Source of the DNA: Pseudoscleropodium purum
Taxonomy: Eukaryota; Streptophyta; Bryopsida; Hypnales; Brachytheciaceae
Length of the DNA: 64,000 bases
NCBI GenBank assembly: GCA_963969395.1
Contig: OZ017799.1
Span: 21,640,501 to 21,704,500, forward strand
Direction: 5' to 3'
Position 1 is the stretch's first letter. Each line of letters begins with the position of its first letter. Both the position numbers and the translations under genes were made by a program. Positions 1-64,000 of the stretch are shown here, piece by piece. The notes under the pieces were generated by a model. It was given only the letters and a program-made list of their open reading frames with translations, ran no database searches and had not been told where the DNA came from.

Positions 1-690
1 ATTAAAACTTCAAAAGGAGGAAGAAGAAACAAGAGTTAAAAGCAACAAAAAACAAAGAAAATGAAGCAAATGAAGTGGCGGCTAGGATTTCAAAACCCTA
101 AAAAAGTGGCTATTAGGATTTTCAAACCCTAAAAAATGACAGCTAGGATTTCAAGATCCCCAAAAAACAATAGCGAGAATTTTACAATTTTGAGCAATAA
201 TTTATTTACATTTTTTTAGGTTGCTCAAATTTTTAGGACGATGCTCAGAAAAAAAATGTGAACTTACAAAAATGTGACTACAAAATATGATTGCATGTAG
301 TCATATATGCAAAAATATCATTGACAAATATGACTGGTGTTCCCGTTGTTGCATTGTGAATGCTTTTATTATATAAAAATGTATAATTGTACGTCAAATT
401 AAAGGGTTTTTTAAAGTATTAAGAAGCAATTGGAATGATATTTCTCTTGATACTTTATTTTTTTTGCTTTTATTAGACATTCATTTGATCATAGTTTTTT
501 AATTTTCATTTAGAAAGATATTTTGAAACTTACTTCATGTATTAAAATTTATTAAAATGAAAGGTCAAGTTTGTTTTATCTTTCTTTTAATTGATTTTAA
601 TTCCATATAGGGATGTGGATTAAGTCATGGAGTAGAAAAAAATTAACCAATAGATGAAATGTAGTCCATGTGGTTTTTTGAAAAAATCCA
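1..690. other. AT-rich noncoding DNA, no gene seen
   Basis: I see no open frame or family motif here. Around 268-345 there are several copies of GTAGTCAT/ATGACTAC-like words, the same word that clusters in the CACTA element at 5.7-17 kb, so this could be the remnant of a related element. That link is inference from a short motif. Confidence 0.4.
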
Positions 691-695
691 CTTGC

Positions 696-800
696 TTAGA
701 TGGAGGAGATGGAAGATAAGGTGGAAGACGGAGGATAAGATGGAAGATGAGGTGGAAGATGAGGTGGAAGATAGAGGATGAGGTGGAAGATGAGGTAAAG
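696..800. repeat. Purine-rich minisatellite
   Basis: A run of imperfect copies of a 10-12 base word of the type GATGAGGTGGAA, all purine-rich on the plus strand, with small variants (GATAAGGTGGAA, GACGGAGGATAA). No coding role is apparent. Confidence 0.7.
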
Positions 801-919
801 GAGTCTTCTTCTTCCTCTTCATAGTTTGTTTAAGAGAGATATGAGTTTAAAGAGAGTTATGAGTTTAAGGAGATAAATCATGTTGAGTTTTGTAAATTTT
901 GTAATGAAGTTTTGAGAGC

Positions 920-1700
920 ATGCTCTTCTTTTTGTGATTTCAAATCCCTATCACTTGCTTGATTTGGAGATTCTATGTGAAAGTTATGCTTGAGGGAGTG
1001 AGAAGGGTTTATTTGCCATGGAGTTTGAAGGTAGAATCTTTGAGAACATACAAGTTATGGAGAGTACCTCTGTTGAATTTTAAAATTATTGTAGATAATT
1101 GTGTTAGCCTTCTAAAAAGCTATCATACACTTGATTTGGAGTTCTAAAGTGAAAGTTATGCACTTGAAAGCAAAGTAGTGATAAGCTGCCTTTGAATTAA
1201 AGAAAGAGAACTTTGACCTCCTATAACTTATGGAAAATATTTTTGTTTTAATTGTATTTTAGAGGAACTGTAGGTTCTTGCTTAGCTTTCTAAAAAGCTA
1301 TCACACACTTTATTTGGAGTTGTATAGTAAAAGATATAGTGCTAAAAATATGAGAGTATAGAGTTGCCGCCGAAATTGAGAGTATTAACTTCAGTATATT
1401 ATAAAACATGGATATTATCTTGTTTTGAGTTGAATTTTAGAGGGATTGTAGATACTTGTGTTAACTTTCCAAAAAGCTATTACATGATTAATTTGAAGTT
1501 ATATTGTCAGAGATATGGGTTTGGAAGTAGAGTAGTATCAAGTTGCTTTTGATTTGAGAAGAAGAAACTTTGGATAGCCATAAAAGATGAAAAATATTTT
1601 AATTTTGACTTGCATTTTAGAAAGGTTGTAGATGTCTATGTTAGCTTTTCAAGAAGCTATCACACATTTCATTTGGAGTTTTAGAGCGATCATGGAACTC
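920..1700. repeat. Diverged tandem repeat, unit about 178 bp, about five copies
   Basis: The word TTAGC-TTTCTAAAAAGCTATC followed by CACACTTGATTTGGAGTT recurs at about 1104, 1282, 1461 and 1641, with a partial earlier copy near 948; spacing is 172-180 bp. Copies differ by many substitutions, so the array is old. Short open frames at 959-1147 and 1364-1552 are by-products of the repeat. Unit length is close to nucleosomal size, as in many plant satellites, but five diverged copies do not show a centromeric role. Confidence 0.7.
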
Positions 1701-1799
1701 AATTGAGTGTTAGGTACTTTTTTGAAGCATTTTATAAGTTTTATTTTCAAAACATTCAACTTTTTTACAACTTTTGGTAGTATATTTGGATTATATTAT

Positions 1800-2000
1800 T
1801 TTCTATAGAGTATATATGGTATCTATACAAATTTTAGCATTATACGAATATTTATATGAGTATTTATACAAGTACTTGTACAAATATTTATACAACTTGG
1901 AGAATTCTATAGATATTTATATGACTTCAAATACTATACAAGTATGTATACTAATATATGTATTGTTCGTATATATTTTACTTATATGAAAATGCTGTAT
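1800..2000. repeat. TA-rich simple-sequence tract
   Basis: Repeats of TATTTATAyrAG/TACTTGTACAAA words, about 12 bp each, from roughly 1840 to 1925, in a wider TA-rich tract. The open frames through it (1774-1989 and 1958-2281) are rich in Tyr, Leu and Ile, as expected from the composition, and are not credible genes. Confidence 0.5.
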
Positions 2001-2189
2001 TTTATGTATATTGTTTGAATTTCACTTCTACTTGGTTATGGGTTTCTTCATGTCTTGGACCAATTCTAGTTGCAGCTAAAAACTGCGCGTTTTTCCAAGT
2101 CAAATTTTCTTTTTACGACACTGTAATACATTCCCTACAATTTCCTAAAAAGTATTTTGTCATTCTCCATGCATATATATTATACACCT

Positions 2190-2345
2190 ATGACGTACAA
2201 AAGCAAAATATGACTAGCAGTTATATTTGCAGTCATGTTTTTTCCAAATGTTTTGGAATCCAAAAATATGACTACGAGTAGTCGCCAATTATACTTAGAT
2301 ATATTTTTGTAGTCATAAAACATTCAAATCCTAGTAGTACTGCCA
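2190..2345. other. Cluster of GTAGTCAT motifs, possible end of a CACTA-like element
   Basis: ATGACTAG, GCAGTCATG, ATGACTACGAGTAGTC and GTAGTCATA occur within about 130 bases. The right edge reads CCTAGTAGTA at about 2331-2340, close to the complement of a CACTACTAGG-type CACTA terminus with one changed base. No target duplication or second end was found, so this is tentative. Confidence 0.25.
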
Positions 2346-2888
2346 TTGGCTCCAAAGATCTGGTAGCAATTCTTGAAACTCCTCATTCTAATTAGTAAAC
2401 ACATGAATTAAATTAACCTTAGTAGGGTGTGGTTCATATTGTGTCTTCCTTTTGTACTGATTGCATCTTCTTTGGTGCATTTTATTTCTTCTTTTGTGGT
2501 TTGCTCGCCTACTTTGAATTCTTGATGGCTACTTTACCCTTTCCCACTTCTGAAATCGGCTATCGCTTACTTGTTCCTTCTTCAAACCAAACTAACTTTG
2601 TTGGTTCCTCAGCCTGAATTTTTTTTGAAGTTGGATTCTTCAACTTCTTCAGAGGCATTGCGGGTGTAGGAGAAGACACCTGCAACAACAACAACAAAAA
2701 GATTAAAGAAAATCCCTCAAAATCATTGCAAATTAAAAACAACTAGAGACCTCTACTTGCTTCATTGTCATTTTATACTAACCTCAAGAATATTGCACCA
2801 GTATTCTATTTCCTCAATACCAGTCTTGTGAATTCACTTTAGTCTCCGTAATATTTGCTAACTGCTCTTGTGGGAGCACGAAAACTCA
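2346..2888. other. Noncoding stretch, no supported gene
   Basis: A 60-residue minus-strand open frame (2560-2742) with a Lys-rich middle is the longest candidate; it matches no family I know and has no supporting context. Nothing else is seen. Confidence 0.3.
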
Positions 2889-3168
2889 AACTGGATAAGT
2901 TAGTCTAGAATTTAGATTAGATAGACTTGCAAATTTCAATTCTTTTGATAACTTCTAGAGATTTACGGTACACTCCAACTATAATAGAAATAGTTAGTTT
3001 CCGGGTTGCTAAAACCTTTAGTAACATTATGGAAACATATCCGATACGGATTCGAAATCCGGAAAAGTACCGGATTCTCCAAACCTACGTTCTAAACATC
3101 CGTTCTAAACGTCCGGTCTAAGAAACTAGGAGACCGTTAGGGGAATGATCATCTACTTGTTCTCCACC
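2889..3168 (+). mobile_element. Left piece of an old CCGG-motif element split by the gypsy insertion
   Basis: The stretch contains several TCCGG/ACCGG words (for example near 3001, 3058-3072 and 3112), the hallmark of the element copy at 17087-20383. It ends exactly at the AAGAA duplication flanking the gypsy LTR, and its sense continues at 24543 beyond the gypsy element. The left boundary is not defined; no TGTCGCAGC terminus was recognised. Confidence 0.45.
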
Positions 3169-3173
3169 AAGAA

Positions 3174-3376
3174 TGTCAGGCAATGGCTAGAAAGTATACA
3201 TTCCAAGACGAGGAACATGTGCATGTATTAAAGAGAATGTCCAGTGAGGGATAGAGCCCCCCCACTGGCCATTAAATAGGAAGAAGAGAGCAGTTGACAA
3301 CAGTTGACAATTGATTAAACTGTTAACTATCTAACTACCCCTAATCCTATGCTTAGTTCGACGCCTAGTCCTAACA
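3174..3376 (-). repeat. 3' LTR of the gypsy element (203 bp)
   Basis: It aligns along its whole length with 24345-24537. I count five single-base differences, all transitions, plus one 10-base indel (an extra copy of a GTTGACAACA-like word here). About 2.6 percent substitution in 193 aligned bases indicates a moderately young insertion, but the transitions-only spectrum suggests methylation-driven change, so a clock would overestimate age. The pol frame runs into this LTR and stops at 3331-3333. Confidence 0.93.
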
Positions 3377-4671
3377 TTACCTCCTCTTCCAGGTTTAGGT
3401 GCTCCGGGGTGTAAACGATGGAATGCTTGTACGCAGAGCGGCGCATTTTGAAGATGGCTGGCTGGCTCCCAAGAATCCTGTTTTGACCCGTATCCTCTCC
3501 AAGATACTAAGTACTGAAGCCGCTGACCCTGTCCCGTAATTCGAGAGTTGAGTACTCTGGCGACCTCCCATTTTGGGTTACCTTCAGGGGTGATGACAGG
3601 GGCTGGAGGACACTATTGACGGCCCGGAATGGTATCAGCTCGATAAGGCTCTAGTACAGCTATGTGGAATACGTCATGGATGCGGAGAGCATGAGGTAGC
3701 TTTAAGCGAAACACCAGATCTGATAATTTGGCGATAATAGGAAACGGGCCTAGAAATTTTGGTCCTAATTTTTTAGATGGTGACGTAGTAGCGATGTGCT
3801 CACTACAGAGTAATACCTAATCACCGACTTTGTACTTAGGTTGCTCCTGAACCTGTCGATCATAGTATTCCTTCGCATGCTCACCCGCGATCTGAATCAT
3901 TATCTTGATCTCCTCATGCACTTGGTGTAGCAGGCAAATTCGCTCCTCCGCAGCCGAGACCGTTGACGTCGTTGGGTCGGTAAAAGACAGGGCCGAGTGA
4001 TAGCCATAGGTAGCATAAAACGGAGAATATCCAGTTGCCGAGTGGAGGGCTTTGTTATAGGCAAACTCCGCTAGCGGAAGAAGGTCAACCCAGTCGTCCT
4101 GCCGCTTTGTGGTGAACATCCAAAGAAGTTGTTCCAGGAACTGGTTCACCCGTTCGGTTTGTCCGTCTGCTTGAGGATGAAACGCCGTCGTTGGTGCCGG
4201 TTGGATGCGTAGGAGTTCATAGAGACGACGCATGAACTTGGACACAAAAATTGTGCTCCGATCAGAAATCACCTCAGTCGGGGTGCCATGATGCTTCCAG
4301 ACATGTTGTAGATACAATTTGGCAGTTCCAGCAGAGTCTGTAGCCTCTCTTGTAGGGATGAAATGAGCCAATTTAGTGTTCTTGTCGACCACGACCATTA
4401 TGGTGTCGTAGCCTTCGTTGATAGGTAGTTTGACGATGAAGTCAGTGGTTACTCTCTTCCAAGGAGCATCCGCGGCCTGAATAGGTTGCAGCAGTCCATA
4501 ATGAGGGTGGCAAGTAGGCTTGGATCGTTGGCAGGTATCGCAGCCATCTACGTAACGGTGGACATATCTTGTGAGTAACGGCCAATAAAAGTTACGGGAG
4601 ACCATATCCACCGTCTTAGCTCGTCCCAAATGTCCTACTGCCGAGGCGTCGTGGTAGGAACGAAGTATTTG
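3331..4671 (-). pseudogene. Gypsy pol C-terminal part: integrase and chromodomain, broken by stops
   Basis: Reading down the minus strand, an H-H-C-C zinc finger (HDASAVGHLG, then CDTCQRSK) is followed by the integrase core with its three acidic residues in TTDFIVKLP, VISDRSTIF and QTERVNQFLEQ. After a TAG at 3817-3819 and another at 3613-3615 the same frame continues into a chromodomain (about 3567-3420) with the aromatic/acidic pattern YLVSWRGYGSKQDSWEP. The chromodomain places the element among the chromoviruses, whose integrases can be guided by histone marks (known for the family). The stop at 3817 stands where a Gln is usual (GD-x-VLL), so CAG to TAG is likely. Confidence 0.9.
3377..3391 (-). 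promoter_or_regulatory. Polypurine tract of the gypsy element
   Basis: On the minus strand the bases TGGAAGAGGAGGTAA lie directly before the 3' LTR, the expected place and composition for the plus-strand primer of reverse transcription. It overlaps the last codons of pol. Confidence 0.75.
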
Positions 4672-5729
4672 TCATTTTAATTCTTCATCAACCGGGACCA
4701 TCATAGCCTCTTTAAAACATAGTACGCCATCGCGGACAGAATAGTCGTGGAGGCGTCGAGCTATATGAGACGGAAGTTGCCCCACCCCACTCATGAGAAA
4801 CAACCGAATGGATTCCAATGCCGGATCATTAATGATGGCCTGCTTGATCCGCTCAATAATTCGAGCGTTGTGCCAGACCGGTTCGATTGTTTCTAATATA
4901 GCCAAATGTAAGAGAGGTCGCGCATTCTTGTCATTCAAAGTGTCACCACGTCGGGAGAGCATATCGGCTCGGCCATTAAAAGTCCCTGGCTGGTGTTCGA
5001 TCACAAAATTGTATGTTGAAAGCATTTCTGACCAGCGGCTTTGACGACGATTGAGGGTCTTGGTTGTAAGAAATTGCTCCAGATTTTTATGGTCGGAAAT
5101 AACTCGGATTTGATGGGGTGACCCTTCGAGATACACCCTCCAGTCTTGAAATGCGTGTACAATACTAAGAAGCTCCTTGTCATATATGTCGTAGTTTTGC
5201 TCCGCCATTGTCATCTTTGAGCTATGGTAGGCACATGGATGTAACTGCCCATTAGGGCCGCGTTGGGAAAGAATTCCTCCCGTGGCCATATTAGAAGCAT
5301 CGATCGCCACAATAAAAGGCCAATCGAACTCCGGGTGTAGCAACATGGGGGATTCCGTAAAATGGCGCTTAAGCTCCGTAAAAGCAATTCTTGTAGCATG
5401 CGACCACCTGAAAAGCTGGTTCTTCCGAGTTAGCATAGTAAGGGGCTTCGCAATCCGCGAGTAATTTGCAATAAACCTGCGGTAGAAGTTGGCAAAACCT
5501 AGAAATGCTTGAACTTCCCGAAGATTTTTTGGAGCAGGCCAGTCCTTAAGGGCGGCGACTTTGTTAGGACACATCCCCAGTCCACGGTCGGAAACAATGA
5601 GTCCCAAAAATTCAACAGAAGTACGGTGGAACTCACATTTTGAGAGTTTAGCGTACAAACCGTGTTGTTGTAGGCGTCGTAACACTTCCCGAACCATTGG
5701 CTTGTGTTCCTCCAAGGTTTTGGAAAATA
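4672..5729 (-). pseudogene. Gypsy pol middle part: end of reverse transcriptase and RNase H
   Basis: The frame resumes at the CACTA insertion with VFSKTLEEH, the segment just after the catalytic YxDD of gypsy reverse transcriptases, then thumb motifs (FLGLIVSDRGLGM, VQAFLGFANFYRRFI). RNase H follows with its acidic residues in FIVAIDASN, DIYDKELLSIVHAF and RVISDHKNLEQF. A TGA at 4672-4674 interrupts the link to integrase; the position is usually Arg, so CGA to TGA is likely. The apparent start upstream of 5729 belongs to the CACTA terminus, not to pol. Confidence 0.92.
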
Positions 5730-5740
5730 CACTACAAGAA
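5730..5740 (+). repeat. CACTA terminal inverted repeat (left)
   Basis: CACTACAAGAA is the canonical terminus of plant CACTA elements. It sits exactly where the gypsy reverse-transcriptase frame breaks. Confidence 0.85.
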
Positions 5741-6300
5741 TATAGGCATTCTATGACTATGTAAATGTCTACGTTTTCAATCATTTCGGACATATATGAT
5801 TGCCTGTGAAAATGGGGCTCCGTAGTCATTGTGGACGAGTCCTTTAGGACATGACTGCATTCTTAATATCACCATTCGTCATCGTACAAGGAAAGTTTTG
5901 GATGAATTATTCCTACGTGGCCTCTGACGTGTTCAAGTCTGCATGACTTGGCACTTGGGTTCGTTAGTCATAGTGTAGTCATTTTTTAGTCCCACTGTAG
6001 TCGAGTTCTGATGGTGGGCCCCACTTAGTCCACATGGCAATTGCTGGTAGGCGGTTCAATCCAATGTTCAGACGTTCAGATGGACAACAAGTTCTGGTGT
6101 AGTTATTCCCTAGTAGGGATTCAGTTGAACTATAGTCATGTCATTGTGTATTGTTGCAATTGCAACTGCAGCTTAGTGAAGTGGTAGTTAAACAGTAGTC
6201 AGTCTCCTATGCTTAAGTGCTACTGTAGTTGCACCTGAGTTGCATCTTAGTTATATTTCAATACTAGGGTTGACAACGTAATGAAGCTTAGAAGCTGTTT
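5741..6300. promoter_or_regulatory. CACTA subterminal region with repeated AGTCAT words
   Basis: At least eight copies of AGTCAT or its complement occur (near 5752, 5822, 5851, 5942, 5965, 5975, 6133 and a variant near 6196). CACTA subterminal repeats are known binding sites for TnpA-type proteins; equating these words with such sites is inference. Confidence 0.5.
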
Positions 6301-6656
6301 TAGTACGATGTGGTTGTATAGCTCAGCATTTGCTTTCATGAAAATGATAGAAAATTGATAGCCAAGTAAGCCAACCAACATGAGAACTATTGAGAAGAAA
6401 AATAGTTGTACAAGCAATGGATGCCCATACCATTACAAAATGGAAGACAACTAAAGCATTTTGTCAATGTCTACATCCATGATTGCATTTCTCTGAATTA
6501 TTACACACAAGGTTTTGTGAGAATTCAAGGCATTGACCACTCTAAAATCAAAATACATGCCCTCTTCCTTTAGAAGTACGACAATTCTATACTATAGAGG
6601 GCTATCAGTCTTGCATGCAAATGTTACACTACACTTACACCAGCAGCGAAGTAATC
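6301..6656. other. CACTA noncoding stretch
   Basis: No supported gene. It lies downstream of the last recognised exon of the minus-strand TnpA-like gene and may hold its 3' untranslated region. Confidence 0.3.
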
Positions 6657-6917
6657 TCATGGGTTCAACTTTATATACTTGGAATCCCAAATGACGTTTC
6701 CACCTTGAACGTCATGCATTACTTCTTGGTTAGCCTCCGGCTTGGGAAACATCAACGACACCTTCGGTTGCGAAACCTCCCGCACTTCCACTCTAAACCA
6801 ACCATCCGGAATGAGCATGCCATGGAACTTATCTATCCCTCCTATACTGCTGATTCTTCCCGAAGCCACCTTCTGTCGAGTGGATCGTGGATTGACAAGG
6901 TACACATCGTCATACAA
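6657..6917 (-). pseudogene. C-terminal exon of CACTA TnpA-like protein
   Basis: The minus-strand frame has the pattern typical of the end of plant En/Spm TnpA-like proteins: VYLVNPRSTRQKVASGRI, then a Gly/Ile-rich stretch, VRVEV-like HGMLIPDGWFRVEV, a Pro-Lys segment, and a closing GGNVIWDSKYIKL that parallels the usual G-x-x-V-x-W motif. It is open for 86 codons. It probably belongs to the same spliced gene as the exons at 7.3-11 kb; the splice junctions are not proven. Confidence 0.55.
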
Positions 6918-7283
6918 GCTGAGCTGAAAGATAGATTTGTTTTGTTAGATACAGGAAGTACTCCTGCCCGTGGGACCTTCAAAACATACTTCTCATTGCT
7001 AATGTAGTCACTCATACAATAAATAACTGAAAATTGACTAACAACTTCCCTAGTTGAGTCACATATGAGGACTGGATGAGGATAATGCAACTACCAAATG
7101 ACTAGGCAGTCATTCCTGAGTCATACAATTGAAACAACATTGACCTCAGCCTTCTAATTCCCCGATTGAAATTTGTGTACTCCAACACATTCAGGCTTCA
7201 ACATCTCACCTTTTTTTTGGAAGAGTCACGGTTCTTGTCCTCTGCCGCTGTCGTCTTTGCCCTTGTCTCTCTTTTCCGTGCCT

Positions 7284-9072
7284 TCAACAAACACACACAA
7301 ATTTTTTGTTAGAATTGAAAACAATTAGAAGGTGAGGGGACACGAATGAGCTTGAACCTTGTGGTCCACAAGTCCCCTCACCTTCCTCTATAAGTGCATT
7401 GTCACTGAGATCTGAATTCTGTGTCAAATCATGCCCTTGAACTGCATTGTTCTGCACATGTGAAGCATTTTGTGCATGGAACTCCTTCACATCTGTAGCG
7501 ACATACAGAGCTTTCAAAAGTGGCCACAATGTGGACTTCAAGTAATTGTTGTCATCAGCTAGTTTTGCCAAATCAGCAACATAGAACGCACTAGTGATGA
7601 CGACATTGGCTTGCGGATTGCATGACACTCTTGATGCATTGTTGTCAACGACCACAGTGTTTGAGGGGCTAAATTGAGGCCATTCACTGTAAACTTTTGA
7701 CAAAGGCTTCCCCCAAGCTATTGGTTTGCCGCCCTCAAACTGTACAGCCTCACATTTCTTCCCACCCCACACAAAGAGAGGACTGAAGTCACAATGTCCT
7801 TGCCTTTCTGTCATTGTGGACACAATGTCTTCTATGTAAGACTGACTCTTACTACCCCAAAATCCCACTGTGAAATTAAAGAAGCACTGTGCCAAAAAGG
7901 GTTGCAACCATGGTCTTAAAAATACCCTCCTGCTCTTCGTTCTCAACGTGGGCCTAATTCTAGAGTTTGGATTCTTCTCCTCAGCCAGACTACAATCCAG
8001 CAAGGTCCCATGAATGTTGAAAATTAGCAATTTAGCTTTTGCATTTTCAATGGGTACAATGCGTAAATTCGAAGCAGCTCTCACCTGATTTGACCCAGAA
8101 TCAGGGAGTGCTGCCTTTGCATTTACCTCAGTGGATGCTTTCGTTAGCTTCTTCTGCTTCTTTGGAGAAGATTTCGTTGGAGCACCACTTGCTTCCACTG
8201 CCTTCTCTGAGTCATCCACCATGTTTTTCCCAGCTTGGACCACATCCACTACTTTTGTTGCCTTCTTCTGTTTAGGAGGGGAAGACTTGGTTGGAGCAGC
8301 AATTGGTTCCACAAGTTCTCTAGGGTCCTTCACTTTGTTCTCTCCATCCTCTTCAAGATCCACGATATTACTTGCATCACCGCCAATAATATGTGTGTCG
8401 GAGTCCACTTTGCTAGTGTCCACATTCACAAACTCCCGATCTTGCACTTCCGATGGAGGACATTGGCCAATTCTGTCCACAGGGATGTCGCTCGCGTCGG
8501 CCAAGAAATCATTGCCTTGTATGACCTTCGGAATTCCCTGTGTGCATTTCGAAATAGTCTCGTCCACATTGCACATCGGAATGCTAGTCTTCATACGTAG
8601 ATTCAATGTTGTTTTCGGCTTTGGACTCATAGTTTGACATATTGGGGTCGGGGATGATCTCTCTTTCTCTCCGGTGCAGGGTGCCTGTTTCTTGCCTTCT
8701 TCTCCAGAGGGTGACTACACTTCCAAGTGTAGTGGTTCTTCAGCCGCACTAGTCATCTGAGACGGGGCGGGAGGAGGAAGTGACTCAGACCTAGGCACTT
8801 TTTTTTGACAAGGATCGGTCATTAAGTCGGCTCTGTCTCCCTCTTGAAGCAAAATGGACGTCTGAATCTCCACAGGAGACTTAGATGCTGAGGGGCTTCC
8901 ATGGGAAGTGTCCTTCATTTTCCCCATGAAAGTGCTGAACATTGACTTCAACTCTTCTACTGCGCTGTTCGTAGCTGCTGTACTCACAAGAACTTTCGAG
9001 AACTCGCCCTTCAAGTCTGTCTGAGACTTCTCTATAGCACATATTCTTGCTGAATCTCCTGTGGTGAGACCC
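7284..9072 (-). pseudogene. CACTA-borne exon with an FCP1/NIF-type HAD domain
   Basis: One minus-strand frame starts after a plausible acceptor (TTTTAG at about 9073) and ends at 7284, interrupted by a TAG at 8715-8717. The first part is coiled/charged (VEELKSMFSTFMGKMK). The middle has a duplicated APTKSSP-KQKK-TK motif, which looks like a nuclear localisation signal. The C-terminal third resembles the FCP1/NLI-interacting-factor phosphatase fold: LLIFNIHGTLLDC for HAD motif I, FLRPWLQPFL, FTVGFWGSKSQSYIEDI for motif II, and SNTVVVDNNASR for the last motif. In active FCP1 enzymes motif I is DxDxT; here the two Asp positions are Asn and His, so catalysis is unlikely. Such a domain is not a standard part of En/Spm TnpA; it may be a capture. 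An alternative is a separate captured gene. Confidence 0.6.
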
Positions 9073-9099
9073 TAAAATTCTCAACCGCCATTCAAACAA

Positions 9100-9350
9100 G
9101 GGAAACTTTAGAGTTAGTCAATTATCAAGTTTCTACCAATGGGGTCACTGATCAATGACTTGCCTACTGCTGAATGACTACGTTTTGACTTGTCCACCTA
9201 CATACAACAGAAAATGCGACTGGGTCATGACTGCGCTACAACCACTGTAGAGATGACGCCACTCATTATTTAGCAACATGAAAACATAAAATGTGAGAGA
9301 AGTTCAAAGGGCCTCACCGATCCGCGTCCAACATGGCCTGCAGATAACTG
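9100..9350. other. Probable intron of the TnpA-like gene with AGTCAT words
   Basis: Noncoding, with ATGACT/AGTCAT words near 9159, 9174 and 9226. It separates the Transposase_24-like exon from the HAD exon. Confidence 0.35.
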
Positions 9351-9539
9351 CATTCCATCTGCAATGTCCATTAGTCCTGAGCTGGTAGGCCTTCCCTCCT
9401 TCTGCATCCAACATGGTAATAGCATTCAAACGCGGCATATACATTTGCACATATTCTTTACAAGTGAAAGCACAGAACAAGCAAGAACAAAGGTAATACT
9501 ATCTTCTGAACGTGGAAAATGGAGAACCCTAATCTCACC

Positions 9540-10000
9540 AACTCTGCCTCCTTTCCGGCTTTCCCTTTTCGGCCCATAGCGGAGAAATTCTTCACTTGCC
9601 TCCTTGTATGGGCCATTGTCGCCGCTTTCTTCTGTTGCGTCTCTGTACTCCAATAATCCTGTAGCCTACTCCACTGATCTGGATTCACATGAGATGGGCA
9701 TTCATCTTCTGCGCTGCTTAGGAAATGAGCCTTCAATCTAGAGCGCTCTGTCTTCAAGTACCTCTTGATGGCATTCCTGAAGCCCAGCATGCTCAACTTG
9801 TTGCCTAAGTACTCGAAGTCATTGTCCAGGGTATTCCTCAACTTTTGCACGCTCTCATGCTTCTGTTTTTCCCAATCTATGATACTCATGTCAAGAATAC
9901 GTGGCACATATGTCCTCACTGAGCTGTCCCAAGCATTTTCCCCCATACAACCAACATCAATTTCTCCGTCATCAGTGACTGTGATGCTGTGGGGTTTTTT
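9540..10000 (-). pseudogene. Transposase_24-like exon of the CACTA TnpA-like gene
   Basis: The minus-strand frame carries a Lys/Arg-rich helical region (NAIKRYLKTERSRLKAHF) and then the family signature DQWSRLQDYWSTETQQKK followed by HTRRQVKNFSAMGRK. This matches the plant Transposase_24/Ptta-En-Spm accessory protein (W-x-x-L-x-x-Y/W-W-S-x-E, then R-x-x-HT-GS-like). A splice donor GTGAGA near 9538 would end the exon; residues beyond it are read-through. The protein is expected to bind subterminal repeats; that is family knowledge, not shown here. Confidence 0.6.
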
Positions 10001-10113
10001 GCCAACCCTGCTCTGCTCCCTCCTTCCCTCGTCATAGATGCTGCGTTTCAGACGTCACGATGCCCTCCCCACGCTATCTGCAGACATTTCGCCTGCATTG
10101 CTAAAGTCTTGTC

Positions 10114-10513
10114 CTAGAGAATTTCCCACCCACCTGTCCGGATAGGGAGCTGAGGAAGGTTGTGGCCCAGCACCCCACTACGATGGTTGCATTTGCGGTG
10201 GCTGCATCCATTGGCCGTTAGGCACCCATTGCCAATTCCCAGCATATGGAAGCCCTGCTTGCGATGGTACTTTTGAGGCACGTTGTGCAATTGGAGATCG
10301 CGGTCGGTGAATTTGTATAGGGGACCGCATTTGCACGTCGACTCTCTTGCGCTTCTGCCTTTTGTCGATGAGGTTCTCCTCAGCGTCCAAGTCATCGTCC
10401 TCTGAGTCGAACACTTGCATCGTACTAGCTTTACCTACATCCACGTCCAATAATATTTTCATCAGCAACCCTAAACCGCTAAAGTCCTTCCCTGTGTGGC
10501 ATTGCTCTTCCAT
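10114..10513 (-). pseudogene. N-terminal region exon of the CACTA TnpA-like gene
   Basis: The frame opening at the Met at 10513 has an acidic stretch (DSEDDDLDAEENL), a basic KRQKRKR run (probable nuclear signal) and a Pro/Gln/Trp-rich tail (NWQWVPNGQWMQPPQMQ). Low-complexity N-termini of this kind are usual in TnpA-like proteins, but no domain is recognised, so assignment rests on position and strand. Confidence 0.4.
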
Positions 10514-10663
10514 CTTGCAAGTAAAGAAGAAGTACAATTGTGAGTCAAATCTGCTTCTCTATCCAAGAGTTTTACTTGAACTACAGCGTGTATATAGTGA
10601 AGTAAAAACCGCCATCTTTTCTAACAAAACAAATCACACTATAGCCGTTACAGAATGCAACTT

Positions 10664-11056
10664 CTATACGTACCATTCTCCACTACGATGACGTTTACAA
10701 ACCCTACTCAGCGTACGAGGAGGCCCACACCGTGAGAAGGGCAAATTACTTGTAGGCGGGACCTCCGAGGTTGCCTTGCTCTGAACTTGTGCACATACAA
10801 TTGCTAGATTCATCATACCTGCGGCAATACCTTCGTCGTCTGTTTTGGTTTCGTCGGAAGAAGAAGCCGCATCTACACTCATTTTGCCCCTCCTCTGCAC
10901 GTGCTTGCTCCTGCGTCGTGCGTTTCCCCTCACTGGCAACGTCGGATGACTTCGTCTGGGCAATCCAAAGTTCTCTCTTGCAATGTGACCCCTTCCCGCA
11001 TCGGCTGCCTCAAGCAATACTTCTTTCTGGGGATTCAAATCCTTTGTTCTACACAC
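10664..11056 (-). other. Possible upstream exon of the minus-strand CACTA gene
   Basis: A 130-residue minus-strand frame with a basic N-terminus, a KMSVDAASSSDETKTDDEG acidic-serine stretch and a basic C-terminus (RVCKRHRSGE). No domain is recognised. It lies directly upstream of the TnpA-like exons on the same strand. Confidence 0.3.
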
Positions 11057-11480
11057 ATGAATTCACAGCTTACTACAGTCCAATACGTCGCTACGAGGTA
11101 GGTCAAACAAAATACAAGAGTGCATGCTACCGTGAATGTCGACAAACTCTGGACTCCAAAGTCCATGCCTCAGAACGGGTTTAGGGTTTTGCTAGCCTTT
11201 GCAGCCTCCGTACGCCGCCATACAGCCGCCAAACGTGTGCAACGTGGCGGTTTTCTAGTACTCCACAACTTATTCAACTAGTTTATGCCCACTAAACTAA
11301 TGTATGACTCTACAATGACTCGAGCGCTACTAGAATAACAAACGTAGTCATACATGAGTAGTACGCTGCAACTGGAAGTCTACTATACAATGACTAGACT
11401 CGGCTTCCGAGACCAATTAATGTAACAGTTGAGCAAGAAACAAGAAAAGCAAACAGAAATTGCACAAGAACTCCAGTGCA
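11057..11480. other. Intergenic stretch of the CACTA element with AGTCAT words
   Basis: Noncoding; contains ATGACT/AGTCAT words near 11304, 11316, 11347 and 11390. Confidence 0.35.
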
Positions 11481-11502
11481 TGAAGAACAGAAGGCTGAGG
11501 AC

Positions 11503-11733
11503 TTACATTCTTTGGATGGCCACTTCCATAGGCTTTAGTTTTTGCCGTAAGAGTTGCACACGCTTGTCTCGTTCTAATTCGTAGGCAAACTTTCCCTCGT
11601 CTCCTGTTGCCATCTTCTCTTCCTCCATCTGCTTCTGAATTAGGTTAGTGAAATGCCCGTAGTGCCCAACAATAGTACTGTAGGGATTGACGTTCACAAG
11701 CAGCGCGTTACCAAGAAACAAGGGTATGCACAC
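11503..11733 (-). other. Charged, coiled-coil-like minus-strand frame, possible first exon
   Basis: The frame includes a strongly charged heptad-like stretch (NLIQKQMEEEKM, then YELERDKRVQLLRQKL). It is on the strand and side expected for the start of the TnpA-like gene. There is no domain evidence. Confidence 0.3.
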
Positions 11734-11910
11734 CTTTTTCCTGCTCCGTCACTATCTTGCAGGCGCCTAAGTGATCGGACGTCTGTCACAGGAAGAGAAG
11801 TGATGACCGCGTGCCGCAGCTACGATCAAATAGCAAAATGCAAAAGAACCGGCTTTGTCGTGAATCTTGATTTTGCTGCCTTCCTAGCGTTGTTGAAGAA
11901 ATTCCGCTAA

Positions 11911-12848
11911 AGTGAATAACGAAGAATCCTATAGTAGCTAGTACTCTGTGTCGCTATAGAACGACGGCAGAGAATCACCTCTTGATACAGTAATAAATGT
12001 CCACTGAATTTGGTCCTTTTCTTGTGGACGTCAATCATGAGAGCAATGTCCGTGCTCTGCGTCGGTGATAATTTTGTGGGATTGCCTTTGAGGGCACGGA
12101 GTGTTAGCCTTTTATTGTAGAAATTGCCTTTCAATGAACCTTGAATTTCTTAAGTGCTTTCAACCCTAAACTGCTCATACATCTTCAGAATTATGCCGAA
12201 CTTACCTCAAGCACTAAATGTTGTACTTCACGATGCTCTGCAAGATGATCTGACAGTCTTAATTTGAATTACTGTGCTTTCAAAAGTTCTTCTATTTTCC
12301 CTTACATGCCATGTTGTGATTCCTTGTGCATATGCTACGTTGCCCATGTACATTCTCCTTCAGTTTCTTGTTGTGTTGAGAAGCCATGTGAAATGAAGGG
12401 GATGCTATGTACATGTCAGGAAAATTGTATTCAAGTGTGGACTTCCCCTTGAAATTATATGGACTACGTCATTGTGCAATGAAGTAGACAAGGTAAGGAC
12501 TCAACGTGAACCCTGCGAAGTCATTACTTTGTTTGAGAATGAGAGACGTTGGTAAATGACTAGGTATTAACTCGTTGAAGTCATTCTGTAGTTGTATGTA
12601 GTTGTCACTCAGTTGACCTTCGGGCTCTTCAGTCATTTTGTACTTTCATGAAGTTGGCTATGAGTTCACAACAATCATATCGTAGTCTGTTTTCATTGCA
12701 TGTGAAGAAATTTAAGTGTGGTCTGCTTGGAAATTTTCTGGCATTCCATAATTCTGTTGTCAAGGTTAGTACTCAGAAAAATTTTGGAACTCACATTTGA
12801 AAATGACATCCTCGTGTAGTTGTTGAAGTTCAGAAGTGTACGATCAAA
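11911..12848. other. Central intergenic stretch of the CACTA element
   Basis: No supported gene. It lies between the divergent TnpA-like and TnpD-like genes and so probably holds their promoters. AGTCAT words occur near 12470, 12517, 12557, 12581 and 12634. Confidence 0.35.
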
Positions 12849-14612
12849 ATGCTACCAGCGCACTTGCCCCTTTCAAATCCACAAAGGCAACGTCTCCGCG
12901 ATGAGAGTTTATGGATTTGCGAGTTTCAGCGAGCTCGTCAACTCAATGCTTCCAGAATCCATTGCCCGTGCATGGATTGCCAAGGTCAACGCAAGCTGCT
13001 CATAAAAAATGTGTAGGAACACCTCATGCGAAATGGACGGCATCCACGGTTCAGGGTGTGGAGAGGACCTGGTACTCGAGACTTGTCCGACAATGAATGG
13101 GAGGACAAATTCTGGGGCTCCCATGACAACTGTAGCGTGGGTGTGGATGCCCAAGTGGATACGTGAAGGATCCTTGAGAATGCATTCACTCATGATGATG
13201 GGACAAATGATATTGAAGACAGAGTTCTTGAAGAAGTGGCACAAGCCTTCATGACCGCCGATTCACTGCACGATGAGTGCAGCATTGGGTCAATGTAAGG
13301 CCCACCAGAGAATGACGAAGGTCTTGCTGATGGGGTGCCTGCTGGTGAAATTGGAGAAGCCGCTTGGGAGGATCGACAGTTTGATCCTCGCCACTTACAA
13401 GAGGCAATTCAAGATCTTTTTAGTGGCGCCAAGTGCACAAAGCTAGCAGCCACAATTTTGCTTATGAACTTGTGCATAGTGCATGGAGTCAATAATACCT
13501 TTGTGGACGAGTTGTTCAATATCTTGCATGGTCACATATTGCCTGACAGGAATTGTTTGCCGAAGAACTACCACTCAGCACGTTCTTTGACATAGACATT
13601 GGGACTTGCCTACACAAGCATACATGCTTGTCAAAAAGGTTGCATCCTTTTCAGAGGCTTACACGCAGATGCAATGCGGTGCCCTCAATGTGATGGGCCT
13701 AGGTATAGAGATGAGGAAAGGAAGATGTTACCTGTGAAGGTTCTGAGGCACTTCCCCATCATACCAAGACTACAAAGAATGTTCAGGAGCCCCAGCATTT
13801 CAAAACTGATGCTCTGGCATTCCGAGAATAGGAGCGATCGGGAAGGCGGGTATGGTTTGGTCCGGCATCCCTGTGACTCAAAGGCATGGCAGCATTTTCA
13901 CGAAAATGTTGACCCCACTTTTAGCAACAACCCTAGAAATATCCATTTCGCTCTAGCCGCAGATGGGGTGAATCCGTATAAGCAGAATCGGTCCAACTGG
14001 TCTACTTGGCCGGTGCTTCTACTGAATTATAATTTGCCACCTTGGTTGAGCACGAAGAAGTTCTTCATCATGTTGTCTTTATTGATCCCGGGGAGGCAGT
14101 CTGTCACCTGTGAAAATTTTGATGTGTACTTAGAGCCACTAGTAGAAGAGTTATTGCAATTGTGGGAAGGTGTTCCAGCTTATGACATAGCAAAGGAAAT
14201 CTCAGCAAGAGCATTCACATTGCGGGCCATGCTCCTATGGACGATTCATGATTTTCCCGGCTATGGGGTGGTTGGCGGATTTTCCCATCAAGGATTTGCT
14301 GCTTGTCCTTGGTGCGGTTCAAATTTGGGTGCACAGCACTCTATGGAGCTGGGGAAGCAGACATATGGTAGGACTAGGCGTTGGTTGCCAGAAAGACACA
14401 ATTACAAGTCAATTCACATGAAAGACTTATTTGATGGTTGTATAGAGAATCGACTGAAGCCTCCACGAGTGACGGTCGAGGAACAGCTACAGCATGCAAC
14501 CGACTATGAAGCATGGAAAGCAGCGCCAAATCGAGAAGTAGGATCAAGGGACCCATCTAAAGTGCATGGTGTCAAACGATTGAGCATCCTATACAGGTTG
14601 CCTTACTGGAAG

Positions 14613-15040
14613 GTAATGTTGTCTTCAGACGTTGGTAATATGTGTCAAATTAAGTATTGAAGACTTTCTAGAGTTCAATTCTGATTTCCACAAACAAGTT
14701 AATGCAGTTTACTGATCTAGTGGCCTATTGTCAAACCACTTTAGATTGTCTGTCTATGGTATTGGCCTACAAACTATGCATATAAAGAACTTGTTAATTG
14801 AGGTGCCGATGTTCTAGTGTGGTGGTCGCAGACTACAAGTACAATAATGAGACAATAGGATAGGTGTTACTTAGTTGTGAGGTGGACAATAGTGACTTAG
14901 TAGTGACTCTCTTTCAACTATGTCTGTCCTACTAATTAGTCATTTCTTAGATGTGCCATAGTCATATAGTGAAATTATAGTTATTCATTGCTCCAGCACA
15001 GACAACAATTCACAATTGAATTCTTATACCGTCTCCTGAG
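14613..15040 (+). other. Intron 1 of the TnpD-like gene
   Basis: GT at 14613 and AG at 15040; joining the flanks leaves the Transposase_21 to DUF4218 junction (YWK then MQKLLIRYTLDVMH) in one frame. It contains AGTCAT words near 14938 and 14961, the same words as the element's subterminal region. Confidence 0.7.
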
Positions 15041-15948
15041 TGTATGCAAAAATTGCTTATTCGCTACACTTTGGATGTCATGCATTGCGAAATGAACTTG
15101 GCAAAGAACTTTTTGAAAACCATCACTGGGAAGAAAGACAGTGTGAAAGTAAAGCGGGACTTACAGAGGCGGAATATACGACCGCATTTGTGGCTAATTG
15201 CGCACCCGAGGAATCCAATGAAGATGGTGAAACCTGCAACACCATATGTATTGAGAGATGCAGAGCTTGAAGTATTCTTAACGTGCATTGAGTCTTTGAA
15301 GACACCAACAGGCTATTCCTCCGACTTGGGCAAGCACTTACGTAAGAAAAACTTTGGTGGACTGAAGTCTCATGATTATCATGTCTTAATGCAACAAATA
15401 TTACCATTGGCTTTGAGAGGTTTGATGGAACCAGGTCCCAGGATGGCTATCATGAGGATGAGTAAGGTTTTCAGAAGAATTTGTACTAAAGCATACAATC
15501 CCGCTGAATTCTCTTCCTTGGAAGCCGATGTGGCGGAGACCATGGCTTTGTTGGAGATGGAATTCCCACCGTCATTCTTTGACATAATGACACACCACCC
15601 ATATCATTTGGTTCAAGAGCTGGACTTATGTGGTCCAGTCAACGCAAGGTGGATGTACCCAATAGAACGGTACATGAAAACACTGAAAAATCATGTGAGG
15701 AATTTGGCTCGCCCTGAAGCATGTATGGCTGAGGGATACCTCAAAGATGAATGCATTGGATTTGTAACGGAGTACCTACAGAGCTTTCAGTTTACAGAGA
15801 GGCGTGTCTGGGATGCTGACGAAGAGTATGGCGATGCAGAGGAGGTGCTACTGGGCGGAGGAAGACCGTACATGATGACTCCTGCACTCCGGGATGTGGT
15901 ACATCAGTACGTTTTGGCCAATGTGTCTTGTTTGCAGTAATATTATTT

Positions 15949-16311
15949 GTAAGTAGACCGTATACCTTATTTGTTTTCTATGCATATGTACGTTAGGCAC
16001 AGATGTACTAGTTTTTTTATTTTATTTTCTATGTCTTCCAATGGAAAAGAATGTGCAATACCAAGATGAACAATGCTGAAATACTCTATGTTAGTAGCAA
16101 TGACAAAGTCAATTGTGAGTCACAACTAGTCATTGGATGACGGCTCTTACTATAAAATGACTAAGTGTAGTTGTAACCGAGTCATTGATCAGAAGAAACC
16201 ACTGATCACCTAAACCGTGAACTCCTTTTGCTGTAGTTGAAATCTTGTAGGAAGTGGTCTCTATTTTGAATTCTATGTATTGGAGGTTCACATTTCTACC
16301 TTCAACTATAG
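15949..16311 (+). other. Intron 2 of the TnpD-like gene
   Basis: Strong donor GTAAGT at 15949 and acceptor TATAG at 16311. Exon 2 leaves two bases and exon 3 supplies one, so the phase is kept. Several AGTCAT or ATGACT words occur (near 16129, 16157, 16179). Confidence 0.65.
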
Positions 16312-17099
16312 GAATTGGAAGGCCGAAGTTCAGCAAGATGCGACTATTCCAGCATTTGAGGATTGGCTCTCGAATGTAGTACAGAACTCGGCATTCGATG
16401 TGACAAACCCTGACGACAAGGATTGATTGATGCTCATCAGAAAACCATCACAAAAGGCAGCAAGATATACGAAGATGAAATCATTCGGTAGCCATTTCAG
16501 AGTAGATGATGGAGATACACATCGTTTCCAAACATATAATTCCGGAGTAGCTTCGGTTTTTGAAGTACCGACTACAGATGCAACGGATGTGTCCGTGAAC
16601 TACGTCGGAGTTCTAAAGGACATATTGAAGCTTGACTATGGGCCACTGCATACACCAATCATTCTTTTCTGATACCAATGGATGAAGACTACAGATAATA
16701 GAGGCAATGCAACGTATGTCCGTGATGATGCTGGCTTTTTGATGATCAACTTCAAGCACAAACTACCACGCATGTCGGAGCCCTTTATTTTTTCCAACCA
16801 AGCAACACAAGTCTTCTTCTCTGATGTGCCACAGAAACCAGGATGGAAAATAGTTTTGCAAAAAGAAGCACGAGCTAAAAGGGAGGTGTTGGATAGTCCT
16901 AATGTATTCATAAGTACCATTGTAGAAACTCCTAGTCTTAGAGCTCCAGAAGTGGTGTCACCACCTTCACAAGTACCGTCTCTAATTGGGGCCATTGATT
17001 TGTCACCTGAGGACAATTTGTTAGTACATGCAATATACTAGGTTGATGAGCATTCTTTTTCTCTAGGAATTATGCTCACACCCTTCTGTCGCAGCACAG

Positions 17100-18260
17100 G
17101 GCAGGTCAATTCCCCATTATACTCACAAAAATCGCTCTAGAGTATAACTAAGTGACTCTAAAGATCGAACCCACGAGATCCTGTGAAGTATCTAGCTCTA
17201 TTAAGCAGTTAAGCTCAGTCAGTATGCCAATCTTACTTTCCGGTCCTAGATCTAGAACCAGAAATACCACCACACCGGATAACTATAGACCGGATTACTC
17301 CTTCTTCCGGTCCTACTAACTATCCGGTCCGTACAAATACCCAAATCCCAAGATCTCACAACTTCCGATCCTGGAAATCCGTCCTGACCAATCCGGTCCG
17401 GATGGTCATCCTGTACCCGTAATCCTATCCGGTTTGGTTTTGCCTCTGTTTCACCATCAGAGGGGTCGCCGCTTAATTTTGAGAGTGGTAGGCCCACCAC
17501 TCCTTCCGTAACTTATAGTGGCTGAAGACCCACTGTCCTACCTTCTAGACTCCTAAGCTAAGCCGGATCCGGTTTGGTCCTTCACAACAACCCAGATAGC
17601 AATCCGGGTCGTAGGTCACACAAAGACCCCACACTCGACCCTCTCGTACTACAACGACCTTGATGCTACTTCCGATCCGTGCGAAGACAGGTGGTTACAA
17701 GTGCACCCGTCCGTTCCAACATCAACTAAAGTTCTTCCGTTACCCATACGGGTGGTGAGACCTCACAGGAGATCGGACACTCGACCGGATTTCCCACCCG
17801 GGAGTTCTAGCGCAGCTAAGGAATCCCTCCCTACCCGCCTAGCCTAACAACGGCTTTCTCACCCGGAATCTCAAACTCTAAACGTGCTGAGGAACTAAGT
17901 TCACTCCCAACGCTTCGGTACCTACTCACATGCACCTAGGATCGGAAAATAAACACCAAGGGGAGAAATCACTTACAAACCAACTCGTACTATCCTAACT
18001 CCACATCATACAATCCTGTCGCGCTGGAGAGGGATACACAACGAAGAGAATAGAAAAGTACAAGAAGTTTGCAAAATGAACAACTCCCAATTCCCATCGC
18101 AGGAACCGATTTATATACAAAGGGTCAAAACCCTAAAAGCACAAAAAGGAGCGGAAAACCCGTGGGGGTCCGCCGCCACCTAAATCTAACTTCCGGTCTA
18201 ACCTAATACTGTTGAGCCGGATCCGGATCTGGATCCGCTCCTACTGAAATTAAAATCCTA
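17100..18260. other. 3' noncoding part of the CCGG element
   Basis: More than ten TCCGG/ACCGG words on both strands and no credible gene. A segment near 17437-17462 (CTGATGGTGAAACAGAGG on the minus strand) is matched in the old copy near 26468-26486, supporting homology of the 3' regions. Confidence 0.5.
18100..18125 (-). promoter_or_regulatory. Possible second TATA box in the CCGG-element 3' region
   Basis: Minus-strand TATATAAAT near 18111-18119, downstream of the coiled-coil gene. It may be chance in an otherwise GC-richer stretch. Confidence 0.2.
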
Positions 18261-18261
18261 T

Positions 18262-19920
18262 CTACCCTACAACTCTAGATCCTATCGTCGGGCTTCCGGT
18301 CTCCGGGACTAGCTCCTCGAAAACTTCACTCAAATTCCGGACCCATTCCCCCTCCGCAGGATTCGGTCCGGGTGGAGACTCCAGGTCGATGGTGATATCC
18401 GGTCTCGTGCCCGGAGTCCCAGTCCGTGCAGACTTCTTGGACTCAGGAGTCCAATCCTTCCTGTCCTTCGCCATAGTTGCATCCGGAAAGAGGTCCGGTA
18501 GTGAGATGTCCGAAAGGTGAATACCTTTGTTGCACGTCGCTCCCGTCAGCTTCCGGCTGCTCTCCTCGATCCGGTCCGCTGCCTTCCGCCCCTCCACCAT
18601 TGCCGTCTCCACCTACTCGGCGAAGTCCGCGAGAATCCGGACCATCCGGGAACCGGATAGTTTCTTCTCTTCGTGGATCTTCTCGTCGAAGAGCTTTGCC
18701 TTGGCCGCTGCCGTTCCGGTCTCTCCCAGGACCGCCTTGATCTGCTCGGCCACCTTCCGAGTCTCCTCCGCCATCTCCCGAGCGGCCGTCACGTCTTCTT
18801 GATAGGCAAAAAGTGTTGCCTTCAGTTTATCTACCTCCTCCTGCAACCGGCGGATCTCGGCTTCTTGCTTCCGGGTCTCTTCTGGATTCGTGATGCATTG
18901 CGCCACTTGTTCCGCCAAGTTGCTGTCCGGTGCAGCACCCACCAACTTGCCGATTGCCGCAAGCGTCCTGTGCTTGACCTCCCAATCTGCCCTGATGTTG
19001 CAGAGGACGTTGATCAGACCGTTGAACGGATCTTGCATATCCGGATCTCCCCCGGAATTGGTCTTCTCGGCTTCCGGTTTCTCCTCCGGGGCCGGTTTGT
19101 CTTGACCGGGAGGCGTCCCGCGCTTGTGTGGAGGCGTCAGCTTCTGTCGCTTGATCGGCGGCATCGGCTCCTCCTCTTCCTCGCTGGACTCCCGGTCTGA
19201 CCCGGAATCGGATTCCGCCTCGTCATCCGTCTCCGACTCCCCATACTTCAGGAGCACTTCTTGCGTCTTCCACGCCCTCTCCTCCGTATCGGTGAGGACT
19301 TGGTTCTCCCGATAGAGGTGGAAGAGGTAAGGGCACACTGGAGTGGCCCTTTTCTTCCCAACCCTACTAACCAGCTGGGCCACGAGATCGGAAATGATCC
19401 GTGCCCAATCCACTTTCCGGGTACCACTGAGGGCACCGAAAATGGTGTTGTCGAGGGTGATCGTCACCCTGGTCGGCTTTTCCGGGTGAAGAACCGGAAC
19501 CAGGAATTGCAGGAGCCGACGGTGTCGGTCATCCAAGCAATCCTCGACCGCGTATCCGTCCTTCGGGTTGACGGCTCCCTTGAACTTCCCTCGGACAAAC
19601 TCATCCTTCCGGCTCGCCATTCCCAAACCTCCTGTCCGGAAACCGTAAACCGCTCTCCACATCCCCTCGTTCGAGCTGACGGGAGCTCCCCTCACGGTGT
19701 TGTCAAACTGGTTGGACAACTTTCCGAGGAGCTCCTTGACCATTCTCTCCTCCCTAAAACCCCAAGGTTTCTCGGCAAACCCTACGCAACCCATGGATCT
19801 GAGATCATCCATGAGTTCAGCCTTTTCCGGCTCTGTGGAGGGAATAACCGGAATGACTTTCCGGAGCTTCACCTCGCCTCCAGAGGGACTCGCTTGTCTC
19901 GACCTACGTAGCTGAGGCAT
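18262..19920 (-). pseudogene. Uncharacterised coiled-coil protein of the CCGG element, interrupted by one TAG
   Basis: From the ATG at 19920 (MPQLRRSRQAS) the frame is open for about 435 codons to a TAG at 18613-18615, then continues in the same frame for another 116 codons to 18262. The N-terminal two thirds looks globular, with FLVPVLHPEKPTRVTITLDN, TIFGALSG and CPYLFHLYRE. A very acidic linker (SSEEEEEP) follows, then a basic patch and a long coiled coil (EEVDKLKATLFAYQEDV, EETRKVAEQIKAVL). The same globular block occurs, decayed, at 24.87-25.6 kb, so it is a repeat-family protein. I do not recognise the family; retroelement gag-like or transposase accessory roles are both possible. The TAG could be CAG to TAG or a genuine stop with a decayed tail. 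Confidence 0.6.
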
Positions 19921-20103
19921 TCCCACTCACATCTACCTCACTCTCTCCTAGCCGCACGTCCCGTTCCTCACTTCCTCTCTCCGATCTCAACCGGAATCAA
20001 AATGAACAGAACGCAAACGCACAGACGCACAAACGACAAAAACTCAACCGCGCACGCTCAAGGTCGAGTTTCTAAAAGGGGGTGCAACAGTGAAAGCTCC
20101 TCC

Positions 20104-20110
20104 TTTTATA
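20104..20110 (-). promoter_or_regulatory. TATA box of the CCGG-element gene
   Basis: On the minus strand CTATAAAAGG lies about 185 bases upstream of the ATG at 19920 with no intervening minus-strand ATG in good context noticed. Spacing fits a plant promoter with a leader of about 150 bases. Confidence 0.5.
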
Positions 20111-20384
20111 GTCCCTGGACCCTTTCCGGTTTGTCATCATGAATCCGGTTTACCATCATAATCCGGTTCATCATCATCATCCGGTCCTAGACCTAATCCG
20201 TGTTACATTCCGTTTCCGTCGTTAGTTACTCCTGACCGGATTAGATCCAAGAAGCCCACTACTTCACGTTCCGTGCTAATTCTGAGTTTTCCTTCCCCAC
20301 CTAATCGGATCCGGTTAGCTAATGACTAGTTTCCGTTCCTATTTAGGTGTATACTAAGAAAATCAAAATTCTAAGCTGCGACAC

Positions 20385-20807
20385 ATGACCACCTTAGCTT
20401 CTCAGCCAATGAAGTCTTTGTACACATTCACATCAACAGATGAGATGAAACAAACTTTGCAGAGGAGATGGTGGGTGGATCCACGTATTGCATATTTGCA
20501 TAAAGCAGGTGCAGATGTGGAAGTCATTCCAATGTATTCACGTAAGTCGGAAGAGTATGCCATTTGAAAAATTGCTCGGCGGATGAATGGAAACAACATG
20601 TCAGAGGCGTATTTCAACTTGCTACGAAAAACACCTAGTGCGACACAATTTGCCTTTCATGACTTTGCAAAAGTGTTTTATGCTTACTTGAAGCGCATTT
20701 CTTCGAAGACTGACGATGAAAATACTAGTTTGGCCCATGTTATTACGCGATTTTCTAATACATATCGTTGGCCAATGCTAGATGAACATTTCCGCCATTT
20801 ATATTAG
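20385..20807 (+). pseudogene. C-terminal part of hAT-borne protein kinase, copy A
   Basis: It encodes the segment after the DWG motif: an APE-like WVDPR, then a TGA at 20565-20567, then the last C-lobe helices (MNGNNMSEAYFNLLRK to DEHFRHLY). Sequence and the TGA are the same as in the copy at 31191-31613. The kinase core (glycine loop, Lys, catalytic loop) is absent here, cut off by the CCGG element. Confidence 0.75.
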
Positions 20808-21208
20808 ATTGATAGTGCAGAAGTAGTAGTTGAATAGGTTATATAGGCATTAAAAATTAGTTTAGAAATATAGAGTTGGAATGAAAAAAATTATATGTGC
20901 AATTAGCCAAATGTGCACAATGTATGGTATTCTACATTAAATTGAATACATTTTGCCCATATTGATTATGTTTGTATTTGTGTTGATCTTGATTTTTTAA
21001 ATAGTATATATATATATTTGAAGTCACAAATTTTTTTAGTTTGCCTTTTGAAAATGAATTGGAATTTTTTCATAGTTTCAAGACTATCATGGACTCGTGG
21101 TCAAACTTTATAATCTTTCAACTTATGAGAGACATTGTTTTAATAACAAATCGCGAACCATTGCACTTCATTTAACATTTAATTGTTTAAAGATTAAGGG
21201 AGTGACCG
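20808..21208. other. AT-rich noncoding part of hAT-like copy A
   Basis: No gene. A short (TA)n tract lies near 21004-21018. It is identical as read to 30790-31190 in inverse orientation. Confidence 0.6.
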
Positions 21209-21420
21209 CAGGGCAGTTTGGGTAGGGCGGTCGGGGGAAATAGGGCCGTCTGGGCGGACAGGGCAGACAGGGCAGACGGGCGGGGCGAACGGAGCGGATG
21301 GGCGGGGTGGACTAGGCGGACGGGCGGGGCAGACGGGGCGGTCTCGGCGGACGCTGCGCCCGCCGGGTCCGCGAATGTCAGCGGACACAGCGTCCGCGTC
21401 CGGACGTCGTGTCAACCCTG
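21209..21420. repeat. Terminal GGCGGAC array of hAT-like copy A
   Basis: About 210 bases of imperfect GGGCGGAC(A/G) words, ending in the terminal inverted repeat. It is about 65 bases longer than the corresponding terminus at 30644-30789 and differs at many bases, although the adjoining interior is identical. Confidence 0.75.
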
Positions 21421-21733
21421 CATGGCCTGCCGCCATCCGCACCCGATGGTACGCTTGTCGTACATCAAGTTTGGAAAATATAGTGGCCCCAACCAATCGG
21501 TCTGTTAACTCGGGAATCAATGGTAGCGGATACCTATTTCGGATTGTAACTCGATTGAGGTTGCGGTAGTCGATGCACACCCGAAGACTCCCATCTTTCT
21601 TTTTTGCAAAGACAATTGGGGTAGATACCGGGGATTTGGATCGTTGTATCCAGCCTTTACCTAGGTGCTCTTCTAGATACCGCCGTGAGGGTCTCTGCGT
21701 GGCCACCAATTTGCAGTTTAAACGTCGCCTCAT
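21421..21733 (-). pseudogene. Gypsy pol: N-terminal part of reverse transcriptase
   Basis: The minus-strand frame carries YLEEHLGKGWI, SPVSTPIVFAKKKDGSLR, CIDYRNLNRVTIRNRYPLP and FSKLDVRQAYHRVRMAAG, the fingers and first palm motif of gypsy reverse transcriptases, including the first catalytic Asp (LD). It stops dead at the hAT-like terminus at 21420. Its junction with the protease is also abnormal: the usual linker of roughly 100 codons is missing and the frame changes at about 21700. Confidence 0.9.
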
Positions 21734-22013
21734 GTGTAAGAAGTCCAGTGTTGATCACGCGTCCATCAATGACGCGCACCTCCCGGGGAACTGCTTTGGC
21801 GGTGATGGTGGCTCCGCTGGATGCAGCAAAAGTTGGGTGGACAAATATGCCAGTGGCTCCAGAGTCGACCATGAGGGTCGCCGAGTGGCCATTGACAAAA
21901 CCCACCAACGTCAAATGAGTACCGGGGTCAATGGTGGCGCGGAGATATAGCGGCTCTGCTACCGAAATTGGGGTGTCAAGTAGCGCCTGTTTGTAGTTTA
22001 TGGAATTCATCAT
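21657..22013 (-). pseudogene. Gypsy pol: aspartic protease
   Basis: The frame has TLMVDSGATGIFVHPTFA, the DSGA catalytic motif of retropepsins, with the usual flanking beta strands (LVGFVNGHSA before, GGHAETLTAV after). It lies in a different frame from gag, as expected if gag ends at the stop at 22046, though decay could also explain this. The C-terminal part of the protease is truncated by the internal deletion before reverse transcriptase. Confidence 0.8.
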
Positions 22014-22045
22014 ATGGTGCAGGCCTGGGTACTGAACGGAGAGCG

Positions 22046-23101
22046 TCAGTCCCGGGCTGCTTCTTTTCCCGAATCAGTAAATTCTGCATCTTCAGTAGCC
22101 GAAAATGATAGAGGTCTGGAGGGGTTCGTCGGGCACCTGACACGGGTATGGCCTGGTTGTCCACAACCCCAACATCGCCCTTGCCATTGGTACTCCAGTC
22201 GCTCCGCCGGTGTTTTTGCCATGGCCGTTGACTTGCGAGGGACGGTAGCAAGCGCATCGAGCTCCATCGGTACCGGGTTGATTGTCGGTGGAAGGCTTGG
22301 AAACCGAAGAGTAGGGAAATTCACGGACACGGGAGCTCGACTAGTCTGTTGTCGCATAGCCCAAAGTTGTTCATCAATCCTCGAGGCCCTCGCCATCCAC
22401 CCCTGAAGCGTTGAGGGTGGCTCATCTGATGCTGCTATTGAGTGAAGGATATCGTTCTTTAGGCCCTAGCGGAACGTCGAAATAAGGGACTCTTCACACC
22501 AATTTACCTGTGCCGCAAGCTCGTTGAATGCGGCTATGTAAGACGTCACCCCTGCCGTTTGTCGTAGCTCATGTAGGCGATCTTGAGCGTTTCCCTTCCG
22601 ATCAATTTCGCCAAATATCGACACCACCCCTGCGCGAAAAGCATCATAAGAAACTAGTAATGGGTGACTACATCCTTCGTCAAGTGCCTATAGGATGGGC
22701 ATAGCCCACCCCTGCGCCAACCTGATCATGTATGATAAGGCACAGCTGACTTTTTGTCGCTCCGTCTTGTAGCCTTCCAGGTCTACATCAAATTGTAAAC
22801 GGAGTTGAGCCAACCAGCGATACACGTCCCCGCCTTTTTTGCCTGCAAATTCCTTGGGACGTGCTATTTTTGTAGCCTTCTTGGTGTGGTCATTCGTATC
22901 AGATGGTAACGCGGTTGGTATCGGTACTAACGTCGAGTTTGAATGTGAGGTATGACTTGTCGTCTCTTGCTGCCGGTATTCCTGAATGATGAGAGGGATA
23001 GCAACGTGGAGCCCATTCTGAATCTGTTGTTGAATAAACATAGCCCAATCTACTCCACCGGCGACCGTGGGATCCCCAACGGGGTTCTCCTCATGCTCCA
23101 T
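22046..23101 (-). pseudogene. Gypsy gag with zinc knuckle
   Basis: Starting MEHEENPVGD at 23101, the frame includes IARPKEFAGKKGGDVYRWL and FRAGVVSIFGEIDRKGNAQDRL (retrotransposon gag core), then a CCHC zinc knuckle CWGCGQPGHTRVRC. Stops at 22688 and 22466 are both TAG. At 22466 the usual residue is Gln (FR-x-GL), so CAG to TAG is likely. The protein would package element RNA. Confidence 0.85.
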
Positions 23102-23498
23102 GGAACTGAAACCCTCTCAGACAGGCCAGTTGGCACTGCAGTGGTACTGCAGGGCAGGGTGGCATGACAAAGAACCCGGCGGCGAAGGTACTGGGCAGTG
23201 GTGGTGGCAGCGCCCGAAACCCTAGCATCGCTCCCTGTCCGCCCCGCGCCAACCCCCTCGTAGTCTAGTCCCACCGCGCTGGTTGAGCGGCACCGCGCCT
23301 CGGCTTGTGTCCCTCTCTGTCTTCCCCCACGTCACCTCTGCCGCCACTGCTCCGTTCTCCCTGTGCTCTCAATCTTGAGTCGCCGTAGGTTTTGCATTGT
23401 GCTTTTTCACTCGCTCGCCCCGTGCTTCGCAGGCAGCGGCATCTGGTGCTTCCCTACCCATCATTTTCCTTCGTCGGCTCGCCTTGTTCGCCGCCAGG
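23102..23498. other. GC-richer part of the gypsy leader
   Basis: No gene on the element's strand. On the plus strand it is pyrimidine-rich, like the promoter/leader of a ribosomal protein gene, and directly precedes the eS7-like codons. Confidence 0.35.
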
Positions 23499-23645
23499 TC
23501 CTTCACCGCGCGCAGGAAGATCCAGAAGGAGGAAGGGCAGGAGCCCGATGAGTTCAAGGAGTCCGTCGCCCAGGCCCTATTCGACCTGGAGTCGACCAAC
23601 ACCGAACTCAAGAGCGAACTTCGCGACCTTGGTTTAGGTTTCTGA
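23499..23645 (+). pseudogene. Fragment of cytosolic ribosomal protein eS7 gene captured in the gypsy leader
   Basis: The plus-strand codons [20 protein letters not shown] followed by [20 protein letters not shown] match the N-terminus of eukaryotic 40S protein eS7 (RPS7), which begins with a Met-Phe/Tyr-(S/T)-A-(R/Q)-K-K-I-x-K motif and continues with VAQA-FDLENTN-ELK. Only about 48 codons are present; the initiating Met is replaced by Ser and the frame ends at a stop at 23643-23645. It lies antisense to the gypsy element. Capture of host sequence during reverse transcription or later insertion are both possible. Confidence 0.75.
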
Positions 23646-23981
23646 AGTTGCCCCCTCTGCAATCCTTTCCGCCACCAACAACAGCATTGTTGCAATGAAG
23701 TCGTCCAATGGTGAGAAATCTACGTCATAATCAGTTCCGTATTTTGCATCGAAATCGAAATCAACCTTCCGCTCGTCTGTGATTCTCTCCAGTTGCTCCT
23801 TGAACATGTGCAAATCTTCAATCCTCTCCGTTCCCCATATCATCGATTGTGCCAGCCCCACGTTTGAGTTGTCACTCCAATACTTGGAGAGCAGCCCTTC
23901 AGCCTCGCAGATGGTGGCACGCATCAACGCTGCTCGGAATTCACGCTGGAGATGAGAAATCTTCAGTCGGCGGCCTGGCAT
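23634..23981 (-). other. Unrecognised 115-residue minus-strand frame in the gypsy leader
   Basis: The frame starts MPGRRLKISHLQREF and is helical and charged (RIEDLHMFKEQLERITDERK), with an acidic middle (DFDFDAKYGTDYDVDF). It overlaps the end of the eS7 fragment on the other strand. No family is recognised. It could be an additional element gene or a second captured host fragment. Confidence 0.35.
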
Positions 23982-24333
23982 CGCAGGTTGCAGCAGCGGC
24001 TATTCCACTGGTTGCTGATTTACCCTTCTATTGAAGAAAACTCATAGCTTAATATTTATATCAGAGTTGTTTTTGGTTTTTTTTCCCTATTTAACCCCCT
24101 GTTGGCAGTATGCTCCATCTATATGGAACCCTGGTTTCTTCCAGGCTGTGAAACTCAAAAACTATCAATGGAATTCAATTATTGATTGTAATGTGTTTAA
24201 CATTTGCTCTCACTTGCTGAGACATCTTGTACTGGTGTGTTTAACATTTGCTCTCACTTGTTGAGACATCTTGTACTTGACTCCTTCCTACTTCAAAACC
24301 ACCCTAATTCCTCTAAGAATGTACACTACGTGG
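23982..24333. other. Gypsy leader next to the primer-binding site
   Basis: No gene. A 40-base direct repeat (GTGTTTAACATTTGCTCTCA...GAGACATCTTGTACT) occurs at about 24191-24235 and 24237-24280. Confidence 0.5.
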
Positions 24334-24342
24334 ACTGGACAT
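24334..24342 (-). promoter_or_regulatory. Putative self-priming primer-binding site
   Basis: Two bases inside the 5' LTR end, the minus strand reads ATGTCCAGT. This is exactly complementary to ACTGGACAT in the LTR at 24408-24416, at the expected transcription start. No match to the usual initiator-Met tRNA primer (TGGTATCAGAGC) is present. Confidence 0.6.
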
Positions 24343-24344
24343 AA

Positions 24345-24537
24345 TGTCAAGCAATGGCTAGAAAGTATACATTCCAAGACGAGGAACATGTGCATGTATT
24401 AAAGAGAATGTCCAGTGAGGGACAGAGCCCCCCCACTGGCCATTAAATAGGAAGAAGAGAGCAGTTGACAGTTGATTAAATTGTTAACTGTCTAACTACC
24501 CCTGATCCTATGCTTAGTTCGACGCCTAGTCCTAACA
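24345..24537 (-). repeat. 5' LTR of the gypsy element (193 bp)
   Basis: It starts and ends TGTTAGG...TTGACA on the minus strand. A TATTTAA box lies at 24443-24449. The likely transcription start, ACTGGACAT, is 33 bases further on at 24416, giving U3 of about 121 bases and R-U5 of about 72. Confidence 0.92.
24443..24449 (-). promoter_or_regulatory. TATA box in the gypsy LTR
   Basis: Minus-strand TATTTAA in the 5' LTR, conserved in the 3' LTR near 3271-3279. The A of ACTGGACAT lies 33 bases downstream. Confidence 0.6.
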
Positions 24538-24870
24538 AAGAACTATCGACTGCACGCCGAGTACTTAAACCCACCGCCACTCCTTTTTTTCTCCCTCTCT
24601 ACTTATTGAACTTGATCAATGTATAGTTGAGAGAAAGAGTAGTGAGTTAGTGACCGAGATAGGAAGAGACGGAAGGAGTAGTACCGGATTAGGTTTGCAA
24701 GTTGTCGGTGATTCATGGTAGCAGCTATTGATCCGGCTACACGAAGATCTGGAGTTATAGCTTGGATGGTTTGTCCGGTTATCCCTTCCAATCCGGGTCA
24801 CCGAACATAGTTAGAAGAGGACCTCATGTGTATTGGGTGTGTCAGATTGTTAAATAGATCGTGGAGCATG

Positions 24871-25599
24871 AAGAACAAAGAAATGATTTAAGAACTCATT
24901 TATGGAGTTCCGAATCAATACGAGTTGATAGTGAGAGGTCAACTCGTAGCTTGAACGGAAGACATCTAGGCGGATGTCTATTCGTTTAAGAAGAATAGTC
25001 TTGGACTAGCCGGAAGAGTAGACAAGTATGTGACCGGAAAGTTTCAAAGTCAAGCCCACTTAAAGGAGGGATTTGCCATTAGTGACTGTAAAAATGAAAG
25101 GCATAGACGGGTATTGGATTTCTTTATTCCAATTTTGTATCTAGAAAAGTCTACCCACGTTATGGTCACGGTGGCGAACACCATTTTCGGGGCCTTTGAG
25201 AACTAGATTGTCCATTAGGGAAGAGTGATTCAGGGAGTCGTAGACAAGCTGGCAAAGCACGTAGACCGAGCAAAGTACAACCCTATGACGCCGTATCTAT
25301 TCCACCTCTATCACCACAAGGAAGTCTTGAGTGCCGGGGAGATGATTAATTACAACACTGGAGTCGAGATCTTGAAGTACAGCCTCACAGAAGAATTGGA
25401 GAAAGAAGAAAAAGAGTCAAAAGAAGAGGTGCTAAAATCCGAATCTGAGAAAGAGATGGAATTGGAAGATTTGCCTCCCAAGGTTTTACGGAAGCCCCAA
25501 ACTCGGTCATCAGCAAAGAATACGCTAGTGAAAGTTTCGATGAAGACTCTAGGCAGTCAAAGTAGGAGCAGTTTAAAGAAGACACGGCAAGATAGATAG
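24871..25599 (+). pseudogene. Decayed copy of the CCGG-element coiled-coil protein
   Basis: With stops ignored, the frame shows IYGVPNQYELIVRGQ, SDCKNERHRRVLDFFIPILY, TVANTIFGAFEN and MTPYLFHLYHHKEVL, which align block by block with the protein at 18262-19920 (VEDCLDDRHRRLLQFLVPVL, TLDNTIFGALSG, VCPYLFHLYRENQVL). At least four stops occur upstream of 25225. The open part 25225-25599 ends in a Glu/Lys-rich stretch in place of the acidic linker. Confidence 0.65.
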
Positions 25600-26614
25600 A
25601 GCGTAGGTAATTAAGTAGGATTTTTATTCAGAATGGGGATTCCAAGTGTGGATCTAGATTCTGGATCATACTAAGAGATTCAGGTCTTGTAGGAGTAGTT
25701 GAGCTGTGAACGTTCTAGATGTCCCAAGTTGTTCATTGGTTGGTTACCTTGATTTTTGGAATGCCTTTTTGGCTTTTTAGGCGTTGACTTTGGTTTTGGT
25801 TTTTGGTTTATAAGGGTGAGCAAGTTTGTTGCCCTCTCATTCCATCCTAGTAGTTATTTTATTGTATTTCATTTCCTTCTTCAAATTGAGTCACTTGGTG
25901 AACCTTCTGACTCCAATCTTGTATCCAGACTGTGTTGGTTTGTTGTTTAAGTGTGGAGATGTAAGAAGGACAGGTGAGGAGGAATCCAAATTTCGGATAA
26001 CTTGATTGGACTGAGGGTATACTATTATAATGATGTTAGATACGAGACAAGGGAGCTGTGCATGGTGCCTTTGAACTACCAGAACGGTAATCTGGTTTCT
26101 AGTGAAGAGTGATATAAGTGTAGATTCGGAATTAGAAACAATTCTATATGGAGATTAGCAACCGTCAGAGGAAACTCCCATTTACCGGAAGGCCTATCAA
26201 CCTTAAGATCCGTCTTACACCTAGAAAGTTTACCCCCCTTGTCAGTTCCGGGTGTCTGAGATTTGTCATTGTAGTAAAAAGGAGTGAATGCAGTCTTGAA
26301 TGACTTGCATTCCGGATTAGCCATTCAGAATGTTGTGAAGATTCGGATCTATGTTCTGCTCTACAACACCTTGAGTACTTGGATGTTTGTTGTTTATTTG
26401 TTTTTGTCTATATAGTGAATAGACAAGAGTATTGAAGTCTTTTCCCTTGAAAGATCAGTAGTAGACCCTCTGATGGTAAAATAGAGGAATGGAAAACCAG
26501 TTTGTTAAGGGGTGAAACCGGAAAACCGAGTGATAACGGATCCAAATTGGAATCCCGATAGGAATGATTCTGGAAAAGAGAGTGGAAGAGAATAGTCAGA
26601 AGAGGAAGAAACAA
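25600..26614. other. 3' noncoding part of the old CCGG element
   Basis: No credible gene; scattered CCGG/CGGAT words. Confidence 0.35.
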
Positions 26615-27120
26615 TCATCCGAATATTAGAGTTTGGGAAAGGCATCTAGAATTCCCTAGGACGATAACTTGTGTCATCTTACCACGTTTTCGTGTGTAAA
26701 GATACTTACACCTAGACTGCGTGTGCAACAACTCTTTAATATCTTCTATGAGTTCAACCATTTGATTGACGCTAATGTCCTCCACTATTTTTTTTCGCAA
26801 CTACTTGCCCTATTGTCTAAGCTTTAATTGATTGAAAAACTTTCACAACCTTGGCCTCAGCATACTGAACCATTCTAAAAATCACAAATGAGTATACAAT
26901 AAAAGAACTAAAGTTACTAGAATGCTAAAGTTACAAAATTGATTGAATATGCATATCACACTACGAAAAGTAATCTCCAAACCATTGTTTACATTCATGA
27001 GACCCATTCTTGTTCATTTTAAACATGTACAACAAGTAAATGTGCTTTTTCCCCTCGCCATACCACCCTATAACGTCAAGTTAAGCAAGAGTTCCGCTAA
27101 TATTCCAGGAATGCACATCC
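26615..27120. other. Transition region, possible tail of the unknown minus-strand gene
   Basis: A 61-residue minus-strand frame (26615-26800, helical, VELIEDIKELLH) may be a last exon of the decayed gene to the right. Evidence is only strand and position. Confidence 0.2.
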
Positions 27121-27466
27121 ATGATTTTCAGGGTTGACAGGACGGTCGGACGTCTGGACGTGAACATTGTGTCCGCAGCATCCGCTGACATTCGCGGACG
27201 CCGTCGGCCCCGTTCGCCTGTCCCCCCCGTCCACCCCGTCCACCCCGATACCCGTCCGCCCCGGTACGGCCGTCCGGTCGACACGCGGACTGATCTAGTC
27301 CACATCATCTGGGTGTCCGCCTCGGGCCATCCGCCCCGCCCATCCGCCTTCCGACGGCGGGAGGGACGCTGCGTCCGTTGGCGTCCATGAGGACGGACGT
27401 CCGGACGTCCGGGTTACGGACGCCTTTTTCAAGCAGACGTAGAGATTCGTCAACCCTGATGATTTT
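27121..27466. mobile_element. hAT-like MITE 1 (330 bp) with 8-bp duplication ATGATTTT
   Basis: CAGGGTTGACAGG at 27129 and TTCGTCAACCCTG ending at 27458 are inverted termini. ATGATTTT occurs at 27121-27128 and 27459-27466. The interior is GC-rich GTCCGCC/GGCGGAC-type sequence with no gene. Eight-base duplications and CAGGG-type ends are features of the hAT superfamily. Confidence 0.93.
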
Positions 27467-28396
27467 GAACAAGTATTTTTGTTCAAAACCTTGTTCAATT
27501 GCCTCTATCACCTCCACTTGTGCTTTAGCATTGATAAAGGATTCCCATTGATCATGCATCATCTTTGGGCAATTGCCAAGATCATTAGTCTTGTTGAAAT
27601 TTCTCGTTCACCCATCCAACCATTCCTTTCTTGCCCTAGTCGCCATGGCCTTGTCAACCCAAAGTTGTAATTCAGATCGACTAATTTGCCTTTCTATTGC
27701 AAATTCCACCCAATCAGCTTTGGTATGAAGAACATACTCGGGCTTCTTACTTGGAAGAAGATAACCAAGGTAATGGCACATGAGTTCATTCTTCATAATC
27801 CGGATCAACCTTTCTCTACTTCCATCTTCTAGTAGAGTCAATAGAAAAGGGCTAGGGCCTCATTTCTTAGACTTTGAATCCTTCACACAAATTTCGTGAT
27901 CAATGAGAAGACTTGTTAGATAGTTAATATCCTCTACAAGAAGTACATAGAGAGTTTTCAAAACAAACATAGTGAGGGGCTTCCGCATTTGTTTCGAAGG
28001 ATCTGCAAGTGCTCCTTCATATCCAAGAAGCTTGTACTGTAAGTAATTCGCTTCAATTTGTATCCATCTCTTCACATCAAGAACATTTTCAAGAAATAAT
28101 AGTGGGAATTTTGCATTGGATTTGTCATTATTCTTTACCGTCGTAAAAATGGTTGACATTAATGGAAAGAATTCCTGAAATTGCAAGAAACCAGAGTCAA
28201 CAATGAATTAGAAACAACGATTTATAAAAGAGATTGATTAGGAAAACAACTATTGATTTCCAACTATTGTCACAAAAGATGTAACTATCAAACACATCTA
28301 AAGGTAAATGAAATTGAAATAGAAATGAATTTAAGGCTACGTATAATAACATCAAACCTAACATTCTTTGACATGTTTAATAGTTAGTCGAGCATC

Positions 28397-28674
28397 CAAA
28401 AAATCAGGGTTGACAGGACGTCCGGACGCGGATGCTGTGTCCGCAGCGTCCGCCTGTCCCCCGTCCGCCCCGTCCGCCCGTCCGTCCGCCCGATTACGGC
28501 CGTCCGATCGACGTGCGGACTGATCTGGTCCACACGATCTGGGCGTCCGCCCCGTCCGTCCGCTTTCCGACGGCGGTCGGGACGCTGCGTCCTCTAGCGT
28601 CCGTGCATCCGGACATCCGAAAAACGGACGCTATTTTGGGGCGGACGTTGAAATTCGTCAACCCTGCAAAAAAT
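28397..28674. mobile_element. hAT-like MITE 2 (262 bp) with 8-bp duplication CAAAAAAT
   Basis: Element 28405-28666 starts CAGGGTTGACAGG and ends TTCGTCAACCCTG; CAAAAAAT flanks it at 28397-28404 and 28667-28674. Its right ~60 bases nearly match the right end of the 11.7-kb element (GGACGCTATTTTGGGGCGGA), so both are mobilised by the same machinery or share a recent ancestor. Confidence 0.94.
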
Positions 28675-30043
28675 TCATCTGGAGGACTCTAGTTGTTCTT
28701 CATAAACATGACATCCTACCCATCTGGTTTCAAGCAAGACAGATTATCAAATTAAAACAATACTTACAAGATAGGCTACCGAGTGTGCTTGGCCACTAAA
28801 GGCCAAATGTGGACTTTCCATATCCCTCCATTTAATTCTAGCATTCATTAGTTGCTTGGTGAAGCACTACTCTTTTTAATCACCTGCAACATTTTGATTC
28901 AAGGCTCAAGAAAAATACATAACTTTCGGAAATTGACTTTGCATTGCGAAGATCAGAATGATATCAAACATTGATGCTTCCTACAAATCACATTCCAAAA
29001 TCTCCTCCTTATTCACTAAGAATTTATATGCTTCCATTGTATATTGACCTCCAATAATGAAGTAGTGGGTATCCTTTCATATGGCGTCCACATTCAGGCA
29101 GGTGTTGTAATAACTTGCCACATCATCGGGGCCGTATGGCCTAGCTTTAATGAGAAGGACAGTAATGACTTTGGTCTGCAAGTGATAGTCCATCTCTAAG
29201 CGCACCTTATTTATCATTCTTGGCATTTTCATTGGCTCAATTTTGTGATATACTAATCAAGCTTGTAGAGCCATGTGTTGGTAATCAAAATGCACATGCA
29301 GCTTCACACCATTTGGATGAACAAACGGTTTCTTTCCCTATTTGTACATGCTATCAAACGTACTCTTGTATAATTCTTTCATGACATTCACTTGTCTGGG
29401 GCTCAGTTTCTTTATCTTTGCGTCATTCATATTGACACAATGACCAATCATAAGCTTCATGTCATCCTCTTCATTGTCCCCAAGTGCTCCCACCAAATTC
29501 TTACCTCTCTTCTTTTTCTTCTTTGGCGACATCGATGAACCTGCAATTGCTACTATCTCTTGGGATGGATTTGCATCATTTCAAGCCTCTTCGATGATAC
29601 CCCACTAAGTTTGCATTTGACATGGATTCCACTTCAGAGGATCATATTTGCTCATTAGTAATCCCTATTTAGTGCATGATTTGCAGAGACCTAAGTCTAG
29701 TAAACTATAATTAAGGACGAGTCCATATGTTTTCGCTCCTTTAAATCCAGTAATTTTCTCCTCCACTATGAGAAGCACTACGTTGTCATTTAATTCCTAC
29801 ATTTCTAAGATGTTGAAGCTAGTGTGCTAGTCTGATGTCCCAAGATCCACTAGAATTGGTACTATTCGAACTCATTTATCGTCATCCTCTTTCCATTGAA
29901 TCCCCCATTCTATCATTCTTGTCTTGCATCAAAAGACAACTCCAAGCTGGTGATCTCCATTGTACACAAATTTGTGAATCCACCCATCACAAAAAGGAAC
30001 AAGCTTTTCTAGAGAGAGGTCCTCAGGAGCCCATGTAATGTGT

Positions 30044-30635
30044 TCTTTACTGCACCACATCAACGACAAGTGTAAGAATTCCCTATTTCCATAGACAACT
30101 TCTAAAAATATTGGAGCTGGAGATCTCCAGCTGATAGAAGAGCATTAGATGTTATACACTCTTTTGATGAGGAAGGAGTATACTATGTATTCAAAGATTA
30201 CGTATGATCAAGAATACATATCTAAATATCTAATGTTCAGCAAGTCATTATGACAATAATCACTCTAAGGAGTCATTTAGCTAGAGATCTCCAAGTAATT
30301 AACAACATTAGGATTAATTTGAGATGAATCATTTTTTGGAAATCCCTAGCTGAGCAACAAAAACTTGTTCCAACTCTTCAAGCAGTTACAATAGTATCCT
30401 ACCATCTTCATCTACTTTAAACATTTCTACATTGAACGATTTGGTATGAAGGCTTTGATTTAGATAAAACATAGTTTACTATCTAGAGATCTCCAATGGT
30501 TCTAAGTTCATTTTGAAGTGAGAAGCATCTGGAATCACCAAATATACAGTAAAGGGTCTATTTTGCATGGTAATAGGTTCATTTTCTTCCTAATTTCTGA
30601 TGCCTTTATATAGTATAGGGTTTTTGAATATAAAA
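30044..30635. other. AT-rich stretch before the large hAT-like element
   Basis: No gene seen. Confidence 0.4.
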
Positions 30636-30643
30636 ACTCAAAC

Positions 30644-30789
30644 CAGGGTTGACACGACGTCCAGACGCGGACGATGTGTCCGTAGCGTTCGCTCACATTC
30701 GCGGTCCCGACGGACGTAGCGTCCGCCGGGACCGCCCCGTCCGCCCAAACGGCCCTATTTCTCCCGACCGCCCTATCCAAACTGCCCCG
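30644..30789. repeat. Left terminal GGCGGAC array of the giant element
   Basis: Starts with the 10-base terminal repeat CAGGGTTGAC, followed by GTCCGCC/GGACCGCCC-type words. hAT transposases are known to bind subterminal repeats; the words here are the obvious candidates. Confidence 0.75.
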
Positions 30790-31190
30790 CGGTCACTCCC
30801 TTAATCTTTAAACAATTAAATGTTAAATGAAGTGCAATGGTTCGCGATTTGTTATTAAAACAATGTCTCTCATAAGTTGAAAGATTATAAAGTTTGACCA
30901 CGAGTCCATGATAGTCTTGAAACTATGAAAAAATTCCAATTCATTTTCAAAAGGCAAACTAAAAAAATTTGTGACTTCAAATATATATATATACTATTTA
31001 AAAAATCAAGATCAACACAAATACAAACATAATCAATATGGGCAAAATGTATTCAATTTAATGTAGAATACCATACATTGTGCACATTTGGCTAATTGCA
31101 CATATAATTTTTTTCATTCCAACTCTATATTTCTAAACTAATTTTTAATGCCTATATAACCTATTCAACTACTACTTCTGCACTATCAAT
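30790..31190. other. AT-rich noncoding part next to the left terminus
   Basis: Contains (AT)n near 30980-30994. Identical as read, in inverse orientation, to 20808-21208. Confidence 0.6.
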
Positions 31191-32684
31191 CTAATATAAA
31201 TGGCGGAAATGTTCATCTAGCATTGGCCAACGATATGTATTAGAAAATCGCGTAATAACATGGGCCAAACTAGTATTTTCATCGTCAGTCTTCGAAGAAA
31301 TGCGCTTCAAGTAAGCATAAAACACTTTTGCAAAGTCATGAAAGGCAAATTGTGTCGCACTAGGTGTTTTTCGTAGCAAGTTGAAATACGCCTCTGACAT
31401 GTTGTTTCCATTCATCCGCCGAGCAATTTTTCAAATGGCATACTCTTCCGACTTACGTGAATACATTGGAATGACTTCCACATCTGCACCTGCTTTATGC
31501 AAATATGCAATACGTGGATCCACCCACCATCTCCTCTGCAAAGTTTGTTTCATCTCATCTGTTGATGTGAATGTGTACAAAGACTTCATTGGCTGAGAAG
31601 CTAAGGTGGTCATGCCCCAATCGCAAACTCCAATATACACACGTGACTCATCCTCTGGAAAATGCAACAAAATGTTGTCCGGAGAAAGATCATTGTGCAA
31701 ATGTCCAGCAAGATGCACTGCATACATTATATGCATAAACGCCCATGTCAACTCCGTGCGCTTCTTCCGATATCGCCTTAAACGGTAAGCTTTTACAACC
31801 TCCTCTTCGGTTGGATTCATATACATCAAACGGATTTGAATGTTGTCTGGATAGTCCTTATCCATATTCAACATTTGTCGAAGAGTTCCACCATTCCACC
31901 AATACGCATAACCTTCACACGTCGTTCCGTGCACTGCAGCAAACCGTATCACACCCGCGTGTGGAATTCGAACAGCCATTGATTCGTTTTGATGTTCTAA
32001 CTTTGCAAGATCGGGTCGAGTTTGGTGGTGAATGGATTTCTTTGCCGCAAACTTCCAATGAGGAAGTATTCCTGGACATCCTTCAATACGAACCTTTCGA
32101 ATCGTTGCATATCCACCTCTCATCGTTCTATCATCAACAGCAATCACGCGTGCTGTATCTGGAAGTGCTATGAGGTGCCGTTTGGTCCTTTCCGCTTCAG
32201 CAACTCCATCATTGCTTTTCTACCAACCAATTGAACCAACTCGATTGTGCTTTTTGGCGAATGGAGCACATCGTCCCCTAAACAAGTCCGCTTTCAGAAT
32301 CACTTCTTCAAACTGGGCGTCATTGGGTTGATATTCCTTGCCATATTTAACCAAAATGACTTTGGAATTCCACAAAGCGTCATGAACCTTGTTCTCCAAA
32401 CATTTGGTGAAGTGCGTTTTATGCATTTCGTCATGCCACTTCGCCACATTCAATGCATCCAACAACATCTGTGTCATGTCTACCTTGAATTTAGACACGC
32501 ACTCCTCTTGATATCTGATGTACTTATTGTCTAAAGACAATGTTGTTTCCGATTCATAAAATTGAACGATGCGCTCGATCATGAATTTCTTGCATTCTTC
32601 CGAAGGACTTTGGCGAGCTATCTCCAAGTTCGATGGTCCCTCTCCATATTTTAGCTTCGCAACCTTCTTCTTCTCGTTCAGCAT
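31191..32684 (-). pseudogene. Transposon-borne protein kinase, two in-frame stops
   Basis: From the ATG at 32684 the minus strand stays in one frame to a stop at 31191, about 497 codons, apart from a TAG at 32220-32222 and a TGA at 31431-31433. The first ~155 residues are a charged helical N-terminal region with no known domain. The kinase fold follows: a glycine loop RGGYATIRKVRI, the ATP-binding Lys in FAAKK, the catalytic loop HNDLSPDNILL (usual HRDLKPxN), DWG in place of DFG, and an APE-like WVDPR. All residues needed for catalysis (Lys, loop Asp and Asn, DWG Asp) are kept, so the ancestor was probably active. The TGA lies inside the C-lobe and is shared with copy A, so the copies spread after the gene was broken. 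Confidence 0.75.
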
Positions 32685-32877
32685 CGTGACAAATGAAATT
32701 GATATAAATCAAATTTTTTAATTTGAAATTGAATTCACGCGCAAGTGTCCAAAAAATTGGCAACAAGGGGGCCCCAATAAACCACTCTTGCCTTGCCTCG
32801 GAAAGGAGCCATTGGAGGATGAACCACCAAGCTCTCCGCTCCACCTTGCATTCACAAGGGGCAAAGCAAAAGTGACA

Positions 32878-33180
32878 ATGCGGACGGCCCGTCCGCCCCA
32901 TCGGACGGCCCCAAACCGTCCGTCCGATCGGACGGGCCGGGGGTGGCGGACGCATCGGCTGTCCGCCTCCCCGAAACCCTCGAACCCCGTCCGCCCGATC
33001 GGACAGCCACGGGCGGACAAATCTGCCGTCCGCCCCATTGGACAGCCCCAAACCGTCCGCTTGATCGGACGGGCCGCGGCTGGCGGATGCATCAGCCGTC
33101 CGCCTCCCCGAAACCCTACAGACGCGTCCGCCCGATCGGACGGCCACGGGCGGACAAATCAAGCGTCCGCCCGATCCGAT
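32878..33180. promoter_or_regulatory. GGCGGAC array upstream of the kinase gene
   Basis: Dense GTCCGCC/GGCGGAC and CGGACGGCC words, arranged as two copies of a ~137-bp unit (the word GTCCGCCCCA recurs at 32891 and 33028). It starts about 195 bases upstream of the kinase ATG at 32684. Open frames through it consist of Arg/Pro/Ser/Asp repeats and are not genes. Confidence 0.65.
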
Positions 33181-33774
33181 TTATTTTTCATATTTGAAAA
33201 TAGAATCTAAAGAAGAACCACTAATTGTCTAATTTGGGCATTTCTTCATACGAATAAGAAATCATTTTAGTTTTTAGCAATCATTGAATGAAAAATAAAA
33301 AAATTTCAAATATTCAAATAACTTAATCTTTCATAAATTAATTAGAAATACATTTATATCATTTACGAGTTTCTAAATGTAATAAACACACAACAATAAT
33401 TTCAAAATACACACCATGCTAGTACATATTTAACCTCGAATGCTAAATTCAAAAATAGACATAATATGGCTCTTACAAAATTACATTTCTTCTTCATATT
33501 TTTATTATTTATCAAAGTCGCTTATAGCCGTATACATCAACGCTATTATAAAATAATACAATGATGTCTTCAACAATATACTTGCCTACATACATACTTG
33601 GTGTACACTATTACACAACACTTTTTGAAAAAGTGAACAAAATTGTTGTTCAAAATTGTTCTATTCATTTAAAATTTTGTACTACTTCTATCAATCTAGT
33701 GCTCTATACTTGTCGTGAGAGTAAAAATGAGAAAATCGAGTAAACACATGCTCACTATATACTTGCATGTTTTT
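33181..33774. other. AT-rich spacer inside the giant element
   Basis: No gene. It holds the 3' flank of the Gly-rich protein gene to its right. Confidence 0.45.
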
Positions 33775-35037
33775 TTATTCGGAATCTGAATCGGACTCAA
33801 ATTGTTGACCGCTGCCTCTTCTTTGTACTCCAATGAACGGACCACCTCCGTAGTTTCCGTGATATCCACTCGGTGCACCTCCTTGTCCATAATTTGAACC
33901 TCCAAAAGTGGGAGGAGGAACCGGAGTAGTAGGCTCTGATCCTCTTTCATTTGAAGCCCCGTAATAAGAGGCCCCATGATGCCCATATGAATCACTTCTA
34001 GTTGATCCCGGATAGTATTGGGCGCTTCTGTGAAGAGAGCAACTATACTGCGGGGTTACATAGCTTCCTCCACTACCTTCGGAGCCCACTTGAGTGAGCG
34101 TCGTATAATATGAACCAGATTCAGTAGGCCTACCATAGTGCGTGTTGCCATAGCTACCTATCCCACCTAGAGAGCCAATTTCAGGGAGAGTACCATAACG
34201 AGAACCAACTGCACTTGAACCACCATAATGTGTGGATCCATAGCTCCCTCTTCCACCTTCATATCTATTTTGAGGATCGTAACCAAAGTATGAACCACCT
34301 CTTCCATGTTCAGATTCTCGCGTTCCATGTTCATGTCCGTAGGACCCACCATGCCTATCTTGCCGTCCACGATCTTGAAGGCTTCTGCGTGTTGCCTCTT
34401 GCATTTGTTGTTCGAATTCAATTCGTTCTCGTTCTTCTATCCGCTCGTGTCTAACTCCAAATGTGACAGGCGCTTGCATATCATCGTCATCATCGTCATC
34501 TGTCCACGCATCTTCAGCATCTCGTAGAACAACTGAAGGTTGTTGTAGATAACCTCGATTAGACCACTCTGGCATGCAATCGCTTGCGCCCCTCCACTGT
34601 GTATCTATAACGGCATCCGTGCGCGTATAGTTCTCCACATTGCGACCTATAGCGGTACACCAGTCCACATCCTTGTGAAGTACAATCTCTGCCCAAACCA
34701 TTGCCATAACATTATAATTCATTATATTTGGTTTGGCGCTTTTAATGCTAAGAACTCGATGCACTTGTGTGTATCGTTGTTTGAAGTGCTCACTTTGGCA
34801 CGTAGACATTTGTCCTTCCCAACGTGGCGCTTGGTGCTTTACACGTTCACGTCGCCAAAGTTTTTGAATGTGAGTCATTTTCACATACTTCTTGCACATT
34901 GAGCAATCCCACACTCTTGTTGGTTCTTCTTCCCATCCCGGTTCACCCACGCACAATGGATCGGCCCAAGCATCCCAATTGAACAATTGGGGTCTTCCCT
35001 TTCGACTACTTTTTTTGGATGTTCTATCTTTCGGCAT
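33775..35037 (-). CDS. Transposon-borne Cys/His-domain, Gly/Ser/Tyr-rich protein (unknown function)
   Basis: An intact frame of about 420 codons; MPKDRTSKKSSRKGRPQ at 35037 is preferred as start over the Met ten codons upstream because it opens the basic N-terminus. Residues ~15-130 form a domain with GWEEEPTRVWDCSMCKKYVK, a following HIQKLW, then C and HF, and MNYNVMAMVWAEIVLH. The same pattern occurs in the plus-strand protein at 38488. A run of seven Asp follows, then a charged helix (ERIEERERIEFEQQMQEA), then ~190 residues of Gly/Ser/Tyr-rich low complexity (GGSYG, THYGG repeats), and an acidic end. The Cys/His spacing suggests zinc binding and perhaps DNA contact; this is inference. It is the only large intact gene in the element. 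Confidence 0.7.
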   Translation of the reverse strand: MPKDRTSKKSSRKGRPQLFNWDAWADPLCVGEPGWEEEPTRVWDCSMCKKYVKMTHIQKLWRRERVKHQAPRWEGQMSTCQSEHFKQRYTQVHRVLSIKSAKPNIMNYNVMAMVWAEIVLHKDVDWCTAIGRNVENYTRTDAVIDTQWRGASDCMPEWSNRGYLQQPSVVLRDAEDAWTDDDDDDDMQAPVTFGVRHERIEERERIEFEQQMQEATRRSLQDRGRQDRHGGSYGHEHGTRESEHGRGGSYFGYDPQNRYEGGRGSYGSTHYGGSSAVGSRYGTLPEIGSLGGIGSYGNTHYGRPTESGSYYTTLTQVGSEGSGGSYVTPQYSCSLHRSAQYYPGSTRSDSYGHHGASYYGASNERGSEPTTPVPPPTFGGSNYGQGGAPSGYHGNYGGGPFIGVQRRGSGQQFESDSDSE

Positions 35038-35220
35038 GATGAAGCTGAAGCAAAGAGAATGAAACAATTAGAAAGCTTAAGAACCAAAATTTTGATTTAA
35101 CTAATTAATTAAAATTTTACAAGCGTGAACTTTGTGAAAATTTGTAACAATCTCACAACAATCATTCACTCAAAGCGGAAGGGGCGCACAGAGCTTCCAA
35201 TGCACTGGTCCGCCCACTCC

Positions 35221-35570
35221 AAAAGAGAACGATTGTTCAGAATGAGCCGTCCGCCTCCCCATATATATATGCGGACGCCCCAAGGCGGACGTCCAGATCA
35301 TGCGGACCACATCAGTCCGCATGTCAATCGGACGGCCGTAACCAGGCGGACGGGTATCGGGGCGGACAGGGCGGTCGGGCGGTCAGGGCGGACGCGGAAT
35401 CGGGCGGACTGGGCGGACGGAGGACGGGGCGGACGGGGCGGTCGGGCCGGACAAGGGGGACTCCGGATCGGGCGAACAGGGCGGACGGATATCACGGCAG
35501 ACGGGGTGGACAGGGCGGACAAGGCGGACGCCGAATCGGGCGGACAGGGCGGACGGCTCATCTTAAACCC
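35221..35570. promoter_or_regulatory. GGCGGAC array upstream of the Gly-rich protein gene
   Basis: More than fifteen GGGCGGAC/GGCGGACG words in about 300 bases, mostly in one orientation, starting about 190-210 bases upstream of the ATG at 35037. A TATATATAT tract lies within it at about 35262-35270. Plus- and minus-strand open frames across it (35125-35616 and 35298-35819) are repeat artefacts. Confidence 0.65.
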
Positions 35571-35615
35571 TAAACCTAATGAAGGAAATTGTTCTTTTTT
35601 CAAAATCTCACGGTA

Positions 35616-35820
35616 GAGATGTTTAACCCGTAAAGTTCTTTTCACTAAAAACACTTCAAAACTGCCAATAGTAGTGCAAATATCAAGTCTTAAAAGAAAA
35701 ATACTTTGGGGCATATGTAACCGTAGCATCTTGTAGTAAATTAGTTGGAAAAAATGTGGAAAAAATTTTAGACAAATCCACCATTTGGATTGTAAGATAT
35801 TAGATATTGAATGTTTCATT
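35616..35820. repeat. Dispersed repeat, copy 1 (partner at 46590-46815)
   Basis: Shared words in order with the partner: TAAAGTTC, CTCAAAAC(T/A)GCCA, CATAT-TAA-C-TAG-ATC-TGTAGTA, GAAAAAATGTG(G)AAAAAA, and GATTG(T/C)AAGATATTAG. Divergence is high. One copy is inside the giant hAT-like element, the other outside. Confidence 0.55.
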
Positions 35821-36026
35821 TAAGGGGCTACTCAATTATGTCTATTAATGAACAATTGGTAGGCTAACAAACCTAACTTAGCATGTATTTTAATATTTGT
35901 TGCAATTATTTTAGGAATATTATAACATAACACTATTATAACATTCTTATAAATGATATAATACTAAATCATTTCAAAATCAACAACATTCGAACACAAT
36001 CTATCAATCTTGTCTTTCATACTCGT

Positions 36027-36030
36027 TTAA

Positions 36031-36069
<39 letters not shown>
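36027..36069. repeat. (TA)n microsatellite
   Basis: About 21 uninterrupted TA units followed by ACATACATA. Confidence 0.9.
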
Positions 36070-36073
<4 letters not shown>

Positions 36074-37993
36074 CATAAAATATATTAGATAAATCAACAT
36101 GAACAAATCAATGATTATATATTTCATAGATCTATTCTTCATCAATCAAATAAGAGTGCATGTGCAAATATAGACAAAGATGGTTTCTCCATTTGTTGCC
36201 AAAAAATAGATAAACAAATAGAGAAAGATATGAAGTGAATGTTACTTAGAGAATTGAAAAGAAAAAAATTGAAGTACTCAATTGCATTTTATTAAATTGG
36301 AAAATTGCATGTGGATGACATGAATTAATCTTCATAGATGCTAAACTTATACGAGTTGCATTTCAACATTTATGATTTATGCAATTGATTGAATTGAAAG
36401 CTCTTGTAATTACATTTTCAAATTTTCGATTCAATCATTCAAATTTGTAAGAGTGATTTATGATAGATTTATAACTTTAAATGTGAAAGCATTCAATGCC
36501 TTTATGCGTTTGTTCATCAATATATTAATTTTAGATAAATAATATATATTTTTTATAACATATGCATAAACCATTACATTAAAAAAAAAAAAAACTAAGA
36601 GCCAAGCCAAATAGGCTGGTCAAATGAAGAGAACAAGATAATAAGAGCCCTACGAGACAGAAAACAAAGGAAAAAAAGGAAAATATCAAAAGGATTCAAA
36701 GGAAGAAACAAGATGCATTCTTGCAAGACCGTAGAATACATAATGATTTCAAAATCCAAACACAAATATATTTTCTATTTCAATGAGAGCCAAAAATGAA
36801 CTACCTTGCTCTCAAAGATTGTACAATGTACACGTTATACAAAACGAACATATAACAGAAAGAGTAGAAGACATCGTTTATCATGATTGAAAATTGAAAT
36901 GATTTTTTTTTTCTATGTAGAATATTTTATGAAATGTAACAATGTATTTAATTATCATAGTAATTGGTAGAAATCTTTGTGCAATACATAGAAACATTTC
37001 ATTCATGTGGAGTTTTTTTCATTTATTTAGGATTAAAATTGAAGTATTATACTCTACAAAGTACAAACCAAAAACAATACCATATACCTAAGTTCAAAAG
37101 TTTGCAATTGTTTCGTGAATTCATTTTGAAAATTCAAACAAAGAAATATTTTATAATCAATATCTTGTTCATTTGAATCATTTCAAAAATCGAATTCCGA
37201 ATTCAATTCCTATTTATAATAGAAATTATATTTGTCAATTTTTTAGATCTTTAAACAATGAACCCTCTTTTTTAAAATTAATATTTAAAAACATCTTAAA
37301 TAAGAATATTGGAATCACCCTTCAAAATAAATATAGCACATGTATAAGTGTATAATGTATTCTACTCCACCAACTCAAGTAACGAATTTTTCTATGTTTT
37401 TAAGAAAAAATATAGCCATACATGATTTGAAAGTTAAAACATTGTTTCTTTTTCTTTGTTTTCAAATCTAATCAAAATTTCATTACAAAATATGAAAGAC
37501 TCGATGTTCATTTGAAGATCGTGATGCACTTTTAATGAGAAATCACAACCTTTCATTAAATATCATGAGGTTGAAATCCATTTAACTGTTATTCTAATTA
37601 TGTATTGGAGCCTTTTTTTAAAATTTCATTTGCTTACAATGAAAATGGAATTGATTATTTTTGCAAAACATTTGATTTCCTAATGAACTTTAAAAAAATC
37701 CCCACCATCTTCAGATCTTCTCAAAACCTATTTAGAGGAATAATATCAGTAACTAATTCAAACATATTCAACTTAACCACATTCCCCTCATTCGTAAAAC
37801 AATTTAGGGGAGAAAAGAAAAGGTTTAGGGTAATTAGGGTATAAGGTTTAGGGTTTACATTTAGAAAAAAAAAAATGATAAACCAATTACATTGATCTTC
37901 ATTTAGCAGTGATTATTAGGCTGTTTTATTTTTGAAATGTTACCGCTCTTTTTGAATAATAATGGCCTCATAGGATGCACCAATTGACAACTG

Positions 37994-38275
37994 GGCGGAC
38001 GCCGTCGGCGGTCAGTGTTTAAGTGGGGCGGTCGGCGTGTCCAAAGCGCGGACGGCGTCGGAAGGCGGACAGTGCGGACAGTCCGGGCGGACGCGCCGGT
38101 CGGATGGGTGGTCGGACGGGGCGGTCGGACGGGGCGACGAGCGGACAGCACATCCGCTGCCGAAGCGGACGTCGTCAGTCCGCGCGGCGGACGCGAGGTT
38201 CAGGGCCGCTTCGCGCGGTCCAGGGCAGGTCCGGTGGCGGACGGCCTCTAGATCCGGCAGCGGACGGCTATAAGG
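37994..38275. promoter_or_regulatory. GGCGGAC array upstream of the coiled-coil/RING-like gene
   Basis: GGGCGGACG, GGCGGACAG and GGCGGTCGGACGGGG words fill about 280 bases, ending about 215 bases before the ATG at 38488. A TATAAGGG word follows the array at about 38269. The overlapping open frames at 37903-38415 on both strands are repeat artefacts. Confidence 0.65.
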
Positions 38276-38487
38276 GTGGAGTGACTTTTCATTTCTTCTC
38301 ACTTCAATTCTCCTTCGGTGCCAAGTTGGATGTGCTACTATTGCTTTATGTGCTAGTTGCTCCTATGGGGTGGAGAGTTGGGGTCCTCTATCTTGTGTTA
38401 CTATGTTGCGGTTGATGCCATCACTTTTGACTATCACGTGAGATTTTTTTATTCACTTCAATTGGTTATTGAATCCATTTGACAATC

Positions 38488-41400
38488 ATGAACGGCGAAG
38501 GTGATCGAAATATGGATGGGGTGACTCCGGGAAGCGAAGCCAAGAAAAAGAGCAAAGTGAAGGGGGCTACGTACGACCTTCGGCTTGACATTTTAAATGA
38601 CCCTACAATTAAAGCAGAGAGCGGGTGGGAAGATGAAGATGTGGAGTATTGGACATTAAAAATGTGCAGGACCTATGTTAAAATGTACCACATTGACAAG
38701 TTGTGGCCTCAGGAGTCGCACAGGAGTCATACACGGGATTTTTGTTGTAAACCATGGACTTGCAACAACAAACATTTTGTCCATCGATCTGAGGAGGTGT
38801 GGCGTGTTCTATTCGGAAACAAGCGCAGAAGTAAAGGCTATATTAATTATAGCGTGGCGTGTATGGTTTACGCGGAACTTATATTAGAGCACAAGATCGA
38901 TTGGAGCACGTTTCCGACGACAACAGCTTGCCCACTTCTACTTGAAGCCAATCAAAAGGACATTCCCAACTTGTACAATTCAGAGGGAGAAACAGAAAAA
39001 GTATTAAAAAATATTATTGAGGTGAAAACGGATGGTGTGGAGAAAGCCTCAAATGTTGAAGAATTACGGTCTGTACAATCTCCAACAAAAGCAATCAATG
39101 AAAGCTCTTCGAAAAATGTGGGGAAAGATGTGGAGAAATATGTAGAGGCGCAGGAGGGTAAAGTCTTTTCCACAGCTCCAACGCGTTTGACCTTTACACC
39201 AAATGTTGCGGCACAAACGCAAACGGAGTTTGTAAATAAAGGCAAGGTTTGCACGGAACGCGGGAAAACTTCAAAAAGTAAAGTAGACGAAGTCTTGGCG
39301 GAGAAAGTGGCAAAGGCTAATGCTACAATTGATAGTTTGATAGCCAACAATTGTTTTGATAGTTTGGTCTACAAATCTCCGCCTGTGCATGAAGGCGTTG
39401 AATATAGTCCAGCGTTAAGTTTAGAAGACAAAGTACATACGCCTCGTGGACAAGGCGTGACGATTGATAATATATCCTCATTATGGAGTTCCGAGCGTAA
39501 AAGGCGGGCGAAGGAGTTTCCAATTACAACGGCATTGCCAAGTCCTCTACATCGAACCTTGCAAGACATGTCCAATCCAAAACAATTGGAAAATCTTTTG
39601 AAGCTCTCGGTTCAGTGTGCTAACCTTCATGAAGAAATGGCGGATCGTCGAACCCCGATGATGGTGCTACTGCTGTTCCAATGAGTCCACTTGCAGATCC
39701 AAAGAATGTTGGACATATACTTGATACAGCTTTCAAGATGACGATGTCAGCTGAATTTTTAGCGCAAGTTGCTCCGACTTTTATGAATTTGGCCAAGGAG
39801 TTTTCTTTCATGGCACCAGAGATGTTGAAAGCTGCTATAGCATTTCAGAATCTCACGAAGACTTTCGGACCACTTTTCGAAGAAAGAAATGTTCACATAC
39901 TACAATTGGTGGAATATGAGAAGAAAATTGCTGACCTTGGAGGAGTGGAAGCAAGGTGCAAAGTGTTGGAGTTGAAATTAAAGACTTTGGAGAATGAGGT
40001 TGAACATTTAAATCAACAATCATCGAGACAAATGGAGGAGTTGATGAAGATGCGTAAACAAATTGCAGAATTGCATGGGACCTCCAAGAATCCAAGTGAG
40101 GTTGCAATCTCACCAGTGATTGTACTCGGAGATAGTCAAGAGACTCAAGAGAGTGAAGATAAGCTCTCTCTTCCTTTTGATAAGGCCGAAGCAAGCGACA
40201 ACCCTGCCATTGTGAATGTACAAGAAAGTCACGATATGAGCATGTTAAAAGCGACACAACAACCATCAATGGAAAAGCTTTCATCCGTTTACGTGAATGC
40301 GGAGACGCAAACGGAGAGTTGTGACTTTGAAGAGTTGTGACTTTGAAGAGTTGAAGCATAAATTGGAAGAGGCAATTGAAGCAAAAGGAATCGTTGAATC
40401 CAAGTTGAATCGATTGCAATTGTGCTTGGATTTGAAGAAGTTTATGCCATCTAGCGGCTTGGAGTCTCGATGGTTAGCATGGGTACAAAGACTCCAAGAC
40501 AGACCCTCTGTAGTATCTCGAGCAATGGCAGGTCTTCAAACATTGGCAATGGAGTCGAATGAAAATTGCGATGCCATTCAAAGCTCTTTGAGTTGGTTCA
40601 AGACTATGTTTGACCAACATCCTTCAAAGGGATATACGGAGATCACATGTTGGGGAGACATGGATGCCATGTTTGAGCGGTTAAACCACACAAAGAAGGA
40701 CCAAGCTCCACCCATCAATTCGGCCTTGGAAGTAGAGGAAGGATGGGTCCCTTACAAACCACTTTCAGCACACATCAATGTGAAAGACAAGCGAGTGGTG
40801 CATGCTTGTGATCCAGCCTCTCCAATCTTGGATGGTTGTTGTAGCCTTTGCCAAGGCCTCTTCGGACCGGAAGGTGCGGTAACCATAGGCCAATGTCGCC
40901 ACACTTTCCATGTCACTTACATTGTGAAAGCATCACTCATTCGTTCGGTGTGTGTCGAGTGTCGTAGTCCATTGAGTGCTAGGTTCTACGAAATGTTTGG
41001 TATCTTGGAAACTATGCCTCCAGGCCACGAGTACAATCGTTGGAATCTTCCTCTTGATCAAGCGCCGTACAAATTTCAAAATTATCAACATTGGGGGAAG
41101 CCAATCCGGTGGAATGCAAATGAACAGAGGCATGATTTGTACGAGAAATCTGAGCAACCATTGGATTTGGATGTGTGGATGACTCACAATAGAGAGTTGG
41201 AATTGCGGGCTCGAGGAATCGTAGATGACACGGCCCGTGAAATGTTTTGTCACAACATGGAGGGACATTGGAGCTTGCAACACAAAAAGTTCTTTCGTTT
41301 TCTAGATAAAAAAGTGGAGAGAGGACCAGAAAACAGTTGGGTGGAGGTGAACCATGGAAAAGAGTTCGATAAGCAGTATAAGGCATACGACCACACCCTC

Positions 41401-41901
41401 GTAGGTAGGGCCCTTCTATTGTCAAAGTTGGAAGAGGCTGCAAAAGTTCGTGCTGTCTACAATACAAATGGACTAACAAGCACAGGACATTCATCTGTAG
41501 ATGTAGCAGCAGCATTTGATAGGCGCATTGGCGATATTATAGGGCATTGGAAGGCTTTCCTATTGGATGGAGACTGCCTTACAGTATGGCAAGGGAAAGG
41601 AGATGATGAAGTTGTTCAAGCGATGGTAGATCGTGTGGAGAGCAACTTGAGAACCTTGAAGGCAGACGAAGTCGATTTATCACCGAAAAGAAAACAAAAA
41701 AGGAAGCGTGAAGAGGACGATGACTTCTCTCCGGAAACCAAGAAACAATTTCATAAGGTGGACATCGAAGTTCAATCTGGAGGGCGAATAGTCCGTCCAA
41801 GTCAACAACGGTCAACTCGTCAATCATCTGCTAAACTCCTCGGTACAACAGATTTTCCTTTTGTTTTGGGAGAAGGTAGTGGTCCATCCGGTGGAAAGTA
41901 G
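38488..41901 (+). pseudogene. Transposon-borne large protein: Cys/His domain, coiled coil, RING-like finger; two frameshifts
   Basis: Three frames make one gene. Part 1 (38488-39684, MNGEGDRNMDG) starts with the domain shared with 33775-35037: SGWEDEDVEYWTLKMCRTYV, KMYHIDKLW, C-x-x-HF, GYINYSVACMVYAELILEHK. A frameshift near 39650-39680 leads to part 2 (39681-40340), mainly coiled coil (RCKVLELKLKTLENEVEHLN). A perfect 16-base tandem duplication (40319-40334, 40335-40350) causes the second shift into part 3 (to 41901). Part 3 carries a RING-like motif: CSLC, then QCRHTFH, then CVEC; the Cys usually following the second His is missing. It ends in a basic KRKQKRKREE signal and a low-complexity tail. 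Size, coiled coil and nuclear signal would fit a DNA-binding element protein; no transposase catalytic motif is recognised. Confidence 0.65.
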
Positions 41902-42195
41902 GATTTGAGGAGAATTTTGTTTTTTAAAAACAATGGTCCTTTCATTGTTTAAAAACAGAAAAGAATGTGAAAGATTTAGATCTTAAAAAGATCGTATAGG
42001 ATTCAATAGTGATATTGGAACTATGTTTTCATGTATTTTGTTTATACATATATATTTATATATAAAGATGCTATATTTTCATTTGCGTATAAAAATATTT
42101 TTATATGTACATCTTATTTTACGTGGATGCATTCATTTGTGATTGTGTAACATTCAAATTACATAACAATATAAAATTTTCTAATGACTAATGGC
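41902..42195. other. 3' flank of the large gene
   Basis: AT-rich, no gene; contains TATATATTTATATATAAA near 42048-42066. Confidence 0.4.
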
Positions 42196-42387
42196 AATGC
42201 GAAGTCCGTCCCGTCCGTCCGCCCCATCTGGTCTGTACGCCCGACCACCCCGGCCGTCCGCCTCACCCGTCTGCCCCGCCCCGCACGTCCGCCTTCCGAC
42301 GGCGGGAAGGACGCTGCGTCCGCTAGCGTCCGGACATCCGGAAAACGGACGCTATTTTGGGGCGGACGTTGAAATTCGTCAACCCTG
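42196..42387. repeat. Right terminal GGCGGAC array of the giant element
   Basis: GTCCGCC-type words ending in ACGGACGCTATTTTGGGGCG and CGTCAACCCTG, nearly the same as the right end of MITE 2. Confidence 0.8.
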
Positions 42388-42395
42388 ACTCAAAC

Positions 42396-43904
42396 GTCAT
42401 CTCATGAAGGCATGGTGGTTGTTCCTTCCTCTGTATCCATGATTGTCGTCTTCAAGTTTCTCCAAAATCAAACAAGAAAATACAGTTGTTTAGTACATCA
42501 ACCACTATGTGTGTACTAGTATAAGTTATTGACATGTGCTGAAGGTTTAAACTCTAATTAACTAAAGAGATGCATCATAAACCTAAAATCAGCACCTACT
42601 ATCCAAATCTTCTATAGCTAATTTTGTAGCAAATTCAACTAGTTACTACCAAGCAAGTACAACACATACCAAAATAAAATAATAATCATAGAAAAGGACA
42701 TTTATCTAGAGATCTCAAATTTGTTAAAATTTTAGACGCTAACCCTAGCTCTCTGAAACACTGAAAAATTATTCTAAAAATGGATTGATGTTAGATAGCA
42801 TAGGGTTCCAACAAATTTCAAGCCCAAATTCTGTACATTGAAAATTTTAAAAATGTTGCACTCACGAGCAAAGTATTCCACAAGCAAATCTCTGAAGAAC
42901 CTCACCAAGATCTATTTTTCAATGTCTTGGATCCGTCGCAACACAAGTGCCAAAGAAAGACAATGTAAAACAATCAAAATGACACCCTAAGACACTCGCC
43001 ACTTGAACAACACAAGGTCTCAGCAAACTAAAACATTCATTTGGCTTCAAGCCCATATAATTTCTTGCATCAAACCAAAAAAACATGTTGCAGCTAATGA
43101 CTAAGGTAGAATAGTCCACAAAAAATCTTTGCCTACAACAAAGTAACAACATTTAGTAACTTCAACTCCAATTGAAGCAACTTCTTGCAACTTAGTTCTA
43201 GTAAGACTTCACATAACTTCTAGTACAACTAAGCAAACACTAAAAACAAGACTAGTCACCTTCACGTCATCCTTGATGGAATCAATCCCCCTTGCATGCA
43301 TAGCTTGACAAACTCCAATGAACAAGGTGCAGACACACGATGAACACGGTGATCAACACTGCTGTGCCACAAAACTCACACAATTTGCAAAGACTAAACA
43401 CACGCTCCCGAGGTGCAACCACTCCCTCTAAAAACTGTGCCTCGGAATCCACACTCAATGTGGCAACGGAAACTCTTTGAACATAGCTGTTGCATACAAA
43501 ATTTTTGTCGCCTTGCTACGGACCATGCAACAATTCCAAGTCTCCAAACACAAGTGTTGCGGAGAAAACTTTGTCAAATTGCCATGAATTGTGCGGCAAC
43601 TACAAACTTAGGAATCACATCAAACTTCCTAACAACCGCGCACCAATCACACCACAACGACAAAAAGCCCGAAATTCAAAGCCTAAAACTCGTAGACTTC
43701 GTCACACTACGCCAATCACAGCACAACAAAACTCAAAATGCACTGTCATGGAACACTCAGTTAGAATTGCGCAGTTGGAACAAAGCTAGGGAGACCCATC
43801 GGGAGCTGAATGGAGCCAATTGGAGGAGGTGGGAGACGCTTGATAGGTGGCCCCTCATTATGGCACCACCCTCTTATGATGGCTTATTTGATTAGGGACT
43901 TTTT
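42396..43904. other. Noncoding stretch, no supported gene
   Basis: A 160-residue plus-strand frame (43413-43895) is rich in Thr, Asn and Gln and shows no domain. It is not supported as a gene. Confidence 0.35.
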
Positions 43905-44000
43905 GTGATTAGTGACCGAATTAATTACTAGGTCACTAATCCTTTGTGACTAATTGCTTTTTATTAGTGACTTAGTTACTAGGCTTCATGGGTTCTTTGA
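43905..44000. repeat. Cluster of TTAGTGAC / GTCACTAA words (inverted repeats)
   Basis: ATTAGTGACC and its complement GGTCACTAAT lie about 14 bases apart at 43917-43951, with further copies near 43957 and 43974. Such clusters are common in subterminal regions of plant CACTA or Mutator elements, but no terminus or duplication was found. Confidence 0.4.
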
Positions 44001-44366
44001 AAGTTTTATAATTTTGGCAAAATTCAAAGTCTAGTGTAGTAAGGATTAAATAAGGCTTGATACATATATTTGCTTGGTACTACAAGTTTTATTTCTCAAT
44101 TCATAGTTTTTTTTTATATACAAGTGCAAAATAAACCTTATTGAATTGAATAATTGGAAATTGAAGCTACTATCTAGTTTTATTAGAATTGTAGCAAATT
44201 ACTCAGTTATAAAATTTCAATAATTAAAATCAGGTTTTCATAATTCACAATCTAGTTTAATTAAATGGCCATTTTTCAAAAATAAGTTTTTTGTAGTCTT
44301 TTCAAATAATAAGTATGTACTAGTGTACATGATATTAATTAATATACAATCATATAAGTATCTCTA

Positions 44367-44368
<2 letters not shown>

Positions 44369-44402
<34 letters not shown>
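44369..44402. repeat. (AT)n microsatellite
   Basis: About 17 TA units in a row. Confidence 0.9.
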
Positions 44403-44408
<6 letters not shown>

Positions 44409-46589
44409 CATGAGGACCTAGTCAAAACAAACAATCGATCAATAGAAGATTATAGATTTATAGGATGACATATAATTGTTATTTATTTAAATTAATGAGA
44501 GAATAATATGCTTGGATGCTTAGCACAAATGAAAGTGCATTGAAACTTTAATGCAATGGTTCTTCCATTTGTTCAAAAAAAAAAAAAAATGCATTGACCT
44601 TCATGCTATACTAGAGGTAGCACTCGCTACTTTTCATACTAAATGTTGTTGGTTGTCCATAAAGACATACACAAGTAACTTTTGAATTCTATTCCAAGGT
44701 TAGGATTTATGTAATAGTTACTTAACATCTTAAGGTCTTTGAATGTGGAATATGAAATCATAAGCTTTTAAATCAAGTACCTAAATTTAGCCTTCTAAAA
44801 TGTATTCCAAAAGCAGTCCGATGTTATTATTTTTGTACAATTTTTATCGCAGAAAAATATTTTTTAGAATCATTTTTGTGACAAAAATGAATAAAAAGAA
44901 CTAGTAAAAATTGGACAAGCAATTCCAATTAATTTGAACATTATTGATAGGTCAAGTCGCAATAGAAATTACTAAGAACAAATAATTTGTATTGGTTATT
45001 TTATTTTTTACCATCAAAATAGCCACAACAAAGACTTTGACTATCAAATAGATTAATCCTTTTATTTACTTGATGTGTAAAATTTGCATATTTTACCTAG
45101 AGTTAAGATTATGCATTTTCTAATTTTTCTTATTTTTTTCAATAGTTGTGATGGAAAAATATATTAATTATTGTGATCCCTTTTGTAAAATTGAATGTAG
45201 ATTGAAATATGAATTATATTGTATCAATTATGTAATATAATTTTTTTCAATTTGTAATTATGATTAGAGAAGAAGGATAGAAAAAAGAACATAACTTTAC
45301 AATTCATAATTATTTAGAAAACATTTTTTGTTGCAAAAATAGGAATGAAATGTAATTTACAACACAACTAGACTTTTATATTGAATCATTTGAATTGTAA
45401 CACATGGTTAGAAGCTTGATTTCAATTGCAAGAATTGTGACTTTCTATTCTTGACATTCTTTGGATAATAAAAATGGAATTATAAAGAAATTATCATTCA
45501 AGCTTTATTTTCTTAGTTGAAATCAAATTTTACAAATATTTATTTCAAAAGTCACAATTGAATGAGTATTGAGTTTGACTAAGGCACATTCACTTTGAGG
45601 ATGCCTAAACCTGTATAGGTTATTCAATCTCCCAAACCATTTACTATTTATGATTCTATATATTGTTTAGTAATTATTTTAATTAATTAATAAAGATTCC
45701 TTAATTTAATTATAACAAGAATTTATTAAATTTAGGGATTTGAGATCATGGGGTATGATTTTGGCAAACTTGATAAGATGTTTTAAGTCATTTATCATGA
45801 AATTCAATGTTCATGATTGGGAATTAAGTATTGAATGCCCTTGTTTCAATTCAAAGCCATAGATTGTTCTTCTAAAATAAAAAGCATGATTGTAAATAAT
45901 TCATAAATAATAATACAATCTTGTTACTATTTAGAAATAAGATACACATATTCAAAGATATTTATGAAGAGGATTAACAATATGAAATCAATCTAGAAAA
46001 ATCTATAGAATATAATTCTAATGAAATTCATAATTTTTTGAACAAAATTATGGGCTTAGACATTTATCATGAATGCAAGGGATTCTTCTTTTACTATTAC
46101 TTTACTTGAGTTATCAACAATTCAATTATTGTATATATTGTCAATAAAGCCTATTCAAATTTATAGTGACAATATAATAGGTGTTGTGTAGGCCAAAAAA
46201 CTACCACTAATATTACATTTTTGTAACTCAATACATCTCTTGGATTCCCCTTGTATTATTTTTTAGCATTTTAGACATAATAAACAAAAACATGTAGTTG
46301 AATAGAAGACCTACATTTTATATAATTAAAGTAATGGTTTAAGTAAAGGGAGAAGGTGAAATATAGTGAATACAATTTAAGTCTACCACTATCTTCAAGT
46401 TAGGTTGCAGTGGATTTTAGGGTTTTTTCACTTAAAAACCAACCCAAAAAAATATTTTATTAAATAATTTATCTCCAAACCTACTTATATAAATTAAAAT
46501 GTTGTTCACCAAGGTTCATTTGGCTAGGTGCTATTTTAATTTTCAATATTTTAGCATAAAGGATTTAGTCCTTTTTCATATTTAATCCC

Positions 46590-46815
46590 TAAAGTTCCTT
46601 ATTAACTATATTTTTGCCAAAAATGCTCCAAAACAGCCATTTTTTGTACATTCAAGTTTTGAATTCTAGACAAGAAACTTTTTTGGACACATATAATCAT
46701 AGGATCGTGTAGTACACTAATTTGAAAAAATGTGAAAAAAATTTCAGAAATTTCTACTATGTAGATTGCAAGATATTAGCATTTGAAATAACAGAAATCA
46801 TTTTGGGGTCCTTGT
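46590..46815. repeat. Dispersed repeat, copy 2 (partner at 35616-35820)
   Basis: Same word order as the partner copy; an open frame at 46722-46928 lies across its right half and is not supported as a gene. Confidence 0.5.
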
Positions 46816-47199
46816 TAAAAACCAAGCACTTCACAAGGTCACATTTGTATGAAAAAATGTTCAAAATAGTGGTGTTTCCTTGGATTCATTCTTCAAGGCA
46901 TATTGGCTACATGCTTGAAAATTTTTAGATCATTTGAAATTATACAACATATAGGAAAAAAATAGTAAGTACAAAGATGTAGAGAATGATTCAAAAATAA
47001 TACTATTGAAATTATTGTTAATAATTTTTTTTATGGAATTGGAAAATGCCAATCTCAATGGTTCTAATGTTGATATGAACAATCTTTAGTAAATGATTTT
47101 ATTATTGTTATAAACAATCTTCACTAAACAAAAGACCGCAAAGTTTATTTTGGAGTATACAATCCATTACTACTCGCAAACTAAAATACCCCATAACTT

Positions 47200-47640
47200 T
47201 TGATTCATTGATAAAAAATAATGGAATGATTCAAAGCGTTCTTTGTTAAATAAAAAATAAAAAATAAAAAAATACCTTGAGAACCTAACAATTATATAGA
47301 CTAGGCTTTAATTGTTAGAAACAATCTAATGAAATCATTAAAAGAAATAATGGAAATCATGGAATTAAACCTCCAACAAAAAAATAATGTAGAAAAAAAG
47401 AAATGTTTAACAAAAAATTAAAAATTAAAAAATATCTTAAGAATCTAACAAACATATAGACGAAGCCTTTATTAATAGAAACAATAAAATGAAATCATTA
47501 AAAAAAATAATGGAAATCATGGAATAACTTAAACCTCAAAAGAAGAAATGTGAAAAAGAAATGTTAAAAAAAATTAAAAAATTAAAAATTAAAAAAAACC
47601 TTGAAAATATAGCAATTATACGAATTATTAAGTCCTGAAT
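47200..47640. repeat. Tandem repeat, unit about 162 bp, about three copies
   Basis: (A/T)(C/T)CTT(G/A)A(G/A)AA(C/T)(C/A)TA(A/G)CAA-TATA recurs at about 47274, 47434 and 47598, with AAATCATTAAA and AATAATGGAAATCATGGAAT between. Confidence 0.65.
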
Positions 47641-47824
47641 TGTTGGAAACTATACACTAAAACTCACCTACCACCCCAGTTTCCAATTAGTTCCGCCTCT
47701 CCTCTCTCAAAAAATTTGTGAGCCGTTGATTTTTTTGAAAAAAAATGCTTACCCTCAAAATTGACATTGATTTCTCAAAAAATCACAAGATGTTGATCTT
47801 GTGAAATTTAATTTGAGCCGTTCA

Positions 47825-48090
47825 AATATAAAATACAAATACTGAATACAAATACGAATATGGGTACGGATATTGGATATGAGTACTAAATACATATACT
47901 GAATACGGATATTGAATATGGATACTGAATATGGGTATTGGATATGCGCACTGAATACGTGTATTGAATACGGATATTGAATACGGGTACTGAATATGGG
48001 TACTGGATATGTGTACTGAATATGGGTACTAAATACGGATATTGAATATGGGTATTGAATATGGGTACTGAATATGGATACAATATTGGA
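47825..48090. repeat. Minisatellite of a 12-base word (GAATATGGGTACT-like)
   Basis: About twenty imperfect copies of [T/A]AC-TGAATA(C/T)GG(G/A)TA. The minus-strand open frame 47886-48122 (Tyr/Ile/Ser/Pro repeats) is created by the repeat. Confidence 0.85.
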
Positions 48091-48143
48091 TACGGGATCA
48101 ATTGTCCCATATTATTTGTCAAGAACTTTTATTCTGAAGATTA

Positions 48144-48262
48144 CAAGAGGGGGTCGAGGTGAGGGGGGGTGAGATAAAAAAATTTAAATCAAATTCTAAA
48201 TGATAGGTGGGGGTGAGTGGGGGTGGTAAAATAAAAAAATTTAAATAAAAATTGAGGGGGGG
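48144..48262. repeat. G-run-rich duplicated segment
   Basis: Runs of five to seven G recur (for example GAGGGGGGGTGAG, GTGGGGGTGAGTGGGGGTGG), each followed by A7 and TTTAAAT. Two imperfect copies about 60 bases apart. Confidence 0.6.
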
Positions 48263-50139
48263 AGTGCATAGTGATACAAAGTGTCACTATACACCTTGAG
48301 TGCCTACTAACTATATTCTTAGCAATTCTCAATCTAATGAAATTTGACTTCCAAAAAATGATGGAAATAATGGAAACTAAATAAACTTTGTGTTCAAATG
48401 TTTTGAATGGAAAATTTGCCAAATCATAAATCTAATCTTATTAGCGTGCATATTGGTAGTCACATACATATTCTTTTAGTTAATTCTATCCTAAACTAAT
48501 TTAAATATTTCCTTCAATCTCCTCACTTAGAAAATTTATTTCCTTCTACAATCTATTTTTTTTACTTTAATTTTAGCATTCCTTTCCTTAAGTTTCTTGA
48601 TTGTATTACATTTTGACTAGCACTTTCTTGCTTTTCAAAGTAGGAAACAAACAATATAGGGCCCAACCTCTTGTGGTCTCCATTTCCTTCTCATCAATCA
48701 TTATTTTTATAATTGAACAGTTTTATATTTACTTAGGATATAGAGAAGAATTGATGGAGTAAATTATAGTCAAAGTGACACCATGATGTCAAGAAATAGT
48801 TGCAATTGCTTGAACCCTATTGCACAAACTTCCCACATTTATCTATTTTTGGACTAATTGATGAATTCAAACCAACAAAATTTTAGATCTTAAGATAGTC
48901 ATCTGTTAATGTTTGGAAAAACCTCCCTATGTTTATATACATCTCCACTCTAGATGTTCTAGTGTTTTGCATACATTAGTCTTCAAATTAAACACCATTT
49001 TTTTTAATTTTCTATAATTGTTAATGTTGGATTCACTGAAGTTAATTTTGAATTAGTGAAATGGGGCACAAAATGGCCCACAAGCTTTTGAAAACTTAGA
49101 CAAGCTCTATTATTGACATTGTCTTTCATCTTTCATGAATTATATAGGATGTAACATACTGATTACAATGTACACATAAAGCATTCAATTGTTAATTTCA
49201 TGTTTGATTGTCATGATTCCAATATATGTTTTAAAAAATTTTGAATCTTAATATTTTTCTTTTATTGTAAGAAAACATTCATTTCTCTCTAGCATTATAA
49301 TTATATAGATTTATATCTAATCCAAAATATTTGAACTATTTAATTTGAATGAGGTAAAAATAACTAAAAGAATTAGTTAATATCTTAATGAGTCAGATGA
49401 TTGACCATTGAAATTTCAAAAAATTATGTAAGATAAAAATAAAAAATTGAATTCATTAATAAATAAAAAAATTATATTTTTCTTTAATCTACTATAGCAT
49501 GGTAAATTGCAATTATGTGCCATATACAATTATTATATATAAAATATTGTATTGTATAATTCTTCTAATTTAGTGTATAATAAAAATTAAAAGAATTGGA
49601 TGCCAAAGTAACTTGAGATCTTTCAAAAGCTTTGTAGACAGTAGGTTCAATTGGATTTTTAACATTTGATATTCAAGGTTTGCAAAGCAATTTTAAATGT
49701 ACTTTTTGTCTATTTTTCAATTTTAGAGGGAAATTTCTTTCATGTTTTTAGGTTGGTGATTGGGAGAATTCTAGCATTTTCAATGGTATTAGAGTTTATT
49801 TTATTGTCAATGGTCCCCCTTCAATTATTTAGATATTAGTTGTATTCATTTTTCAATGGCCCTTTCAATAGTGTCTAATTTGTATTGCATGATCTATCCA
49901 ATGGTAATTTCAATGCTATGTAATGCTTGAGTTATTGCTCACATATTTGATTTTGCAATGCCATAGTATTCTTCTTTGTATAATTCTAGAGTTTTACAAT
50001 ATTAAAAAAATCAAGGTGCCAAAAATTAGTCTTTCTAAGCATTTATCTCCAAAAATAGGGTGCTAAAAACTACATGTTTAACTAGTAGTTTCTTATCTAC
50101 AAATAGGAATGGAAAAAATACATGTAAGATTATCAATCG
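48263..50139. other. AT-rich noncoding DNA
   Basis: No gene seen on either strand. Confidence 0.5.
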
Positions 50140-50160
50140 CCCCCCCCCCCCCCCCCCCCC
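50140..50160. repeat. Poly-C tract (C21)
   Basis: Twenty-one uninterrupted C in AT-rich surroundings. Length may be uncertain in the assembly. Confidence 0.9.
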
Positions 50161-50944
50161 ATTACCCCATTCTTGCATGTAGTTACCATTTGAAATGTTA
50201 GGGTCTATGAATCCCCTGAGGTTAATACTTATAAGGATTTTCTAAAAATTGTAGTTAATGAATGGATGTAAAGACATATAAAGCCAAATGCTCTGAATTC
50301 TACAAAAATTTAAGTAAGAATAAAAATAAATGATATTTTGTATTATACTTACTACAACATTTTTTATCATGTAATTGCCCATTGAAACTATCAATCTTCA
50401 AAAGCTTTCAAAAGCTATAATTTGCATAATTATTAAATGATTAATGGTTCATCATCAATAATTCAAGACATACAATATATTTTATTTTTCTTAAACTGTT
50501 GGAAGACAAAACTTCATGTCTAATTTGGAAGGGCTAATTATGGAAGTGTACATTTAGACGTATAAGATTGTAAGCACCTCAAACTTCAAATGGGTTGAGA
50601 TATATCTGCTTTACCATTTTGGAACAATGTACTTGAATAAGTCATTGAAGCAAACAATTGTACTTGTTCATTGTTTAAGAAAATAATATTTATAAACTCA
50701 TCCTTTGCCCTTACTTCAAGGTGGATGAGTGTAGAATTAGGGGGTTTATGGTTTGGAATTACTAAACCCTAATAAAGGTTGAAAGGTCATCATTTGGTTA
50801 CCTTCCATATACATGATCTATGTGGACCTACAGAATTGGAGGATAGATCTTTCTAACTCTTCATTATGTGAAGAGTGATTGTGTGATTGATGTTTTCTAT
50901 CAATTTTTCAATTTTTCAATGTCTTGCAAAAATTTCCTAATGTA
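50161..50944. other. AT-rich noncoding DNA
   Basis: No gene seen. Confidence 0.5.
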
Positions 50945-51105
50945 TTTTGTAGATCAGTGGATATAATATGTAGATCTATAGATATCATATCATCATATCT
51001 AAATATAATAACGGACATATGATGTACATCTATAGTTATATTATCTAGATCTACGGGTATAATTATTATATAAATCTATGGATATACTATGTAGATCTAC
51101 ACATA
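50945..51105. repeat. Degenerate tandem repeat of TAGATCTATGGATATA-type words
   Basis: GTAGATCTA(T/C) followed by GATAT- or GGATATA- recurs about five times at 25-50 base spacing. Confidence 0.55.
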
Positions 51106-51748
51106 TTTTGCAAAGTTAGAGAGATGATTCTGATGATCTTGAAACATTTGAAACAGAATTTCACTACATAAAAGATATTACAAGACCACCAGCCATGATT
51201 GGCTTGGCAAAAGGATAGATTTAGTGACTAGTTGACCATAGTCAAACTAATATTGATTACGAGATTCATTAGTATGATTGACTTATAGGGTTAATTTTTC
51301 TAAGAATCAAGGTTTACGTGCAAATTTTTCTTAAATACTAAAGTGGGCTACATACAAAAGTGTTTATTCTAAACACTCGTGGGCTAGAAAAGCATCTACA
51401 ATTATTCCTAAAGTCTTACCTTGGTATCTGTGTAACTTACTCCCCTAATTTAGAGAATCTTTGAACTTCAAAAAATTGAAGTCCGTGCCTTTGTGGTAAT
51501 GGATCAATATTTGAAATCTTCTAAATTTGACTACCTTCTATGATGTGTGTGGAAAGTAGTTGTAGAAGATCGAATATCCTACTGACTATAGTCTATAGAA
51601 ACAATATAGGAAGATTTCATCTATTTTATGAAGTTTTGTTTTAATAAACTAACCTATTATTTTCTAAATCCTAATAAACTAAATTTGTCTAGTCACTTAG
51701 AAAATAATAGTAAATTAGTTTTATTGGAACAACCGCGATATAATGATC
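51106..51748. other. AT-rich noncoding DNA
   Basis: No gene seen. Confidence 0.5.
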
Positions 51749-51990
51749 CTTAAATTTAAGGTTGACAAATTGGAACGTTCACTCCAAATTTATGTCCCTA
51801 ATCTAGATGTTCGGACGCATGGACTCCAGCAGATGTATAGGGGTAAAACAATCGTCTGCAAAAATTACTTAAGGTAAAATTGATGGACGATGGCTTAACA
51901 AACAACTTGGTGGATGGCTTCGCAAACACAAATTGGGCGGACGGTAGTTGCATGGACGCCCATTCCAAACTAGTAGAAAACTTATTACAT

Positions 51991-52740
51991 CATTTGCCGC
52001 TTCAATTTTTTGAGTTTTCAAGCATACAATATAACATTGGAAAGGTCTCGGAAATACCTTTTCAATGGTATATTACATGTTCCCAAACTCCAAAAACTGA
52101 GATCGCAAATGAAGAAAAAGGTAACAACCAATGCATTTTGAAGGTCAAAGTAGTTGTCCACCTAGCCATCCGCTTGGCGGACGGGTAGATGGCTGAGTGG
52201 ACAGCTTGGCGGACAACCTCATGAAAGGCCAAAAAAGTTCATTTGTCATTTGCGACCTCAATTTTTGGAATTTGGAGGCATATAATATACCATTGGAAAG
52301 GTCTAGGAAATAACTTTTAAATGGTATATTACATGCTCCAAAACCCCAAAACTGAGATTGCAAATGACAAAAAAGGTAACAGTCAATGTATTTTGAACGT
52401 CAGAGCAATTGTCTATCCAACCACCCACCCAACTGTTTGTATAGTGGATGAGCGGAGAGGTGGATGGTTGAGCCTCAAATCAAAAATTGTATGCACTAGA
52501 AATGTATATTTTGTATCTGCCCGTCCACTTATTGACAAAGTCAACTACTTCGCAAATGGGCGGACAATTGGGTGGACGGGAGGACGCGCTCATAAAGGAA
52601 TTCAAAACTTCATTTGGCATTTGTGACCTCAATTTTTGGAATTTGAAGGCATATAATATACCATTGAAGAGGACTTGGAAATACCTTTTCAACAATATAT
52701 TAAACGCCTCCAAAACTCTAAAATTTTAAAACAGAAAATG
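51991..52740. repeat. Three-copy tandem repeat inside the ancient hAT-like element
   Basis: CATTTG-CG(A/C)C-TCAATTTTT(T/G)G followed by GGCATATAATATACCATTG recurs at 51991, 52247 and 52618. Spacing is 256 and about 371, the second enlarged by GGCGGAC-type sequence. Open frames at 51880-52729 on both strands are produced by it. Confidence 0.7.
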
Positions 52741-52959
52741 ACAAATGAAGCCAGCTACAAGTGCATAGTGAACTTCTGCCCTGTTGTTTGCTTGATTGTC
52801 CCTCATTTATTAAAACATTGAATTCTAGAAAGTATGGATTTGCTTTCTAGACTTTATTTAATACTACATATATTCAATGTATGATATATCATGCTTGTAT
52901 GAATATGTAATTCATATAAATTTCTACACATTTGAAATTGCAAATTCTATACCCTAAAC

Positions 52960-52985
52960 CCTAACTCTAACCCTAAACCCTAATG
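52960..52985. repeat. Interstitial telomere-like motif
   Basis: CCCTAAACCCTAACTC followed by TAACCCTAAACCCTAA: about four CCCTAAA-type units, the plant telomere repeat. Too short for a chromosome end. Confidence 0.6.
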
Positions 52986-53628
52986 TTAAATTTTACATTG
53001 CTTATAAAATTTTTAAAAATATTGATGCAACGTGTGGAATATGCTTGATCTTCAATTATGTTTACATGAGATTATTAGAAAGTACTACATATGTAGATCT
53101 CAATGACTTATTTTTTGATGTTTTGAATTGATTTTGGTTTTTTTCTTCATCAATTCATCTATTATTTTGTTGAAATTGTATAAATTTAGAATATGCAACT
53201 ATAATCTAAAGTATTCATTTAAGTTTGTTCAAAAATGTATTGAAAGTTTAAAACATCAAGCTATGCATAGTATAAGCAATTGATGAAATAAATTTTTTGG
53301 CTTGTTTAGAATGGGCGTCTGCTCGATTGCCGTCTGCCCATTCGCCTTCCGCCAAGTTGTCGGCCAACTGTCCGCCCATGTACCATCCGCTAGATGACTG
53401 TCCACCATGTTGTGACCATCAGATCAAATGGATGGTGCATTATTAGCTTAATTGGACGGTTGTAACATGGTAGTTGGCCAAATAGCGGACAGCTCAACGG
53501 ATGCGATCGGGGCAAACGACGTTGCGGACGCAAATTTACCTTATGGTAAATTTTAAAATTAACAAATGTCAACGGACGTTGCGGACCCATCGTTCATGTC
53601 TGAATGTCTTATCAACCTTGCTTAAATT

Positions 53629-55370
53629 AGACAGTTACTAGTAACTTTCGATTTAGTTTTAGTTTTTGTTTAGTTTTCAGTTTTAAAAGAAACCGAATCT
53701 ATATTTCCTTGCAAATACATTAATATACAAAGCCATGGTCTGCAATTGGCCTAGTAGACTATTAATTTTGTTTCAGTTTGTAGCAACATCCCTTTCGTTT
53801 TTTAAATTTCAACTCTTTTTTATTTGAGACAAAGTACCATTCACGTTAAGGAAAAACCATTGCCATTCGGGACATTCAACAACAATTTGTTCTAAAACTA
53901 AATTACTAATGGTAATAGAGCATAAATATGTTAGGTTTTGACAGTGCTAATTAAACTAGAAATTGGCAACTCAAATCTCTAATGAAATAGGATTCCCAAG
54001 TACCATAAAAAAGACTGGAATTTGGAATTCAATAACTAAAGTTATGAATCAGTGAGCCCACTTGAATGCAACATTGTGCATAGAATGATATATTCAGTTC
54101 CTCCTAGTCAATCCTTGGACAAGCACTATCATTAAGAACTATTGCTAGGATATCTCGTGCACACACTTTTGGCAGGATTTCAAATTCAAAATTAGTCTCC
54201 CTCTTACGCTCAAACCAAGTACCTCGTTGTCAATCACTCTCGCTCTTTTCCACTTGCATTGCATCCTTGTGCTGGTCCTTCGTGTCTATGTTGTGGCAAT
54301 TCATCGTAGTGAGGACATCTTGTTGTAGAATGCACTCAACGTCTTCATGGAAGAACATCAATATTGATGGCAATTCATTGACAAAAGGTGCACCATACAC
54401 ATTTCATGTTATAATGCAAGATAGGTATTTTCAATGTGTCAATTTCAATTTGAATCTTTGACTGGAAATTTTGCTGACTAGCATCAATTATTGTAGTGGT
54501 TCGTTTTTCGGGTTTTGTTGTTTAATTTGTGGTTTTCATGGTTTTACTAATAGAGCACAATAGAAGTATGTATATTGTATACTTATGTGACATAAGTTAT
54601 CCATACGATATATTTAGATGACTTACTACGATGGTTGAGTTATCTAATAGTATATACCTATGTGAGCTACGTAAGTTACAAAAGTATATCATAAATATAC
54701 GTTACGTGTATACGAGTATTGGTTGCTCATATTATAAAGTCAACGTATAGCATATAGAATACACCATATGGTGTATCCAATTAGAAATCTCTAAATGGAT
54801 CTAGATTTCGTTATTCGAACTACTCAATTGATTAGCCGTATTTTTAGAAAAGATCTTTTTGAAATACTCATTAGAGATCTCCAAATGAGTGATGTATTGT
54901 GAAATAATGTTTGTAGTTTAAAAATATCATGTGTATAGTCTCTTGTCAAAATTAAATCAATCCTCCCCACTTAGAGATCTCTAGGTGGATGTGGCTTCTA
55001 GCAAATTTTTTGCAAATATAATAAGGCATTATTAATATTGTAATAGTAAAGATCAATAAACAAATCTTTAAATGAATTAGGTTTCGGAAATGCAAATCTT
55101 AAATGTCTAAGTTAGGTTTCAACTGGAAAACTCCAGATGTTTGTTAGATTGCATATAATATGTTTTTAATGAATTCACTTAGTTCTTCCTATATCACCAA
55201 TATTGTATTTATTTTCAATCACCTAAAGAATTCTAGTTAATGGCTCAATAATGAGCACCCACAAATTCATTTAAGTATAATTCTCACATTTTGTCAAGTG
55301 TGTTTTATTCTCAAGTTATTTGTGAATTTAAAGATCTCACAGGACTCCTTGGAAATTCTTGGAATAGTTC
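53629..55370. other. AT-rich noncoding DNA, possible remnants of the gene to the right
   Basis: No supported gene; short open frames only. Confidence 0.35.
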
Positions 55371-57600
55371 CAATAGATATCTTTGGTGAATGCAATGGCA
55401 ATGAGTTAGTTCTATCTGCGGGTGAACATGATACATCAGATGGATCTGGAAATTCATGAAGTTGTCCTCAGCCATTTAGCAATGGAGACGAAGTTAGGCT
55501 TTATCTTGCAGATTTTGGTGAAGTTGGTAGAAAACTAGTTGTAGATGCTTGTCCCCGGGGCCATTGGCTTGAAGTGGACATTTGTTTGGAGTCAGTTCCT
55601 TTGGTTTTGGTTAGTGTGCATTTTATTATTGACGCTACAAATAGTATTCTTGTAGCACCATCTCAAAGGGGTATTATGTTGTTGTTGGATGTTCTTCAGA
55701 GAACAGTTTTATGGAGAACAAGTAATGTTAAAAGAAGGTCTGCCGACCCGGAGATGAATTTACCTCCATTTGTTCCACAAAAGGATTGGATTGGACTGGA
55801 GGTGCATTTGCGAAATTCTAATGGCATAGTTCAAATGTCAGGTTGGATTATTTGTTGGAGATCAGAAGATTATTTTCAAGATGGTATACTTGGTGAGGAG
55901 TATATGGGTGTAATTGTCTTAGATGTTTTCTTTGGAAATAAAGATGCGATCATGACTCATGCCTAGTAGCCATTGACTGACTACTAGTTTTCTAGTGGAC
56001 GATCATTGAAGGACACAGTCGAGTATTTTGTTGCCATCTCTAGTGCTCATAATCCTTTAGCTTATCTTAGAGGGAAGGAAAAAGTGTCATATTGTTTTAT
56101 AGTGCAAAAGCCTAGTGCAAGCATCAAAGAGCCACTAGTTGTCTGCAAAACTCACGAATTAGAGATTTGTAAGGTTTTTTCCATTGTATGCTGCGATAGG
56201 CGGTGTTGCCAATTTTTTTCACAAGAAGTGACGTTACTAGTAAAGCAAAGGTACTACTTGAAGGCGTTTGAAGACCAACGTGAATATGGGATTGCGGTTG
56301 GCGGTCAAATTCATGATGTAATTGATTTCGATGGAGATAAGATCGAAAAGTCATTATACTAGAAGGTGTGGATGTTTGTATGTCAGTTTAGTATCTAATT
56401 CACGGAATTTCAAAATCTACATATCATAATAATATGCTAAAGTATAAGGATGGCATTGTGTTGGGGGTGCATGGAAACAAGGGGGTTAAGAAACCTTGGA
56501 TTGGAATCGTCTAAGCAACTGGAACTATGAAAGCTATCATTGACAAGAACATTGACCAAATGCCTCACCAGATTCATGGCATTGGACATGGGAGAATGGA
56601 CACCTTTAAATTCCTCCTGACAAGAAATAATTAGAAATGCATGCGCGTTGAAGTCAAATAGATACTTCATCCACTTTTGTCATCATTTTTTGTAGTCATG
56701 TGGAGATTTCTAGATGAATTATCCACAACCCCATTTATCAGTTATGGTTTGAGTCTTTTATTTTGTAAGTTTGCTTTGGGACTACATGTTGGCACTATTG
56801 TGGCTTATGCATGATTCTGTTGGCTCCGTAGTTAAATGCAAACTATGGTCTTCTGCTAGTGAGCCAGTCTACGATTAGTAGAATCAAGAAGCATTTCAGC
56901 AATGTTTGTATTAAGCCTATTGGGAGTAGATTTGCAAAGTGTAGTTTATGTGACCAACTTGTATAGTTTATTTTAAAATCGCCGAATGGGAATATTGCAT
57001 TTGTGGAATTTACAAGGCAAAAGATTGAACACCATAATCGCCAAGCTTTTTGTCATCGCCTATATAGATCGTGGCGTGAGGAGTCGAAAAGGAATCCTCA
57101 AGAAATACTTTGTATAATTCATGATAAGATGGATACTTCAAAAAAAGCTTTACTAAGGATGTGTCTGACAACTAAGGCCACATAGGGTCTTGGGTAGATA
57201 CCAATGATTGTAACATGAATGGTTGCTTATGGTGACACTAACGGTGTGTATGCCCATTATACTGCATCTTGTTGGCCAGGAGACTCAAACTTTACAATTT
57301 TGTCTTTGGCTAGATTATTCCGTAGATTAGAAGGTCCGTCGATTAAAGAAACGGGTGATTTATTTCTATATCCTCTAGTGAACTCTATGTTTGAGGCTCT
57401 ACTTAGAAGAAAGTCTTGATGTATGGATTGTTTGACCCTTTACAGATCCTTCAGCTCGTGTTGGTGATGTCCCTCTTTCCAAGAATTTGTTTCTTCAGCT
57501 TGACAACTTTGCGAAGGATAATAAGAAACAATACCTCATGGTTTTTTGTGAGCCCCAAAGATGTCACCTAGGACTCAATGTCTACTTTTTTCTGTTTTTT
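55370..57600 (+). pseudogene. Decayed transposase-like gene with a DUF7869-like segment
   Basis: Plus-strand frames with many stops and shifts. The first part (55574-55966, 56006-56362) has no recognised domain; it includes VPQKDWIGLEVHL and FFSQEVTLLVKQRYY. The last part (57003-57570), with stops at 57183, 57195, 57213 and 57417, shows ILCIIHDKMDTSKKA, then VYAHYTASCWPGDSNFTI, and in a shifted frame DVPLSKNLFLQLDNFAKDNK. The order H-D-K-M-D, AHY, L-QLDN-DNK matches the DUF7869-type segment of transposase-like proteins common in mosses and lycophytes, as I remember the family. No function can remain. Confidence 0.5.
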
Positions 57601-58780
57601 TACCCATTTTTATGAATAAATTGTGGTCAAAACGGCCATTTGAGTGATTTTACAAGAAATTAGGATAAAATCATATGTAATAGGGTTAACACTCCGAGGG
57701 CATTGAAAATGCTCCAAACATGCTCTTTGTGAATATTAAATATTTAGAAAAGGTGTTTAAGTATCAGATTACGGATTTTGAGCAATCCCAATTTTGGTCA
57801 ATATACAAGGACAAAACACCTAGTTAGATGCTATATGGAGTTTTGACAGTGAAGGTATATGCGACAAAGATTGGCTAAAATTAGTGGAGTTGGAGTCATT
57901 CTGGCTTTCCTAGTAATTTAGAATCCCATGATAAAAGATTAGTTGAAAATCATGATGAAAGGCGAAACGTGGGAAATAGCCATTATGTATGATTTTATAG
58001 AGCAAAATCCACGAAAGCTACGAGTAAGTGATCACAACAAGAAGAAAAGTGTTTCTAACTTAGAAACATGCCAGGAGCTTAACGATGAAGCGAGATTGTC
58101 AAGATTCCCTAATATAGGAATGATTCTTCCCTAGTAGAATTAAAATCAGGAAGGAATAATTTTTTTTTCTTAGAAAAAGTGCAATTTGAACCTAGAAATT
58201 TTCACAAAGTATTTGGAGACTTTGTAGAAGTTACTCAAAAAGTTTCGTAATTTTTTGAATTATGGAACCTGACTCTATGGGAAGTCAACCTAAATCACTG
58301 GAACCGAGAAAATTCATTTGGTGATGGTAAAATCCTACTAAAAATTAGAATAGTGTGTTTTAGTTTAAATAAGAGCTCAATCAAGTTTTATAACATTCTG
58401 ACATTGGTAACTACTCGAACCGATGATGCTAACGGATTTTAACAGAATTCTAAAAACATTTTACAATTGACCGGTGAACCACGATCGTACGGAGTCCAAA
58501 TAAATTCATTTTGGACTTTTTTCTTACATTCTTGGACCTTTCAAATAATCTTGGTTGGTCAAAATTAGCAAAAACCACAAACTCCAAAAGTTAGCTCTTT
58601 CACCTTTCTCACTAAGTTGGGAAATGTTGTCTTTTGTGAGAATTTCAGCGTGGAAGTTGGGAGTTAAGGGATCTCCAAGCTAAAAAGGGTCTTTTGAAGC
58701 CAATGGCACAATTTGTTTCTCATTTGGAGTTTTCCTCCAAAAGTTATAGGACATTCAACAGTAGGATAGAATTAGATGTA
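57601..58780. other. Noncoding DNA
   Basis: No supported gene; a 63-residue frame at 57943-58134 has no recognised features. Confidence 0.35.
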
Positions 58781-59100
58781 GTAATTGTTAGTTTTATTGA
58801 TTTTTGAGTTTACTTAGGTAGTTTTAGCATAAAAGGAAGTAAGTGGGAGCCCCGGAAGCGTATAAAAGGGATCCTACCGACTCCCTTTGCACCCCTTTTT
58901 TATTGTTTTGTATCCTTTGGTTACTCGAGGCCAAATCTTTCCGGTGGTGTAAGACCCACTAACACAAAGCATTCATTTTGTATTTTGTTATAGGTCATAC
59001 GAGGCCACGTTGTCAAGGAAGTTTGGTGATTATCCAAGCTCTTTGTATTTCTTTGCAAATTAAAACTTCTATTGTATTTTTGAGCCTATTTCAAAGGATG
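58781..59100 (+). promoter_or_regulatory. Promoter-like, possibly LTR-derived segment
   Basis: GTATAAAAGGG at 58860 is a good TATA box, followed about 30 bases later by a pyrimidine-rich start-like stretch (CTCCCTTTGCACCCC). No second copy or TG...CA boundary was found, so an LTR origin is a guess. Confidence 0.3.
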
Positions 59101-60180
59101 TGGGGGTCCTTTTGAAACGCTTGTCAAACATTATGGTTTTAAGCTAATATTAACATCTTATTAGTTTTGATAATTCCAAGTTGTTGTTGGTTTACATGGA
59201 GATATATACTAATCATTCTCCACCCAAAACTCTTAGAGTGGGATTTCACAACTTCGTTGTAGAAAATCCCCCATAGAATTCTATACGGAAGAATACGTGG
59301 CTCAAAGTATTGTTTTTTTGTTGATTTAGGAACACTTGGGTGAGTTCCACGGTTCCAAGTTCCATTCTATTCTATTGATACGTGAATTTTTGTCAATTTG
59401 TAGGACATAATAGTCCCATACAATGAAGCTTTACTCTTATAACAAACTTTTATCATTTACAAAAAATTTCATTATTGTGTGTGTGTTGTTTAGAAAATTT
59501 GAAGAAGAACCCTTGCCTTAAAATCCAATTTAGTCTTGGGTTAAGGGGTCCCCAAAAGGGCCCCAAAGTAAAGGGGTTTGGATTGAATAGAAAAGATAAA
59601 TGCATCAAGGGCAATGCAGTAACTTGGAAAAGAAAACGAGCCGTCATGCCACCACCTCTATTTTTATTTGCTGTTCCGCCCCGCGATTTTTGGCGGTTGC
59701 AGCACGCAACAATTTATTTTATAAAAAAGAAAATTTGTTTGCTTTTCGATTCTTCGACCACTAAAATGTAAAGTAGGACTTAAGTTGTCCGCTCCGGCAT
59801 ATGTCAAAAAAATCTATATTTTTGTATTTAGACCAAAAATTAAGAAATCCAAAATTGGGATTAAAAGACCAATCGGCCAAGGCTGAAACCTCAGACAAGG
59901 GCCGAAGCCATTCAGCCTGGGGCCCAAAGCTACCCGGCCGAGCTGTTAGAAGGCTACTAAGGCCGCTATCACTAGCCAAGAGCCCAACCATCTAGTTGAG
60001 CTGTCAGAAGGCTACTAGCCTCATACGATACCGTTCAAACTTAATTCTTACATACATCATCTCGGTAACTAGAATTGGGAGGATAACCCATGGGGTCCCA
60101 AATTTTGATTTTTTAATAAAAAAATTTCAAATTGAAAAGGGGTTGAGTTTGGATAGCTGAATGAGAATTTTATGAGAAAA
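59101..60180. other. Noncoding DNA
   Basis: No supported gene. Open frames at 59475-59771 and 59761-59995 on opposite strands have no domain features. Confidence 0.35.
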
Positions 60181-60184
60181 AATT

Positions 60185-60540
60185 AAATTCTTTAGCAATC
60201 AAAGTATGAAGGATTAAGCCAGATCAAGTGAGAGAGAGGTGAGGATTTAAGTCCTAACAAAAATCTGAATTTTCTAAAGCATTCAGGGTAGGAAGGATTA
60301 AGCTAGATCAAGTGAGGAGAGAGGTGAGGATTTGAATTATTAACAAAAATCTGAATTTTTCAAAGCATTTAGAGTGTGAAGGACAGCTATATCAAGTGAG
60401 AGAGACAGGTGAGGATTGAATTATTAATCAAAAATCTGAATTTTTCCAAAGCATTCAGAGTGTGAAGTACTAAACCAAATCACGTGAGAGAATTGAGAGC
60501 ATAATTCAAAAGGAACCAAAAATCTGAATTTAATATTGAA
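60185..60540. repeat. Tandem repeat, unit about 85 bp, about four copies
   Basis: AGATCAAGTGAGAGAGAGGTG with flanking AAAAATCTGAATTT and AAAGCATTCAGAGTGTGAAG recurs at about 60220, 60305, 60388 and 60478 with drift. Confidence 0.8.
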
Positions 60541-62370
60541 TGAGCCAGTACTCTGTGTATGCTGGATTCTCATTACAAACTAGATACAAAACAATCAAAC
60601 CTTCCTACAAACTCATAGTGAGTGCAAACATAATATATACTTGAATGGTAGAAGTTCCTTAATAGTTGAGAGGGAGGAGTAGCCACTAGTAGTAGAAAGT
60701 GCAATAAAAAATAAAAAATGACTTTTTCATTATAGTGTAGATTGAATTTAAAAGTCAATCTATAAAAAATCAATTGACTTAAGAAGAGTTCTAGAGATTA
60801 ACTAATTTTAAGAAAGGTTAGGGAGGCTTAGTTGGAACCAATTTGACTTTGAAATACTTAGCAAATACTTCCAAAGGATTAGGATTTTCAAAGATTTGAT
60901 GTAGAAGTTAAAACTTTTAAAAGAAAAAGAAAAAACTAGAAAGAAATCGGGAAAAATTATTAAAAAATTCATCTTGAAACAAGTAAAGGAGTTTAGAACG
61001 AAGATTGACCATATCAACTACAAAAAACAAAAATTGAAAATACAACAGAAATATAAAACAAATACAAGAAGAATGAAAAGAACGCACAAGCAAGTAGTGA
61101 AATTCAAATTGCAAGTTGATGAAGAAATGGCCAACGATGTTGAGGTTAGTGTTTAACCATCTTCTTTGAACTGTAGTCTAATTCCTATTTTTATTTTATT
61201 TTTATTTTCTAAACCATTTCATATCATAGCCATGTTCAATATTCTAGCGCAAATTTTTCTTTGCATGTTTAGAAACAATTTTGTTATAATCTTAAAATTC
61301 TATGAGGCAATTTTTCTCCTATAAATGAAAATTCTATCCAATTTCATTATTTCATTATTTCATTATTTCATTATTAAAAAATTATCTTTAAAATGTAGGT
61401 AAAGTAATAGTATTGTAAAAGTAGATATTCACCTTTTGCTACTATGTCTATGACATGTAAATCCAAAATGCAAAAGCACCACCTTTTGGTATTGACTAAA
61501 CTTTAAAGTAAAAGAAATCTTAAAATACTCAATTATTTATTTATTTATTTCTAAGAGTGATGTCTTTTTTAAGTGTAGCTTCAATATTGAACTTTTGATT
61601 TTCATGATGAATGATTATGATTTTTCTAATCAACATTTTGTACAAGCCTATCCACTTCAAATCTTCATTTTCTATTGTTGAGGGCTCTTTTAAATCAATA
61701 TGATGTGAAATATATCTTGCAAGGAAAATCACAAAAGATCTTTTATTTCAAAAGATATATAATACATTCAAAGAAATTGAGAGAATTCTTAAAGCTTACA
61801 GTTTTTGTTGGGACCAACAATTTTGGATTTGACTTGGGACAAGAGGAATGATAAAAAGACCACAAATGACTTGCACACATTAGCAAGGGCTTCAGATATG
61901 ACTGCAAGTAAATTTCTAGAAAATCTTTGGAGCTAACATAAAACAATGAGCACATGGGAAAAAATAGGTGAAAGCAAACCACATAGCATTTTTTTTCTCC
62001 AAAAAAGATCACTTGCATTGGCATTCGAGTAATATGGCACTCAAAAAGGATGAAGTGGCATGCGACATCAGCATGCTTTAATGTCATTTTAGAATCCTAT
62101 TATTGTTATAGTAGACGTCATCTAAGATGTCTTCTGTCATAGGTAGATGTTTTTTGCAATGTCAACAAAGACATCTTTTGTAACATCTGAATGTTTTCTA
62201 CGACATAACACAATGTTCATCATAATACTTAGATCTGAAATTCAATTTTTATAATAAAAAATTACATTTGAGATGTCCCATATAATTTGTCTTCCCTCTT
62301 GCCACCCCTCTTACATAAATAACTTGCCTTCTCATGTTAAAATATTAACAATAAGGCTTTTCAAGTCATT
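60541..62370. other. AT-rich noncoding DNA
   Basis: No gene seen. It contains a TTCATTAT microsatellite at 61343-61376. From about 62110 rightwards the word GATGTC(T)/AGACATC recurs several times, like a subterminal transposon region. Confidence 0.4.
61343..61376. repeat. (TTCATTAT)n microsatellite, about four units
   Basis: TTTCATTATTTCATTATTTC and one more unit in direct repeat. Confidence 0.85.
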
Positions 62371-62382
62371 CAATATTATTAC

Positions 62383-62475
62383 TAATATGGTATACAATGT
62401 ATGGTGTATTTTGTACAATGTATGGCATATCGTGTATAATGTATTGTGTATTGTGTATAATGTATCGTATATGGC
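62383..62475. repeat. Degenerate tandem repeat of GTATAATGTAT-type words
   Basis: GTATACAATGTATGGTGTAT-like units of about 24 bases, four copies. The plus-strand frame 62273-62497 (YNVWCILYNVWHIVYN) reflects the repeat. Confidence 0.7.
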
Positions 62476-62593
62476 ATCATCTTCGCTAACATCATGATTG
62501 ATGTCTCAAGAGACATCTCAGAAAACGTCTATAGGTCAAAATCAATGTTGCTAAGAATAATATTCAAATTTTTATGGATGTCTAAGTTGCTGT

Positions 62594-62923
62594 CACTAGA
62601 AAAAGTATGAAAATTTTCAAAAACATGACGTCAACTACCACCTCATCTTCTAGTCAGGTAAAAAGAATCCTATGTGGCATTACCTACTTGCTTGCGTGGT
62701 GCTTATGTAGCTACCACATGGTGCATTTGGGGCACTTTTTTAAATCATGTTTGTTGTGATGTTTCTCTAAAAACATGGCATGTTTTTTCAGATTTCTTTG
62801 TGTTTTTACCATGTCAATATTGACGGATTTTTCTAGACATCCACAATACACATGTGTAATGTTTTAGAAAACATGTAAATACATTTCAACACTTATCCAA
62901 AAAAACACGAATTTCTTCTAGTG
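62594..62923. mobile_element. Possible CACTA-type element end(s)
   Basis: TTTCTTCTAGTG ends at 62923 and is a good right CACTA terminus; CACTAGAAAAAG at 62594 could be the left one. The 3-base flanks differ (TGT and AAT) and inner similarity is weak, so the pairing is doubtful. Confidence 0.25.
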
Positions 62924-63579
62924 AATAATATAGATACCACACATTATAGAACATGTATATATCATAAACATCTATAATATAGGTATTTATCACACATATA
63001 ACCTATAATCATAGACAATTCCTATAGTATATACATCTATAACATATGTGTGTAGTATTCTAGACTTATGGGCTCACATTCCTATGCTCACATAATAGCA
63101 ACCCTTTGTCAAACCTAAAGTGCTCTCAAAGGAGGGACACCATTCAAGATGTGGATAGTCTATTTGCATCGATGCTCACAATATAAGCCAATTGTATGAT
63201 ATAATATAAACCAATTAATAATGTGAAGGAATTATGAGGTCATAGGAACTATGGTGATGTCACAACATGTACACTTGTAGATAGTTTAAAACCTTAGAAC
63301 TAGCTTTGCTAACTAAATTTAACTTTTCTTTTCTTTTAATGGTGGTTGTTTCTTAGAAAATAAAATAAAATTTGAATACAATGGGAGTAGTTATGTATTA
63401 AAGAACCTGAAGCTTTTAATAGAATTCAATCAAAAGAATAGGTAAAGTTAGTCTTTGTGTATGGTTTGCCTAAAAACAAAAGGATTACAATCATGCATCC
63501 ATGGTTGTACACATGGTTTGCTACAATAGCATGTAGCAAATGGTAGTCATTAACTAAGCTTAGGAATTTTGAAGGGAAC

Positions 63580-63813
63580 AAGCACTAGAAGAATCCTATG
63601 TTTATTTAGACATGGGTTGTTTAACTTGACATTGTTTACTTGCGTGTTCAATGTAGAAACACTATGATTTTTTGTCATTGAAAATGTTATAATGAATGTC
63701 AGTAGACATCAATGTTGACATAAAAACATGGGGTTGCTACATTAAACGTGCAAGTAAACAACGTCAAGTTAGACAATCCATGTCTAAATAAATACGGGAT
63801 TCTACTAGTGAAG
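63580..63813. mobile_element. CACTA-type MITE (228 bp) with 3-bp duplication AAG
   Basis: CACTAGAAGAATCC at 63583 and its inverted partner GGGATTCTACTAGTG ending at 63810 begin a nearly perfect inverted repeat of about 75 bases. Both arms contain TTTATTTAGACATGG, TAACTTGAC and TGTTTACTTGC. AAG lies at 63580-63582 and 63811-63813. No coding capacity; the short minus-strand frame at the right arm is not a gene. Confidence 0.88.
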
Positions 63814-64000
63814 GTGGACCAATGCAAAAGTAATTTAAATAAAGTAGAAGCAATAAATGTTGTATGTAGGTTATAAGGAAATAGAAATCAATGTGAGTTA
63901 TAACAAAAGGACAGTGAATATTTTTTTTGGAATGTAAAGTATACAATTTAAGAGCATTGTAGTATCATTATGTTGATGACTCAACAAGAAAATATTACAA

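Follow-up and report, generated by a model that had tools for sequence, protein, structure and literature searches.

The window, by which we mean the whole stretch of 64,000 nucleotides that was analysed, contains a transposon, here called C, which carries three genes, each preceded by a GC-rich array (Table 1). The initial annotation had claimed its termini and the flanking ACTCAAAC duplication, and both are present exactly at the positions given. The three genes are likewise borne out, with the kinase and Gly-rich genes on the reverse strand and the RING gene on the forward strand. The short terminal inverted repeats, a hAT trait, are an exact 10 bp both in C and in a sister element, E, which is described below. 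At no more than one mismatch, CAGGGTTGAC is found at 13 places in the window, where 100 shuffles give an expectation of 2.99 (largest count 7). When six frames of C were scanned with Pfam, no known transposase domain was found in them, and C itself does not encode a hAT transposase; it is therefore filed as a non-autonomous derivative. The earlier statement that the element has no known transposase thus holds for copy C and fails for its family, in which sister copies carry a hAT transposase.

Table 1. Element C, its parts and its relatives in the window (positions from the first nucleotide of the window).
Feature	Positions	Strand	Remarks
Transposase-less hAT element C	30644..42387	+	11,744 bp; placed by termini, 8-bp duplication and fetched copies
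Left target-site duplication ACTCAAAC of C	30636..30643		exact
Right target-site duplication ACTCAAAC of C	42388..42395		exact
Left terminal inverted repeat CAGGGTTGAC of C	30644..30653	+	exact, 10 bp
Right terminal inverted repeat GTCAACCCTG of C	42378..42387	-	exact, 10 bp
Left subterminal GC-rich array	30650..30790		GTCCGCC motifs
Kinase gene	31191..32684	-	single 497-aa frame; in C, stops at codons 154 and 417
GC-rich array upstream of kinase gene	32880..33165		
Gly-rich protein gene	33775..35037	-	420 aa, single frame, open in C
GC-rich array upstream of Gly-rich gene	35240..35565		short relatives hold a similar stretch
GC-rich array upstream of RING gene	37990..38262		E and L054 diverge from C at about 38083
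Coiled-coil RING protein gene	38488..41901	+	about 1,132 aa; three overlapping frames in C
Right subterminal GC-rich array	42195..42365		RING-hAT form diverges from C at about 42220
Short relative A	27129..27458	+	330 bp; own perfect 8-bp duplication ATGATTTT; same ends as C
Short relative B	28405..28666	+	262 bp; own perfect 8-bp duplication CAAAAAAT; same ends as C
Partial sister copy D	20384..21420	-	left end and part of kinase gene; breaks off at 20384

The kinase and RING genes of C are broken and its Gly-rich gene is open. The kinase frame is open in three of the 21 copies that cover it (L023, L038 and L039; D lies outside the coverage). Its relatives comprise at least 69 proteins at E <= 1, with a best identity of 81% over 55% of the query, and identity is 70% over the entire query. 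In an 18-row alignment, the His, Asn and Gly columns of the catalytic HxD...N and DxG motifs are invariant, and both Asp columns are at least 90% conserved. Of these open copies, L039 alone has the full four kinase motif strings sought; L038 is without one and L023 without two. The kinase fragment of C falls under the Pfam cut-off, and the relatives P0077, P0079 and P0086 lie over it. In prokaryote genomes one weak kinase match was seen, on a small contig labelled as a Clostridia MAG (L053:2450-2617; 38% identity, query residues 140-186), where it is possibly foreign DNA in that assembly.

The Gly-rich frame is open in C, L022 and L026, that is, in three of the 20 copies covered (D and L024 lie outside the coverage); in L040 it has no stop but carries a one-base length change. 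The RING gene is open in none of the seven copies covered (15 rows, D included, lie outside the coverage), and a stop-free frame of 1,137 aa was met in one of 81 genome matches. The relative P0008 is continuous over both frame changes of C, and indel counts suggest that most of the covered copies differ from C at these points. As to the zinc ligands of the RING finger, one RING Cys is Tyr in C, which falls under the Pfam RING cut-offs, and the relatives P0013 and P0019 are above them. Among the matches listed, 17 relatives at E <= 1 belong to the RING half and seven to the N-terminal part of the RING protein. With a profile of the RING half, the best 60 of 134 solved-structure matches are mostly RING domains. 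The Gly-rich and RING proteins have an N-terminal domain in common, with 19 invariant columns in 10 rows and 34% identity over a 142-residue piece. Predicted structures are poor, the mean pLDDT being 53.5 for the C-terminal half of the RING protein and 57.4 for the shared N-terminal domain, and a fold search with the model of this domain gave no match at E <= 0.001. Values of pN/pS in the family (0.49-0.71) had been considered as a sign of purifying selection; since wrong frames and antisense gave 0.40-0.79, nothing is inferred from them.

Three relatives of C lie in the window itself. The two short ones consist of the left end, a stretch resembling the array of the Gly-rich gene and the right end. 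The partial copy D agrees with C at 99.4% of the 881 bases aligned; it adjoins a Ty3-type reverse-transcriptase frame. An extension of D, as an element, to position 6265 was considered and dropped, because the flanks TTCAATAC and CATGGCCT are unlike each other and no right end is matched there.

The genome searched comprises 313 Mb in 52 contigs. With a 200-bp left-end query, for which the best 40 of 2,104 candidates were scored, there are at least 56 matches. Twenty left-end copies besides C were fetched (10 kb each), with right ends or following stretches for 12 of them. The aligned parts of all 20 correspond to C with 95-97% identity; several bear later insertions, and L037 departs from the layout of C at the RING gene. 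The right end stands at the position expected from C in 11 of the 20, six of them gap-free and five with an unread gap before it. Thus, the left and right termini at 30644 and 42387 belong to one element and not to two. In the 12 copies other than C that were read at both ends, the 3′ part of the RING gene goes straight to the right end, with no hAT cassette between (in L027, L029, L033, L038 and L039 the stretch before the right end is unread). Perfect 8-bp duplications flank seven of these 12 transposase-less copies (L030, L032, L033, L034, L035, L038 and L039), three more match at seven of eight positions (L023, L026 and L029), and the flanks of two, L027 and L031, do not match; independent duplications, on which the proposal of a transposon depended, are thus found in other copies. 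L035 is an internal-deletion copy of 7.5 kb. A 301-bp relative nested in L021 has duplicated CTTATAAA, and the same site is empty in C, so that the duplication is seen directly; a second nested relative, in L038, has duplicated CGCACAAT with one change. L022, L025, L036 and L040 all contain an LTR-like insert (about 3.3 kb, TGTCGCA ends), and a similar end abuts the cut-off of D (window near 20385).

Where, then, is the transposase? The genome was searched for the hAT dimerisation domain (150 hits scored of 664 candidates), and two domain hits near known left ends were picked by eye from their coordinates and then read. L054 lies within another copy, from which the nearby left end comes. Read from element position 6372 on, L054 matches C as far as 7440 (window position 38083, in a GC-rich array); the match resumes for the last 150 bp, and a hAT ORF occupies the interval. 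This ORF, of 1,154 aa, matches Pfam DUF659 (PF04937, 1.9e-28) and Dimer_Tnp_hAT (PF05699, 5.6e-9), both above cut-off, and against solved structures it has no sequence match at E <= 1. L055, like L054, matches C as far as 7440 and then in the final 112 bp. Together with L056 it forms E, an element of 9,775 bp that was read from its left end and has a perfect 8-bp duplication, TAGTTGAG. E has a kinase region without a full-length frame, has lost the Gly-rich gene, has no RING gene and holds the hAT gene in a frame-broken state. L037, also read from its left end, carries kinase, Gly-rich and hAT genes, the last matching the hAT ORF; its flanks, GATGAAGA and CTTTTGAA, show no matching duplication. 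In L054, E and L037 alike, the hAT ORF stands in the place of the RING gene of C. A further arrangement is found in L021 and L047, where the 3′ flank of the RING gene (C 11460-11577, 95%) leads into a hAT array and the hAT N-terminus. L021 was read to C position 9618, the 1.8 kb before the RING-hAT junction being unread, and the flanks of its presumed right end have no matching duplication. At least 40 near-full copies of the hAT ORF exist (best 40 of 1,407 candidates), of which five, the query included, are without internal stops.

Members of the family with the same ends therefore contain a hAT transposase, by Pfam in L054 and by a matching ORF in E and L037. The proposal that C is hAT-like is supported because such a transposase is present in a sister that shares its ends and its kinase end with C and has a perfect 8-bp duplication. 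The alternatives offered at first were a very large non-autonomous carrier, which is supported for copy C, and a new lineage in which one of the unknown proteins would be the transposase, which is not supported: in the sisters a separate hAT gene lies beside the kinase, Gly-rich or RING genes, and this gene is missing from C. A new superfamily with an unknown transposase was dropped once the hAT-bearing sisters had been found.

By raw count, the motif GGCGGAC/GTCCGCC appears 35 times in C (11.7 kb) and 10 times in the part of the window used for comparison (48.6 kb), and in C the arrays lie inside both ends and upstream of every gene. Indels among copies number 57-197 per 300 bp in the arrays and 0-5 in most gene windows, the frame changes of C itself aside; AT-repeat stretches are likewise variable. 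All the changes of form that were read, namely the fused arrays of E and the breaks at 38083 and 42220, are located in arrays, and we infer that cassettes are lost by recombination between them. A cluster of the same motif also lies outside C, at 51936-53370, partly in diverged repeats.

The arrangement of the genes across the genome was assessed from pairs of matches; because best matches only were used, the pair counts are lower bounds and are not convertible to frequencies. The kinase was scored 146 times (best of 1,351 candidates). The best 40 hAT ORFs form at least 13 pairs with an upstream kinase on the opposite strand within 16 kb, against a chance expectation of about 0.3 by our own arithmetic, and none with a kinase on the same strand or downstream. 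Eleven of the 13 have the spacing of E, 4.0-4.4 kb, the others being at 5.6 and 7.6 kb. The 150 hAT domain hits give at least 25 upstream opposite-strand kinase pairs, none on the same strand and two downstream; the 21 best-scoring domain hits take part in none of these pairs and may represent another hAT family. For kinase and RING there are at least 18 pairs with the kinase upstream in the expected orientation, none in the other orientation and one downstream, and 13 of the 18 are spaced at 7.9-8.3 kb (8,078 in C). Among the matches listed, at least eight left ends pair with RING, no left end pairs with hAT in the expected orientation (one does so downstream) and there are no RING-hAT pairs. 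Of the 40 places scored for the 601-bp RING-hAT junction of L021 (best 40 of 914 candidates), 27, L021 included, contain it whole (query 1-596 or more), four have both parts in split form and nine have the hAT side only. A hAT dimerisation domain follows 1.7-2.0 kb further on at six or more of the 27, and a kinase lies upstream at one or more. At the 26 whole junctions besides L021, it is the 3′ flank of the RING gene that is seen and not the gene itself.

From these observations we propose, with high confidence, that C is a non-autonomous hAT derivative, that the full form of the family likely has four genes in about 16 kb, and that C was probably moved in trans. The likely full-length element, its size estimated from positions in L021, would have the gene order kinase, Gly-rich, RING, hAT. 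Each gene would be one long frame preceded by a GC-rich array, and the kinase and Gly-rich genes would lie on the strand opposite to that of RING and hAT. This complete form is pieced together from several copies, none of which was read end to end with all four genes. C would be this element minus the hAT cassette, its right end attached at about 42220 to the array behind the RING gene. C retains both transposon ends, and it would most likely have been moved by the hAT transposase of its sisters, through cut-and-paste transposition with an 8-bp staggered cut. The left-half tree joins E with L037 (support 0.92) and puts L021 and C in one weakly supported part. The spacer tree unites E, L037 and L054 (0.96); the RING-type L039 joins them (0.99) and C lies elsewhere. 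No direct four-gene parent of C was identified by these two trees.

It may be, though we lean somewhat away from it, that a two-gene kinase-hAT element was the original and that the RING and Gly-rich cassettes were acquired later by exchange between GC-rich arrays. The prevalence of the short E-type spacing among the kinase-hAT pairs agrees with this, as does the location within arrays of the cassette junctions that were read; so does the excess of kinase over RING relatives among the matches listed (69 against 17), although the queries, and the number of matches that could be listed, were unlike. On the other hand, RING-hAT junctions are common (27 of the 40 scored), the frequencies are not comparable since they come from best matches only, the Gly-rich and RING proteins have a domain in common, and RING relatives occur in other sources. 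From their repeated presence, and from relatives in other sources, the kinase, Gly-rich and RING genes are apparently resident, and possibly such companion genes tune the transposase or counter host control. It is tempting to go further, and we do so tentatively, as a conjecture somewhat less likely than not: the family could be a hAT lineage with its own set for post-translational control, made up of a kinase, a ubiquitin ligase of the RING type and a Gly-rich protein with the same N-terminal domain as the RING protein. Each gene would be driven by an array of the subterminal motif, the set would regulate the transposase or disarm host silencing, and copies of the C type would be satellites that keep the helpers and have shed the transposase.

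Two other origins for C itself are much less probable than its descent from a hAT element. C and 11 copies of the same layout have spread with no known transposase domain in C, and relatives of its kinase and RING are present elsewhere, so that one of its three proteins, the RING protein being the likeliest, might be the transposase of a new lineage and the hAT-bearing relatives might be recombinants. We consider this very unlikely, given that the same ends co-occur with a hAT transposase and a perfect 8-bp duplication, that the structural matches of the RING half are to RING domains for the most part, and that E does without a RING gene. Kinases and RING proteins are also common in giant viruses and virus-like elements, and the presence of both in C could bring to mind a fragment of an endogenous virus-like element or giant virus. 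Pattern-based scans found no relative of the kinase or of the RING half in IMG/VR, and a viral origin is scarcely credible in view of the transposon ends, the 8-bp duplications and the hAT transposase of the sisters. The derivation of C from a hAT element by loss of the transposase gene is the reading that we retain.

Compared with known systems, the family is closest to the hAT superfamily, of which Ac/Ds and Tip100 are types. It has the 8-bp duplication, short inverted ends that start with CAGGG and subterminal repeats; its sister copies contain a transposase with DUF659 and hAT dimerisation domains, and both deletion derivatives and short relatives occur in it. hAT elements usually have a single transposase gene; this family differs in its added kinase, Gly-rich and RING genes, in the array that accompanies each gene, in a likely length of about 16 kb and in having a member, C, without the transposase. 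Multi-gene transposons of plants, such as Mutator-like elements with additional genes, resemble it in having companion genes beside the transposase and gene-bearing non-autonomous derivatives. Mutator duplications, however, are usually 9 bp and the ends often long, whereas here an 8-bp duplication goes with 10-bp inverted ends and another type of transposase. Duplications of 8 bp have been reported for the KDZ/Zisupton group as well, but Pfam assigns the sisters' transposase to hAT, and no model named for a KDZ-type transposase was matched in the six scanned frames of C or in the hAT ORF.

C is accordingly not a new superfamily; its peculiarity is that the genes for a kinase and a RING-type protein are apparently resident in a hAT element. 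In the titles and abstract openings that were listed, no hAT element with kinase and RING genes was named, a statement about those parts of the literature that makes no claim of absence from print. A repeated family in which kinase, RING and Gly-rich genes are resident would stand out among hAT elements for its companion genes, and its cassette layout, with one motif array at both ends and upstream of the genes, would offer a setting in which to follow how transposons gain and lose genes. There is also a caution in it: where an element has no known transposase, a single deletion may be all that separates it from an ordinary family.

Other features of the window are as follows. Pieces of a CACTA-type transposase (Transposase_21 and DUF4218) lie on the forward strand at 13596-15940; a CACTA transposase with DUF4218 points to plants, and by this sign the host is plant-like. 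A long direct repeat in two copies (3172-3376 and 24343-24537; 93-98%) flanks Ty3-type pieces, and between the copies are integrase and RNase H (3817-5862), a reverse-transcriptase-like frame (21194-21754) and much nested DNA. On the reverse strand, a 437-aa frame at 18613-19926 has no Pfam match at E <= 0.01, and a 476-aa frame at 7284-8714 contains an NLI-interacting-factor-like phosphatase domain. A tandem array with a 13-bp period occupies 47852-48100.
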